Shown: piece by piece, positions 1-64,000 of the stretch | How positions within the stretch are numbered: the stretch's first letter is position 1 | Layout of the letters: every line of letters begins with the position of its first letter | DNA from: Tribonema minus | Lineage: Eukaryota; Sar; Xanthophyceae; Tribonematales; Tribonemataceae | Length of the DNA: 64,000 nucleotides | Assembly (NCBI GenBank): GCA_017506865.1 | Contig: JAFCMP010000112.1 | Coordinates: 868,001 to 932,000 of the forward strand | Reading direction: 5' to 3' | Made by a program: the position numbers and the translations under genes | The notes under the pieces: model-generated | Databases searched by the model: none | The model's input: only the letters and a program-made list of their open reading frames with translations | Told to the model about the DNA's origin: nothing

Positions 1-458
1 TCGCAGTTTTGCGGCGCTGCGGCCGCGTGCAGCGAGCGCCGCCCGGACCGGCCACCGTGCGCACACGAGTACACGCGCTGCGCTGCGCTGCCGCCGCTGC
101 CCCCTCTCACGGCAGCGAGCGCGCCCACCACCCCGGTGCCGCGGCTGCGCTGGCAAGCATGGTATGCCTGCCCAGACCTGGTGCTGATCCCTGGAAGTTT
201 CTGGTGCCACAAGGCACGTTCATGAGAGGGCAACAGGCGATGGGCGATTGCCAGCAGGGAGGATTGCATGAGGTGTAGGAAACCAAGCTTCGGTGCAAGG
301 AGGGCGTGCGCGGCAGTGAGAAACGCCGTGCAGCAGTCGGTCTGGCGCCGGTTGTGCGCGCGCGAGCCTCGCCAGCCCCGCGCTGGCCACAACACCACCA
401 ACGCGACCCCCCCCCCCCCCCCCCCGCGCCCCCGCGCCCCCCCCAACACCCCCCTCAC
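1..458 (-). other. Intron and unresolved continuation of the subtilisin-like gene
   Basis: On the minus strand this follows a good splice donor (AAG then GTGAGG at 458-453), so it starts as an intron of the protease gene. It holds a G/C homopolymer stretch at about 408-455. In the family the next conserved block is the catalytic His motif (GHGTH). I cannot find that motif here, so its exon probably lies beyond the left edge. Short open stretches near 1-75 on the minus strand are not convincing as exons. Confidence 0.4.
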
Positions 459-2086
459 CTTGCGCTGCTCCGGGTACGTGACGCCCACGTCCTGCGGCCA
501 GAGCCCGCGCGGCGTGCGCCCGCGCGCGTCGTCGCGGAAGAAGCAGCTCGCGTCGTCAAGCCCCGTGTCGCTGACGCCGATGACCTGGCCGTGCCCGCGG
601 AGGCCCGCGGACCACAGCGGCTTGGCGCCGTGCGCCGCGCCGTCGCGCGCGCCCGACTGCACAACCGCCTGCGCGACGTCGTTGCGGTGCGCGAGCGCGT
701 GCAGCGGCGTGATGTGCGCAACCTAGGGGGGGCGGGGGAGGGGGTACGGGAGGGGGGGGGGGGGGGGGGCGCAGATGCAGAGACGGATGAAAGAGGTTGA
801 GCGCGGGGGGGGGGGTGGGGGGTGGGGGGGGGGGGCTGATGGGATGGCGCACCTATGTGGCCGGCAGCATGATGGCGGTGCTCGCATTGGGCGCCTGTGC
901 GACTCTGCTGCCGCGTGACAATTCACGCAGTGGCGCGTGTGGCTGACGGCTTCGACACACCAGCGTATTGGCTGCGAGCGCATGGCGGACCCGGAGCGCA
1001 GGCGCCGTGCACTGCGGCCGCAGTGCCTTGTGCCGACAAGCTCACCTCCGAGCGCCGCGCCAGAAACGCCAGCAGCGCGTACGTGCACGCCACGTCGCGC
1101 ATGGTGCCGCCGCCGCCGCTGCTGCCGCCGCCGCGCAGTGCGTGCGCTGCGCCCACGTGCACGCTGCCGTCAGCGCGCGCGTGCACCAGCGGCAGCGCAT
1201 GCCAGCCGCACACGTCCGCGGCGCTGCGCGGGCCGCCCGCCGCCTGCGACACCTGGCGGCGGCAGCAGCGAGCATGGGAAATGGGGGGGGTTATCACTCT
1301 CTGAGGCGTGTGCATGAGACTGCCGCGGGCGGGGGAGTTGTGTGGGGGATACGCTGTATTTGCGGCACGCGGCGGCAGTGCGCCGCGAGGGCGCCCGCGC
1401 GGGAGGTGGCGGACTTGCCAGTGTCAGCGCACGGCAACCCCACATGCGCGTGCCCCGGCTGCGCTGTCCTCGGCCACGCCTGATGCGGCTGAGTGAAGCT
1501 GTTGAAATTGATGCGTCAAGCACTGGGGGCGGTCAAGGGGCAAAGTCTCTGATCAAGTTCACGAACACGCAGGAGGTTTAGAAGGAGAGGAACCTGATTA
1601 ATACAGCCGGCGGCTGCGCCATGCAGCTTGTCAACCATGAGATCTGCTGTGTGTCAAGGAAAAGGGTGCCACCTGAACGCCTGGCGCTTCGGCAGCGTTT
1701 TGGGGCTTATCCCCTCACTACATTCACTGTGACAAGCGCTGTCAATGTGGCCCTGTGTAAATTTCCCAGTTGAAGTAGTATCCATGAGTTGGAAGTTGGC
1801 GCTGCCCCCATGGCCGACGCTGAGCGGATCAGCATGGCAGCAACCATATGCTGCGTGTCCGAGTGCACAGATTCTCTAACACGTGTGCCAAAATCGACCA
1901 GTGGCAATGCATCATTCTAGGTCTGCGCTGACTCTGTTTGCCTGCAGCAGCTCGTACGGCGGCATCCTCGGCCACGTCTGCTGCTGCAGAGCAGACAGCA
2001 TAGGGTCCCGGCCAAGCTCGTCTGCAGCGCCGCTGCAATCATATTTTGTCAAGCGCAGCGGGCGTTGACAGACCGCGCCGCGTCGC

Positions 2087-2137
<51 letters not shown>

Positions 2138-3279
2138 GTGGTGGCAGCGGCAGCAGCAGCAGCGGCAGCAGCAGCGGCAGCAGCCGCAGCCGCAGCAGCG
2201 GCGGCAGCGGCAGCAACAGCAGCAGCAGCAGCGCTCACCAGGTCCGCGACGTGGTCCATGAGCTCCGTGATGGTGTCGGCGTGCTCGCGCGCCTCCGGCG
2301 TGCGGCCGGGCCGCTGCCGCTGCGCCGCCGCGTGCGCCCCCCCCTCAGAGTGCCAGCTGAGCCCCCTGATCGCCCCCCTGCTCGTGAGCGCCCCCCACTC
2401 GCGCCGCCACTCCTGCAGCAGCGCTCCGTAGGCAGCAGCGGCGGCGTCGGCATCGGCGCTCGCCAGCGGCGACCCGCGCGCCATAGTGACTTTTAGGCCG
2501 ATGGCGCCGCGTGCGCCGCCGCCCCCCCCCTTCCGCCGCCGCCGCCGCGCTGGCGCTCCCGCCTGCATGTTGAGGCGCAGGCCCCGGTGCTCCAGGTGGC
2601 CCGGGGGGCGGTCCGGCCGCTTGAAGTTCTGAGTGTGCCGCAGGTGCGTGGCGCCGTCGTGCTGGTCGCTCGCAAAGTGCAGAAGCGCCGGCGAGATCTT
2701 GAGGTTCGCAGGCAGGGCCCCCCCTCGGCAGGCCCAGCCCCGACACCGCTCGGTCGCCAGCAGCGCCTCTAGGCTGTCTGCCGTGCAGTGCAACAGCAGG
2801 CACGCGCTGCCGGCGGTCTCGTCATTTGAGACCACATCATGCGGCAGACCTGCAGCTGCTGCCGCACTGGAGAAAGCCCTGCCGGCGCCGTACCGCACGC
2901 AAGCCAAGTGGGGTGCTGCTGGCGCCAGAGCAGATGCGGACTGCGCATGGGCTCGTGTAAACCGGACAGCATCCTGAAATGCCTCCTGGTCGCCCTGGAA
3001 GTCCTGCTTGGCTCTACTGTATAGTGTGGCCTCCACGTCTACTAATGATAGCTGTTGCAAGCTCTCCCTCTCTGGCGTTCCTGCTATTGCATCATGGCCA
3101 CTGTGCGCGTGCAAGCCTTCATCGCCCGTCTGCTGCCCCCGACAAGGCACGGATGCAAGCAGACAGTACCACGCGAAGGTAGCGGCAGCTGCTTGCCCCG
3201 TTGACCTCCAAGTCCGCCCCTGTCGTGCACAGCCGCTACAGTCTCGCTGCCCATTGTCGTGGCGTGCATTGCCGAGCAT
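459..3279 (-). CDS. Subtilisin-like serine protease (S8 family), 5' part only
   Basis: Predicted secreted or membrane-anchored peptidase of the subtilase superfamily. Minus-strand exons, all phase 0: 3279-2239 (347 codons), 1252-1046 (69) and 722-459 (88). The start ATG at 3279 directly follows an in-frame TGA. A hydrophobic stretch at residues 32-50 could be a signal anchor. The third exon carries the diagnostic block: AVVQSG, then PLWSAGL, then GHGQVIGVSDTGLD, in which the Asp of DTGLD is the catalytic aspartate, followed by CFFRDD. This resembles the protease domains of Dictyostelium Tag proteins and algal S8 enzymes. The His and Ser motifs should lie off the left edge, so activity cannot be judged. 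The first exon is Ala-rich and matches no domain I recognise. It lies 183 bp downstream of the Sfi1-like stop codon, in the same direction. S8 assignment is fairly secure; exon 1 is less so. Confidence 0.65.
1253..2089 (-). other. Remainder of the long intron in the protease gene
   Basis: Lower-GC sequence between the CTG repeat and the acceptor before 1252. I see no exon with acceptable splice sites and no repeat in it. Confidence 0.5.
2090..2238. repeat. CAG/CTG trinucleotide repeat in an intron of the protease gene
   Basis: The plus strand reads as a nearly pure CAG run at about 2091-2136 and then interrupted CAG/CGG/CAA triplets to 2236. On the gene strand it begins about ten bases after the predicted donor at 2239. 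If that donor were not used, the frame would stay open and encode about 60 residues, mostly alanine. Splicing at 2239 to the acceptor at 1252 keeps phase 0 and removes it, so I treat it as intronic. Confidence 0.8.
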
Positions 3280-3462
3280 TCACACAGAGTATGATGAGAG
3301 TAGGCAGGTGCACCAGTGCCGCTGGTGCAAGATTGCAAGTGCTGCAGACCAGCGGCGGCCTTAAGCACACGGGTCGGCTGTCACAGGCGTTCAGGGCCTA
3401 GTAAAAAAAAACGCTCGGATTTTCCCGTTTGACCCCCCCGTGGGAGTACGAAGACAGTATTA

Positions 3463-6400
3463 TTAGTCCAGGCCAGCGGCTATGGCGCGCAGTTTCCAGC
3501 CCGAAGTCTGCGCGTACAACGCCCAGTGGAACATGACAGCGGAGAGTACGTGCTGCGTGCGGTGGTGCCGCGCCTCGGCCGTCTGCGCTCGCGCCGCGCG
3601 CCGCGCCGCTGCCGCCGCCGCCCACACGCGCACGCCGCCGCGTGCGGCCGCCATGCACCAGCGCTGCTCAGCTGCGCGAGGCAGCGACCGCACAGCCAGC
3701 GTGTGCGCGCGCCACCGCTGCAGCGCCGCCAGCGCGGCGCGCGCATCCGTCTCGGCGCCCAGCACCGCCAGAACGCGCCGACATTGGTCCCGCAGCGCCG
3801 ACGCATTGACGGCGTGCTCGCGCCACTTGCGCAGGTACAGCGCGAGGGCGCGGCGACGCAGCGCGCGCGCGGCGCGCGCGCACGCGGCGGCGCACTCTGC
3901 TGCGAGCGCCTCGACAGCGCACGCCAGGCGCCGCCGCCGCCGCCACTGGCATGCGCGCAGCCGCAGCGCGCCGGTGCGCCACGAGCGCAGCGCGCCGCGC
4001 AGGCGGTGGGCGCCCAGTAGAGCGGCGATGGCCTGCGCTGCGCGGCGCCGCTGGGCGAGAGCGGTCCATGCTGCCCATGCACGCATGAGGTGCGACTGCT
4101 GCGTCAGCAGCGCCGCCGCTGCCGCCACGCACGCGAGGCGGTGGTGACGGCGCCAGCGGCGCAGGGCGCGCGCGCACGCGAATCGCGCCGCCGCTCTGCG
4201 CGCGCAGCAGCGGCGCCGAGCGCTGTCGTGCCAGCGTGACAGCACCGTGTGCTGACGCCCGCGCGGCGCCGCGGCAGCGGCGCCGTTCGCACGCAGGCAG
4301 CGCGCTTTCGAGACGCACGCCGCTGCACGCCACCGGCGCACGGCATCGCAGCAGACACACAACGGCGGCGGGCCTGCCCGCGTGGTGCAGGGGCGCTGCT
4401 GCAGCTGACCGCGGTGCCGAGCAGCGGCTGCTGCGGCGGCGCGTGCGGCTGAGCGTGAGCTGAGCAGTGTGGCCACGCGCTCGGTCCAGGACGCCATGGC
4501 CGCGGCGAGCTTGGAGCGGCGGAGGTCATGCCCGAGCTGGCGCAGACGATGTTGTCTGAGTGCGTGCTGCCGCAGCCGGCGCAGCGCGTGATGGCGCCTG
4601 AGAGTGGCAAACCTGGGGGCGGCAGCGAAGGGCGTGTGTGGCAAATCCTGAGTGCCGCCTCAATCGCAATGCTGGCGCCACAAGCGGTGGGAATCATTCA
4701 CTTGCGTTCGCTGCCATGACAAACATGTGCCCAGGCCAGCAGGAAAGTACAACCACTACAGCGTACGCTGGCGCAGAGCCGCGGTGTTCATGGCAGAGGT
4801 GACGTGAGCTGCTACATAGCGAGCGACCACTTCTGGTGCCAAGCTAGAAAGAGCAGCCGGCACAGCGCTGTCTGACCTGTACGCCAGGTGCGCGTGCGCT
4901 GTTTGCAGCAGCGCCGTGTCGTGCTGCCGCGCGCCCCGCCGCGCGGCAGCAGCGCACCGCCACGCAGCGACCGCCCTTCGAGTCGCCCACAATGAGCGCA
5001 CAGCGGCAGCAGCCCTGCGCTTCTGAGCACGCGCTGCCGCAGCTGCCCACGCGGTGATGCAGCTTACGAGCAAGTGCCGCCGCTGCCGCGAGCTATGGAG
5101 GGCGCATCGCAGCGGAAACGGATGCGTACGGCGCTGCTCAGCTGACCAGCGCTGCCATCGCCGCAGGGCGCAGCGGAGGCGGTGGCAGCGCGCGGTCGTC
5201 GCCGCCACAGCAGCAGCCGGTGACCGCGCTGCGGTGCATGAGAACAGACATGCGTAGCAGGGGCGCAGCCACGTGACCAGTCAGCTTGCCGCGATTTCAC
5301 TTTGACAATATCGAAGGGCAAACGGCGGGCGGGATGGCGTGCTGCATTCACGTCAGCCTGCACTTAAGCCGCATGTTCATCAGCCAGCAGCACTTTTAAT
5401 GGGACGTGTACAAAGAAACCACATCACAGTGTAAGAGGACCACAATAATGAGGTTCCATACGCCGCCGTGTGCTAAAAAATAGTGTCCATGCAAATTCCA
5501 AGCAACACGCAGGTGAAAATGCAGGTATGGGCAACGCTGAAGTAAGCCTCTTCTCAGTGCTGCATGGCTAAGCGCACTTGCTGATGCATGCTGCACATGC
5601 AGGTGATGAGCGCTGGCTTTTCATCTGAGCCATGGCAACATTCTGCTGAGTTCACACGCATCAGACATTCATCATTCTTGCACACATGAACCAACATTCA
5701 CAAAAGCGCCGCACCCCTCGCCAGCTGCCATGATAGCACCAGGCATGCAGCGGCTGCCACATATGCTTACCCTGCAGCGTTGTGGTGCATGACCATGACC
5801 ATAACACCAGCCGTATCTGTACTTCTTACCCACTGCGCTGAGCCATGTGGCAAGGGCGTCTCGAAGAGCGCCGCGGCGCTCCCGCGCAGCTGCGTCGCGC
5901 AGCAGCGCACAGCGCGACATGCGTCTCCTCCAAGCTGCACGCAAGAGTGTCGAGCGGCGCCTCATGAACTGGGAGGCCCTTGCGGTGTGGCGCACGAGAG
6001 TGACGGCGTGTACGTTGTGTGCACTCGTCCGTACAACAACGGAGCACAATGGTGAAGCCAGGTAGGGATGCTATGCTCGGCGTTTCATGGACAGATGTTC
6101 CCCGATCAAGCCAATACTAAGCAGAATCACTGCAACGTGCAGCTGTACATTGACACACTTCACATCAGGCACCTGCTGTGCGGCATGGCCACTTGCATAA
6201 ATGTGTCTTCTGCTGGTAGCAGTGTGCACGGGCAGCACAGCAGCCAGGGCTCATCAGCTTGCTGGAAGCAGTGTGCACGGGCTGGGCAGCAGCCAGGGGG
6301 GCTCACCAGCTGCCAAGCAGCGCCAGCAACACACACACGTTGGTCACTTTAAGTGACTCACTTGACAACTTCACGGTTTCAACCGATGTGGTATCAGATT

Positions 6401-9400
6401 CTTCTTCAGGGCATCAGCCGTCGACACGATACCGCCTACGCACTGGCGCACCTGTCACCGCGCGCCGCTGCCCGACGCGCGACGTGAACACGTCAGCGCT
6501 CAGCTCCCTCGCTGCGCACGGCGCGCGCCAGCGCTCCCATGACGCCACCATCAGGCAGCGCTCCATCGCCGCGCCGCAGGTGGCCACGAGGGCGGCGGCG
6601 GCAGCGTGCATCGCCGCTGCGTGGCGCGTCCACGCGCGCAGCGCGCCGCGCATGCGGCGCCGCCGTTCCGCCACCACGGCCGCGCGCCACCGCTGCAGCG
6701 CGGGCCTGGTCAGGCGATGTGGGGTCAGCGTGGGAGAGCGTCAGCGGAGTGGTGCTCGCTCGTCAGCGCAGCGCATGAGCGAGCGTCTCCGCGAGAGTCG
6801 CGCAGCAGCGCGATGCCGGACGCCGGTGACCGTTGCCACGTTGACTGCATACCAAACATTCATATGTTCGAGAACGGACGGGTAGAGACGCCGCAGGAAG
6901 GTGCAGGCGCTTCGCAGCGCGCGCTCCGCGCACGCAGCAGCAGCAGCCAGCGGCGCACGATGCCCCTCACCTGCACGTGGTGCTGGCGCAATGAGCCGCC
7001 GCGACGCGGCGTGCGCGCCGTGAGTGCGCCATGCGCATCAGCCCTTCGACCGCGCGCTGCGCAGCGAGCGCCCTGCACCACGCGCGCCGCTTCACGGACG
7101 AGGCCGCGCGTTGCTGCCAGTTGATGAGCGCTGCCCTCATCGCAGCGGCGCGCGCCTCGTGCCGCCGCCGTCGCGCTGCTGCCGTCTCGTGCACGCGCGC
7201 GCGCCAGCGTCGGACAGCGAGCGTCAGCTGCATGCGGCGGCGGTGCGCAGCCGCCGCTCTGCTCGTGCGCGGCCTGAACCGCTGCAGCAGCCCCACGCGG
7301 CGCCGCCAGTGCAGCACCGACGACCCGAGCACGCACGAGTCTCGGGCGGCCCGGAAGCGCTCCGCGCTGAGCAGCGCCACTGACACAGATGTGCTGCGAG
7401 CTCGCGAAGGCCACGCTGCCCACGTCGCAACCGCCAGGCCCTGGCGCAGCTGCGCCATGCGGGCCGCGGCACTGCAGCGCTGCGTGCGCACCGCTGCGGC
7501 CAAATCTACTCGGCGTTTCCACCGATGCAGCAGCACGCAAGCCGTGCCAGCGCTGCAGTGGCGCGCGGCCGCCGCCGCCGCCGCCGCTGACCACCGGCGC
7601 CTGCGCGCCACAAGCGCCCAGAGGCGGATGATGGCCACGATGGCGCGGCGCTGGTGGGCCATCTGCGCGTGCTCAATGACGGCGCGCACGCGGCGGCGCC
7701 ATGCCGCCGCTAGCGACCAGTGCCCGACGGCAGCGCGCAGCGCGGGCGGCGGCGCGCGCCGCACCAGCAGCAGGCCGGCGGCGCCGCGCACGGCGTCGCG
7801 CCACCTGTGCAGCGCGCGCGTCCGCACGAGCGCGACGGCGCGCTGCATCGGGCGGCAGCGCGGCGCAGTGCGCAGCAGCAGCGCGCTGCGCCACTGCGCG
7901 AGCGCCCGTCGCTGGGCCGCCTGAGCAATGGCGCCCTCACGCCGCCGCAGCGCCGCCCACGGGCACGTGCGGCGGTGCCAGCGCGCAACCGCACGCCGCC
8001 GGTGCTGCTCGATACAGTTGCCATGGGCGAGCGCTGCCGCCTGCGCCGTCGCTTGCTGGCGGCGCGCGGCGTGCACGACGCGGCGGTGCCAGCGTTGGAT
8101 TGCACGCGATGCGACACGCACGCGCGCAGCAGATCCAGCCTCCAGCAGTGCCTTTGCTGCGCGCATGGCACTGTGCCATCGCGCGAACGCAGCACGGACA
8201 ACACCGGCGGTGCGCGCGTGCTGCCACGCCGCAAGCGCCGCCAGCGGCTGCGTGCGGCGGTGCCAGCACAGGGTCGCCGCTCTGAGGACCGCACTGCGCT
8301 GCCGCGCTGCGAAGTCGTCCGCGATGGCGGCGCGACGCGCGCGGGGTCCGCGGCGCCGCGCCGCGCCGTCGCAGCGCCGATGCCAGCGCTTCGTCGCGCG
8401 CAGCAGCAGCAGTGCCGCAGCACGCGCCATCAAGTCTGCCGTCCGAAGCTGTTGCCGCGCTCGCCGGCGCCACATCACGACAGCACGCCTCAGCAGCACG
8501 GCCGCCCTCGTGCGCAGCGCTCGGCGCAGGAACGCCAGGGCGCGTGCGCGCTGCGGCCACTGCGCCGCAGCTCTCAGAGCCCCGGCCGCCCGCTGCTGCA
8601 TCAGCAAGGCATCCGCCTGAAGCGCTGCCTGCGCCGCCGCCTGCTGCTGGCAGGTCACGCATGCCAACCGCTGGTGCCACCGTTTCAGTGCTCGCGAAAT
8701 GATCGCCAGCGCGGCAGCGCGGCGCGCCGCTGCTGTGGCCGCCCTCACGCTGATGCGCAGCGCGACGGCCCTGTGCCAGGCGCGCCATGCCCTGCTCCGC
8801 GCCGCACGCTGCGCGCGCGCACGCCGCCGCCAGCACGACAGCGCAAGCGCCAGGCGTCGCCGCGGCAGCGCGCGCCGCTCGAGCTCGGCGGAGTGACGCG
8901 CGACGCTGCGCCACCGCTGCAGGCCGCGTGCGCGCTCGCGTCCCGCAGCGTGCCGCTGCGCAGCCGCCAGCGCCGCCGCGCAGCGTGCGGAGCGCTGCCA
9001 CTGCAGCAGCGCGCGCCGCATGCCCAAGACGGCCCGCGCGCGCGAGCAGCTGCACGCCGCCGTACGCGCACTCCCGCCGCGCCGCCACGCCTCCAACCGT
9101 GCCGCCGCCAGCGACCGCGTGCACCCCGCGGCAAACGCGTCCGCCATCCGCGTCAGGCGCGGCAGCGCCTGGTGCGCCCGCGCCCTGCGCCGCGCGGCGC
9201 CGCGCCAGCGCAGAAGCGCGCGCGCTGCGGCCGCGCGCGCCGCCACCTCGTGAGACGCTGCTGCTGCGCGAGTTGCGCCGCCGCGACGCGCGAGCGCGGA
9301 GGTCCAGGCGCGCCACGCGCGGCGCCGCCGCATGCGCGCCAGCAGCGCCGCGAGGTGCCAGCGCTCAGTAGCGATGCTCAAGCAGCGGCGGCGGCACGCA

Positions 9401-12400
9401 CCGCGCGCGTGACGCCGCAGCACGGCGGAGCGCGCACGGGGCGCCCAGCGGCGCAGCGCCGCGCGGAGCGTGCGACGCTCGGACGCGGCAGCGGCGACGG
9501 AGAGCAGCAATGCGGCGTTTGATGCCAGCGCCGCCCGCGCTGACCATGCCACGATGCACTGCCGCTGGCGCAGAGCCTGCGAAGTGTAGCGGCGGCAAAC
9601 TGACACAGTCAGTATCGCCACGTACAGTAGGTTACCAATAGCAAACAGCCTTCATGCTCGAGCAATGGACCTGATTGCACATCGAGGTGGCCAGCCTCTT
9701 GCTAGCACATGTTCTCCGTGTCTTGATCTGCAAATTGCGTGTGGCCCGAGTGACACTGCCATGAGCATGGCAAAACACAACGCCGCAATCAACGCGCTGC
9801 TCACCGAGTTGCGCACTCGAGCAGACTCAGTCACAGCCGACAGCTTCCTCTGCGACGCTGCGAACCGCCGCCAGCGCCTGAACGTGCGCCTCAAGGTGCG
9901 CCGCGCACACGCCGCGTGCCACGCGCGCTGCCGAACCGCGTGCGCTGCCATTGCGCGGAGCGCCGCGCGCATGCTGCCACGCCGCAGCTGCCGACGGGCA
10001 AGGACGATGGCGCCCGCGGCGGCGGCACGACGGTGCAGGCCTCGCCGCCACGCTGCGTGCGCTGCAGTATCAGAGATAGTGACGGGGGGGAGGTGGTGGC
10101 GTGAGCAATGCTGTATCAAGCCCCTGCAGTGCTGCGTGAGTGGCAAAATTGTTTTAAAAAAGAGTCACAGCTGCAGCGCTTGCAGTTGAAGTTTGCCGCC
10201 ACTGCCCACAGCCAGTGCTGGGGGGCGTGAAGAGGCGGTGACTCTAGGGCGGCGATCCGACCAGTTACAAACGCGCATCGGCAGCCATGACCGAGCGTTG
10301 CGGCATCGGCTGCGAACGAGGATATTGTTTACTTCAACAACTGAAGTGCGTAGCAGCACGGCTGCATGGTCCCCCATGCCCCTGGTCCGGCACGGCTTGT
10401 GACTATATGTACGATTGTGCCAAACACGACGATGTTGAGCCTCGACGTCTCGTGCCATGCTTGGAAATCAGGGCACAGCCTCCAAGGACCTGACGCGATG
10501 GCGCCGTCGGCGGCTGCGCACCGCCTGGGTGCACAAGTACAGCCGTTGCCGCCACCTGCGCTCCCCGACGATGCAAGCCGTCGACGCAAGCGCGCAGGCC
10601 TCTCGCACGCACCTCTCGCCCAGCGCAGCGCCGCCAGCGCCTCCAGCGCGGCACGCAGCGCCGCCTTCCGCACCGTCGCAGAGACGACCGCCGCCAACCA
10701 CGCGCGCAAGCACGAAGCCGCGCCGGCGTCGCAGCGGCGGCGTGCAGCAGCGCCAGCTATGCGGCGGCGCCGCGCGAGCGCCTGCCAGGTGCGCAGCGCG
10801 CGCGCCACCGAGCGCGCACGGGCGGGCAGCGCGCGAATCGCGGCGCGCTGCTGCTGCCGCCGCTGCCGCTCGCGGCGCCATGCCGCCACGCTCCGCTGCA
10901 GCGCCCACGACCTGAACGGCAGCACCGGGACATGTGGACGTGGTTAACTGCCTGCAATGGTCGGGAGCGGCGCAGTGGCCTGCAGTTGAGCACTGTTGGC
11001 CATCATCGCCAGTGCTGCGGGGGCACGACTGTCGTTGCGCAACGCTGCTCGATAGGCGAAAGCCAGGTCTGGCCGGTCCGCACGCTGCTGATGGCAGCAA
11101 GACACCCTCTGTCCTCCCACATCAGTACTGCCCTTCGCACGTGGGACCGCCGCTTAAGGTCAGGTTACAAGAAGTCTAGCAGTGCAAAGAGCAAGCATCT
11201 GAACACATTGAGCGTTCAACAGGGGTTCTCCCTTTCAGTCAGCGCCGATTATACCAGACGCAAAGGTGCCGCCGCCGCCTGCGCTGCGACTCAGCACTCT
11301 TACGCAAGCGCCCCACTGCAGCACGTCACCCACCTCGCCCACACCCGCGCAGCGACGTCCAGCCGCCGCGACCGCGCGCGCGCATCGCAGACACACATCC
11401 ACCGCCCGACGGCCGGCGCCGCCCGCAGCACCGCCGCGCGCGCATCGCGGCGCCGCGCAGCCGCGCCGCGCGCCGCTGTGTCCCCCCACCGCCGCGCCGC
11501 CCTGGCAGCGCCGCGCCGACTGCAGCGCTCCGCAGCAGCGGCGCCGTCGGTGAAAGTCGGCGGCGCGTGCCAGCGCCGCCACGCCCGCAGCGCCGCCGCG
11601 ACGCAGCGGCGGCGGCGGTGCTCTGCCGCCAGCAGCACGGTTCCGGACGCTGCGGCGCCGCAGGACGACGCAGCGGCAGACGATGCGACGCTGGCGCGCA
11701 GCGCCAGCCATGCGCCGCCTTCGTGCCTGCTGCCGCCGAGCGCTGGCGCTGCGGTGGTGCCGTCCGGCTTGCGGCAGTAGCCGCTGCCACCGCTGCCTGT
11801 TGCAGAATTGCGGCGGTCAGCAGCGCGCGTTTCAGCGCCCCTCAGGAGGGCGTCGAACGAGAGCGGCGTCGAAGCTGTCGTCGCAGCGACGGCGGTTTCG
11901 GCGTCCGACGCCGCCGCTGCGGCATGCGTCGATGCCATCAGCACAGACCATGCCGCAGAAACGCCTCCACTGGACTGCGCCACTGACGCGCTGACGGACG
12001 CTGCCTCCAACGCTGGCTGCGTCGCTCCGCGCACGCCCAGCTGCGGCGCCGGCGGCGCGCTGCTGGTGCTGCCGGATTTCAGCACTGCCGCCGCCGCTGC
12101 CCTCGCCGCCCGCCCCGTCACCGCACCGCCTGCCGCGCCATCTGACGCGTGTTCACAAGAGGCTGCGGCCGACCCCAACAGCCCGTGCGACAGCCGCTGC
12201 GGCGGCGAGAGCGGAGGCAGCGGCAGCGGCGGCGGCGGCGCGCCGTCCTCCGCCAGGTCCAGCGCCCACAGCTCCTCCGTCACGTCCGCCAGCGCGCCCT
12301 CGCACCCGCTGGAGCACGTCGACCCGGTGGCCGTGGACGAGCGCGGCATCGGCGTAGGCGCCTGCTCCGCGGCGCGCAGCAGCAGCAGCGGCGGCGGCGG

Positions 12401-15400
12401 CAGCGGCGGAGGTGGTGCAGCTGCCGCGGGACTGCAGTTCTGAGCGCCGTCTCGCCGATCGCTGCCAGCAGCGGGCCTTTGCGGGTCGTGCTGCGCGGTA
12501 TGAAGCGCTGCTGCTGCGGCTGCGGCTGCGCGCATGCACTGCCTCGGGCTGCCTCGCCCGCGGGCCGCTGTGTCGGCAGGTGCTGGCGCTGTCGCTGAGT
12601 GCGGCACGGACGCCTGCCGCTCAGGCTCCGAGGCGTACGCTGCCGCGCTGGCTGCGGCCGCACCAGACTGAGTGGTACCTACGTGCTCGAGGTTTGTGGT
12701 GCTCGCACTGAACTCTGCAGTCGCCACATGTAACAGCGGTGCCGTGCTGCCTACCGCAGCAGAAGGCGACAGGCTCTGCGACGGCGCCAAGCGCGGTGCT
12801 GCGGAATGCATCCCTGCAGCCTCCGGCGCGTCTGGGCGCGAGCTTGCGAGGGGCGCAGCGCAGCCAGCCGCGGGCTGCGCCCGCGGAACGGCATCGACCC
12901 AATGGCCGTCGCCCGCATGATTTTGGAAATTTCGGAAGGTACAATGCTGGGCATCATCAGCCTCTGGCGCCGCCAGGCGCTCGCCCACTTCGTCATGTAC
13001 AACAGTATCAACAGCGACACGCTTTGCCGCACGCATACTTGCAAACGGCATTGCGTTGCCGCGGTCGGCAGCCGCGCTGCCCTCTGCAGGCCGAGCCGCA
13101 CTCGAGCGGCGGCGCTGCGTCGACAGCGCAGCGGCGGTGACTGGCGGCACCGCTACCGCAGCTGAACTCGGTGCGGCCAGCAACACCGCCTCAATTGCCA
13201 GGGGCGTCGCCGCCGGCGCCGTGGCATGACCGCTGCGCGGCAGCTCTTGCGGCGCACACGTCCTGCGCGGCTGCAATGACGCGCGGGGCTGCAAGTGGCC
13301 GCCCGTTTGGGGTAAGTCGCAGCGTTGCAGCGGGACGTTCGGCGCTCGCAACAACCCATCACGAGGGAGAAGCGAGCCCTTGGCTGCTACGGGGGCACCT
13401 GCACAGCTGCCCGTGGAGTTCTGACTGGCCGCAGAGCAGCTGTCAATGTCCGGCGCGTCAGCTGCGACGGCGGCGGCAGCAGCGGCCGCGCCATCGGAGT
13501 CCCCGGCAGCACTGCTGCCGCTGGCGTAGTCCGGCGTGCTGATGTCGCTGGCAGCAGGGGGGCTGAACTGGCGGCAGTCATGCGATTGAGGCCGATCGAT
13601 GCAGCTGAGTGCGGGTGAGAATGGCGGAGGCGCCTGCGCGCGTGAACAAGAGGCGCTGCTGCCGGGTGTGCTGAGCGTTGCTGCCGTGCCGTCCCACCCC
13701 CCCGACGTGTCGTCGTCGCCGACCTGCGCACACGACGGTTACGTTTTCGCGTCGGTTTTCCGATGCATGCACAAGTAGATGCTGCTCTAAAGTATGACGC
13801 TGATTGTATGTACGGGAATTGGCACTGGAGGTAGGAGCGCAATGTATGACTGCCGGTGTGTTAGTGTGACGTTGGCATCTACACTGAGGCACATGAGGTC
13901 ACAACAGTGTGGAATCTCACAAGTGGCTTGCAGTTGAATGCAACTTCGTCAGACATGCAAATGTCCACATCATTAGCCCTCCACTGTCAGGTGCTGATCA
14001 TTTCAGCTACCACGGAGCCGCTCAGCTGCTGTCTTGCACAACTGTTAGCTTATTGTGCCTGCAAACTGCAAACTGCCATGACTACGACTCGTACATACAG
14101 ACACATGCGGCAGGCACCGTTGACATCCAACAAGATGAAGCCGCAGCGCTGATGGCGCAATCTCCACACCGACCGAGGCCGCGAATGGCTACTTGCATCA
14201 TAACTCCCGGCCTCTGTGCTGATGCAAGCACCGGAGCGGTGCGTACATGGCAGCACATCTATGCAAACCCACACCAGAGCCCCGCTATTGCACATGTGTC
14301 GCGTGCCCTGAGCAATGCCTCACCAGCTCGCCCGCGGAGCACCAGCGCCACTCCCGCACAGCCGCAGCGGCGCGCCGCCGCCCCCACCACTCCGAGGCCG
14401 CACTCGACGCCTGCCTCCGCCGCACGCCGTCCGCCGTGTACCTGAACCACACAGCGACCGCTCGGTCCGTGCCGCGCCGGTCACGCGCACGAGGCGCAGC
14501 AGCGACGGCGGCGGCGGCAGCGCTGCGTGCAGCAGCCGCTCCGCGCTCCGCAACCTGCTTCCAATGCCGGTATGCCGATTGCAGAGTGCACGTGCGCACG
14601 TGCTGCCGCGCCCGCGCCCGCCGTCGCGCGGCGCCGCGCCGCCGTTCCGCGTGCGCCGCCCACGTCCTCAGCGCGGCGCGGCACTTGACGCGCCGCTGCC
14701 GCCGCGCGCAGCGCTGCTTGTCCAGCTGCGCCTCGCACCGCCGCCGCCGCCAGGCGCTCATCGCCCGCGCCAGTCGCGCCTGCACGCAGTGGCGCCGCGC
14801 TGTTGCGAGTGCTGCCTCTGCTGGTCGCTGCCGCCGTCGCATCGCGCCGGTCTGCGCCACCCACCGTGACACGGCGGCGCCGCAGCGCTGCCGGCGCGAG
14901 TGCGCGGCCGCCGCTGTCACTGCGCGCCGCGCTGCCGCTGACAGGCACGACATCGCCTCCCACACGACGACGCTCCGACGTGCACGTGACCGCCGCCAGT
15001 GCGCGGCACCCGCCGCTGACGCGGAAGCCGCCCGCCGGTGTGCGCTCCATGATGCCAGCGCGCAGCCCAGGCGGCGGCGCGACCAGCAGCGCTGCGCCAG
15101 GTGCGCGGCGCGCAGCTTGCGCACCCGTGCACGCGCTGATGCGCCGCGCCACGCGCATTGAACCCGCAGCGCCGCGGACACCGCAACGGCGTGGCTGCGC
15201 CACGCCGCCAAGCGCGGCCGCAGGCGGCAGCGGCGCAGCAGGCGCGCCAGCCGCGCCGCCGCGCAGCGCCGCATGCGCAGCCGCGCCGCCTCCCAGCGCC
15301 ACGTGAGAAGCGCCGCGCCCAGCGAGCGCGTCCGCGCGGCCGCCCGCGCGCCCCGCAGCGCAGCGGCGCACTGAGCCCACGCGCGGAACGCCCGCGCCGC

Positions 15401-16279
15401 CAGCGCAGCGTCGAGCAGCGCGTGCGCGTACAGCAGCGCGGGGATGGCCTGCGGCGAGCGTGCGAGGTCGAGGCGCCCTCGGACGCGCTCGCGCACGACG
15501 TCGCGGCAGTGCCAGCGCGCGCCTGCAGCGGCGGCGGCGCGCGGCGGGTGGCGCCAGTCGTAGAGCCGCCCCCAGTCGCAGCTGCGTGCGATCCAGCGGA
15601 AGGCCGCGCGCACGAAGGCCGCGTAGCGGCGCGACGACGGCGCGCGCCGCGCGACGCCGTTGCGCGCTGACATGCGGAGCGGAGCTGGCGCGGGGGCGCT
15701 GCCGCGACGTCTGCTGTGGGTCAGCAAATGGCCCTCGCCGACCAGCGTTGACAGGCATGTCTCTTCTGTACAGCGGCACGCACTGACGGAGCACGAGGCG
15801 CATTGCACCACCTGCCGTTTCGGTGACGGGTGTGTTGTTGGAGTGACTTGCAGCGCGGGGGCTGCATTCACTGCCTGAGAGGTCCGGCGTCTGCTGCGCC
15901 TGGTGTTGACATACCCCCGCCAACACTGCCAGCTCTGCCTTAGCAACGACTTCTGTTGCCAGCGCACAGCCCGACGCCACTCTTCAGATTGGCAACATCT
16001 CACAAGATGCGGTGCCGCCGCAGCACGTGCCGCGGACACCTGATGCTGCCGCCAGCGCCGCCACACCCACCGCAATAACGACCGATCATGGTTGCGGACA
16101 GCTTGAAGCCAGAACAAGACAGCTTGCTGCCACTCTCGTTCGAATACATCGATGATCTTCTGCGCCACTGCAGCAATTGCAGTAGGCGCCGCTTCGCGCT
16201 CTGTGCAGAAAGCGGTGCTGCTGCTTCCGGTGCTCTTGTGATTGCAGGCAGCACGACTCAGAGTCTTGCGCATATCCAT
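3463..16279 (-). CDS. Giant Sfi1-like centrin-binding repeat protein
   Basis: Probable centrosome or basal-body scaffold that binds a row of centrins along a long helix. Nine minus-strand exons join in frame: 16279-14324, 13723-11334, 10911-10613, 10061-9805, 9576-6971, 6705-6459, 5968-5830, 5228-4877, 4612-3463. They total 9396 nt, or 3131 aa. The ATG at 16279 is the first after an in-frame TGA; translation ends at TAA 3463-3465. The protein is built from repeats of roughly 25-40 residues centred on a Leu/Ala-x-x-Trp core such as ALKRWHQR, ALHRWRDA or AIQRWHRR. I count about 55-60 by eye: some 14 in exon 1, 27 in exon 5 and 10 in exon 9. Exon 1 also has an IQ-like segment (VQCAWRGASARARVRK). 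Exon 2 is mostly a Ser/Ala/Pro-rich, probably disordered, linker of about 650 residues. Sfi1 proteins usually have about 20 repeats, so this one is unusually long. Assignment rests on repeat pattern, not on an alignment. Confidence 0.8.
6211..6312. repeat. Two-copy tandem repeat in an intron of the Sfi1-like gene
   Basis: Two imperfect copies of about 50 bp share GCAGTGTGCACGGGC and CAGCAGCCAGGG. They sit in the intron between exons 6 and 7 and contain no coding repeat. Confidence 0.75.
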
Positions 16280-17819
16280 TAGAAGGGAGCATGGTCACGG
16301 CGTGGCCATCGTGCGCGTGTGCCAGCTTTTCTTTTGCCAGATCGCTTTTTTTGGTCAACCGCCAGATTTGTGGGGGTACGGAGGGGAAGTCGGGGGGTGT
16401 CTGGCTGCCTTGGTGCCCAAGGCCAAGCATGTCATACCTGAATGAGATCAATAATTCTGGAAAATTGATGAAGGTGAATGGAACCAATCAAAACGCTTTG
16501 TGAAGCCTATGGAGCAAAACGGCGCAGCCGCTGCACTGCCTCACACATGCAGCGAAGCGCAATGGCGACATGCAGTACGCATCCAAAACAGACCAACATT
16601 TTGAACTTGCCCTGGCAGTCAGGCCAGCAGACGTGTGCGCAAATGCGAGTTGATGCGACAAGTGCCAATCACACGCTGGACCACAAGAGCGCTCAGTACA
16701 CAATCTCAATGATGTCATCAAGCATACGCATATGCTTAGAAACAGAACCGCACATGCACCACAACACCGCGCCTCATCATCATGTCATCGGTATTTCGTG
16801 CCGTGCTGTGTGCATGCAATGTGAGCATCCATCTGTCTGAGCGCTGGCGCAGCTGAGCCATTGCACTTTGTACAACATGCAGCCACCGAATCTCGGCCGT
16901 CAGGAGCTCAAAGATCAGGGCGCCTGTTGGCTTGCGCGTGTGTGTGTTGTCACAGCAGCGCAGCCAATGGCTGCAGCACGTGATCACCTCGGATGCCGCC
17001 AAGTGCAACGGCCATGTCGGCACATGTCATGCTGCACTGCCAGCTTGCCGGCTTTCCAATGAGGCGTGCGTGCTCAATCTCACTGAGGATTTCGAAGCGG
17101 TGCTGCGTGCAGCGATGGCACTGAGACACAGCCTGGCTGTTTTGTCGCACGTGCATCTCTGGTCCATTGGGGGTGTTCACGCCCCGTGTATGTCACCCAC
17201 TGCTGCCACATTGTCCCCGTCGGTGGTGGCCTTGCTAGTGTTTTGTAGTTCATGTGTCATGATATGACGCAGTTCAGCCGAGCGTGCAGCCTTGCAGCGC
17301 CAGCCTGGTGGCAACAGAGACAGTGGACGAGAGACAGATGAGTGCATGCTGTATACGAGACTCATACCTGTGTCAGAATGTCAGGCTGGCGCCCGACATC
17401 CTGCACATGTTCTGCCCATTGGTGCTTTTTGTACTTACTTCGGAAGCATATGTAATGCGGCAAGGATCGACAGACGCAAACACACGAGCTTTTGCTCGCT
17501 CCCTTTGGGGATTGCAGCAGCAGGCCACAGCGGTTGCCGCAGCATCATCTCAGTTCCATACTTGTAACTATGAAGCCAAGCGCGGTTTCTGTCATAGCCA
17601 GAAGATTACCACTCGCACAACAGGCGTTGCGGCACTTTTGAAAGGCGATACAGCTGCGCACTTGTCAACTCGCATTTCATGTTGGTCACAACAGTGGCCC
17701 GCATGGCAAGGTCACAGATCCCGCCTGCACAATACCGTCTCTGCTACTCTATGCCATACGCGATTACGCGCTCAGTTCACGTCTGACACAGAGGCGGACG
17801 ACAGACAACACCTCCTCAC
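16280..17819. other. Region between the LRR gene and the Sfi1-like gene
   Basis: AT-richer sequence. It should hold the 3' end of the LRR gene (minus strand) and the promoter of the Sfi1-like gene. A stretch near 17040-17120 on the minus strand could be a short LRR-gene exon but lacks a clear donor. I found no other supportable gene. Confidence 0.4.
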
Positions 17820-17996
17820 CTTCATGGCCAGATAGTTATCGGGCTGCTTGCGCAGGCGCTGCACCTCCAAGGCTACATGCCTCAAAGAGGTAAATGTCAC
17901 TTCAAGTTTGATGTTTGGCCTGTGTAGCAGTTGAGGACATGTCCTAACCTTCATGGCGAGGTAGTTGTCGGGGCGCTCGCGCAGCAGGCGCTGCAC
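17820..17996 (-). repeat. Duplicated exon 3' end with splice donor, LRR gene
   Basis: Two copies of an exon end lie about 130 bp apart on the minus strand. The upper ends VQRLLRERPDNYLAMK before GTTAGG; the lower ends VQRLRKQPDNYLAMK before GTGAGG. The lower copy is preceded by a usable AG and is exactly 45 nt in phase 0, so it could be a functional microexon. Confidence 0.75.
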
Positions 17997-19726
17997 CTCC
18001 GCGCGCGCCGCCGCCAGCTCGTCGCCGACCCTGAGCTTCTGCTCGCGCGCCGCCAGGGCCTCCAGCTCCAGCCGCGAGTTGAGCGCCTCTATGGCGTCCA
18101 TCTGCAGCGCAAGCGCATCGCAGCTTCTGCATCTTAGGCGCGAGAGTGTCACATCGTGAGGAGCGATAGGCGGTATGGCTGTGCGCAGCGCAAACGCAAA
18201 GGACTGCGGCGGCGATGGCGACGCCTGGCGCATACCTGCCGTCTTGCTCAAGCAGAGCATCACTTTTTCGACACCTTCCCTCACTGTTGCATTTGGTGAT
18301 CGTGCTCATGCACCCCTGTCACTCGCGAGCAAGGCGTTCACGGAGCACCAAATACTAGCGCTCGCCAGATATGCCCCACTGCAACGAGCTTGATGAGTTT
18401 GTGCAAAGAGGTGATACCATTGCGTGCATTGATTGTGCACTGCGCAACTTGCAGTACTGCAACACATTAAGAATGACACTGCTCATACTGCAGCGAGCAT
18501 GGGTGATAGCACATGCTGCTGTAACTCAGACGTCACAATCGAGGCACCAACAGCCTCTGCATGATCTTCAACTTCTGATGTCAACACCCTGCTCACCTCC
18601 ATTGCTTGTTGCGAGTAGAGCCCGCAAAGCCACTTCAATAGGGCGGTGTCACCTGTTGGAAGTGATCAGCGAACGTTTTGGGCGCACGGGTGTCAGTACA
18701 TACATCATGTGCAGATGTTCTGATGGCGTGATGGCTGCACGAGCTATTTGCCAGTTCTGCACAACCCATTTGTCTTTGCTCGCGCGCTTCGCACACCAAA
18801 TTGTGACACAGCACGCCCACTAATCTGCTGGAGTGCCTGGCAGACGCCTTTTCATCCCAACGCTCCAATCCCGCTGTCCAGCTGAACACAAGCCAAGCAC
18901 GGCATTCAGCACGAGAAAATTGCGCCTCACTTGTCCAGGGTTTCGTGCTCGGCGTCCATATCGCGAGCTGCACACTGCGCCAGGTCACCCCTGTGCGCAC
19001 ACGCTCCGGCGCGCTCACCTCTGAATGGCGCAGGCACCATGTCGAGGCGCGCGTTGCCCTGACAGTCCAGCTCCTCCAGGGACGGCATGGTGCCTATCTG
19101 GTGCGGCAGGTAGTTAAGATCGTTGTTGCCGAGCCGCACCACCCTCAGCCCTTGCAGGGACCCCAGGGCGGCGGGCACGCCGCGCAGCTTGTTCTCGCTC
19201 AGCACCAGGGTGTCCAGCAGGACGCATTGCGCCAAGGTCTGCGGTATCTCCGTCAGGCGGTTGCCGTTGGCCTTCAGGGTGCGCAGCCGCGTGCACTTGC
19301 CTATCTGCCAGGCGCAAGCGCAACCGCAAGTTTGCAGCTTCAGATTGTTCCTTTTGTGGCATTTGAAAGGAGCAGTTGACGAGCAAGACCACCGACTACA
19401 CACATATCTGCTCATGGGACTGATGCTCATCGACCACGCCTGCTGCGCTTGCATCGACTCAGTGGACGCCCTCACATGACGATTTCCGAGCTCACCTCTG
19501 CTGGCAGACTGGACAGCTTATTGCACGAGCAGTTGAGGTCCCGGAGCAGCGTCAGATGCCCCAGCTCTGGCGGCAGCCGCTCGATATTATTGAAGGCGAT
19601 GTTCAACACCAACAGCTCCTTGCTGAAGGTCCACAGCACGCTGTCCAGCTCTACCCATGAGCGGTGCGTCAGGTCCAGGCATCCCGCTTTGTCTGGATGC
19701 GGGATGAGTTCGTCGTATTCCTCCAT
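17820..19726 (-). CDS. Leucine-rich-repeat and coiled-coil protein, partly resolved
   Basis: Likely intracellular scaffold or signalling protein; no signal peptide is visible. Exon 1 (19726-19496, ATG at 19726, 77 codons, phase 0) contains an LRR block, LLVLNIAFNNIERLPPELG. Exon 2 (19304-19019) contains about four more repeats with the L-x-x-L-x-L-x-x-N-x-L pattern, including LRTLKANGNRLTEIPQTL and LVLSENKLRGVPAALG. It ends in phase 1. A coiled-coil exon (about 18100-17949) ends LLRERPDNYLAMK, and a 45-nt exon (17864-17820) ends LRKQPDNYLAMK. The coiled-coil exon frame does not follow directly from phase 1, so at least one exon between 19018 and 18120 is missing from my model. The 3' end is also unresolved and probably lies below 17820. 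The LRR part is secure; its link to the coiled-coil exons is inferred from strand and spacing. Confidence 0.6.
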
Positions 19727-20146
19727 CTGGGCCTGTTGTGAGGAGCGCTACCACCCTCACTGACGGTGTCGACTTGACATGTCCTACAGAAATGATCCCA
19801 TGACAAGCTCATATCACCTGCATAGCAGCATATGGCGTTTGTCAAACGGATTTCGGTTTCATGTGACCCTCACAACTGGGTGCGGCAGTGCTCCTCTTCC
19901 TGCCGGGGTGTGGCGCGTGAAAACACGCCAGTTCAAGAGCAGGGAGCTTCCACTAACCTCAGGCCGTCAATTGCAGTCACTCTGCACGTGGGCCTGCAGC
20001 GCCTGGTCGCCACCGTTGCCCCCCAACAAAGTCAGAACGTGATGAACGCTCTTTCTGTAATCCACAGCACTTTGTCCACTGCTCTGCCGATCAGCGGTGT
20101 TGCCTGCGGCCTGGCGGTGCTGCACTTGCGGCACCCCATGTCTACC
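19727..20146. promoter_or_regulatory. Divergent intergenic region between LRR and phosphatase genes
   Basis: About 420 bp separate the LRR start codon (minus) from the preferred phosphatase start codon (plus), so both promoters should lie here or in the adjacent 5' untranslated regions. I see no clear TATA box. The phosphatase frame stays open upstream to about 19832, so part of this could be coding. Confidence 0.35.
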
Positions 20147-22965
20147 ATGGCGGCTCCCGTGTCGGACTGGGGTTATGGCATGAGGCGGTCGCGTAGCAAA
20201 GACTTGATGTCCTTCTCTTCCTCTTCCAGCAGTAGCAGCGTCAGCAGCAGCGGCGGCAGCACTAGCGGCACCGAGACGCATTCATCAGCAGTGGAGCAGC
20301 CTGCGGTGCAGGCAGGGCTGCCTTTCGAGAAAGTCAGGAACTTCAGGGACATAGCGACAGCGTGCCCGGGACTGCTAAAGCCTGGCCGCCTGTACCGCAC
20401 TGGGTTCCCCAGCGAATCCACTCCCTCGGACCTCAAGCTATGGTCTGCCATCGACATCTCTACGCTGATCGACCTGAGGAGTCCCAAGGAGCTGGGCATG
20501 GACACGCTGATGCACTCCCCTGTCTATGCCCCCTACGAGACAGTAGACCTCAATCAGGAATCTTCTGGCAGCTGGCGGCAGGCTGTTCTGTCCACTGAGG
20601 TGGAGACGACCGCCGAGGACTTCACACCCACCAAGCAGAGATTCCTGCTCAGCCTCATAGACGAGCGCAAGTACGTGTCGGGACTTGTGCTTCAGGCGGA
20701 GATCATCGACAAGGCGTGGCTGGTGGCGCTGATCGGAGCGTCGGCGGTCAGCAGGAGGGCGCGGGCTCACGCTACGGAGGTGTTACTGGAGCGCATCAAG
20801 GCCGGAGGTGAGAACGGCATCCATTGCAACCTCATCTTATCCTCTGGATAATGTGCTGAGCCTCAGTACAAGAAAGAAATGGAAAAAAAATCAGCACTTC
20901 AACAACAACTAGTTGAGGTGAACGTAACAACTACTGAAGTGAACTTTGCTGGGCGGGCTGCTGCCCTTGCGGTATTGTTTCAACTAGGTAGAAGCGGATC
21001 AACCCGGCCGTATGCTTGATAGCATACTTCTTGCTCTGCGGGACATGGCAGGGTACATGCCTGCACGTGCAATGCTGTGCCAAAGCCAGCATTACTGTTT
21101 GCACGATTGTCATAGCTCCCACCTCAAACACGCTGCCAGCTGCTCGTGAATATTTGCTCGTGAAGATTGACATGAGATCAGAATCAGAGGTGGGCGCTAG
21201 CACAGACAAATGACTTCTGAAGCGACGCGCGCAGTTCGCATTGTCGGTGGGACTATTTTACCACCAGTTCCAGCAGCCATGGCATGCGCTTTCACAATGA
21301 CTTACGCCCCATTTCCTCAGTATATGTATGCTCATGTTTTGACATTCTAACATGATACGCTTGCAAAAGCTTGCATTGTTCAGATCGTGCACAAACGCGC
21401 TTTTTCTGTGCTGTTGTTAATGTGGCTGTTCATGTGGCAACCAAGCTCGCCTTGGTGTTTGCGTATGTACTTCTACAAAAACATTTGAAAGCGCTGTGGC
21501 GTATTTCAGTGTTCCCGGATGCAAGGGCACTATTGTCCACAACATGGACCCGTATATGAAGCAGTGCTCCCAAGCGAAGGCGAGGAAGGCCATACATTGT
21601 TGGCAGCATTCAATCATACTTCGGCTGATCAGATCAAGCTTGTGTATTGTATCAAAACGTGCGGCTGCAGCGAGGTCAGCAAGCGTGGGAGCAATCGGTG
21701 TGCCCTTGGTGGCCTGATGCACATTATCCTGTCCTACAGGTGTCCTTGTTGTTGCTCTGCTGCTGGCAGCGTTGGCCGGCCACCGTATGGCGCAACCTGC
21801 TGCTTTCTTGCCACAGGCAGAGGACAAACAATGCACACTTTTTATGCCGAAGAACGCGTACAACTCGAAGAACAGCCATGCACAGCTGAAAGGTGGCACA
21901 CAGGTCATTCCAGGAATATGAAGTTACTGTACTGCGCTGCATTGAATAATTAATGCTACTATAATTACTGTAATGCGCTGCATTGAACAATTAATGCTAC
22001 TACGGTTATTGGTGGCAGGCATTCAACTTGACGGTTACCGAACCTTGTCACCTAGAGCGTTGTGATCTTCTGATTTGTTTACAATGAATTGATTGGGTGT
22101 CTTACAATGCCCGTCATTGCCCCTGGCTCGCTTCCGGCGCAGGCCTTCCGCTGCTGAATGAGATGCTGCTGCTGCAGGGCGGGCCGCAGATTGCCAGGTA
22201 CGCTGTTTGCTATGCGTGAGACGTGTCAGGGTCTCATTCTTGAGTTCGAGGCATCGTTGCGTCTCTCGTTACACATGGCGTTCTGCATTTTCTCCTTTGT
22301 CATGCACTGTTGACAGTGGGGCCGAGCGACATAAACAGTGTACTCTTACAGCCTGTCATACGTGACCGGTCTCGACACTCCTCGTCGCTTTCACGCCCCG
22401 CTGCACAGCGCTCAGACGCCTTGTGGATCGCTGATGGCCTCCTCCACACAGGGGGCGGTATCAGCACCCGCCCGCCGCGTCCACGGCAAAACCAGCACCG
22501 ACACGCACCGCCTGCGCCGCTTGCGTGCACGCCGCAGCGCAGCAGCAACTGACATTGACAACGCGCCGCCCCCTCTCCCCTCCCGCGCGCGCGCGCAGGG
22601 CGCTCAAGCTCATCGCGGACGCGGACCGCCACCCCGTCGCGCTCTACTGCACGGCCGGCAAGGACCGCACGGGCCTCGTCGCGGCGCTCGCGCTCAGTGC
22701 GGCGGGCGTCGACGACGCCGCCATCGTCGCCGACTACGCCAAGTCCGACGCCGCGTACGCGCAGCTCGAGGACAAGCGCGCCATGGTGGCGGCGCTCGAC
22801 CAGCACGACCTCGACTCGGAGAAGTTTCTGCGCGCGCCGCCGGAGGTCATGGTGGCGACGCTCGCGGGGCTGCGCGCGCGCCACGGCGGCGTCGATGCGT
22901 ACCTCGACGGCATCGGGTTCGACGCGGCATGGCGCGCGCGCCTGCGCGCAGCGCTCACGCAGTGA
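20147..22965 (+). CDS. Tyrosine-phosphatase-family protein (CX5R, PTP_3-like)
   Basis: Probable cysteine-based phosphatase of the fungal/plant/bacterial atypical PTP group. Exons: 20147-20807, 22143-22197 (55 nt) and 22599-22965, phases 1 then 2, total 1083 nt or 360 aa. The chosen ATG at 20147 has a strong ACCATGG context; another in frame lies nine bases upstream, and the frame is open further upstream. After a Ser-rich linker come the family blocks: NFRDIA, LKPGRLYRTGFPSE, STLIDLRSPKELG, then LPLLNEMLLLQGGPQI. The active-site loop is YCTAGKDRTGL: Cys and Arg are present, and Tyr replaces the usual His before the Cys. The C-terminus YLDGIGFDAAWRARLRAAL is typical of the group. The first intron is 1.3 kb and contains a tandem repeat and a dispersed repeat. 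Substrate is unknown; some family members act on phosphoinositides. Confidence 0.85.
21923..22002. repeat. Two-copy 41-bp tandem repeat in phosphatase intron 1
   Basis: Copies at 21923-21961 and 21964-22002 share TGCGCTGCATTGAA followed by AATTAATGCTACTA. They are AT-rich compared with the surroundings and end next to the dispersed repeat at 22004. Confidence 0.85.
22004..22080 (+). repeat. Dispersed repeat, copy A
   Basis: Begins GGTTATTGGTGGCAGGCA and contains CTTGTCACCTAGAGC and GATCTTCTGAT. It matches segments at 33981-34047 and 37264-37337, which are more similar to each other than to this copy. It is intronic and may be a fragment of a longer interspersed element. Confidence 0.7.
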
Positions 22966-24323
22966 TGGCAATATGCGCGCAGCAGGGGCGGGGGATTGTA
23001 GCACGCGCTGCTAGAGCGGTCGGCGCGGCGGCGGAGATCCGTGTGCTGCCACGCTGCATGCTGCGTCGGGTAACGCGGCCCACCAAGCTGCCGGCGCCTT
23101 CCGGGAGAGGCAGGGGTAGCAGCGGCGGGCGGGCCTTCTAAGCGCACCACCGGCGCAGCGGGCATGCGATGCGCGCGGATGTTTACAGAGCTGCGTCGTC
23201 AGCTTCTGCTGCGCAGAGCAGGCAGCCACGCACGCGCACAGCAGCTTGGAGAGCAAGTCGCTGCCACATCACAAGCAGCAGCCGCCGCAGTCACTGAGGA
23301 TACCTTTGACGGCCGACATCGGCAGCAGTGTTGGTGCTGCTGTCGCGCCGGCGACGTATGTCATGCCATACGTAGCGACCACTGCCATCAGTGCTCTGTT
23401 CACGTAGCCATCACACGGCGCGCGGTGTTGTTGACTGGCGCCACTTCTGGTGTAATTATGTCGCCCCCACCAGGCAGTGCGGGCATTGTGCATATTGGAG
23501 GCAGCTACTGCTACGGCACAACAACCTGCCTTGTCCAGCGCCAGCTTTGCCGGGGACAGCAAATCAGCAGCGTCGCCTGCGTCCTTGAATGCTTGAGGGT
23601 TTACGCGGGAACAATACACATGCCATATTGGTTCGTGTGAAGTGGCTGCACTGTCTGCTGTGCATACCAGTACCTCACGTCAAATTTGCACATGCGTCTG
23701 CTGTCAGCATGTGGCACGCCAAGTTGACTTGCATCATCTGACAGCAGTGTACTGGCCAGCCCATAACTCGTCTTCGCACTTTGTGTGCTGCATGTACAGA
23801 TGTCCGATGCAACGAGCGTATGGCTCATGGGTCAATGACACACTCACTTGAGCAGAGACCAGCAGTGCATGCAGCTAGGGGGAAAACCAGCCATCCCCCA
23901 ACAATGCTTGAGCCATATGGCTGCCAGCACGTCAGCATGACTACGTACTTGAGAGTGTTTATGTCTGCCATGGTACACATTTGTATGTCACTTGGGTGTC
24001 GACAACAGAAAAAGCGATCATGACGGTGTATGTAGCTTCCAGACCATCGTTGTTAAGCAAAGTATCCAGAACCTCTCTATTAAGTGAAGATCAGAGCATC
24101 AGATCTGTCGAGCTCTTGCAACAGTTCACAGCAAGATTGCGGCTGCGCAAGCCCGCCGAGCGTACTGGAATTAGGCGTGCAGCAGGACGCGAGAGACAGC
24201 GAGTCAGATCCTCCCTGACGATCTAGGGCGTCTGTCGAGCCTGATTGTGCACGAGCTTCTCTGTGCTGCTCAGCCGAGTCACTAGAGGGCAGGGTCAGCT
24301 GGGGTAGCGCCACAGCGGTCATC
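22966..24323. other. Intergenic region between phosphatase and RPN1 genes
   Basis: Expected to hold the phosphatase 3' UTR and the RPN1 promoter. Several short frames are open, but none has family features or consistent splice sites. I see nothing else I can name. Confidence 0.45.
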
Positions 24324-27300
24324 ATGCCGGCTCCGGACGCACAGAAGCAGGCAATCTCTATAAAGGTGCCTGCCAAGGATCCAAAGAAGCCTGATGATGG
24401 TGGCAAACCCCTGGACAAAAAAGAGGAGCAGCCTCAGGTAAATCAGATCTCTCTCAGGCTGTGTACCTCGGTTGTTTCTTGGGGAACACGATTTTCTGTC
24501 TTCATTATACAGCTTTCATTGTGGAGAGTGGCTGTCTCATACTGCTGTCGTTATCAATTTGTTCATCAGGTGCATGCATTTGAAGTTGACAAGTGCTGCA
24601 GATGGAACGCGTGCTCAGGGCAGGCTCTTGTGACTCTTCGACTTCTGTGCGCTTGCATGCGCAGGATGAGAAAGCCACAAAGGGGAAGGAGAAGGGCAAG
24701 AGGGAGAAGAAGGTCGGGGAGCCAGAGGAGTTGAGCGAGGTACGCACTGCGTAGAGTCCGATCCACACAGCTCTTTGCAGCGCCACAGCTGCAGTCATGC
24801 ACTTAACAGCTTCCAGCTGGGAGATGCGGACCGGTTGAGGTGTTCAGGGCGTGTTGGCGCTGCGACAATTTGGCGCTGATTTGCTGAGCAGCTGCAAGTG
24901 CGCCTGCCGCACGTAGATGCCTGTACATCGGCCAAGTGCACTCTGCCTGACGGTAGCCCGCTTGCCTGCTGCCCCCACCTGATGCTCATCAGCGCAGCAA
25001 TGAATTGTTCAGTGGCTCAACTGCCAGCAACAGTGCATCCACACCCTGTGCTACAGCAATGTCAGTGCCATTGCTCCAATTGAAGTTCCAGTGCGTGCAT
25101 CAGTTCTGCTGGCATGTTCGCCATGAGGATGGAGGTGCCCCAACAATGGAGCCCGCAGTACCTAACGTAGTCTTTTCCGTTTCACGGTGTATGTACAATA
25201 CGGCGCGGCGGCGGAGCAGGAGGACCGGCTTCTGAAGGAGGGGCTGGAACTGGCGGTAACCCGGTCATCCGATACTGACCCGGAAATTCAGAAGGTGAGC
25301 CCCACGGCATTGAGTTGCTGGTGTCGCCAGTTAGAAAGATTACTGTTGTAATGTGCTGGCACTGGCAGTGCCCGAGCACTGTTTTATCCCCTGCGCAACA
25401 CAGATGCGATAGACATGGAGGTGGTTACATTGTGATTAGCGCAGGCAGATGCGCTGCTGTGCCTGCTGTACTGCCCTACTGATCTACCATTGTCTGGCAT
25501 GTCTGTGTGCGACAAATTGCACAGCTCTACCTGCAGCTGGGGCATTTAGTACCACTGGTGCTGCGCTGCAATTGGTGCTTCCTGAGGCAGCTGCGTGTGT
25601 TGAAACGCACTGCTACATGCCATGATGTGGGACCATGCTGTGGTCACTGCGTGCCGTACACACTTGGTCGGCGCGCAGCAGCATGAGATGCGTCAGAACG
25701 TCTACCATGCGCATGGCAATTGGCAACCCAGACGAGGAGTAGTCGCATGATAGTAAAACACTGTAGCTGCAACATATCAGCACCGCCATGGACTTTGGCT
25801 TCAAATGCCTTCTCCTTCTCCAACCGGCTCTGCACACTGTGAACTCCGCACTACTTGGTGTTCTTGCTGCTGCTCTGGGCATTACCTGCCATCGCTACAA
25901 ACACTCACCAGATGAGCGTGCTCGAAAACAACAAGCGCCGGCCTAGGTCTTGCGCAACACCGCACGCGTGTCCGGTTGTGACGCACCGCTGCGTGCCCCT
26001 GCGCAGCGCACGGTGAGCGACGCAGTAGTCACGCCACCGCTCGCTTGCCACCCGTCTTTGCCCGCTCTTCCAGCGAGTGCCTGAAAGTGCGAGCCCATGT
26101 GTGAACCCCCCGCCCCATCTGAAACTGAAACTCTCAGCCCCATCCCCCTCCACCCCCCCCCCCCCTCTCCCCCGCGTGCTCACCCCCCCCCCCCCGGCAG
26201 GCCGCGATCGCGCACCTCTCGCGCGAGATCCGCTCCGCGACCACATCCATGACGTCCGTGCCCAAGCCGCTCAAGTTCCTGCGGCCGCACTACGCGGCGC
26301 TCGTCGCCGCGTACGACGGCTGCGCGCCCGGCGACAACCGCCGCGCGCTCGCCGACGTCCTGTCCATCATGGCCATGACGACGGCCGCGCCGGGGGCGCG
26401 CGACAGGTGCGAGTGTGAATGGATGCGGCAGCGCTCAGGGCTGTTGCGACGCAGCGCAGTAAGGCGCTGCGCGCGCTCGGTGGGATGACGCAGCGCGCGC
26501 GGCTGCTGCTGCTGCTGCAGCAGCGGCAGCGGCGGCGGCGCGCGGGGCTACTGCTGCTGCTGCTGCAGCGGCAGCGGCGGCGGCGGCAGCAGCGGCGGCG
26601 GCGGCTGCGGCGGCGGTGGCGGTGTCATGTGTGCGGTCTGCGACGGAGACTGCAGCGCCGCTTGGATCCCTGTTGCAGAGTCACAGATGTGGTGGTTGGG
26701 CGTTGCCGTCAGCGCACTGTTGAGTAGAGGCACTTCTGCGCTCCTGCATGGCGCTGCTTGCAAGCCCCGACAGTCATGCGATGTGATGATCAAAACGGTC
26801 CCCGCGTCGGTCGACACAGCACCAGCGTCAACCAGTCAGATTGTCTGGGGTCAGAGTGGCACTTACACACTGTGGTTAGAGCTGGGGCAGCCACACCGGC
26901 AACGTGACACTTACGCTGTATCCCATTCATCATGGCCGCTTGTTGACGACCGCCGGTCCCTCGCAGCCTGCGGTACAAGCTGGCGGGCAACGTGAAGGAG
27001 CTGGGGCAGTGGGGGCACGAGTTTCTGCGCACGCTGGCAGGGCAGATAGGCGAGGAGTACTCGGCGCGCATTACAGGCGAGGCGCCGGCGGGGGGGGAAG
27101 GAGAGGCCAAGCCGGAGGACGAGGTGGGGAGTCAGCTTATGTGCTAACATAATGCTTCAACATTACGTACTTGAAGTATATACATGCAGAGCATGCGTGA
27201 TGTATACACATGCGAGCAGCACATGCCGCTCATATCTGCGGGGCAGATAGGCGCGAGGAGTACTCAGCACGCATCACAGGGGTGGCGGAGGCGGGGGGCG

Positions 27301-30300
27301 GAAGGAGAAGCCAAGCCGGAGGACGAGGTCTTGCCCCCTAAAACTTCAACTTTCAAACTTCAAGTATAGAAGTTCACACCACGCTTGGAGCAATGTATAC
27401 AAATGTGAGCAGCATCTGCCGCTGACATGTACTATACTGTCAAATTTGTATATACATGGGCATATTGGAGCTTGCATCATGCATTCTGAAGGTGAGAAAC
27501 TGTAGGAATCTGTAGAACAGGTAGTCAGATAAGTATGAGTGTGTACAGTCATGTGGCACTATGGCCGTGGTTGCTGATGTGGAAAAACTTCACGAAGCCA
27601 GCGCATAAGTGATGCAGGCATACATACATGTCACGTGAAATGACTACGAGGCGGGCACAGACACACAGTCATTACACTCCTTGGGGGTTGCCGAAGAATT
27701 TGTCTTTGTGTGCATGCGGCCTCAACATTTGCGTCAGGTGTGCATTTGGCGGCCGCAGGGAGCCGTGCGGGGGTTGGCGACAAGATTCAATGCTGTGTGT
27801 TTCTTCTTCATCCATCCGGGGTCAATATTGTGGTAGCGCCACAGACATAAGAACGCTGTCCTTGCGGTGTCAGGAGCTGGCACCGCTGCCGTTGAACATC
27901 ATGGCGGGGCTGCGGAGACCTGCTTTACTGGCCACAGCTGCCCTTGTGTAGCTGCAGGGATGCGTATAAACTTGAAGGCGCGCTCCACTGATGCACAATG
28001 GCCCAATGTCACCCTGAAGTGTGATTCTGGCACCATTACCCATGGACACGCATCCCATCTTAATGACGAGGGCGACGACGCATGAGTTGTATGTAGTATG
28101 CACGAACCTTGTTGCAGCTGTCACTGTTGGGCAGCATTTCGTGAGGAGGTCGTATATACGTACAGATGACGTGTACAGAAAGATAACATGGGTGTATATG
28201 AAGCGTGCTCGTGCTCAGGAGCGAGGACGAGCTGTGATGACGCGCCGAACATTTGTGAAGTAACGGCGTGCACATAATGGGGGGCTGATCCGCAGCAGAA
28301 ATGTGCCAACCTGTCGTTCAGCAAGATAAAGATCTGTGTTCATCACAGCGTCCTAGTAGGCCGGACATAATGCACACGGCAGTGCTTGCGATCGCCAGGT
28401 TGCAGCGCCATCATCGCACACTTTGGTGTGCACGCGTGCACCCGCTCTGCAGCCCGGCGTGCGTGGCTGTGTCTGCATGAGACCGGCATGCAGCGCCGTT
28501 AGGCAATGAGAATGCGTTTGCTGAAATACACCACACCTTTGAAAACTCCTAGTAGGCGCATTGGTCATGGTTCGTCGGCACCATGACACGACACAACGCC
28601 ATTCTTGCATACTAGCTGTCTGATGGAAGTAGATTCACTTATAAGAGGTGGAGCGTGGTGTGTCGAATGTCTCGAGAAACACTCTCGTGCAAACGTTGGC
28701 GTGGGGTTAGGGTTAGGTGTATGCCCACAATGACGCCATTCGCTGCTAGAACAGGACTTCTGGGTTTGTTTGTCATTTGGTACATACTGCAGATATGCTA
28801 TTGTTGGCAAACTCCCGCCTGTGCAAGATTGTAGCGGTATTGCACGATGAGCCTGATGAACATGTGGTCATTAGGGGAACGGTGGACGGACATGCTCGCC
28901 AGTGGTCATCCCATCCGTCCCCAACTGCCATGCTCTTCCAGTGCAGCCCACATGTCGACTGAGCCCTGCTGCCGCCGGGGTTGTCGTCATTGCATCATAC
29001 ACAAACTGTCGGGGACGTGCCATCGATCGATCGAGAGGCCATGAGCGTGGCAAGCCCTTTAACACCCCCAGATATGCTGGTCTGAGCACAAGTGATTGAA
29101 TCCCCCCCCCTTCCCCCTCCCCATCCCCCTCCCCCTCCCCCCACACCTCCAGATATATTGGTCTGAGCACAAAGTATTGAATGCTCCTCCCCCCTCCCCA
29201 ACACCTCCAGATATGTTGGTCTGAGCATCAAATGATTGAAACTACCCCCCCCCCCCTGCCCCTTGCCCCCCTCCCCCATCCGCAGGAGCCGGACGTGTCC
29301 GACCTCATGGTCCTCGTCGACGAGATCGTGCCGTTCCACCTGCAGCACAATGCGGAGGCGGAGGCGGTGGACCTGCTGGTGGAGGTGCAGCGCCTGCCCA
29401 AGCTGCTCGAGCTGCCGTTCGTCGACGACAAGAACTACGAGCGCGTGTGCCTGTACCTGCTGCGCATGGCGGACTACATGGTGAGCTGAGCGCTGCTGCT
29501 CGTAAGCGCGGCCGCACGGGGGTGGATGCACGGTATACGGAGTCCACGCGGCGAGGTGGTCGCTGTACATGTCGGCACTGACTGGGGCACGGCAACTGCG
29601 CGACGTCGTGATTGATGGTAGATATGCCCCATGTCATGTTAATCTCTGTTCAGCGATGTGACTGCGCATGGCGGACTCCATGGTGGGCCTGAGCGCTGCT
29701 GCTCGTGAGCGCGTCGGCGCGATGGTCGACGCAAGTTCACGCAGCGTAGTGGTCGCTGTCCGCGTCGGCGCTGACTGGGGCACGGGAACTGCGCGGCGCT
29801 ATGCTTGATGAGAACCGCCCGATGTCATGTATATTTGCGTTTGGTGAACGACATGCGTCAGCGAGCTCACGTGTACTGTTGTTTCCGCTGACGCAGGTGA
29901 TGCCGTCTCATACGTTAATTGCGAAGGGTGTGGGTGTGTAGGGGGTGGGGGAATCAACTCAGGTCGTGTGGATTGCATGCTGCATTATAATCCGCTGGCC
30001 ACTCGAGCAGCCGATGACAACATACTGGTGCGATACAGATCGTGCGCTGCAGCGGGCGGCAATGTTGGGGCAGGCCTGCGTGCTGTCGCCGTCAGCTGCT
30101 GCGCTGCAACGCCGCGCAGCAGCGCACCAATCAAGCGCCAGCAAACACACAGACAAGCCCACGCTCAGCGCAGTATGAATGCCGCTGCAGACGCGCGCGC
30201 GCGGGCAACAAGCCCCCATCCACAACGCCTCCGCTGCCGCCGTGATGCCCCCCTGCTCTACTCACCGCTGCCGCCGCCGCCGCCGCTGCCGCCGCCCGCA

Positions 30301-33300
30301 GTCCGACCCGGACGACCTGGCGTCCATGCTGGAGGTCGCGCACCGCCTGTACCGCCTGCGCGGGCGCTACGTGGAGGCGCTGCGCGTGGCGCTGCGCCTC
30401 GACCGCCAGGACGAGATCGCGGAGCTCTTTGCAGAGTGCGAGGACGGCGCCGTGCGCAAGCAGATGGCGCTGCTGCTCGGCAGGTGCGCGCGCGCGCATG
30501 GGGATAGCGATACAAGCACAGGACGCAGTGATACTGTCGCTACGCGTAGGATTGAGCGTGGTGTTGTACTGAAGCAGATGGTCCTGCTGCTCGGCACGTG
30601 TGCGCGCGCGGGGGCGTAGCGACTTAATTGGGGACCGGGCATAGAATGGGTGCTTTTCACACCCCGTGCTGACAGGCAGCCGACGAGTGTCAGGCGCAGC
30701 TGCAGTAGAGGCGATAGCTGCTAGGCCGTAGGCAAGCAGAAAGCGACGCTGCTCGGCAGGTGCGCATGCGCGCGCGGGCGCGTAACGATGCGCTTACAGG
30801 AAGGACGCGGTAGTACTGTCGCTGCGGGTAGAATCAAGCGTGACATCATAAAAGTTGGTGAGTCAGTTGAGACCATTTGTGGCACCCCGCATATCTCAGC
30901 CTGCCTCGCAGCGACGGGTTCGCCTGCACGCTGCCGCTGACTCGCAGAGGTCGCAGCGGAACGCGACACAAAGCACCTTACGCAAACCTCACTGCCATCG
31001 CGTCAACCCTGTGCGCACGCGCTGCGACCAGATGCTGCTGCAGCGTTGGCGTGCGCGCGGCTTGTGTCGCATCGCTGCCGCCGCCGCCGCCGCTGCCGTG
31101 GCGTGCTTGTGCGCCACCCGCGATACGCGCTTGCCGCCTGTGATTACGCTTCATGCCCCCTGCTCCGCCCCTGCTGCCAGGCACCGGAGCTCGTACACAC
31201 ACCCGGAGGACGACGCGATCAACGAGCTGGTGGGCAACGCGGCGCTGAGCGACCACTTCCTTGCGCTCGCGCGTGACCTCGACGTCATGGAGGCCAAGAC
31301 CCCCGAGGCGAGTGCCGGCGACGGCCGATGATCGCTGCTGCCACGCACTCACCGCCATAGCAGCGTGCGTAGACTGTCGCGCGCGCGTCAGAGTGGCGGG
31401 CCGCAAATGATACATTTGGCGTGTGGCGGCGGCGGTAGTAGCCTCCGGCGGTCGCGGCGACGCGTCCGTGGCGCGAGGCGAGGCGGTGCTGCACAGCCGA
31501 CAGAGAGGGCTCTCGTTACGGTCCATGATACTCTGCCGCATGCAGTGCTCGCATATGCCGGTGCGCGTGCGTCGCGTTGGCAGCGTGCACATGGCGCTGC
31601 CGCGGTGGTCGCGTACGGCGGCGGCCGCTGGCGCTTGCGCCGATGCAGCGCGTGCCCGCCATGCGCTGCCGCGGAGCGCTGTGTAGTGCTGCCGTGCTGA
31701 GCCGCGCTGTCCGTGGTGCATGCAAGTCATAGGTAGCGCTGCTGCTGCACTGCGTTTGACGCTCGCGCGTCGCATGCGCCATGTGTGCGGCGCCGCCGCA
31801 AGGCCCTGAGACACTCTTGCGATCGTTCCAGCCAGATCGCCCACCGCGTTTGCATGCGCTGCACGCCGTGAGTTCTGGGCCCCGCGCCGCCGCCGCTGCT
31901 GGTGCAGTCAGCGCCGCCGCAGTCACTGGTGACGACAGCACTTGTGCGACGCGTACGCACATGACAGCAAATGCACCACCACCGCAATGTACTGCGCCGC
32001 TACGCGTGCCCCACATTTATCGGGTGCGGCATGGCCGTGTCGATGCACGTCGCGTCACTGCGCTGCTGCCATCAGTGCAGTCAGCGCCGCTGCAGTCGCC
32101 CAACGACGCATTCGCCGTGTCGTGCGCCTCGGCGTGGCGCTCGTGCTGCAGAGGTATTGCTCACTCTGTAGCTGTATGTGCCCCTAACTTTAACTTCATC
32201 TGGTGACGCGCTGCGCGCAGGACATCTACAAGAGCCACCTGGCGGACAGCGCGGGGTTCAGCCGGCGACGCGACGCCGGCGCGCCGCAGGTGAGCGCTGC
32301 CACTGCTCAAAGCGAGCGCCGCCGTGGCGCATGCTGGCCTCAGGGGCACTGCCCGGCAGAAAGGCCGGCAGACGTGTAGATGCGCGTCGTAGCATCTTTG
32401 GGGCGGTGCGGCACGGCTTCACTGCCCAGTCTGAGTGCTTGGGTACTTGAGGTATCGCTTGCACTGGGCTTGAGGTTATAATCAGCGCTCGCACGTGCGT
32501 GGTGACGCGGCGGCGAGATTTGCGAAGGCGCCCCGGCGCCGCCCCTGGGGGCATTGCGGCGCAGCGCCGCAGCTGCACGATACACATTCACAAGGCAGCA
32601 TCATCAGCGCCGCACTGCCGCCCTGCCTGCCGTGAGCGCGGCGCGGCGTGAGCTTGCCCTGCACTGCGATCAGAGAGTCAGGCGCCGCGGTGTTGCGGGC
32701 TTGTGCGCGAAGCGGCGCTGCTCTGACGCCGCCGCTGCGTGCGCGCTGACGACACTTTCGCTGCGTGTGCGCTGCTTCTGCCCTGCGTGAGAGCGCAGGT
32801 GGACAGCGCGCGCGCGAACCTGGCCAGCACGTTCGTCAACGCGTTCGTCAACGCCGGCTACGGACAGGTGGGCATTGCGATTGATGAGCGCTGCTTGCGG
32901 CGCCATACTTGAAACTAGGCGACCATGGACCAAATTCATGGAACTTGATGTATTTGTCAGTGTTCATGAATGAATGTACGTGCGAGGAGGGAGACCTTAC
33001 GTTGTCAGTATTCATGAATGAGTGTACGTGTGAGAGGAGGGAGACCTTACGAAGCGGGTTAGCTTGCAGTGTATGGGGCCGGAATGGTATCCTCCAGCCG
33101 CAGCATTCGCAGTGCTCGCCACGCGCCGCCGCATGTGGCAGCACACTCGTTGAAGCGTGTAGGGTCATGAAGTCAACAAAATGCCGCAGACCCTGTTTGC
33201 CAAAGCTGTTGCTGTGCTTCGCAGCAAGCGTTGAGCACGCGTGCAGCGTGCTGTGTATACATGACAGGCGGGTGTGCACATCGCGCCTCCGCTGCACCGT

Positions 33301-36300
33301 ATTTGTTGCTCAGGCCAGTGCGATGTCGCATGCGGGCCCGAGCCACAGACATGGCCTTTGATTCTCAGTCCAGCACCCTGTCACAAGCGGCTGCGCATCA
33401 CGGTCAGACTTCAAGTAGGTGTTCTGTACTTGTGGTCTTCTGTATTGCGAACCTCCCGCTGTCTGCGATGGTGCATGACCGACTGCGCGCTGCCAATATT
33501 GCTGATCACACCGGCACGCAGCAAGCGCCGTCTGGACAGTCTCTTTGACCGAAGGTCGATGCCCACATCATGACCGCAGCAAGAGATGGAGACAAGCCGC
33601 ACAAAATGTATGTATCTGCCTCGCACTTCGTTTTCGTTACAATACAGCGTTGATGTTCATCAAGTGACTCTCCTCCCCTCGCAGGACTCGCTCATCACGC
33701 TCAGCATGTACCGCGTCTGCCTCACTTACTTCACTGCCGCGCTGATGTACAACCTCGATTTCCGCCGGGTGACTCCCCCCCCCTCCCCCGCGACAGGACT
33801 CGCTCATCACGCCCGAGGGCAACAGCTGGCTGTACAAGAACAAGGACCACGGCATGCTGAGCGCTGCCGCGTCCATCGGCATGGTGCTGCTGTGGAACGT
33901 CGAGGAGGGCCTCACCCAGATCGACAAGTTCCTATACAGCGGCGAGGACCACATCAGGTTTGATATAGAAGTAATACATGAGTGGGAGGCACTTGCGGCT
34001 AACCACTCCTTGTCACCTAGAGCTCCACGATCTTTTGATTCGGTTCCACAATGCTACTTGGATGACGCGAGCGCGCGTACCCGCTTCGTGACGGTACGCC
34101 GCTGCTCGTGTTCACATGCGCTCTCCTCACACAATCACGCCTCACCCAGACCGACACGTTTCTGTACAGCGGCGAGGACCACATCAGGCATCTCGCAGCG
34201 CCGCACGCACCATCACCGCGCCGCTGCGTGCCTTTCGCTCGTGCTCACCGCATGCCCCCCCCCCCCCCCCCACTGCTGTGCACTGACGCGCCGCAGGGCT
34301 GGCGCGGCGCTCGCGGTCGGCATCGTCAGCAGCGGCGTGCGCAACGAGTCGGACCCCGCGCTCGCGCTGCTTGGCGAGCACGCCGAGGGCGCCAACGCCG
34401 CCATGCGCGTCGCGGCGGCGTGCGGCCTCGGCATTGCGTACGCTGGCGCACGCCGCACAGACGTCATGGAGCTCCTCGTGCCGCTCGTCGCTAACACCGA
34501 CACGGCGGACATGGCGGAGGTGCGGAGTAGGAGTAGGGTTAGGGCTAGGGTTAGGGTTAGGATTGGAGGTAAGGGCGTTGGGTGGAGTAGGGTCAGATGC
34601 CGGCGCGCGCCCCGCTGACGCCATGAAGCTCCTCGTGCCGCTCGTCGCCAACACGGACACGGCGGACATGGCGGAGGTGCGCATCAGGGTTAGGGTTAGG
34701 GTTGGAGGTACGGCTTGGGTGAAGTTTGACAGGGGGGCTGGGGATTAGGTCGGTAGCGCAGCATGCGGGGTAGGGCTATGGGAGGCAAGTAGGCTCACAG
34801 GGGCGGTGTCAGGGTGAGGGTTAGGATTGGTTCCTCGCTCGTGGCGGGCGGGCGGAGAGCAGTACGGTGCAACGCTGTGGCAAGTTTTGTTGGCGAAACA
34901 GCGTGAGTATCAGTTGGCAGAGGTGCAGGTTAAGGTCAGGGTCAGGGGTGGAGGCAGGGCTTGGGTGGGGTGTGAGTGGAGTGCGGATTAGCTGGTCGGC
35001 ACGCTGGGTTCTCGACTGCAGCATAGCATGTGTGCACACGGCAGAGGCGTGCAGCGGTAGGTGGCCCTATGGCGAGCGCATGGTTTGCTGGGTTAGGGCT
35101 AGGGCTGTGTTCGCGTGGGTCGGTGACTGCAGCACCGTGTGCGATGAAGCACAATGCGCACCGGCAGCACCGACGCCATCGCGCCGCTCATGCTGCACGT
35201 TACGACCACTGACACCGTGAGCCTCGCTGCCCGCCCCGTCGGCATCGCCGCAGGGTTGAAGTCAGAGTCATTTTGGTGCACCCCTGTGATGGCGAGTCGC
35301 AGGCAAAGCCCCTCTTGTGACGCGCCTGCCGCAAGCCGGCATCAACGCGCGCTCCGTCTTCGCCGGCACGTGTGATGAGTAGGTCGGCTCTTCCGCATGT
35401 TCAAGTTCTTGAATAGTCAGACCAGCTCAGTAGAAGACCAACTTACGCACAAACCTCAACTGCGCTGCAGGTGGGCCTCGCCGCGCTCTCTCCCTGGGCC
35501 TCGTGTTCGCCGGCACGTGCGACGAGGAGTTCGGCTCGGCGCTCGCCTGCACAAGTGCAAGTTTGAATTGTGCAGTGCAGGCCGCTCACACACACACAAA
35601 CTTCAAATGTGACGCGCACACGCCGCAGGTGGGCCTCGCCGCGCTGTCCCTGGGCCTCGTCTTCGCCGGCACGTGCGACGAGGAGGTCGGCTCCGCCCTC
35701 GCGCAGCGCCTCATGGAGTCGACCGACACGGAGCTCGACCAGGGCATGGCGCGCTTCGTGAGCCTCGGGCTCGGCCTCCTCTTCCTCAACAAGCAGGAGA
35801 AGGCGGACGCCGTGCTGGAGGTCGTCAAGACGATCGCGCATCCCATCGGGCGCTTCACAGAGGTCGTCCTCGAGAGCTGCGCGTACGCGGCCACGGGCAA
35901 CGTGCTCAGGGTACAGAAGGTGAGACAGAGCGCCGTCGGCGCAGGTTTAGATGGTGCTGACGGGCCAGAGACGGCAGGATAGGGCGGGGTCGGTGTAGGG
36001 TTCGGGTTAGGGTTAGGGTTAGGCCAAAGACAGGCTTGCCGTCAATGCGTTTAGGCTGCGCGTACCGGCGGCGGGCAACGTGCTCAGGGTGCAGAAGGTG
36101 AGCGCGCGGGCTCGGGTGTTACTGACGGCTGGCTCAGAGGCGGCTGTGTATGGCAGGTCTGGCATAAGGTTAGTTCAGTGTTGGTGTTTAGACTGGGCCA
36201 AAGGCACGATTGCTGTCAATGTGTGTTTGAGCTGCGTGTACGCGGCGACGGGCAACGTGCTCAGGGTGCAGAAGGTGAGGGGGGCGGCTGCGCGGGCTGG

Positions 36301-39300
36301 GGTGGTACGCGCGCGGATCAGGGCACGAAGGTGCTTGGTAGGGTCACGGAGAGGATTGCTGTAAACTGTGGCTGGGCTGCTACGCGCATGCAGATCGGCT
36401 GGCGACGGGCACCGTGTTCAGGGTCCAGAAGGTAAGAGAGCGCGCGGGCTGGGGTGGCACTGACGGTCAGAGACGGCACGATGGGGTGGATTTTGTGTTG
36501 CGGTAGGGTTAAGGTGAGGTTGAGGCCGAAGACACGATTGCTGTCGCTGTAGTTGAGCTGCGCGTACGCGGCAACGGGCAATGTGCTCAGGGTCCAGAAG
36601 GTGAGGGGGGCAGCTGCGCCGGCTGGGGTGGCACTGACAGGTCAACTCAGATTTAGGGTGAGGGTTAGGGTTAGGCCAAAGACAGGATCGCTGTCGCTCT
36701 GTTTGAGCTGCGCGTATGCGGCGCTGGGGCAGTGTGCTCAAGGTGCAGAAGGTGGTGGCGATGCCGACGGCTCGGCTCAGGGTGCAGAAGGCGAGTATAC
36801 ACAACAGGCTCAGGACGGCATTTCTGTAAGCTCGTCAGGCTGCGCTGGGAAGCAGTCGGCGCGATGCGCAACGTCCAGCGACCGCGTGGCCCCAACACTG
36901 GCGGCCGCGATTGCGCTCGGCTGCGCGCTCGCAACAAGCGAAGGACGCGAAACGACAGACATCTCGTGTGAAGGAGGTTACGTCGTTTCACATGCATCCG
37001 CTGAGCGTTGTTGCTGTGCGCGCTCAGATGCTAGCACGAGGCTGCGCGACAATGGGCCTCGCATCATGCGAGAGCTGTGCAACCGCCACCAGCGTTGTGC
37101 TGTTTGACACACCCGCAGTTACGCAGCTGCAGCGATGGGCGCCGTTTATGACTTAACCGTGCGCACAATCACCCCAAGTATACAGCACACAAAAGTCTTT
37201 TTGACTGGTGGATACGGTGGTACTGTTTGACTCGTGGCCAATTGCTGCAGCAGCGGCGACCGCGGTTATTGGTGGGAGGCACTTGCGGCTAACCATCCCT
37301 TGTCACCTAGAGCTCTACGATCTTTTGATTCGTTTTCATACAGCACAGCGGCCCAACATGCAAAGATCAGCAGCAGGGTTTGTGAATTGATGCTGAATTT
37401 AGTCTATTGGCCATTCCTGTTTCCTTGCAAACTCGTGTGTCCTGCATTGCCACCTTCTGACTTCTGCGGGACAACTGCTAAGTTGATACAGCGCGCCATC
37501 ACCGTCTGTGCTGCACGCAGAGCAGCGCAGGCTGAGTTGAAAATCTGCAGAGTACGAGTGTACCGCTGCCTTGTATTTGTTGCTGCACCGCAACGCACCA
37601 CACCGGTCTGGTGGCTTACCACTGCTGCCCTCTGGTCACTGCCGCAGATGCTGCACCTGTGCGCGGAACACCTGGACGAGAAGGCGGACTATCAGGCCGC
37701 CGCAGTACTAGGTACGCTGCGCTGTAATCGTCACGTACCCTCGTTGCGCATGCCTGGCAGCCTTTGGCCGGGCAGCACCGGTACTGCTGCCATGCTGCGT
37801 ACGCTGCACTCCGATGCATGGCTTTCTGCACGCGCTTGGTAGCGTTTGTCTGCATCGCGACTAGAGTATGATGTTTGCAACTTCTGCATTGCCTACTTGG
37901 CACAGATGGCACCGGCGCGCGCAGCGTGCTGCTTGCGAGCACCGCACAGTTTACGCACCCGTGCAGCGGCTTAATACATGCAGCATGTGTCATCAGTGGC
38001 CCGCCACATGCAGGCGGCAGCAACGGCTCGCGAGGGCAAAACGGTCACGTGGCGCCCCTTCATGTGCACTGACCCCCCCCCCCCTCCTTTGCAACCCCTC
38101 CTCCCCCCCCCGGGCAGGCATCGCGCTCATCGCCATGGGCGAGGACGTCGGCACGGACATGGCGCTGCGCGCGTTTGACCACCTGCTGCACTACGGCGGC
38201 CTGCCGATACGGCGCGCCGTGCCGCTCGCGCTCGCGCTCATGCACGTGGGCAACCCCGACTACGGCGTCGTGGACCAGCTGTCGCGCCTCACGCACGACG
38301 CCGACACGGAGGTCGCGCAGAACGTGAGTCGGGCGGCGGCGTGAACTGTGCTCGTTGAAGTGTAGCCGGGCCGTTTGAGGCATGATTGTGCGAAGCCTAG
38401 TTTGATTCATGAAGCTTGGTGACTTGAGCTGTCGCGCCTCACGCACGACGCCGACACGGAGGTCGCGCAGAACGTGAGTCGGGCGGCGGCGTGAACCATG
38501 CTCGTTGCAGTTTAGCCGGGCAGATTTAGTGGGGCGTGCTGATGTGAAGGCGGCGGCGGCCGGAGCTGTGCGTGTTGGGTTTAAGCCGAGCCGTTTGGGC
38601 GTCATCATAGTGAAGCTTCACGAAGCTTGGTAACTTGTACTGTGACAGACCTTGAAGCGCGCGCGCAATGTCAGCAGCATTATGAACTGTCGTCAACAGA
38701 AACCATATTTGGCGTGTACGCATTACACAGTGTTGTTGAGAGCTATGTGCTCGTTGTCGCCGCCTTGCTGCAAGCCATCGGGATGTCGAACTACATCAAC
38801 GCTCGCAGTCTTCCGATCATGTTTTATTGAGCACTTACCTCGAAGTATGACGCGCAGCGCGCAATTTCTCAGCTGTGACGTCAGCAATACACGTCGCGTG
38901 TGGCAGCGCCAGCCGCATGTTCGCCCAGCGAGCACCGCGGCGTCTGCAGGACATTCTATCAGGGCTCACCGACGATGACTTGTGACCATGTTGCGTGTCA
39001 TTTTGCGCTGCGAGTTCTTCTGCGACACTACGCAACAATTGCTCCCTGCCCCCTGACCAGTGCGCAGCAGCGCCACTCGCGCACAAAGCCCCTGCGCTGT
39101 CGACGCGCGAGCCGTGCGACGCTCGCCTTGATCACTAAAAAACGTGATGCTTCTACTTTGCACAGCATTAAGGTAGTTGAGCAGCGTGCAAGTGGACTGT
39201 CTTGGTTCCAGCTGTACTGTTTCCAGACTCATGCTGAAACATCCTCCCCGCTCATCGCTGCGGCCGTGCGCGCAGGCGATCATGGCGCTCGGCCTCATCG

Positions 39301-40279
39301 CGGCGGGCACCAACAACAGCCGCGTCGCGCAGCTGCTGCGCCAGCTGTCCGAGTTCTACTCGCGCGAGGCGGGGCCGCTCTTTGTCACGCGCATCGCGCA
39401 GGGCCTCAACCACCTCGGCAAGGGGCTCATGACGCTGCACCCGTTCCACAGCGACCGCCTCGTGCTGTCGCCGGTGGCGCTCGGGGGGCTGCTCGCGGTG
39501 GTCTTCGCGTGCCTCGACGCCAAGAACACCATCCTGGACAAGGTGCGTTGGGGGGAAGGGGGGGGACCCGGGGGGGGATGCGCGCGCTCTGGCGTGTCTG
39601 GAGTCCTCTGTGCGTGTGGGGGGGTTTGTCTGGTGGTGAAGTGCGCGGGAGGAAGGGGAGGTTGTCACCATTGTGCCGCACAGCGCTGCCGGCTCTTTCA
39701 CTCTGTATTCCCTGTCGTCAACGGTTGGCGCAGCTGTGAAGTGGAGCCGGGGCTGTCTGCACGAATGGGGATGCAGCTCACGGCAGGTTTTGAATGCTTG
39801 GAGTGTCTAGTTGCCCAGCCAACACAAACGATGTATCCATGCAGTCAGTCGCCGTGACCCTCGCGCCCCATGCCCACAGGTCAGACAATGTTCTTGCCTC
39901 GAACCTCTATGTGCTGCTGATCGTGCTCACCCCTTGCCCCCCCCCCTCCCCCCCCCCTCCGCAGCACCACTACATCCTGTACTTCCTGGCGTGCGCGATG
40001 CAGCCGCGCATGCTCATGGCGGTCGACGAGGACGTCAAGCCGCTCAGCGTCACCGTGCGCGTCGGCCAGGCCGTCGAGACGGTCGGCCAGGCGGGGCGCC
40101 CCAAGACCATCACCGGGTTCCAGACGCACACCACGCCCGTGCTGCTCGGCGTGCGGGACCGCGCGGAGCTCGCGACGAACGAGTACATGGCGCTCGGCGG
40201 CGTGCTCGAGGGCGTCGTCGTGCTGCGGCGCAACCCCGACGCGGACGCCGCGGCGGCGGCGGCGGAGGGCAGCACTTAG
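24324..40279 (+). CDS. RPN1: 26S proteasome regulatory subunit RPN1 (PSMD2/S2)
   Basis: Non-ATPase base subunit of the 26S proteasome; it docks ubiquitin receptors and shuttle factors. Seventeen exons: 24324-24437, 24665-24739, 25220-25294, 26201-26406, 26967-27123, 29286-29480, 30302-30483, 31181-31307, 32221-32289, 32799-32867, 33797-33957, 34297-34519, 35629-35919, 37648-37711, 38118-38323, 39276-39542, 39965-40279. They total 2796 nt (931 aa), the usual size, and all phases close. Family blocks appear in order: [67 protein letters not shown], the PC repeats ([79 protein letters not shown]) and [18 protein letters not shown] near the C-terminus. The N-terminus is Lys/Glu-rich. The intron after exon 8 appears to use a GC donor. 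Exon ends are repeatedly duplicated inside the introns; these copies are listed separately and left out of the protein. Confidence 0.95.
27033..27331 (+). repeat. Duplicated end of RPN1 exon 5
   Basis: The last ~90 nt of exon 5 (27033-27123) recur at about 27238-27331 in the following intron. The copy shares GGGCAGATAGGC, GAGGAGTACTC and AAGCCGGAGGACGAGGT, with a single-base insertion that breaks the frame. Flanking intron sequence (ACTTGAAGTATA, GAGCAGCA, GCCGCT) recurs too, giving a unit of about 205 bp. Confidence 0.85.
28704..28718 (+). repeat. Telomere-like TTAGGG motif in RPN1 intron 5
   Basis: Two units, GGGTTAGGGTTAGG, isolated in the intron before exon 6. Confidence 0.7.
29065..29284 (+). 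repeat. Three tandem copies upstream of the RPN1 exon 6 acceptor
   Basis: Three imperfect copies of about 65-85 bp contain CAGATAT, TTGGTCTGAGCA (first copy CTGGTCTGAGCA) and TTGAA, each followed by a C-rich stretch. The last C-rich stretch is the polypyrimidine tract of the exon 6 acceptor. Confidence 0.85.
29455..29815 (+). repeat. Duplicated end of RPN1 exon 6 with donor
   Basis: The exon end and donor CTGCGCATGGCGGACTACAT, GGTGAGC recur at about 29665-29692 as ACTGCGCATGGCGGACTCCAT, GGTGGGC. The following intron (GAGCGCTGCTGCTCGT, GGTGGTCGCTGT, CTGACTGGGGCACGG) is also repeated. The period is about 205 bp. Confidence 0.85.
30455..30835 (+). repeat. Three copies of the RPN1 exon 7 end and donor
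   Basis: The functional copy ends at 30483 (AAGCAGATGGCGCTGCTGCT, CGGCAG before GTGCGCG). Decayed copies lie near 30571-30610 (AAGCAGATGGTCCTGCTGCT) and 30733-30770 (AAGCAGAAAGCGACGCTGCT). Each is followed by related intron sequence including ACTGTCGCT. Confidence 0.85.
32953..33055 (+). repeat. Two-copy ~50-bp tandem repeat in RPN1 intron 10
   Basis: Both copies contain TTCATGAATGA, TGTACGTG and GAGGAGGGAGACCTTACG. No exon sequence is included. Confidence 0.85.
33672..33815 (+). repeat. Duplicated acceptor and start of RPN1 exon 11
   Basis: CAGGACTCGCTCATCACGC occurs at about 33683-33701 and again at the used exon start (33797). The upstream copy diverges after about 18 nt. It keeps a C/T-rich tract and AG, so it is a potential decoy acceptor. 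Confidence 0.8.
33912..34191 (+). repeat. Duplicated end of RPN1 exon 11
   Basis: The end of exon 11, from CTCACCCAGATCGACAAG to the donor CAGGTT at 33957, recurs at about 34140-34191 (CTCACCCAGACCGACACG through GACCACATCAGG). The copy is followed by GC rather than GT, so its donor may be dead. Confidence 0.85.
33981..34047 (+). repeat. Dispersed repeat, copy C
   Basis: GTGGGAGGCACTTGCGGCTA, then ACC, CTTGTCACCTAGAGCTC and ACGATCTTTTGATTCG. It is close to the copy at 37264 and lies in RPN1 intron 11, between the exon 11 donor and its duplicate. Confidence 0.8.
34460..34705 (+). repeat. Duplicated end of RPN1 exon 12 with telomere-like arrays
   Basis: The exon 12 end (to 34519) recurs at about 34600-34678 with the donor GAGGTGCG kept in both. 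Each copy is followed by a TTAGGG-type array, at 34527-34566 and 34686-34704. The telomere-like sequence is therefore part of the duplicated unit. A much more degenerate copy may lie at 35150-35215. Confidence 0.85.
35320..35700 (+). repeat. Copies of the RPN1 exon 13 start
   Basis: The used acceptor is at 35628. A close copy at about 35467-35545 contains CAGGTGGGCCTCGCCGCGCT and TTCGCCGGCACGTGCGACGA with a two-base shift. A weaker copy at about 35330-35385 contains TCTTCGCCGGCACGTG and then an in-frame TGA. Confidence 0.85.
35875..36793 (+). repeat. Array of copies of the RPN1 exon 13 end and donor
   Basis: After the functional end of exon 13 (35919), the segment encoding [14 protein letters not shown] and its donor recurs with ends near 36097, 36274, 36431, 36600 and 36750, and a short fragment ends near 36790. 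Spacing is about 178, 177, 157, 169, 150 and 40 bp. Most keep CAGAAGGT at the donor. Intron units between them share GGCAACGTGCTCAGGGT, and two contain TTAGGG arrays (36003-36024 and 36653-36675). None has an obvious acceptor that keeps the reading frame. Confidence 0.9.
37264..37337 (+). repeat. Dispersed repeat, copy B
   Basis: Begins GGTTATTGGTGGGAGGCACT, then CTTGTCACCTAGAGCTC and GATCTTTTGATTCG. It lies in RPN1 intron 13 and links copies A and C. Confidence 0.8.
38278..38580 (+). repeat. Duplicated end of RPN1 exon 15 with donor
   Basis: About 70 nt spanning the exon end and donor (38278-38346) recur essentially unchanged at 38428-38496, period 150 bp, donor AACGTGAGTC intact in both. 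A third, intron-only part follows at about 38510-38630. The high identity suggests this is one of the youngest duplications in the window. Confidence 0.92.
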
Positions 40280-40683
40280 GCAACGGGGGGGGGAGGTGTA
40301 GTCGTGCGTGAAAGGGGGGGGGGGGGTAGTTGGGGGGGGATGAGGGGCTGAGGTGATGGCGGCCCCGGTGCGTATGTATACAGGGACGCGGACGGGCTGG
40401 CAATGGTCGCAGTGCGTTTGCATGATGGTGAGCCTGCTGGTCGTCCTGATTGATGTGTGCTGCTGCTGCTGCTGCTGCGATTGTGCTGCTGTTACTGCTG
40501 TGATCATGGACCAAATGCAGAAGTTGACAGATGGGCTCGTATCCTGAGGGTGCCTCCTAGCAGAGCCACCAAAGTTCAACTTGATGTTACTGTTGAAGTG
40601 TTGCAAATGTGTGTCACATGCCGCGCCTGGCGCGTTGTCGACGTATCTGCAGCTGTGTGGTGGTGGCCACACAGTGTTTGAGC
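40280..40683. other. Intergenic region between RPN1 and the MAPR/ankyrin gene
   Basis: Contains G-runs, a short CTG run at about 40458-40478 and two ACTTCAA-like motifs. It must hold the RPN1 3' UTR and the next promoter within 400 bp. I see no gene. Confidence 0.5.
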
Positions 40684-42097
40684 ATGGTGGTACCTCAGCT
40701 GTCGCCGGAGGAGCTGTTGGCGCACAACGGCGTCATTAAAGACACGATTTACGTGGCTCTTGCCGGGAGTGTTTACGATGTCTCCGAGTCTGCGCATATG
40801 TATGGACCGAGCAGATCGTATGGAGGTGAGAGTACAGCACCGTTTTGCTTGAGACCAGCACACGGCACACTTCTCTGCCTTGGGCGAGGTCTTGCCTACT
40901 TGAACCACTCTGAAGACAGAACACTCACGCGGATCCACAGTTTTGCAGTCCATGATCATCGCTTTGTGTCCACATTGGGCTCCTACATGGTGCAGTACTG
41001 GCGGGAAAGGATGCGACCGCTGCGCTGGCCAAGATGGACCTGTCTCCCAGCAGCTTCGAGCCAGGAGCCGCGGAGCAACTCACCGCGGAGCAGGAGCAGG
41101 CGCTGCAGAACTGGAAACACCGCTTTTCCTCCAAGTATCAGGTAATCGTTTTGTTGTCGCGTGCTGGCCACATTCACAATCACAATTCTGTTGGCATCAG
41201 TTGTTTTAAAGACCGAATGCACAGACGATGTTGGTGCACGACTTTTTTCTTGCACCAGTAGTTGAGAACACACTGCGAAAAGTAGAGGCATTATCATGCC
41301 ATCATGCTAGTACGTGAATGACAGCGTCATTGAAGATAACTCTTTTTTGGCAACGATGGAAGGGTGCCGTACAGGGCTGAAGGAGTTCTTCACCTTGACA
41401 GCATGCAAGCGAATCTCTAGAACTTGCTCTTGTCCATGCCGCACGCGCTACCTGCCCGTGCGCTGACACACAGGCAGTGTGGCTGCAACGCTACTCCCAT
41501 AGGCAACAAAAGCAGATCCACAAATTGAGCTCCTCCATTCGGCAGCTTCTGACGATGCCGCAGCCTCATTTTTTCAGCTGTGTGCCGAGCGTCCAAACAG
41601 CGCAGCCCGCACTGCGTGCAGGTCCCGCAATGCGCGCGCAGCACAAAACAGCGCGCGGCCCAGTGTCGTACATGCCCTCTGCATCAGCTCATCTAAACAG
41701 TGCACCGCGCTGCTACGTCGCCACCCCCGCAGCTCGTGGGCACGCTCAGCACCAGCGGCGCAGCAGCTGCGGACGCGCCGCCAGCAGTCGGCGACGCGAA
41801 CTCCGCTGGCACATGTACTGCTGCCGCCGCCGCCGCCGCTGCCGCCAGCGACGCGCCCGGCAGTAGCGGCTGCCCTGCCAGCGGCGCCGGCGGCAGCGGC
41901 GAAGAAGCTGCAGCAACGACGACATTCGGTGACGATGATGATGATGGCCCGAGGTGCCCGCTGGGGTTTGGGGGGGGGAAGGGGCGGGCGGAGGCGCGCA
42001 GGGCCGCGGCGGCGGCGCTGCCGGAGATGAGCCTGGCGGCGCTGAGGGTGCATGCGGGGGAGGGCGGCGGTCAGGTGAGCGCTGCTGCCGCAGCTGC

Positions 42098-42163
<66 letters not shown>

Positions 42164-45100
42164 GAGTGTGCGGAGTGTCCCGCTGCCGCACATGTTGAGC
42201 GCCAAAGGCAGGTGCACAGCAGATGGTCACTGCGCGTTGGCTATGTTGCGGTGTCACAGTGGTGTTTATGCGCCTCTCCCAGTGCGTGCGACTGCACGAC
42301 TGATAATGCGCATATAGTCTTCATCTCAGACCAGAACGCTGCACGCCCGCGTAAAGAGTCCCGCAGTGAAGGCGTCTGTGCCCAGCACGTTTGAGCCTAG
42401 TGGCCTGCCGAACAGCGCCTCAACAGCGCCTTATCAGTCGTTGGCTGCCCTGCGCACTCCTCGAATTTCGTGATTGCGTGCGTGCACGGCACGTTGCCAT
42501 CGCCGTCGCGCGCTGCTCGCCGCAACTGCGCTGAGCAACAGACGCGCTGCACGCCGCTGCCGCAGGCGCCGGGAATGCCGCGGCTGGTCAGCGTCAAGGG
42601 CCGCATCTACGACGTCACCTCCGCTGCCGCGTTCGCGTCGGACAAGCCGCTGGCGCGCATCGGTGAGTCAGCCCACGCCGCGAGTTGCGTGGGTCTGAAA
42701 CTATCAGCGTGGGCCATATACCGACGTGCCAACGTGCTCAAACGCGGGGCGCATGGCGCTTGTGACGTGCCAACGTGCTCAAACGCGGGGCGCATGGCAC
42801 CTGTGACGGGCACTGAACAGCGCTGTGGAGCACACAGGCGGGTTTTTGTGATAGAAATCGGGGGGCAGCACTCACCACCAGCACCCAGCACGTGCGGCAC
42901 GGTGGCGGTGGGTGACGGCAACGGAGCGTTCCTGCGACGGGCCGTCCGACAGAAAAGGGGGCACAGCGCTCGCCACGGCGCGCAGCGTCTGTTGCGCGGT
43001 GGCGCCGGCGTCGGCGTGCGCCTTCAGCTGCGGGCAGGCAAACTCGCCGCGAGCGCCCGGCGCATCGCCTCGGTACCACGCCCGAGCGCTGCTGCTGCGT
43101 CACGACGCGTGCAGCAGGAGGGCGCTAAGGCGCTGCTGTTTGTGCACCTCCATCATGCTGCGCGCTCACGACCGACCCCCTGAATTGCACGCGCCGCATA
43201 GCCTCATGCAGCGGGTGATGCCGCGCGCGTGCCTGAGCTTTGATTCGCACACCCTCACAGCCTCATGCAACGGACCAACCCACATGCCTCAACTGGAGCC
43301 CATGCCGCCCCAACGAGCGTGCGGCGTCGGTCTCACGCGCAACGCACACCCTGTTCTGGACCGCTCGCTGCCGCATGCCCCCCCCCCCCCCCCCCCCCCC
43401 CCCTCCCCGCCCGTGCGTTGCCGCAGTCGGACACGAGGCGAGCCGCGTCCTGGCGACGGGCGTCCTGCAGGTGAGGAACTCAAACTCCTCCATTGGCGGC
43501 ATAAACGAAGGAATGCATCAGTGAAGGACTGCCCGAATGCATGCGCGAGGGCCGCGCATGGCTGCGAGAGTGGGCGCGTGCGGCGGTGGGCGTGCCGCGC
43601 GTCGTCTGCACGAATGCAGTGAGCGCGCGCACGCAGCGCCCATGTCTGGTGATGCGCCAGTTCCGCTGACCCGCCCAGCGGCGGCACACGCAGGCGGGCC
43701 TCGTCTCCTGCCAGCGTGCGCGCCGGGCGAGCACGCCGTGTGGACGGGACGCGCGCACAAAGCGCTGCGCGTTCGGCTTTTGCTCTCGCTTACGCGGCTC
43801 GCTCGTGCGCTGCATTGTCTCATCTATTGCCAGCGGGCACCGCGGATCGAGGGTGTTCATCGATTGCAGGCGGGCAACTTGTGTCATGGAAATCACCACC
43901 ACCCCGACGGGCTGCTTCACCGTACTCCGTTACGGAATGAAGCCTGGCGACTCAGGCCCGCCTCCGTGGCGCGGCCCGTGGTCGGAGTGCATGCGTCCGC
44001 TGCCACTGCAGCTTGCTCACCGCGTCGCGCCGCCGCCCCCGCGCGCGACTACACGCGCAGGACGAGGACCTGGACCGCTCGCTGGAGGGCATCTCCTTCG
44101 ACGACCACCGCCGCCTCGAAAAGCTTTCCAACGAAATGGAGGCGGCGTTTACGGCGGTGGCGCGTCTCGCCGCGGCCGACTACCGCGCCATCTTCGGCGG
44201 CTTCAGCACGCTCGACGGCGGCGGCGGCGGCGCGGACGGCGGCAGCGGAGACGGCGGCGACGGGCTGCACGCGCTGATCGCGCAGCAGGACGTCGACGGC
44301 GTGCGGCAGCGGCTTCAGGAAGACGCGGTGAGCCCGCGCTCGCTGGCGTGCGCGCGGCGCGTAGAAATGCGTCGGCAGCACGCACACTGTGTGCACATAT
44401 GCAGTGCGTGTGTTGAGAGGGCCGGTTGCGCCGGCAGCGCGGGACTCAACCCTAACCCTAATGCTGACCCCGGCAGCGCGGGAGCGCGCGCGCGCCCTGA
44501 TGTCGCAGCAGCGAGGCCTCGACGCTCGGCACCTGCCGCGAGATTACCTTGCAAGTGTGCTGTGGATTACTGCGGCACTTGAAGAAGGACTGCGTGCGCT
44601 GCCTATCTGGAACCTGGCCCCGTGCACACAGCTCGTGCAGTACGTGGCAGGGTGCCGGTGCTGAGCGCTGCGAGATGCAGTCAGACCCGGCTTCCCATTT
44701 GCACGGCTCCTGTGCGGTAGCGGCCACTGGAGAAGCGCGTGCACCAGTCGCCGCCCTGCGTGCGGCTACGGCAGCACGGCGACGAGCGTGGTGCCACCTC
44801 GAACCTGATCATGCACGCATGCGGTCGGAGACTCGCAGTTGCAGAGCCACACGCGCACCCCCGACGGGGGGGACGCCACGGAGCGACGCACAACGATCAC
44901 CTGACACCTCTAGCAGTATTCCATTGACACACTGACCTCTCCGCTTTCCTGTGCCGCACTCGCGTATTTTCTTGCCTGCGCGCTGCAGGGGTCCATCAAC
45001 CGCGCGTGCTCGCGCACGGGCCTGTCCCCGCTGCACAAGGCCGTCGAGGTGAGCGGCGCGGGACCAGGCAAACACTTGCAACAATCGTGTACCATTGTGA

Positions 45101-45943
45101 ACGAGCATTGGGATTTTTTTGTCTTCTTCAAGACAGTGTTTCGCCTTCTGCTGGCGCACTGGAAAGAAGTGTCGTGCTTGGGCCCAGCCATGCGCACGCC
45201 GCATCTTGGAACGTGGGCGGTGATTGCATGCATCGTTGCAAGGGGGCAGGCTTGATGGGCGAGCCCGTACGTGGTCCGCTCCATCAGGCGGCCGATGGAA
45301 CTAGCGGGCAGAGGGGGGGGGGGGGTGCGTTCACGTGCCTGCAAGCGCGTTTGTCCGCCTCGGCTGGTAGCTGAGTGGTGATGCCGCTTCCGCTGTTGGC
45401 TGCTGCTGCAGCAAGAAACGTCTGCCAAAAACATTAGGTTCGTCTTCATCACGGACGATGCTGCGAGTCGGTGCTGGCATCTCGTCTGTGCCGCACTGCT
45501 CTCTGTGGGCAGCAATCCCTGTGGCGGGGGCAGCAATCCCTGTGGCGGAAGCACCAGCTGCCACGCTCCGCTGCCTGACCTCAATGCCCGGACAACGCCA
45601 CTGCGATGACTACCATGTAGCTCCGATAGTCTCCTCCTGACATCGCAGTCAGTGGTCGGCACCAACACCAAAATGCCCGCTTGAGCATGAACTGCGCCGC
45701 CGCGGCAGCAGCCTCGCAGACTCGCACTGACTGCGCCCGCTGCCGCGTCTCTGTCCCCCTACGCCGTTGCCCCCCCAGGAGGGCAGCACAGACATCGTGC
45801 AGGTGCTGCTGGCGGCGGGCGCCGACCGCAGCGCGCACGCCGCGCTGTACGACGGCGACACGCCGCTGCAGCTGGCGCGCCGCCTGCGCCGCGACGACAT
45901 CGCGCAGGCGCTCGAGGGCGCCGCCGCTGCTGTTGAGAGCTAG
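40684..45943 (+). CDS. MAPR-type cytochrome-b5-like protein with ankyrin repeats
   Basis: Eight exons: 40684-40825, 40996-41141, 41733-42074, 42566-42662, 43427-43470, 44061-44327, 44989-45048, 45779-45943; 1263 nt, 420 aa, all phases closing. Residues 1-100 form a cytochrome-b5-like domain of the progesterone-receptor (MAPR) type: LSPEELLAHNG, IYVALAGSVYDVS, MYGPSRSYGVLAGKDATAAL, then a long helix. The Tyr pair of the MAPR haem pocket (YGP, SYG) is kept. An Ala/Gly linker of about 100 residues follows. A second b5-like segment reads VSVKGRIYDVTSAAAF, LARIVGHEASRVLATG; it is shorter and seems to lack the YGP motif. The C-terminus holds ankyrin repeats (LSPLHKAVEEGSTDIVQVLL, DGDTPLQLARRLRRDDI). 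MAPR proteins normally have an N-terminal membrane anchor and one domain; here neither holds. Haem binding is inferred. Intron 3 begins with a CTG expansion. Confidence 0.8.
42076..42163 (+). repeat. CTG repeat at the start of intron 3, MAPR/ankyrin gene
   Basis: Begins next to the exon 3 donor (exon end 42074) as GTGAGCGCTGCTGCCGCAGC and becomes a pure CTG run from about 42098 to 42162. Reading through the donor stays in frame and would give a polyalanine tract. Confidence 0.85.
42724..42812 (+). repeat. Two-copy 45-bp tandem repeat in intron 4, MAPR/ankyrin gene
   Basis: GACGTGCCAACGTGCTCAAA then CGCGGGGCGCATGGC occurs twice in direct succession, almost identical. No exon sequence is included. 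Confidence 0.9.
44449..44462 (-). repeat. Telomere-like CCCTAA motif in intron 6, MAPR/ankyrin gene
   Basis: AACCCTAACCCTAA, two units, on the opposite strand to the arrays in RPN1. Confidence 0.7.
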
Positions 45944-48014
45944 CGCTGCATTGCTGCTGCGCCATGCGAGCGGCGGAGGGCGCGGTGTTGTGTGCTTGGC
46001 GTTGCTCCTGGGTGGTGGCGCCGGATGGGTTTACGAACACCACTAGGCCTAGGCTTTCTCTTTTTCGAGGGTGAAATGGGGGGTTTATGGGGGAGCGTGC
46101 ATGCTCTTGCTCATGCGCCTCTGGAGATGTAGCAGACAAATGTTCGAGTGTGCATAAACGCTCCATGTACACATCGGGGCAGGTTGTGATAATACAGCGC
46201 TCTGAAACGCAGCTTTTTCAGGTGTAAGAGTGAGCTGAGTGTTGCCAGCTGCCCATGTGAATGATTTCTGCGCCTGGCTGAGCACGGCTACCTCTTAACC
46301 TCTTGGCACGACGGCAGGTGCCGTCAGCTTCCTCAGGAACCCAAGCTCTGTGTGCAAAGGGTACCATGTCATGTTTCTGTTTGTGTGTGCTTGGCATCCT
46401 CCTCAGCACGATCGCTTGGGCAAGTCCGCATTGTGCACTTTGTCATGTCTCAATTGGCTGCAGCTGAACAGGTCCTGAGGCCAGTGTCGAAGTATATGTG
46501 CAACTTCAAGTGTGGCTTTGTTGACAACAGCCTGGTGGGGCCACTACTTGCTTTCAGTGTCGATGCCTGGCTCAGCACTCGAGACATTGTCTGAGCATGA
46601 TGTTGCAGCTTTTGCCGAAGCAGCGAGGCGTAGCAGCAGGGCGGCGGCGATTGCGCAATGCGCGCCGCCGGTGAAGGCTGCTGCCAGTGAAAACTGCGAG
46701 CCAGCAAGGCCCGGTGACCGGCGCTGACAGCGCATGGCGTCGAGAGCGGGTCCATGCGAGAGAAGCCACAGACTCTGCAAGGCGGACATTGCACTGAGAC
46801 GTTGCGTCGATGCGGCAGCTGCTGGCCGTGCGATTGACGAGTCCGGCAAGTCCTTAGTCTCCGCTCAGTGGACTGCCAGTCAAGGGGGGGCACGACCTGC
46901 CTCATGAGCTCAGCTTCCGCGCCTCGACGCCAGTGCTCGCGAGAGACCTGCGTTGCCAAATCACGCACGATCTGCCAAGTTCGGCCGCGTCTAGCAGCGC
47001 ATGATCGATGTAAGTTTGAGACTCAGAGCGCTTGAACCTCTCGGAGCAGCTGCACCTGTCGCGCCGCCACGAGGCCGCGACAGTCGAGGCAGAACAAAAG
47101 ATCAAGATCGATTGTTCCCGCGAGAACGTGCCAGGGTCCTCAACGGTTTCTCGCATTTTTCTATAGACGAAGCAAAGGCCTGTGCTCAGCTCTAAGCCTG
47201 ATTAGCCTAGAGAAGCAGGACAGCGCGAGCTTAGGCAGAGTGTTCAACAGCCATGGCAGCGACGACAAACGCATGGTGAGTGGCACTCAACATGTACCGT
47301 GCTGCTCTGAAAAATCTGCAGATACCACTCCCCCCATGTCTCAGCTGGCACACGATCCGGCAGTGCATGCAGCTGCTGTAAGGTCTCGCTCGTTCGTCAC
47401 AATAGCAATCGACAACTGTCAGCGAGGAACGCTCCAAAGCGGCAGAAAGTATATACTCTGATGGCTCTGGACACAAAATGTACTTGTGCCTCGCACATGT
47501 GCACTGCAGCTGTGGTGTATGAATTGTCATCTTTCTTGTAGCCCGAGCATGCTCCTCGAAGCGCCGTTTCAGATCTGAAACTTACTCGAGCCCAATGCAA
47601 AGGCATCATACCTCGTACGGCACGACCGGGTCAGCGATCCCACCTCAGCATGGGCGATGTTGCGTGCTTGCCTTGAGGCAACTGGCAATGGCTGCTGCCT
47701 GCAGCTCTCCGCAGATTGCCAACAGGCAGTAAATATGCACATCATGTTGTCAATACGCCGCTGAGTGTCCCATTCCCTGCTTTCATGCTCACGTTTACTG
47801 GACAAACAGTGTGTCTATCGCTGCTGAAGTTCATTCAGCACTCGCGGATCAGCCTCCCCCCTCGTCGCACACGGCTCTCGCGCCGCGTACACCTCCTGGC
47901 ACTGACAGCAAGAGCCAACGCGATGCCGCACCTCGTCACCGGTCACCTCCCGTCGACGCGCGCCTCACCTCATGCCTTACGACGCGCCACGCGCCGCACT
48001 ACACGCACTGTCAG
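45944..48014. other. Region between the MAPR/ankyrin gene and the five-TM gene
   Basis: About 2 kb. It should hold the 3' UTR of the first gene and the promoter and first exon or exons of the second. An open plus-strand stretch from 47716 runs into the five-TM gene. Open stretches near 46610-46730 have coding-like composition but no family features or convincing splice sites. Confidence 0.4.
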
Positions 48015-51000
48015 GTGGGCCAAGGTGGTGCCGTGGGCCCCATCAGACTACGCGCCGCCGCCGTACACGCCCACCGACCCCGCCGACATCAACCACGCCC
48101 TCTTCAGCGCCTTTCGTGACAACACCTTTCAGAAGGACGGCGGCGACTACCGGTCGGGGCTGGCCGCGGGGGCGGGGACGTTTGTGGGCATCGCGGCGCT
48201 GCTGCTCTTCCTGCTGCCCATCGTCTACTGGGTGCTCAGCGGCGCAGGTGAGCGTCCACGCGCGAGATGATCGCTGGCGTGCGCTTCACTGTCGCGAGAC
48301 TCGCGTGCCGCCCTTGTCGCTCTCCGCCGAGCGCTGCAGCTGCGCGCCAAAGCAGTACACAGAGAGTCGCCCCAGTGCAGTGACATGCGCACGCGTGTGA
48401 CGGCCGGCGGAGGAGGGGAAGGGGGACCCAGCTGCGCTGTGCGTGCGACAACTTCAACTTCATAAAGCTTAGGTCTAACTCAAATGCCTTGTCTTGTGCG
48501 CCTCAGGTGGCTGCCGTCGCACCAAGGCCAAGGAGCCGGGCGCGGGCGGCGCGCGCTTCCTGTTCTGGTTTGCCTGGCTCGTGGTCGCCGTCGGCACCGG
48601 CTTCACTGCCTACGGGCTTTTCGAGTTCTCCAAGCAGGTGCGCACTAAAGGGTGCTCTGATTTACTCAGCCCCTGTCGGCGGCGCCGCCAGCATCAAGCC
48701 CAATGGACCATGTCCTTTGAACAGTGCCGCAACTGCTGTCTTCTGCTGAACGGCGGAGCGCGCCATTTGTTGACATCAGAGCGTGCCGAGTTGTCTGTTA
48801 TTTCCTCGTGCATGTGCTATCGTGGCAGCCAGTCTTGCGCAACTACACGGTCCGCCCGAACACTCTACGGGCTACGCTCGCTGTCCATGTGCGTAGTTGC
48901 AGGCGTCTGCCATCACTCTTGCGGGGCTGCTCTGCGCGCTGACGCTTCTTCCGAACGCCGCGTGGTCGCGCTCTCCGCGTGCGCCCCGCAGGTGTCCGCC
49001 GTCGGCGATGACGCTGGCTTTTTGAGCGACAGTCTGACCAAGGCGCAGGCCGCGGCTACTGGCGGTGAGTGTGATGGCATGTTGTTGTCGGCGATGTGTG
49101 TACTGCGTGCTGATGTGCAGTGTTGTGGAACCCAGCTCGTGCCGTGGCATTGCTGCCAGTGCAACCAGGCTGACGCGCAATGCAGTGCCCTTGTGCCATG
49201 GGTGGTGAACGACTCGAACGCGGTTGCTTGGCAAAAAACAGCAGTCGCGTGTCTGGGATTCATCCGGCAGCGCAGCGCTTATCCAAAGCGCGTCAGGACA
49301 TGGCTGTTTCCGATGTCTCCTGCGGTGCCAGTGCTGCTGTCGTCGTCATGCATCGTCGCCCCCTGCATGGTGCCTTGCGTAAGAGCGCCCTGTTGCGGGA
49401 GCCTGCTGTACGCCACGGCGCGCAAACGCGAGTGAGCAGCAGACCACTCTTGGCACCCCGCGCCGTGTTCGCAGACGATCCGCTGTTACCCGTGGCAGGC
49501 GCACCCGCAGCCCTAACCCTAACCCTAATCCCAACCCCACAACAACCTGCGCACCTGAAGGCCACGACGATCACTGTCCGAATTCTAACCTTTGCGCACG
49601 TACCTCCTTACCTGCCCCCTCCGCTGCAGTGTCCACCACTCTAACGGAACTCCAGACTACCACCGCGACTGCTATCGAATCTGCCGCCACCTGCACCGGC
49701 GCCGCCGTGGACCTCACGGACGCCACCAACGCGCTCAACGAGGCCGCCGCCGCGGCCGCCGCCGCCGCGAGCAACGCGGACCTGCAGCAGGGCATCGACA
49801 AGGTGAGGAGGCCAAGCGGACTGCGTACTCTGGGTACTCGTGCAGTCCAGCAAGCAGTACATACATGCCTTGGCAAGCGTGCGTGTACTTCAAACGGCGT
49901 GCACTTGGTGGTACTGGAGAAGTGAAGCCACTTTCGGTCATCTCGTGCGCGGCAGATGGCAGAGTGGAAAAGAATGATTGGGCGCGTTCGGGGAGCGAGT
50001 ACCGCTCGTGCTGCAGCAGCGCAACGCCCCCGTTGCACGGCGCGGCTGCATGCCCCGGAAGCGCGCGGGCAGCACAGCGCTCTCAAGCGCCGATGCTCCG
50101 CCGCCGCTGTGCGAATGTGCACCGCCGCAGCGCGCGCTCGCCACGAGCGCACCTCAACTCCACTGCCGGGACATGCCCCGAACTTTGCAGGTGCACTCTG
50201 GGGCCTGCCGTGGCCGAGCTTCACAGCGGCAGCTGCTGCAACGGGCCGTTTTGGCCACTTCAGGAGCCTTTGCGTGAACGCTACAAGAGTCTGCGTCCGT
50301 ATTTCTTGGCTCGCACGCACACCTAACGTGCACGTCACTCCCTCCGCCACCACGCCGCCCTTGCCCCCGCTGCAGACGCAAGAGTGGTCGCACAACCTGA
50401 CGCGCACGGAGGCGTCGCGCATCGCCGCCGTCTCAGCGTTCGTGGCGCTGTGCGCGATGTTCCTGCTCTGTTTCGGCGTCCTCGTGCGCCGCACTGTTTC
50501 CTACGGTGAGAGAGAGCGACCTGCGAGCGAGCCGTGCGCGCCGCCGCTGTCGCCGTCTGCATGCTTTCAAGCAGCGACCCATGCTGTCACAGTCGTCATG
50601 TTGTGGCTGCCTCGTCTAAGGGCTAACAGGTCCTTCGCCGTCTCGTGCAGCAAGTGGGCGGTACCTCCGTGGTGCCCGCGACAGCGTCAGCGCTGCCGTC
50701 TCTCCCCTCGAGATGCGACACGTGCACCATCCGCAGCTCCTCTGCGCACTAGCTGACAGGCAGCACAGTGTGTTCAACTTTGAAGCAACGGCCCTTGTTT
50801 CACACCAAAGCATTGCGGACCGCTGCTGCCAGTCCGCCATCGCATCCCACCACCAGCCCTGATCCACACGCACAGAGCCCATGACCGCCGCTGCGTCGCG
50901 CGCTCCCGAACCGCGCTCGCAGGCAAGGGTGTGCAGCCGCGCGCCGGCTTGCACTCTCCTATATCATAGAAGTGTAGATCTTGTATTTCTTTGTGTGTTT

Positions 51001-54000
51001 AGTTCTACATGTATTGGCTTACACGGCTGTATACCCTACAGAATGCAACCATTGTTGAAATAAAAGAACATGAAAGATCTCTTTTGAGATGCACCGAGCC
51101 CGCCGCCGCCGCTGCGTCGCGCAGCCTCCCGAACCGCCGCGCGCAGGCAAGGGCGCGGAGCACTTTCAGTTCTGCAGCCATTGGTTCTCACGGTTGTGCA
51201 CCCTTAAAAATGCAATCAAGGATTTCAAAAACGAGCAACGTAAAAGAATTCTTTTGGACGCACGGAGCTCATCGCCGTCGCTGCGTCGCGTGCTCACCCT
51301 CCCGAACCACCGCGCGCGCAGGTAAGGGCGCGGAGCCGCGCGCCGGCTGCAGCAAGCACTTTGTGCGCGCACTCGCCGTGACCGCCGTGCTCGTGGTCCT
51401 CCTGGGCTGGGTGGCAGCGGGTGCAGCAGCGCTCGTGGCCATGGTCGGCGGCGACTTCTGCCAGGACCCGGACGCCAACGCCAAGACGCTGCCGCCCGAC
51501 AACCCGCTCAAGGACTTCTACTTGGTGAGTGAGTGGCGCGCGGGAGCGCTGCTTCGACGCCGATGGTGCGTTTGTTGTTGCTGTGCGTGTGTGCGCAGCG
51601 CGCTGAGATTTGCAGGGCGTGGCAACACAAGATGGGAAGATGGGTATGGTGAGGCACGGCCTTGCCTGAGGAGCGCTTACCCCCAGAATAATTGGTACAA
51701 GAGCGTCGTCTTTCAAGGGCCACGTGGCGCTACGTTGCTGGTCGCTTGCACTGCTACGCGCTGCAAATCGAGTGCGTGCGTGCCCGATGCAGGGGGGCCT
51801 TCCAGTTTTAACTTCAGCTCTACCTTGAGGTATCGGTTTGCTTGTGCTTCTTGAAATGATAGCTGAGCACACAATCATACCCCCCCCCCTCCACCACACA
51901 CACACCCACCCACATGTATGCATGCACACAACACTGGCGCGGGGCGCACCATCTGCAGTGCTCTTCAGTCGCTGCAGCCTCCTGTGCGACCACTTTCAAG
52001 GCGTCGATGCTCCGCTGCCTACCTCATCGTCACACGCGTGCACCCGCCCCCATGCTAAAGCAGGCTCCCTCTTTCTGTTGTTTTTTGCTCCCAGACGTGC
52101 ACCGGCACCAACGTGGTCACCGACTCGCTGCAGGCGGCGCAGCAGCAGCTGCTGACGTTCGCGGCCGAAATGGCCACGGCGTTCAGGGCCGAAGCAGCGG
52201 TGAGTACCATCCACACACAACGCGCTTCGTTTCCGGCCGCGTGCGTTTGGCAGAGTTTCACCATCACGAAGCACATGCCTCGATCTCCCTCTGGTGGCCC
52301 ATAATGCCTTGAGTCTTGGTAGTATGGAGCAGCGGTACAGCCATGCTGTAGCACGTCACTCCTTAGCGCCGCCTCAGGGCTTTGAAAGGGCTTTGGAACT
52401 AGTCGGTAGCGTAGTAGAAAGTACTCGGTGGCGTGAAAGGAAGGACTCGGTGGCGTAAGAGGAAGTATCTGGTAGCGTAGAAGGATGTACTCGGTAGCGT
52501 ACGTGGGGCCAGCATGCGACGCGTGCCGCCTTTGCCGCGCACGCGCACGCGTTTGGCTACCTGCAAGCAGTCAACGCTCAGCCCGCCCGCGGTGCTCACA
52601 TGTACCCACCCCCATGCGCATCAACGCTCAGCGCACCAGCCGCGCGCGTCAGCGCTCAACGCCCCCCCCCCACAAGCATCAACGCTCAGACGCCCCATCA
52701 CGCAGCACCGGCGGCGCTACATGCGCCTACCATAGAACATGCGTATACTTGCGTATACCCCAGTCCTCCTGTACACCGTAAAGTGCCAGGGGGGGCACAG
52801 CGCCGCCGCGCATGCCCCCCCCCCCCCCCCACAATCGACACTTCGCACGGCGTGCTGATGGACATCGCCACTGAAGCATAATCGGAAGTATGCCATTCAA
52901 AGCGCATACAAGATCAGTGGCTTGAAAACGCGTCGCCTGACCTGTGCCGCGCCTCATGTATGCGCGTCTGCCGCAGGCGGCGCCCGCGTGCGCGGCCGCG
53001 GCGACCAGGCAGCTGACGGCCATAAGCACCGCCGCGCAGAACGCCAACGCGGCGCTCGTGGTGGCGCTCGACGCGACCAGCTGCGAGACGGCCAACAGCA
53101 TCTACGTGGACGCCGTGTACGAGGTGGGTGAGCGCTTCCGCAGCGGGGCGTCACAACTTGAAGCGCGCGCTCTTGAAGTTCGCCGCGGCGCGCGCGGCGG
53201 CGGCGGGCTCGCACGGCGTCTGTCTCGTGATGCTAGCGGCGCGCGTGCGACGGACTTGTGGAATGCCGCGATGGCAGCGTGTGTTTGCAGCCGCCGCTTG
53301 TCCGTTTCTTGCCTGCGCATGTCTTATCGGCTGTTGTCGAGGGTAGGCGTTGAGTTATTGGACTGGATGTGACCTGCACGCTCGTCACGGCCGTGCGTGT
53401 GCAGCGACGCTCAGCAACGCGACGCCCGCGCCCCCTTTGCTCTGACGCCCACCCCAAACAGCAAGACCAACGAACGCGCACATTCCTCTCACGTCTCTCC
53501 CACGCGCGCAGGTACCAAACGCACTGCAACTTCACGCACTCCCTCTCCCTCCCCCCCCCCCCCCTTTCTCCCGTGCGCCACCATATGCACTCACGACCAC
53601 GCTAGCGCACTCACCTCTCATATCTTCCAAACGCACCCGCCGAACGCGCTGCGACTCTGTCACACGCAGAGCACGTGCCAGGACGCCAACCGCGCGCTCG
53701 CCGCGATGGTGCTCGGCAGCGTGCTGCTGTTCAGCGGCCTCGTCTTCCTGGTGCTGCTGTGGCGCCTCATCGACACGCAGGCGCGCGCCGCCGCCGTCGT
53801 GCTGGAGGCTGACGGCCCGCGCAAGCGCCGGTCTTCGCTGGAGGTGCGTCCGTGCACTGAGTGTAGAGTGTACTGAGTGTAGAGTGTACTGAGTGTAGCA
53901 TGCATGAGTTCAAGTGCACAAGTTCAAGTCGTGCTTGGAGCAAGAAAGCGTCAAAGCATGGCCTGATCAGTTGTCTCTCCACGTGAGTCCTTCTGGTCTT

Positions 54001-54691
54001 GGGCTTAACTATTGCTGATGACGTGACGGCCGCGCGCTTGTGCGCGGGCGGACTTTGGGCAGCGTCGCTATCAGGCGCAGCATTGGCTTTCCTGCTTGCG
54101 CACTGCGACAGCCAGGTGGCATAGCAACAGGGGGCCCTGTACTTGTGTGGTGTCAAGGAGACACGAGAGCCAGCACACCTCAACGCAGGACAGCGCCTGC
54201 CACTGCGGTGCTGCTGCACACGCTGTAACCTGCTCTACACGCTCCCAGCAAGCTCCTGATGTCCAGTGCCCCGAAAAAGCTGCACGCTAACGCGCCGCCA
54301 CCCACATGCCGCGTGCCGCCCGCGCCGCCGCTACCTCTCATAACCGCATGGCGCTGCAGCCTCTGTCAGCATATACTTCAATGCAAGCACTACTTCAAGT
54401 GGTGGCAGACCCAATCAGCGCATGTCATTGTACTTTGAAGTACGCACCAGTGCCCCGCAAACCTCGCACGCTAACACGCTGCCACCCACATGCCGCATGC
54501 CGCAGCTGCCGGCGCCATCGCCGACCACAACCGCCGCGCCGGGCACGATGGTCGACATCGACCTGGCGACGCCGGCGCCCAGCAGCGGCACCACCGCCGC
54601 CGGCAAGCGCTTCAGCCTGGTGGACTTTGACAGCAGCGACGTGCGCGGCGGCGGCGGGCGCAAGGGCGCGCCCCTCGGCGCTAACGTATGA
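48015..54691 (+). CDS. Five-transmembrane protein with two large loops, prominin-like topology
   Basis: Function unknown; probable plasma-membrane protein. Ten exons: 48015-48247, 48507-48637, 48992-49064, 49630-49802, 50376-50505, 51322-51524, 52095-52199, 52977-53123, 53670-53843, 54506-54691; phases consistent, about 518 aa. The 5' end is unresolved: the frame is open back to 47716, with ATGs near 47755 and 47923. Hydrophobic segments: TM1 VGIAALLLFLLPIVYWVL, TM2 FLFWFAWLVVAVGTGFTAYG, TM3 in exon 5 (FVALCAMFLLCFGVLV), TM4 in exon 6 (ALAVTAVLVVLLGWVAAG), TM5 in exon 9 (MVLGSVLLFSGLVFLVLLW). The TM2-TM3 and TM4-TM5 loops are Ala/Thr-rich and helical; the second has Cys residues (FCQDP, LTCTGTN, SCETANS, STCQD) that could pair outside the cell. 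This matches prominins and a plant five-TM family. No catalytic motif is visible. Confidence 0.65.
49511..49534 (-). repeat. Telomere-like CCCTAA array in intron 3, five-TM gene
   Basis: CCCTAACCCTAACCCTAA, three units then a degenerate one, about 95 bp before the exon 4 acceptor. Confidence 0.8.
50890..51345 (+). repeat. Three copies of the acceptor region of five-TM exon 6
   Basis: Units around 50890-50950, 51110-51162 and 51281-51345 share TGCGTCGCG, CCCGAACC, a CGCGCAGG acceptor and then AAGGGCGCGGAG or a variant. Only the last joins in frame to exon 6. The two upstream copies have GCAAGG instead of GTAAGG after the AG. Intron text between them (TTCTACATGTATTGGCTTAC versus TTCTGCAGCCATTGGTTCTC) is also related. 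Confidence 0.85.
52400..52502 (+). repeat. Minisatellite in intron 7, five-TM gene
   Basis: Four to five imperfect units of about 24-28 bp with the core GTACTCGGTGGCGT or GTACTCGGTAGCGT and purine-rich spacers. Confidence 0.8.
52565..52690 (+). repeat. Degenerate CAACGCTCAG repeat in intron 7, five-TM gene
   Basis: The word CAACGCTCAG or a close variant occurs four times between 52568 and 52689, separated by C-rich spacers. Confidence 0.7.
53850..53900 (+). repeat. Short tandem repeat after exon 9, five-TM gene
   Basis: ACTGAGTGTAGAGTGT repeated about three times, starting a few bases after the exon 9 donor. Confidence 0.85.
54256..54515 (+). repeat. Duplicated intron end before exon 10, five-TM gene
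   Basis: CCAGTGCCCCG, GCACGCTAAC, GCCACCCACATGCCGC and ATGCCGC-type sequence occur at about 54258-54330 and again at 54448-54515. In the second copy CCGCAG is the acceptor used for the last exon; the first copy has CCGCCC there and cannot serve as an acceptor. Confidence 0.85.
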
Positions 54692-55672
54692 TGACGCAGC
54701 GCGTGTTTGCAGACAGGCGGCGCGCGCGGCGGAGCGATTGAGCGCGGCGGCCTTTTTGAAATTTTGGACGAAGCGAAGGCGCCGGATTGGTTTGCGCACA
54801 ACGGCGACCAGGAACGAATGCGATGTTGCAGCTGTTATGCTGCTTAACGCGAGCGTGAAGGAGCTGACGCCAACGCGAGCACTTGGTTCTAAGTAGGCGC
54901 GCCGCCGGCCAGCGCCGCCGCTGCCGGCGTTGCGCTGCGTTGATGGCAGAAGGCACTACCTGCTTGATGCATGGGTGCCTCGGGCCTTGGCCCAGGGGAA
55001 ACACCGCTGACGTGTGTGGCAGGTTGTATGTGATCTCTGTGATGTGATCTCTGTGATGTTGACGTTCCAGCTACTTGGTGTGCCTACTGCATTTCGCGAA
55101 GCTGCTGACGCGGCCCTGCGCACAATGTGCGTGACGTGGGCCGGGGAACGCTGGGTGTGGATTTATCAGTTGGCGCGGTTGAGACGCGCTTGCCATTTGT
55201 GTAAATATGACACTATGACATGAGCACTCATGCAGACGATCTCTCTCTCTCCCTGTGGGTACGTGCTTTCGTCGTGCATGGGCGGTAAAGCGACAGAATG
55301 ATGCCTTTAAGTGTTGCCATCCATGATCATGTTCGTCGATTCGCGTTCAGTTTGAGTAATCGAATACTGTGAAACTAGTTCAGTTGCGCTACTGTGTTGA
55401 TGGATTGACATTCACACACTGAGCACTCAACTTCAACTGTGGAAAGAACCGTTCACAGTCCCGAGAAGAATCTGCCGCCCCGGGCACCTTCCTCTGGCTT
55501 CGATCTTGGTGATCATCGTGTGTGTGTTCTAACAGGTATGCTGTGCTGCAGTTCGTGCCACTGCGAGGAACGAGACTGTGCGATAAAATCTTCGTTTGCA
55601 AGCAGCGCCGACGGTACATCACACTAGCAAGAACGGCCAACCTCGTGTCGGCAGAACGGCTCCCAAATCGCC
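54692..55672. other. Intergenic region between the five-TM gene and the aquaporin
   Basis: Holds the 3' UTR of the five-TM gene (a possible TGTAA signal at about 55199) and presumably the aquaporin promoter. A short CT run lies at about 55239-55252. I see no gene. Confidence 0.4.
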
Positions 55673-58600
55673 ATGCTCAACCATCACGGCGACAAAGTCA
55701 GCAAGCCGTCGGGGCAGGAAGGGCCTGGGTTCACTCTCAGTACTACCGACGACAGCCCCACCACATTCTACGAGACGAAAGCCAAAGGCGTTACCCTGAA
55801 AAGGAAATTTCAGGTCGGAGTGGTGCTCCTGGAGAAGGCAAGTTTTTGCCAATGTTACTCCTTGCATGTGTGGCTGTGTTGAAGGCAGAGATCGTGCACC
55901 TCACCAAGATCTAGACACATTCATCGTAGCACATGCGTCTGCCGCAAATCCCGCTTGCTGCTCACTCGTCTATATACATGTCGGATCACCGCATCGTGAT
56001 CCGCATGATTCGTCGGTCATGACTCATCAGAGATGATTTGGTTTCACCTAGCTCCTGTGTGGCTTACTAGCCATTCAATTTAATAGCAGCTCCAAGTGTG
56101 CATGCATCTGAGCAATGACAATCTTGCATTTTCCTCTTTGCCTTCGAATTCAGACCTCTTTCATGATGTTCTACAGTGCCCGCTGTAAGGACAAGCTCAG
56201 GTAGCATCATTATCAGTGTCAAGCAGTTTGACGGTCCTGGCGCTGCTCTGTGCCTGCCAATAGCTCACTTCAGCGGCTTGTTGGCGGCGGTCTGATCAGC
56301 AGTCAGTGAACATGCTGCGCGAACCTCCTGATTGTGCGGCACTCATCATGTACATGAGGACTCCAGCGAGAGTTCTGCATGCGGCTGCAAGCGACATCAT
56401 TACACTGTATATGGCACGCACTGCATGCTCCAATGCAAGGACCCTCATAATCACCTGTTGCACTGATCTACAACCTGCCTCCAACGCGCTGGCTTCGTTG
56501 TGGACCCTCAACCGCTGCCTGATAGAGCACCACGCACGTTTCATGCCGCCCCCCTGCCGCTTGGCGCTATGATGCGCGCTGTATGCCTCGACAGCAGCTT
56601 CACCGGCGGCTTTGCACACGAGTGAATCTCATGCTGTGGTGCACAGGCAGCTATCTTGCACCTGGAAGTCACCACGCTGTACAACAACTTGAAGGCTGGA
56701 ATTTCCAGAGGCACACGTCGCACCCGTTGAAGTGCAGTGAACGCACTCTTTTCTGCGTACACCACAAGAGTGCCCATGCAGGCCCTCTCACGCGGACTGT
56801 TGCGTGCACCTATGTCCATGGCAGCTTCACGTACTCTCTCGTCACGCCGTGCACTTCATAATGCCACGAAATTATCGCTGACAACATCCCAGAGCGCCAG
56901 GCACCCCAATCAACAGTTGCTCGAGCGTCACCCCCCCCCCCTTCCGCTACAGCGCAACGATCGCGTCCAATCGCCTGACGCCGCCTGCTGCCCGTCGCCG
57001 TGCGCGCGCATGCCACGTACATGTGCCACGCCCCAGGACTAGACTTGTTCCTCTGGCGCGTGCGCAACGATTCGCGTCCAACCGCCTGACGCCGCCCGCC
57101 TCTTCACGCGCGCATGCCACGTACGTGTGCCGCGCCTCAGGATGTCGACTCGTTCTTCTGGCGCGCGGTGCTAGTGGAGGGCCTCGGTGTGGCGGTGTTC
57201 CTGTTCTGCGTGTGCACGCTGCTCAGCGCGACGTCCGCGTCCGACTTTGACGGCGGCATCCAGCAGATCCTCATCTCCATGATCTTCGGCCTCGTGCTCT
57301 TCGTCCTCGTGTACCTGACTGCAACGCTCAGGTGCGACATGAGTGACGGGGTCGCTCGCTGATTCACCGCAAACGGTTCCCGCCTTTCCCCTTCGTGTTG
57401 CATGTCGGAGCAGTAAGTCATTGGGCGTTGCCGACCAGCAGTGAGCGGCACATGGTAATGCCTGTCTTTTTCACAGGGTTGATCATATGATGCTTGAAAG
57501 AGAGTGCCTTGCGTGGTTCTGCACAACGAGATATGAACAGCAGTCGGCTGCGGTGAGGGCGACGCCTGTTGCAGTAAAAGTTTCGGCATAGCTGAGGAAC
57601 CATTGTGCGAGATCAGGCCTGAACGCGTCATCGGAAACCGCAGGCTATGTATGTCATCGCATCAGGTACGAGGAATCCCCCTTTGACAATGACAGCTCAT
57701 ACGCGCCGCTGGTGCAGCGCCTACCATAATCAGCTTCTCTCCAACTTGCGCATACATGCAGGGAGTGGTAGGTGCATCCAGGATCCTGGCACGCCTCCCA
57801 GCTGCAGATAACGCGTGTCCGGCAAAATCACTTTCCCGATGCATCAGCTGGCTGCACCCCTTCGCCTACAGCACGGCGTCACTTCATTGTCTTCCGGCGC
57901 TGAACTCCACGCGCCAGCGCAGTCATCTCGCTGCCGCTACGCTCAGCGCTGCTAGCGTGCACTGCCTCTGGCAAGTGCTGCAGGCTTAGATGACCACCAA
58001 GATATACTGCGTACATGTGCCGTGAGGAGCTGTGGCCGGCAGTGCTCAGTCGGCCCCTCATCACACCATCTGCTGACACTGATGCGTTCAGTTGTGTGGT
58101 GTCGCCGACCGAACAATACCATCATCATGTGCTGCTCTCCCGCCTCCCGTCCGCGTTGAACTTCTCAGCGGCGGTAACCTCAACCCTGCGGTGACGGCGG
58201 CGCTGGTGATCGGTAAGCGCATCTCGCTGGTGCGAGGGTTGTGCTACGTCGTCTCGCAGGTGGGCGACGTGTACTGTCCGTGCAATGTACTGTCTTCAGT
58301 TTGAACTGATGATGAACTAACTGGTGTGCCTGACCACGCGACCACTCATTAGAAGCCCGTTTGGTCCAGTAGCGTTCACCGCGAGTTGAGTGCAGGATCA
58401 CTGCGAGTGCACTACGCCTGCGTGTAGCACATGTCACATGTGACATGTGACGCCTTTGCACACAGCGCGAACACACCAGTCCAGCCCCTAGGGTTAGGAT
58501 TTGCCACCACGTGCTCGAGACGCACGCCAGATAAGTTCAGTTGAGGCCAGTGCCTGAGCGCGCCGTGCTGATACGGAGGCCACGCACGTCGCGTGGAGTG

Positions 58601-61243
58601 GCGGCGTGTGTCTCAACCAGCACTGCACAGATCATTCCCTTGCGCGTGTCAAACCAAACAGGCACAGCTGATCACTGCCATCAGCATCGGTACGCAACCA
58701 CCGGAGGCAAGACTGCACTGCTGATATGTCAGCACTGTGCTGGTCCGCTATTTGTGCTGCGCGCAGCAATTTGTGCTGCGCGCAGTAACTGAATGCATGG
58801 AGTATGTGGCCGAAGATACATGCCATATGTGCAACGTGGCGACCTGGCTCGTTGCTCGTTTGCGGTGTCTATGTAAGAACAGTTCTCTTCAACTTGTGGA
58901 AATCAGCAACTGTATGTGAAGCCCATCACTCGTAAGGCCGTCAGCTATACGCCTCAGGCGGCCAGCCTGTGATCGATGACACCGGCTATAGAGCGCTCGG
59001 CAAGCCCCTGCGGTAGCACTGTACGGCGTAAGCATCTTGTAATGTATCAATGAGTCTCGTTTGTGCTCACACTGCAAGCTGGTCATGCCGCCCCTCAATC
59101 AAACTCTTCCCCTTGATGGTGTCCTGTCGGTGCAGTGCATCGGCGCCATATTTGGCGCTTTGTTCGCCAAGATTGTGGCTGGCCCCGACGCTTTCAACGC
59201 CGCCAACGGGGGGTCCAACTCCCTTCAGGAAAACATCAGCTTTGGCCAGGCCCTGTGCGGCGAGGTACGTCACCTCTTGCAGTTTTATCGCGGTGGTGGT
59301 TGAAGTATGATTAAGGCACAGCAGTGCTCATGTTTTCAGCCTGGTGCACTGGATGTAAATGCTGCTGACTGAAGTGGTGTGAAGTGATGATTATAGACGC
59401 GCAGCAGCAGCGCTCATATGAGTGCTGCGATCTGCGTCCAGCCGTGCGCGCCCGCAGCCTCAACGGATTCTACTGCCAGGATTTCTTAAGCTTGAGGTTG
59501 CCGATGCAGTGTCTACAGATCCGACTGGGTTGCATACTAACATTGCCATATGTGATCTTCATGTTTGGGTCAGTGCAGCAATGAATGCTGCATGACGTTC
59601 CCTTCAGTCTGAATGACAATGTCATTGCTCGCCAACGCTGAAGGCTCGTTCAGAGCGCCGCGGAAGTTGAGTCCTTTTGATATGTAGTACCATAATTCCA
59701 GTACCAGACGTGACAGCGGCCGAAGCTCAACTCACGTTGCTGTCAGTGACGCGCACGACCGTATCCCGAGATGGCATGCCTGATGCTTCAGTGCTGATGT
59801 TTTGACATAAGCATGGTGCACCTCGCTTAGTAATCAACTCTTTCGTTGGTACACAAGCCTACCCTGGCAGTTTTTGAAAACAAGTTGGAACCTTTGCATC
59901 TGCGCAGATGCGCTACACGTAGCAATGCTTCCAGCCATATTATATTAGACTAGCACTGCATTGTGTGTTTGGGGTACAAGCTGAGCTCATGTGCTGTCGC
60001 CCTATCGTGCCCCCAAACTTGCAGATCATCTGCACAGCGTTCCTGTGCGTGGTGGTTCTGGTCGGCCTCAGCAACGAGTTGTGGGAGCTGATGCCCAAGG
60101 CGAAGGTGCACCTGCTGCTGCCGCTGGCGGTGGGCGGCGTCGTTGCAGTGTCCCACCTCGTCATGGTCCCCATAGGTGAGCTGAGCACTGCTGACGCTGT
60201 CTGCACTGTGGTGATGCTGGCGCGTCCGCTGAGCTGAACAGGTTATTTTTGCGCACTCAACTGGGCAGCCTTCGCCCCGTGCGGTTCGCCCCGTGCGGTG
60301 CTGGGACACCACAGCATGTGCTCGGAGTGTTGGCAATGCGTCCACCATGAGGTCAATGGCAATGTGTCATTGCTTGGGGCGTAGTGTGTTGCCAGCGTAC
60401 GTCACATGCACTCTTCAGAGCAGCTGCGCTGAATAATGCCTCGAAAAGAGCTGCCAATCGGCTCTGCGCTGCAGCTGGTCTCGCCCAAACACGGCAATCT
60501 GGCAACGGCTTCATGCCACAGTGACAGATCTTTTTAAGTAGTCCGACGCACCTTGTGCGCTCTGCGTATGCTCTGTCCAAGTGTCCTCACGACAATCAAC
60601 GCGCGTCTGTGGCACTCATCATCTGCAAAAATGGCTGTGACAGCCGCCACAAGCTCTTGGACCTCATCATGGTGCTGAAATGATGGCAGTAGGTGGTAAC
60701 GGCTCTCCTGCAAAGTGTGCGGTGAGTGCACTCATTGCACAGCTTCCTTTGCATCTCGTTGCGCCTTTACCGACCAGAACTCCCGCCACTCACTTCAGCA
60801 GCGCGAACCGCAAGACCTCCGCCTGCTCCATGCCTTTGTGCATACATGATACCCTTTGCCACCGCATACAGATCAAGACGGCCATGGCGTCCACATCACA
60901 CAACTTACCCCTTCAAATAGCGTGCACATGCCAATCCCCATGATGCGCAGATGGCACCTCCATCAACCCCGCGCGCTCCTTCGGTCCCGCGGCGGTTGCC
61001 GGGCAGTGGTCCAACCACGCCTGCTTCTGGGTTGGCCCGCTGCTGGGCTCGCTGGTGGCAGTGCTCCTCTGGGAGGGCGTGCTGCGCCCGCCGGCGGCGG
61101 TGCCGACGGAGGATAGCAGCAGCAGCAGCGCCACCAGCTCTCAGCTAGAGAATGGGCGCGTCAGCAACAGCGGCGCTGCCCCGCACGACAAGCCCGGGCT
61201 GATGTCCAAGTTGCGCCAGCACGCGCACGCGCCGCATTCTTAG
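55673..61243 (+). CDS. Aquaporin (MIP family water channel)
   Basis: Membrane water channel. Secure exons: 57141-57331, 58169-58259, 59136-59264, 60025-60175, 60951-61243, phases 2,0,0,1. A likely first exon is 55673-55813 (phase 0; ends TLKRKFQ before GTCGGA), or it runs to 55837 with a GC donor (AAG then GCAAGT). Total is about 331 aa. Half one: [11 protein letters not shown], then [22 protein letters not shown] with the first NPA. Half two: [49 protein letters not shown] with the second NPA. By homology to plant PIPs the selectivity filter reads Phe, His (in SHLV), Thr (in GTS) and Arg (after NPA), the water-selective type. The C-terminal tail is Ser-rich and charged, probably cytosolic. 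The long first intron contains a duplicated acceptor region. The family is certain; the N-terminal exon is inferred. Confidence 0.85.
56950..57165 (+). repeat. Duplicated acceptor region of aquaporin exon 2
   Basis: Units at about 56955-57062 and 57067-57162 share CAACGAT, CGCGTCCAA, CGCCTGACGCCGCC, CGCGCATGCCACGTAC and an acceptor followed by TCTGGCGCG. The first copy reads CCCCAGGACTAGACTTG, with a stop soon after its AG; the second is the used acceptor at 57140. Confidence 0.9.
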
Positions 61244-62314
61244 GTGCGCGCAGTTGTGTCGCGCACGCGGCCGCGGCGCGCCCTTTTCAGAAATTTTGGT
61301 TCAAGGCGCGCAGTCCGCCAACTTCAACACGCCTCAAGGGGCGAGGATCACACCACCCTCATGATCACGCAGCACAGCAGGAGTGGATTTTTTTGGGGGA
61401 CAGATCTGGCACAGGGACTGCAGCTGTGCATCTGCGCATGCCCTTTTCTCTGCGGAACTCGGCAGCCTGGTTGCGTGGGCACTTGCTTGTCGATCCCACT
61501 AACTCTGCCAGAGACAGCACTGAAAAGACTGTGACACCAGTATCATCCTGTCACTGCATGCGGCGCCAATTACAGTGGGTGTCCAATAGCCATTGTGTGC
61601 TCATGTCGCACTCAATGACTCCATGGCGCACACAATGACTGGGCCATTGGCGTTACGGTACCTTCATGAATCATATTCATGTGAGCCGTGCATGACGTGC
61701 GTACCATTCGATGAATGAAGCTTGTAATGGCGCTCATGAGCGATCATTCCCGGCGTTTTATTCGAAGTTGTGAGACCGTACAAGTAAGCCACCACCAAAA
61801 CGTCTCCAGTTCTTCGTGACAGGATGTATTGATGCTGCAGCCGCGCACATTGTACTGTGATAATAGAATCACTTGGTGCAACACATGCTATTTTGTATGT
61901 TACCCTGGTGTTGCCTTGTCGTTGAAATGATTGAATGATTGCAGTTGTGACCTCAGTATCATCATGTTCCTGCATGGTGACAAGCTGTGTACACGGCTTT
62001 TGCAATTGTTAAAAATTGTCGTAATGGAGTCGCCTACACATTTTGAGTTGCCCACACACATTGAGCCTGTTTCAGGAGCTGCAGTGGTACAGTGCAGGTG
62101 CTTGCAGCTCAAGTACGCTTTGCATGCACTAATGCATGAGTTGCATGTTTGATAGTCACTTAGCCATCAGAAGGTTGTCGCAAGTTTCATGAAAACTGCC
62201 ATCTACGCCTGGATTTACCTGAAAATTTTACTGCCATCGCTTTCTTCCAACTCACCAACTTCAAAGTAAGTATTTGGCGAGTCATCTCCTGCCGTTTGGC
62301 CTCGCGCCTCGCAG
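61244..62314. other. Region downstream of the aquaporin
   Basis: Aquaporin 3' UTR and intergenic sequence; a TGTAA lies at about 61720. It becomes AT-richer to the right. No supportable gene apart from the possible start of the gene below. Confidence 0.4.
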
Positions 62315-63984
62315 GACACGCAGGAGAGCACGCACACGGCCAGCCGGCTACCAAGAAAGGACAGATATGCCTGGAACCAAGCGTGGTGCACACGATGCAG
62401 ATCAAGGTAAACAGCTAGTCGAAGTTGAAAATTGTCACGAGCATTTTCGGATGTTTTTCGGATGTGGGTGCTGCTGCCATGGTGCTGCTAGCCACGATCT
62501 GACGTTGGCAGCATCTCTCGATCTGCTAGTTCTGCTGCCCACATCAGCCGCTGGCTGAAGCTGATGCGGGTGGCAGACAGTACACGCGCAAATTTCCTGA
62601 CAGTGACAGTCGTTCGCTTTGCTCGCATGAGGTTGTGCTCATCGGCTAAGCGCCATTTTCATGCTAGCATTGCACGTTCTGTCGACATAGAATATATGAT
62701 ACTATTCATGCTGCAAATAGCCGTCTCCAGGTGTGTGCCAGCACTGCCCGAGTTGTACAGTACTAAGCTGCACTGCGTAACATTTTCAGCGGGTGCAGAG
62801 CATTGTGACATCATGTCTTTCGTTATAGTTGCACTTACCTGGCCTCAATTCAATCGCTCGTCATCGCAATTGCAATGCCAATCGATGCTGCGGTGAAGAC
62901 AGCTGAAACAGGGCAGTGGCATTTGCCTGCTATGGCCATCAAGCGCACGCCGCATACATCACACACGTCAATTGGCATGCATCATTTGTGACGTACAGCA
63001 GATCTGGAGTCGCAAGGGGCGAAAAAGCAGAGAATGAGGGTCATGGCCATGTCTGGACAGACACAAGTGAGAGCGATTGACACCGAAAAGCGATTGGCGC
63101 TGCTCAGCACAGGCTCCATGATGGCAACTTCCAGCAGAGCGGTGTGATGTTCTGACATATTCAATGCCATTTTATGTGTGCAGTCGCGTCAGTAATGCGA
63201 GCCGTGGGGTCAAAGACCTTTGTGAATTGCCAGCAGTACCATAATTGAAACATGCACCGCAGAGACAGTAAAGTGCCAGAGTAACTCACACCAACGACCA
63301 TCGCTGTGGCATTAAAGTGTTTTAAGTTGAGTTGAAGTCGATGCGGTGAGGTGACGGCAATCAAACCTTGCAATTCGCCAGTGCTGGCGACTGCCACTAG
63401 CTTTCTTGATATGGGCCTTGAGTCTCGTAAAATGTTGCTGCTCAGCGGTGTTGATGCTGCATGGAGCGGGCCACACGAGGCATATAGGCTACGCCAGTGG
63501 GCCAACGGAGCTGGTTGATATATTCGTTGGAGCCAAGGCACACAGCTCGCTGCTGCGCATCACTCCTTGTTTACAAATACTTCGACGCGTACGCTGCTGA
63601 TGCCCCTACTTCATCTTGAGGTCCAGCATACTTTCTTGTCCATGGCCCACAATGTGTTCGGCTGCCGAAAATCTTGGTCGCTCATTGCATCACAGACCAT
63701 ATCGTCTGATACATGCTCCAGGAATGCTCTACCTGGCAGTGCGGTGCTTGCATGACATCGCGCAGGCCCTTGCACACGCCTGCGTTACCCTCAGCTTGAC
63801 ATACGGTGGACACTTGAACTCGGAAAAACCACCATCGTTTGAAGTGCAATGCTGAGGCCGGCGCGAACGCCACCGTGCGCAGGGGCAACGGCACACGGTG
63901 GTGCAGGAGCTGGAGGCGCACAGAGTGGAGCTCATTGCGGATCGACCGCAGATAGCTAGGCTGGAGAGCGTAGCATTTGAGAAG
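62315..63984 (+). CDS. Candidate partial gene at the right edge, unidentified
   Basis: Two exon-like stretches have good splice signals. The first, 62315-62406, follows CTCGCAG, is in phase 1 at its start, ends CAGATCAAG before GTAAAC, and reads as far as VVHTMQIK. The second, 63883-63984, follows GTGCGCAG, is 34 codons in phase 0, reads VVQELEAHRVELI and ARLESVAFEK, and ends before GTACTA. The second is Glu/Leu-rich and could be coiled coil. The phases are compatible, but I cannot show that they belong to one gene, and I recognise no family. Confidence 0.35.
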
Positions 63985-64000
63985 GTACTACGCAGGTTTA

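What the first reader, a model, noticed from the sequence alone, without database searches (positions are those of the whole stretch)
24324..40279. Exon-intron junctions of RPN1 are tandemly duplicated into its introns at seven exons
After exons 5, 6, 7, 11, 12, 13 and 15 the intron repeats the last 20-90 nt of the exon plus its donor and some intron, one to six times. Exons 11 and 13 also have duplicated acceptor-plus-exon starts upstream. Copies show graded decay, from identical over 70 nt (exon 15) to barely recognisable. Random gene duplication would not keep choosing splice junctions. Possible causes are repair of breaks at junctions (for example R-loop or nascent-RNA associated), replication slippage, or selection keeping spare splice sites. 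This is a plausible route for intron lengthening or intron creation in this lineage.
Basis: partly seen in the sequence, partly recalled or inferred. Interest (0 to 1): 0.9.

Follow-up and report, generated by a model that had tools for sequence, protein, structure and literature searches.

The report
Splice-junction duplications lengthen algal introns
In this alga many introns have grown because stretches of DNA spanning the border between exon and intron were copied side by side again and again; the extra copies look like unused, decaying leftovers, and nothing found so far fully explains why the copying favours splice borders.

Summary
RPN1 (26S proteasome Rpn1/PSMD2; 17 exons, intact 931-aa frame) has tandem duplications spanning the donor at exons 5, 6, 7, 11, 12, 13 and 15 and the acceptor at exons 11 and 13. 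The same occurs in 8 of 10 chaperonin genes sampled from this genome. In 57 mapped introns, 33 of 39 arrays straddle a splice junction; uniform placement without exon-internal or exon-swallowing units predicts 10.2 (P about 1e-14). The bias survives removal of exon sequence and restriction to two-copy arrays (13 of 17 against 5.7). Copies decay like unselected DNA. Arrays are 47% of the introns that hold them and match their extra length. Chaperonin paralogues L044 and L045 have one and nine arrays.

Best reading: DNA-level tandem duplications of about 80-320 bp, tolerated because the outermost splice sites still work, then array growth by homology. Short ancestral introns may explain part of the bias; junction-targeted breakage stays open. 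Selection for spare sites is not supported.

The parts
24324..40279 (+). RPN1 (26S proteasome regulatory subunit Rpn1/PSMD2) coding span, 17 exons
   Evidence: Spliced frame of 2796 nt without internal stop; phmmer to PDB 8amz_Z E 1.5e-281
27037..27423 (+). donor-spanning tandem duplication of exon 5 end + donor + intron; period 201 nt, exon part 87 nt
   Evidence: 7 nt between the matched copies
29061..29277 (+). intron-only array, 9 nt from exon 6
29460..29830 (+). donor-spanning duplication at exon 6; period 202, exon part 21 nt
30449..30842 (+). donor-spanning array at exon 7; copies at offsets 114 and 276
33675..33812 (+). acceptor-spanning duplication at exon 11 (offset 111); below the E 1e-6 cut-off used in the statistics
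33909..34188 (+). donor-spanning duplication at exon 11; offset 230; the copy has GC where the exon has GT
34442..34991 (+). donor-spanning array at exon 12; period 157, telomere-like repeats in the intron part
35355..35702 (+). acceptor-spanning array at exon 13; offsets 158 and 303 to the exon
35874..36795 (+). donor-spanning array at exon 13; five copies plus one partial
38277..38643 (+). donor-spanning array at exon 15; first copy 93% (offset 150), a third stretch matches the intron part at 70% (offset 220)
17813..18000 (-). donor-type duplication in another gene (minus strand), offset 129; exon edge read by eye, no gene model
50868..51348 (+). acceptor-type array upstream of an exon at about 51323; weak Tweety-like hit below the Pfam cut-off
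   Evidence: acceptor read by eye
54263..54503 (+). array ending 2-3 nt before an apparent acceptor; offset 184
   Evidence: acceptor read by eye
56952..57165 (+). acceptor-type duplication at an apparent exon starting about 57144, upstream of a MIP (aquaporin) match; offset 110, 1 nt between copies
   Evidence: acceptor read by eye

Best explanation
Introns here grow by DNA-level tandem duplication of segments of about 80-320 bp that include a splice junction. SHOWN: the units are contiguous exon edge + splice site + intron, at donors and at acceptors, and head to tail wherever the match is longer than the period; the true exon edges of RPN1 still give an intact protein; copies decay as unselected DNA; arrays match the extra length of the introns that hold them; two-copy duplications are over-represented at junctions. 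INFERRED: (1) founders arise by repair of a staggered break or two nearby nicks on opposite strands, whose fill-in and end-joining duplicates the stretch between the nicks; (2) a duplication inside an exon is removed by selection, one across a junction is tolerated because the outermost authentic donor or acceptor is still used; (3) some introns were short (about 60-110 nt) when first hit, so that a unit longer than the intron had to straddle a junction; (4) existing arrays then gain copies by unequal exchange or slippage, so later growth stays at the junction; (5) copies decay and are pushed into the intron.
For: In 14 chaperonin arrays and at RPN1 exon 13 the aligned stretch is longer than the period, i.e. 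head to tail. 33 of 39 arrays straddle a junction, 10.2 expected; 20 donor and 13 acceptor junctions carry arrays, shortest period 79-323 nt, median 157 (offsets searched 50-400). Neutral decay: exon-to-copy mismatches 6.1, 3.8 and 12.1% at codon positions 1, 2 and 3, gaps 8 of 8 not multiples of 3. Arrays are 47% of the bases of the 30 introns with arrays; median length 828 against 473 nt for the 27 without, 402 after subtracting arrays. Short cores: in L045 intron 4, 62 nt lie between the last exon-end copy and the acceptor; in intron 6, 65 nt between the last donor copy and the first acceptor copy (read); RPN1 intron 11 less its duplication is 109 nt. Near-constant spacing (161-168 nt) of the copies in L045 intron 4. 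Unduplicated against duplicated state in paralogues: L048 against L049, L044 against L045. Staggered breaks and paired nicks giving tandem duplications: passages of PMC5730883 and PMC8355091.
Against: Two-copy duplications in introns longer than the unit still straddle a junction in 13 of 17 cases against 5.7 expected, so short-intron geometry does not explain everything unless those introns grew later by other means. The shortest array-free intron in the sample is 173 nt (L038; boundaries in the script), not 60. Of 14 events inspected with unshortened matches, only 5 have 1-22 nt between copies; in 9 the gap is 27-171 nt, which I ascribe to decay and later indels but did not prove. Heterogeneity between genes (no straddling array in L037, L038 or the ribophorin gene) is not explained. 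Breakpoints are blurred, so nick positions cannot be read off. No RNA evidence and no relative's genome.
Confidence: 0.6

Rival explanations
1. Junction-targeted breakage: splice junctions (or exon edges) are themselves recurrent break or nick sites, through transcription pausing, R-loops, co-transcriptional splicing or exon-edge chromatin, and each break gives a tandem duplication across the junction.
For: Two-copy arrays in introns longer than the unit: 13 of 17 straddle, 5.7 expected, P 2e-4; arrays with a pair at 88% identity or more, 12 of 12 against 2.9; intron-only sequence still shows arrays hugging intron ends, mean 48 nt against 191 expected, none of 20000 permutations; all 13 arrays found in the 64-kb window at E 1e-6 lie at or within 9 nt of a junction (run in 8-kb pieces; for four the junction was read by eye).
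Against: The junction lies inside the unit, not at its edge; in donor arrays exon parts are 21-119 nt of periods of 79-302 nt. Paralogues of one family differ strongly (L044 and L045). Telomere-like stretches, a possible break-repair mark, are not enriched within 150 nt of donors (4 of 19 against 2.0 expected, p 0.14). No R-loop or nick data.
Confidence: 0.3
2. Uniform tandem duplication plus removal of exon-internal events and a detection bias towards exon-anchored copies; no junction bias at all.
For: Exons are conserved, so exon-bearing copies stay recognisable longer (exon parts 10.4% mismatch, intron parts 18.0%). The identity classes are affected by this.
Against: Bias remains with exon sequence excluded and in two-copy arrays.
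Confidence: 0.05
3. Selection keeps the copies as spare or regulatory splice sites.
For: The donor dinucleotide is kept in 31 of 33 copies (29 GT and 2 GC copies of a GC donor).
Against: That retention is near the neutral expectation; gaps break the frame in 8 of 8 cases; the third-position excess fits constraint on the true exon only.
Confidence: 0.04
4. Assembly artefact or collapsed repeats.
For: No read depth available.
Against: Copies in RPN1 differ from the originals by 6-30% in aligned stretches, arrays recur in many genes on contigs of 0.4-2 Mb, and the coding frame of RPN1 is intact.
Confidence: 0.01

Closest known systems
[quoted passage not shown] Hellsten 2011; Ma, Lan and Niu 2016, potato RdRp)
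   Same: Tandem duplication inside a gene feeds intron sequence; in the potato case (passages of PMC4974935) the unit was an existing intron-exon stretch, and a further 83-bp tandem duplication lay in an intron.
   Different: The classical model duplicates an AGGT-bearing exonic segment and makes a new intron. Here the unit carries an existing junction, lengthens an existing intron, is often multi-copy, and recurs at many junctions of a gene.
Tandem duplications from staggered double-strand breaks or paired nicks (end-joining, Pol alpha-primase fill-in)
   Same: Tandem copies of a short stretch without clear microhomology by eye (passages of PMC5730883 and PMC8355091).
   Different: Those experiments used engineered nicks about 43-50 nt apart, and the passages I saw report no preference for splice junctions; units here are longer.
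Introner elements / stwintrons
   Same: Recurrent gain of intronic sequence in protist or fungal genomes.
   Different: Copies here match the gene's own exon edges. Whether array units also occur elsewhere in the genome was not settled (one search scored 40 of 2696 candidates). Nested excision untested. Abstract of the stwintron paper seen; introner features recalled.

Membership tests
[quoted passage not shown]
   Units contain exon end + existing donor + intron, or intron end + acceptor + exon start
[quoted passage not shown]
   One intron present in L045 and absent in L044; polarity unknown
Staggered-break / paired-nick tandem duplication | head-to-tail copies with little microhomology and short filler | tested here: inconclusive
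   Match longer than the period in 14 arrays; of 14 events with unshortened matches, 5 have 1-22 nt between copies and 9 have 27-171 nt; no clear microhomology by eye
Staggered-break / paired-nick tandem duplication | dependence on end-joining factors and nicks at unit ends | not testable with these tools
   Needs genetics or nick mapping
Introner elements | near-identical introns dispersed across many genes | tested here: inconclusive
   DNA search with window 33700-39600 gave self plus a 156-nt dispersed element, but only 40 of 2696 candidates were scored
Stwintrons | internal intron interrupts a splice element of an external intron | not testable with these tools
   No RNA data
Selected spare splice sites | copies more conserved than unselected sequence | tested here: not met
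   Codon-position pattern, frame-breaking gaps and donor loss fit neutral decay

The most novel reading that the evidence does not exclude
Splice junctions are mutational hotspots in this lineage: transcription- or splicing-coupled nicks at exon edges repeatedly give tandem duplications across junctions, on both sides of exons, so that roughly half the length of affected introns is made of the gene's own junction regions. Introns here grow out of their splice sites rather than from transposons.
Probability: 0.33. Interest if true: 0.88.

Novelty: new variant of a known kind. Interest (0 to 1): 0.72.

Why it matters
What makes introns long, and why they differ in length between related genes, is usually put down to transposons and slow indel drift. 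Here a large, still recognisable share of intron DNA comes from the gene's own splice junctions, with copies of different ages side by side. That makes intron lengthening open to dating and offers a natural test of whether splicing or transcription makes junctions break. It also gives the spliceosome an unusual task: arrays of near-identical decoy donors and acceptors a hundred or two nt from the real ones.

Tried and rejected
Name confusion: I first searched the genome for ribophorin I (PF04597, also called RPN1); it found a different gene on C12, which later served as a gene with no array.

Detection-bias and geometry-only explanations: tested and not enough alone.

Telomere-like inserts as a break mark at donors: not enriched (4 of 19 within 150 nt, p 0.14).

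Two arbitrary 10-kb regions: arrays overlapping coding-like sequence, L055 1 of 3 (P 0.64), L056 6 of 7 (P 0.064), not significant (at that score threshold 93% of RPN1 exon bases and 7% of intron bases are called). Pfam on L056 gave one sub-cut-off match.

A second haplotype of RPN1 to date copies: none among the 40 of 2696 candidates scored. Rfam on window 23000-41500: no match. 18S rRNA for naming the organism: not answered twice. Pfam on window 41-50 kb, plus strand: nothing. A table-only search with PF00004 gave 20 matches (19 of 203 candidates scored) and was not used further.

Literature: ten searches. No listed title or abstract opening describes junction-spanning tandem arrays across many introns. 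Lists were capped at 10-25 rows (for example 20 of 195), and the library lacks most subscription journals.

Rows dropped: two Pfam rows that are themselves exon-edge copies (L036 177-224, L043 242-278) were not counted as exons; L041 and L042 were left out of the placement tests because no intron there has both exons known, and so were arrays in unmapped introns (for example L036 3144-3736, L040 5405-5864 and 6093-6271); L046 354-472 was left out of the donor-copy count (no donor could be placed); CCT3 271-327 gave no copy and was left out; one search used 47 introns, one search used 57.

Full report
WHAT IS THERE. The span 24324-40279 is one gene, RPN1/PSMD2 of the 26S proteasome: 17 exons that join into 2796 nt with one terminal stop; residues 28-919 align in one stretch with the solved subunit (best 8amz_Z, E 1.5e-281). 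The window is part of contig C112 of an unnamed 158-Mb genome in 554 contigs. One light-harvesting exon searched against PDB matches fucoxanthin-type LHCs best, so I infer an alga with a red-lineage plastid; the species is not known.

THE OBSERVATION.

ANATOMY. Donor units run from inside an exon (21-119 nt) across the splice site into the intron; acceptor units run from the intron end into the next exon. In 14 chaperonin arrays and at RPN1 exon 13 the match is longer than the period, so copies sit head to tail. Of 16 events inspected at their ends, two had matches that I had shortened by hand (L036, L041); of the other 14, five have 1-22 nt between copies and nine 27-171 nt; no clear microhomology was seen by eye. 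The shortest period per junction is 79-323 nt, median 157; 20 donor and 13 acceptor junctions of the 57 introns carry arrays. The junction lies inside the unit, not at its edge.

BEYOND RPN1. I took Cpn60/TCP1 (PF00118) as an independent multi-exon family. The protein search itself shows exon edges repeated side by side, for example profile 155-224 then 177-224 on C5. DNA of ten such genes shows straddling arrays in eight: L036, L039, L040, L041/L042, L043, L044, L045 and L046; none in L037 (one intron-only array 12 nt from an exon) and none in L038. With RPN1 and the ribophorin gene (none) that is 9 of 12 multi-exon genes. Of eight LHC loci (two of them identical) one has an array, upstream of an exon. 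In the 64-kb window, searched in 8-kb pieces, all 13 arrays found at E 1e-6 and offset 50-400 lie at a junction or within 9 nt of one (for the four outside RPN1 the junction was read by eye).

IS THE JUNCTION BIAS REAL? Three tests. (i) Placement: 39 arrays in 57 introns (42,756 intron bp); 33 straddle a junction, 10.2 expected when the unit is placed uniformly but not inside an exon and not around a whole exon, P 1.4e-14; arrays with a pair at 88% identity or more, 12 of 12 against 2.9 (exon conservation favours straddling pairs here). Of the six others five touch or lie within 12 nt of an exon; one is 143 nt away. (ii) Introns alone, exon sequence excluded, 47 introns: 18 arrays, mean distance to an intron end 48 nt against 191 expected, none of 20000 permutations; 15 arrays, 48 against 187, when 20 nt more are cut from each end. 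(iii) Two-copy arrays only, to avoid counting growth of old arrays, with intron length reduced by the unit: 13 of 17 straddle, 5.7 expected, P 2e-4; one further case had an intron shorter than its unit. Against: the two arbitrary regions gave no significant link with coding-like sequence, and gene models there are lacking.

ARE THE COPIES USED OR KEPT? In 34 copies found at the 21 donor junctions examined, mismatches to the true exon are 6.1, 3.8 and 12.1% at codon positions 1, 2 and 3, as expected if the exon is constrained and the copy is not. All 8 gaps break the frame. Of 33 copies that reach the junction, 29 have GT, 3 GC (two of them copies of a GC donor) and 1 GG. Exon parts differ by 10.4%, intron parts by 18.0% (43 copies from 21 of 22 junctions). 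Copies were picked by exon similarity, so the exon-part rates are lower bounds. Nothing asks for selection.

CONSEQUENCE. The 30 introns with arrays have median length 828 nt, the 27 without 473 (p 3e-4); arrays are 13,323 of 28,297 bases, and the former shrink to a median of 402 when arrays are subtracted. Paralogue contrasts: plastid-type Cpn60 L044 (one array; introns 296-742 nt) against L045 (nine arrays; introns 645-2358 nt); L045 intron 4 holds four copies of a 120-nt exon-end stretch, 88-90% identical in protein to the L044 exon. In L045 intron 4 only 62 nt are left between the last exon-end copy and the acceptor, and in intron 6 65 nt between innermost donor and acceptor copies, which suggests short ancestral introns there. 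LHC paralogues on C1 and C79 are 90% identical over 773 aligned positions, but acceptor-side copies were found only in C1 (acceptor read by eye). The label plastid-type for L044 and L045 is from recalled sequence features.

MECHANISM. Best supported is DNA-level tandem duplication; staggered breaks or paired nicks are a known source (passages of PMC5730883 and PMC8355091). Exon-internal events would be purged, junction-spanning ones tolerated because the outer splice site still works. Short ancestral introns and homology-driven growth of existing arrays may account for part of the bias. Test (iii) leaves an excess that may mean breakage at junctions. I put 0.6 on the composite, 0.3 on junction-targeted breakage as the main cause.

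KNOWN KIND. Tandem genomic duplication is a recognised route of intron gain (passages of PMC3443670 and PMC4974935). Here it lengthens existing introns, across existing junctions, often in multi-copy arrays, at many junctions of a gene. I saw no report of this in the listings of ten searches of the held library, which are capped and lack most subscription journals.

Noticed in passing
window 37185-37340, truncated relative at about 33982-34042: A 156-nt dispersed element in intron 13: 39 other places at 95-98% identity among the 40 of 2696 candidates scored; other copies share a longer 5' part, SINE-like in my judgement.
   Followed up: partly
window introns, e.g. 34534-34561, 36004-36023; other loci: Telomere-like TTAGGG stretches inside introns, almost always in the sense orientation (19 clusters against 1 antisense in 56 introns; clusters in arrays are not independent).
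   Followed up: partly
introns of the genes sampled (56 introns): The 7-mers ACTTCAA and TTGAAGT are about 20 times more frequent in introns than a dinucleotide model predicts (36 and 39 against 1.7 and 2.0; some lie in arrays and are not independent). No explanation.
   Followed up: partly
window 31308: Exon 8 of RPN1 has a GC donor (GCGAGT), and exon 238-313 of L040 also appears to.
   Followed up: no
L045 8702-9346 against L044 6106-6609: An intron present in one chaperonin paralogue and absent in the other; in L045 585 of its 645 bases lie in exon-edge arrays. Gain or loss not decided.
   Followed up: partly
window 58164-58313: Match to major intrinsic protein (aquaporin), E 6.4e-11.
   Followed up: no
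L051 and L052: Two LHC loci on different contigs are identical over 3411 nt, so the assembly holds recent duplicates or haplotigs.
   Followed up: no
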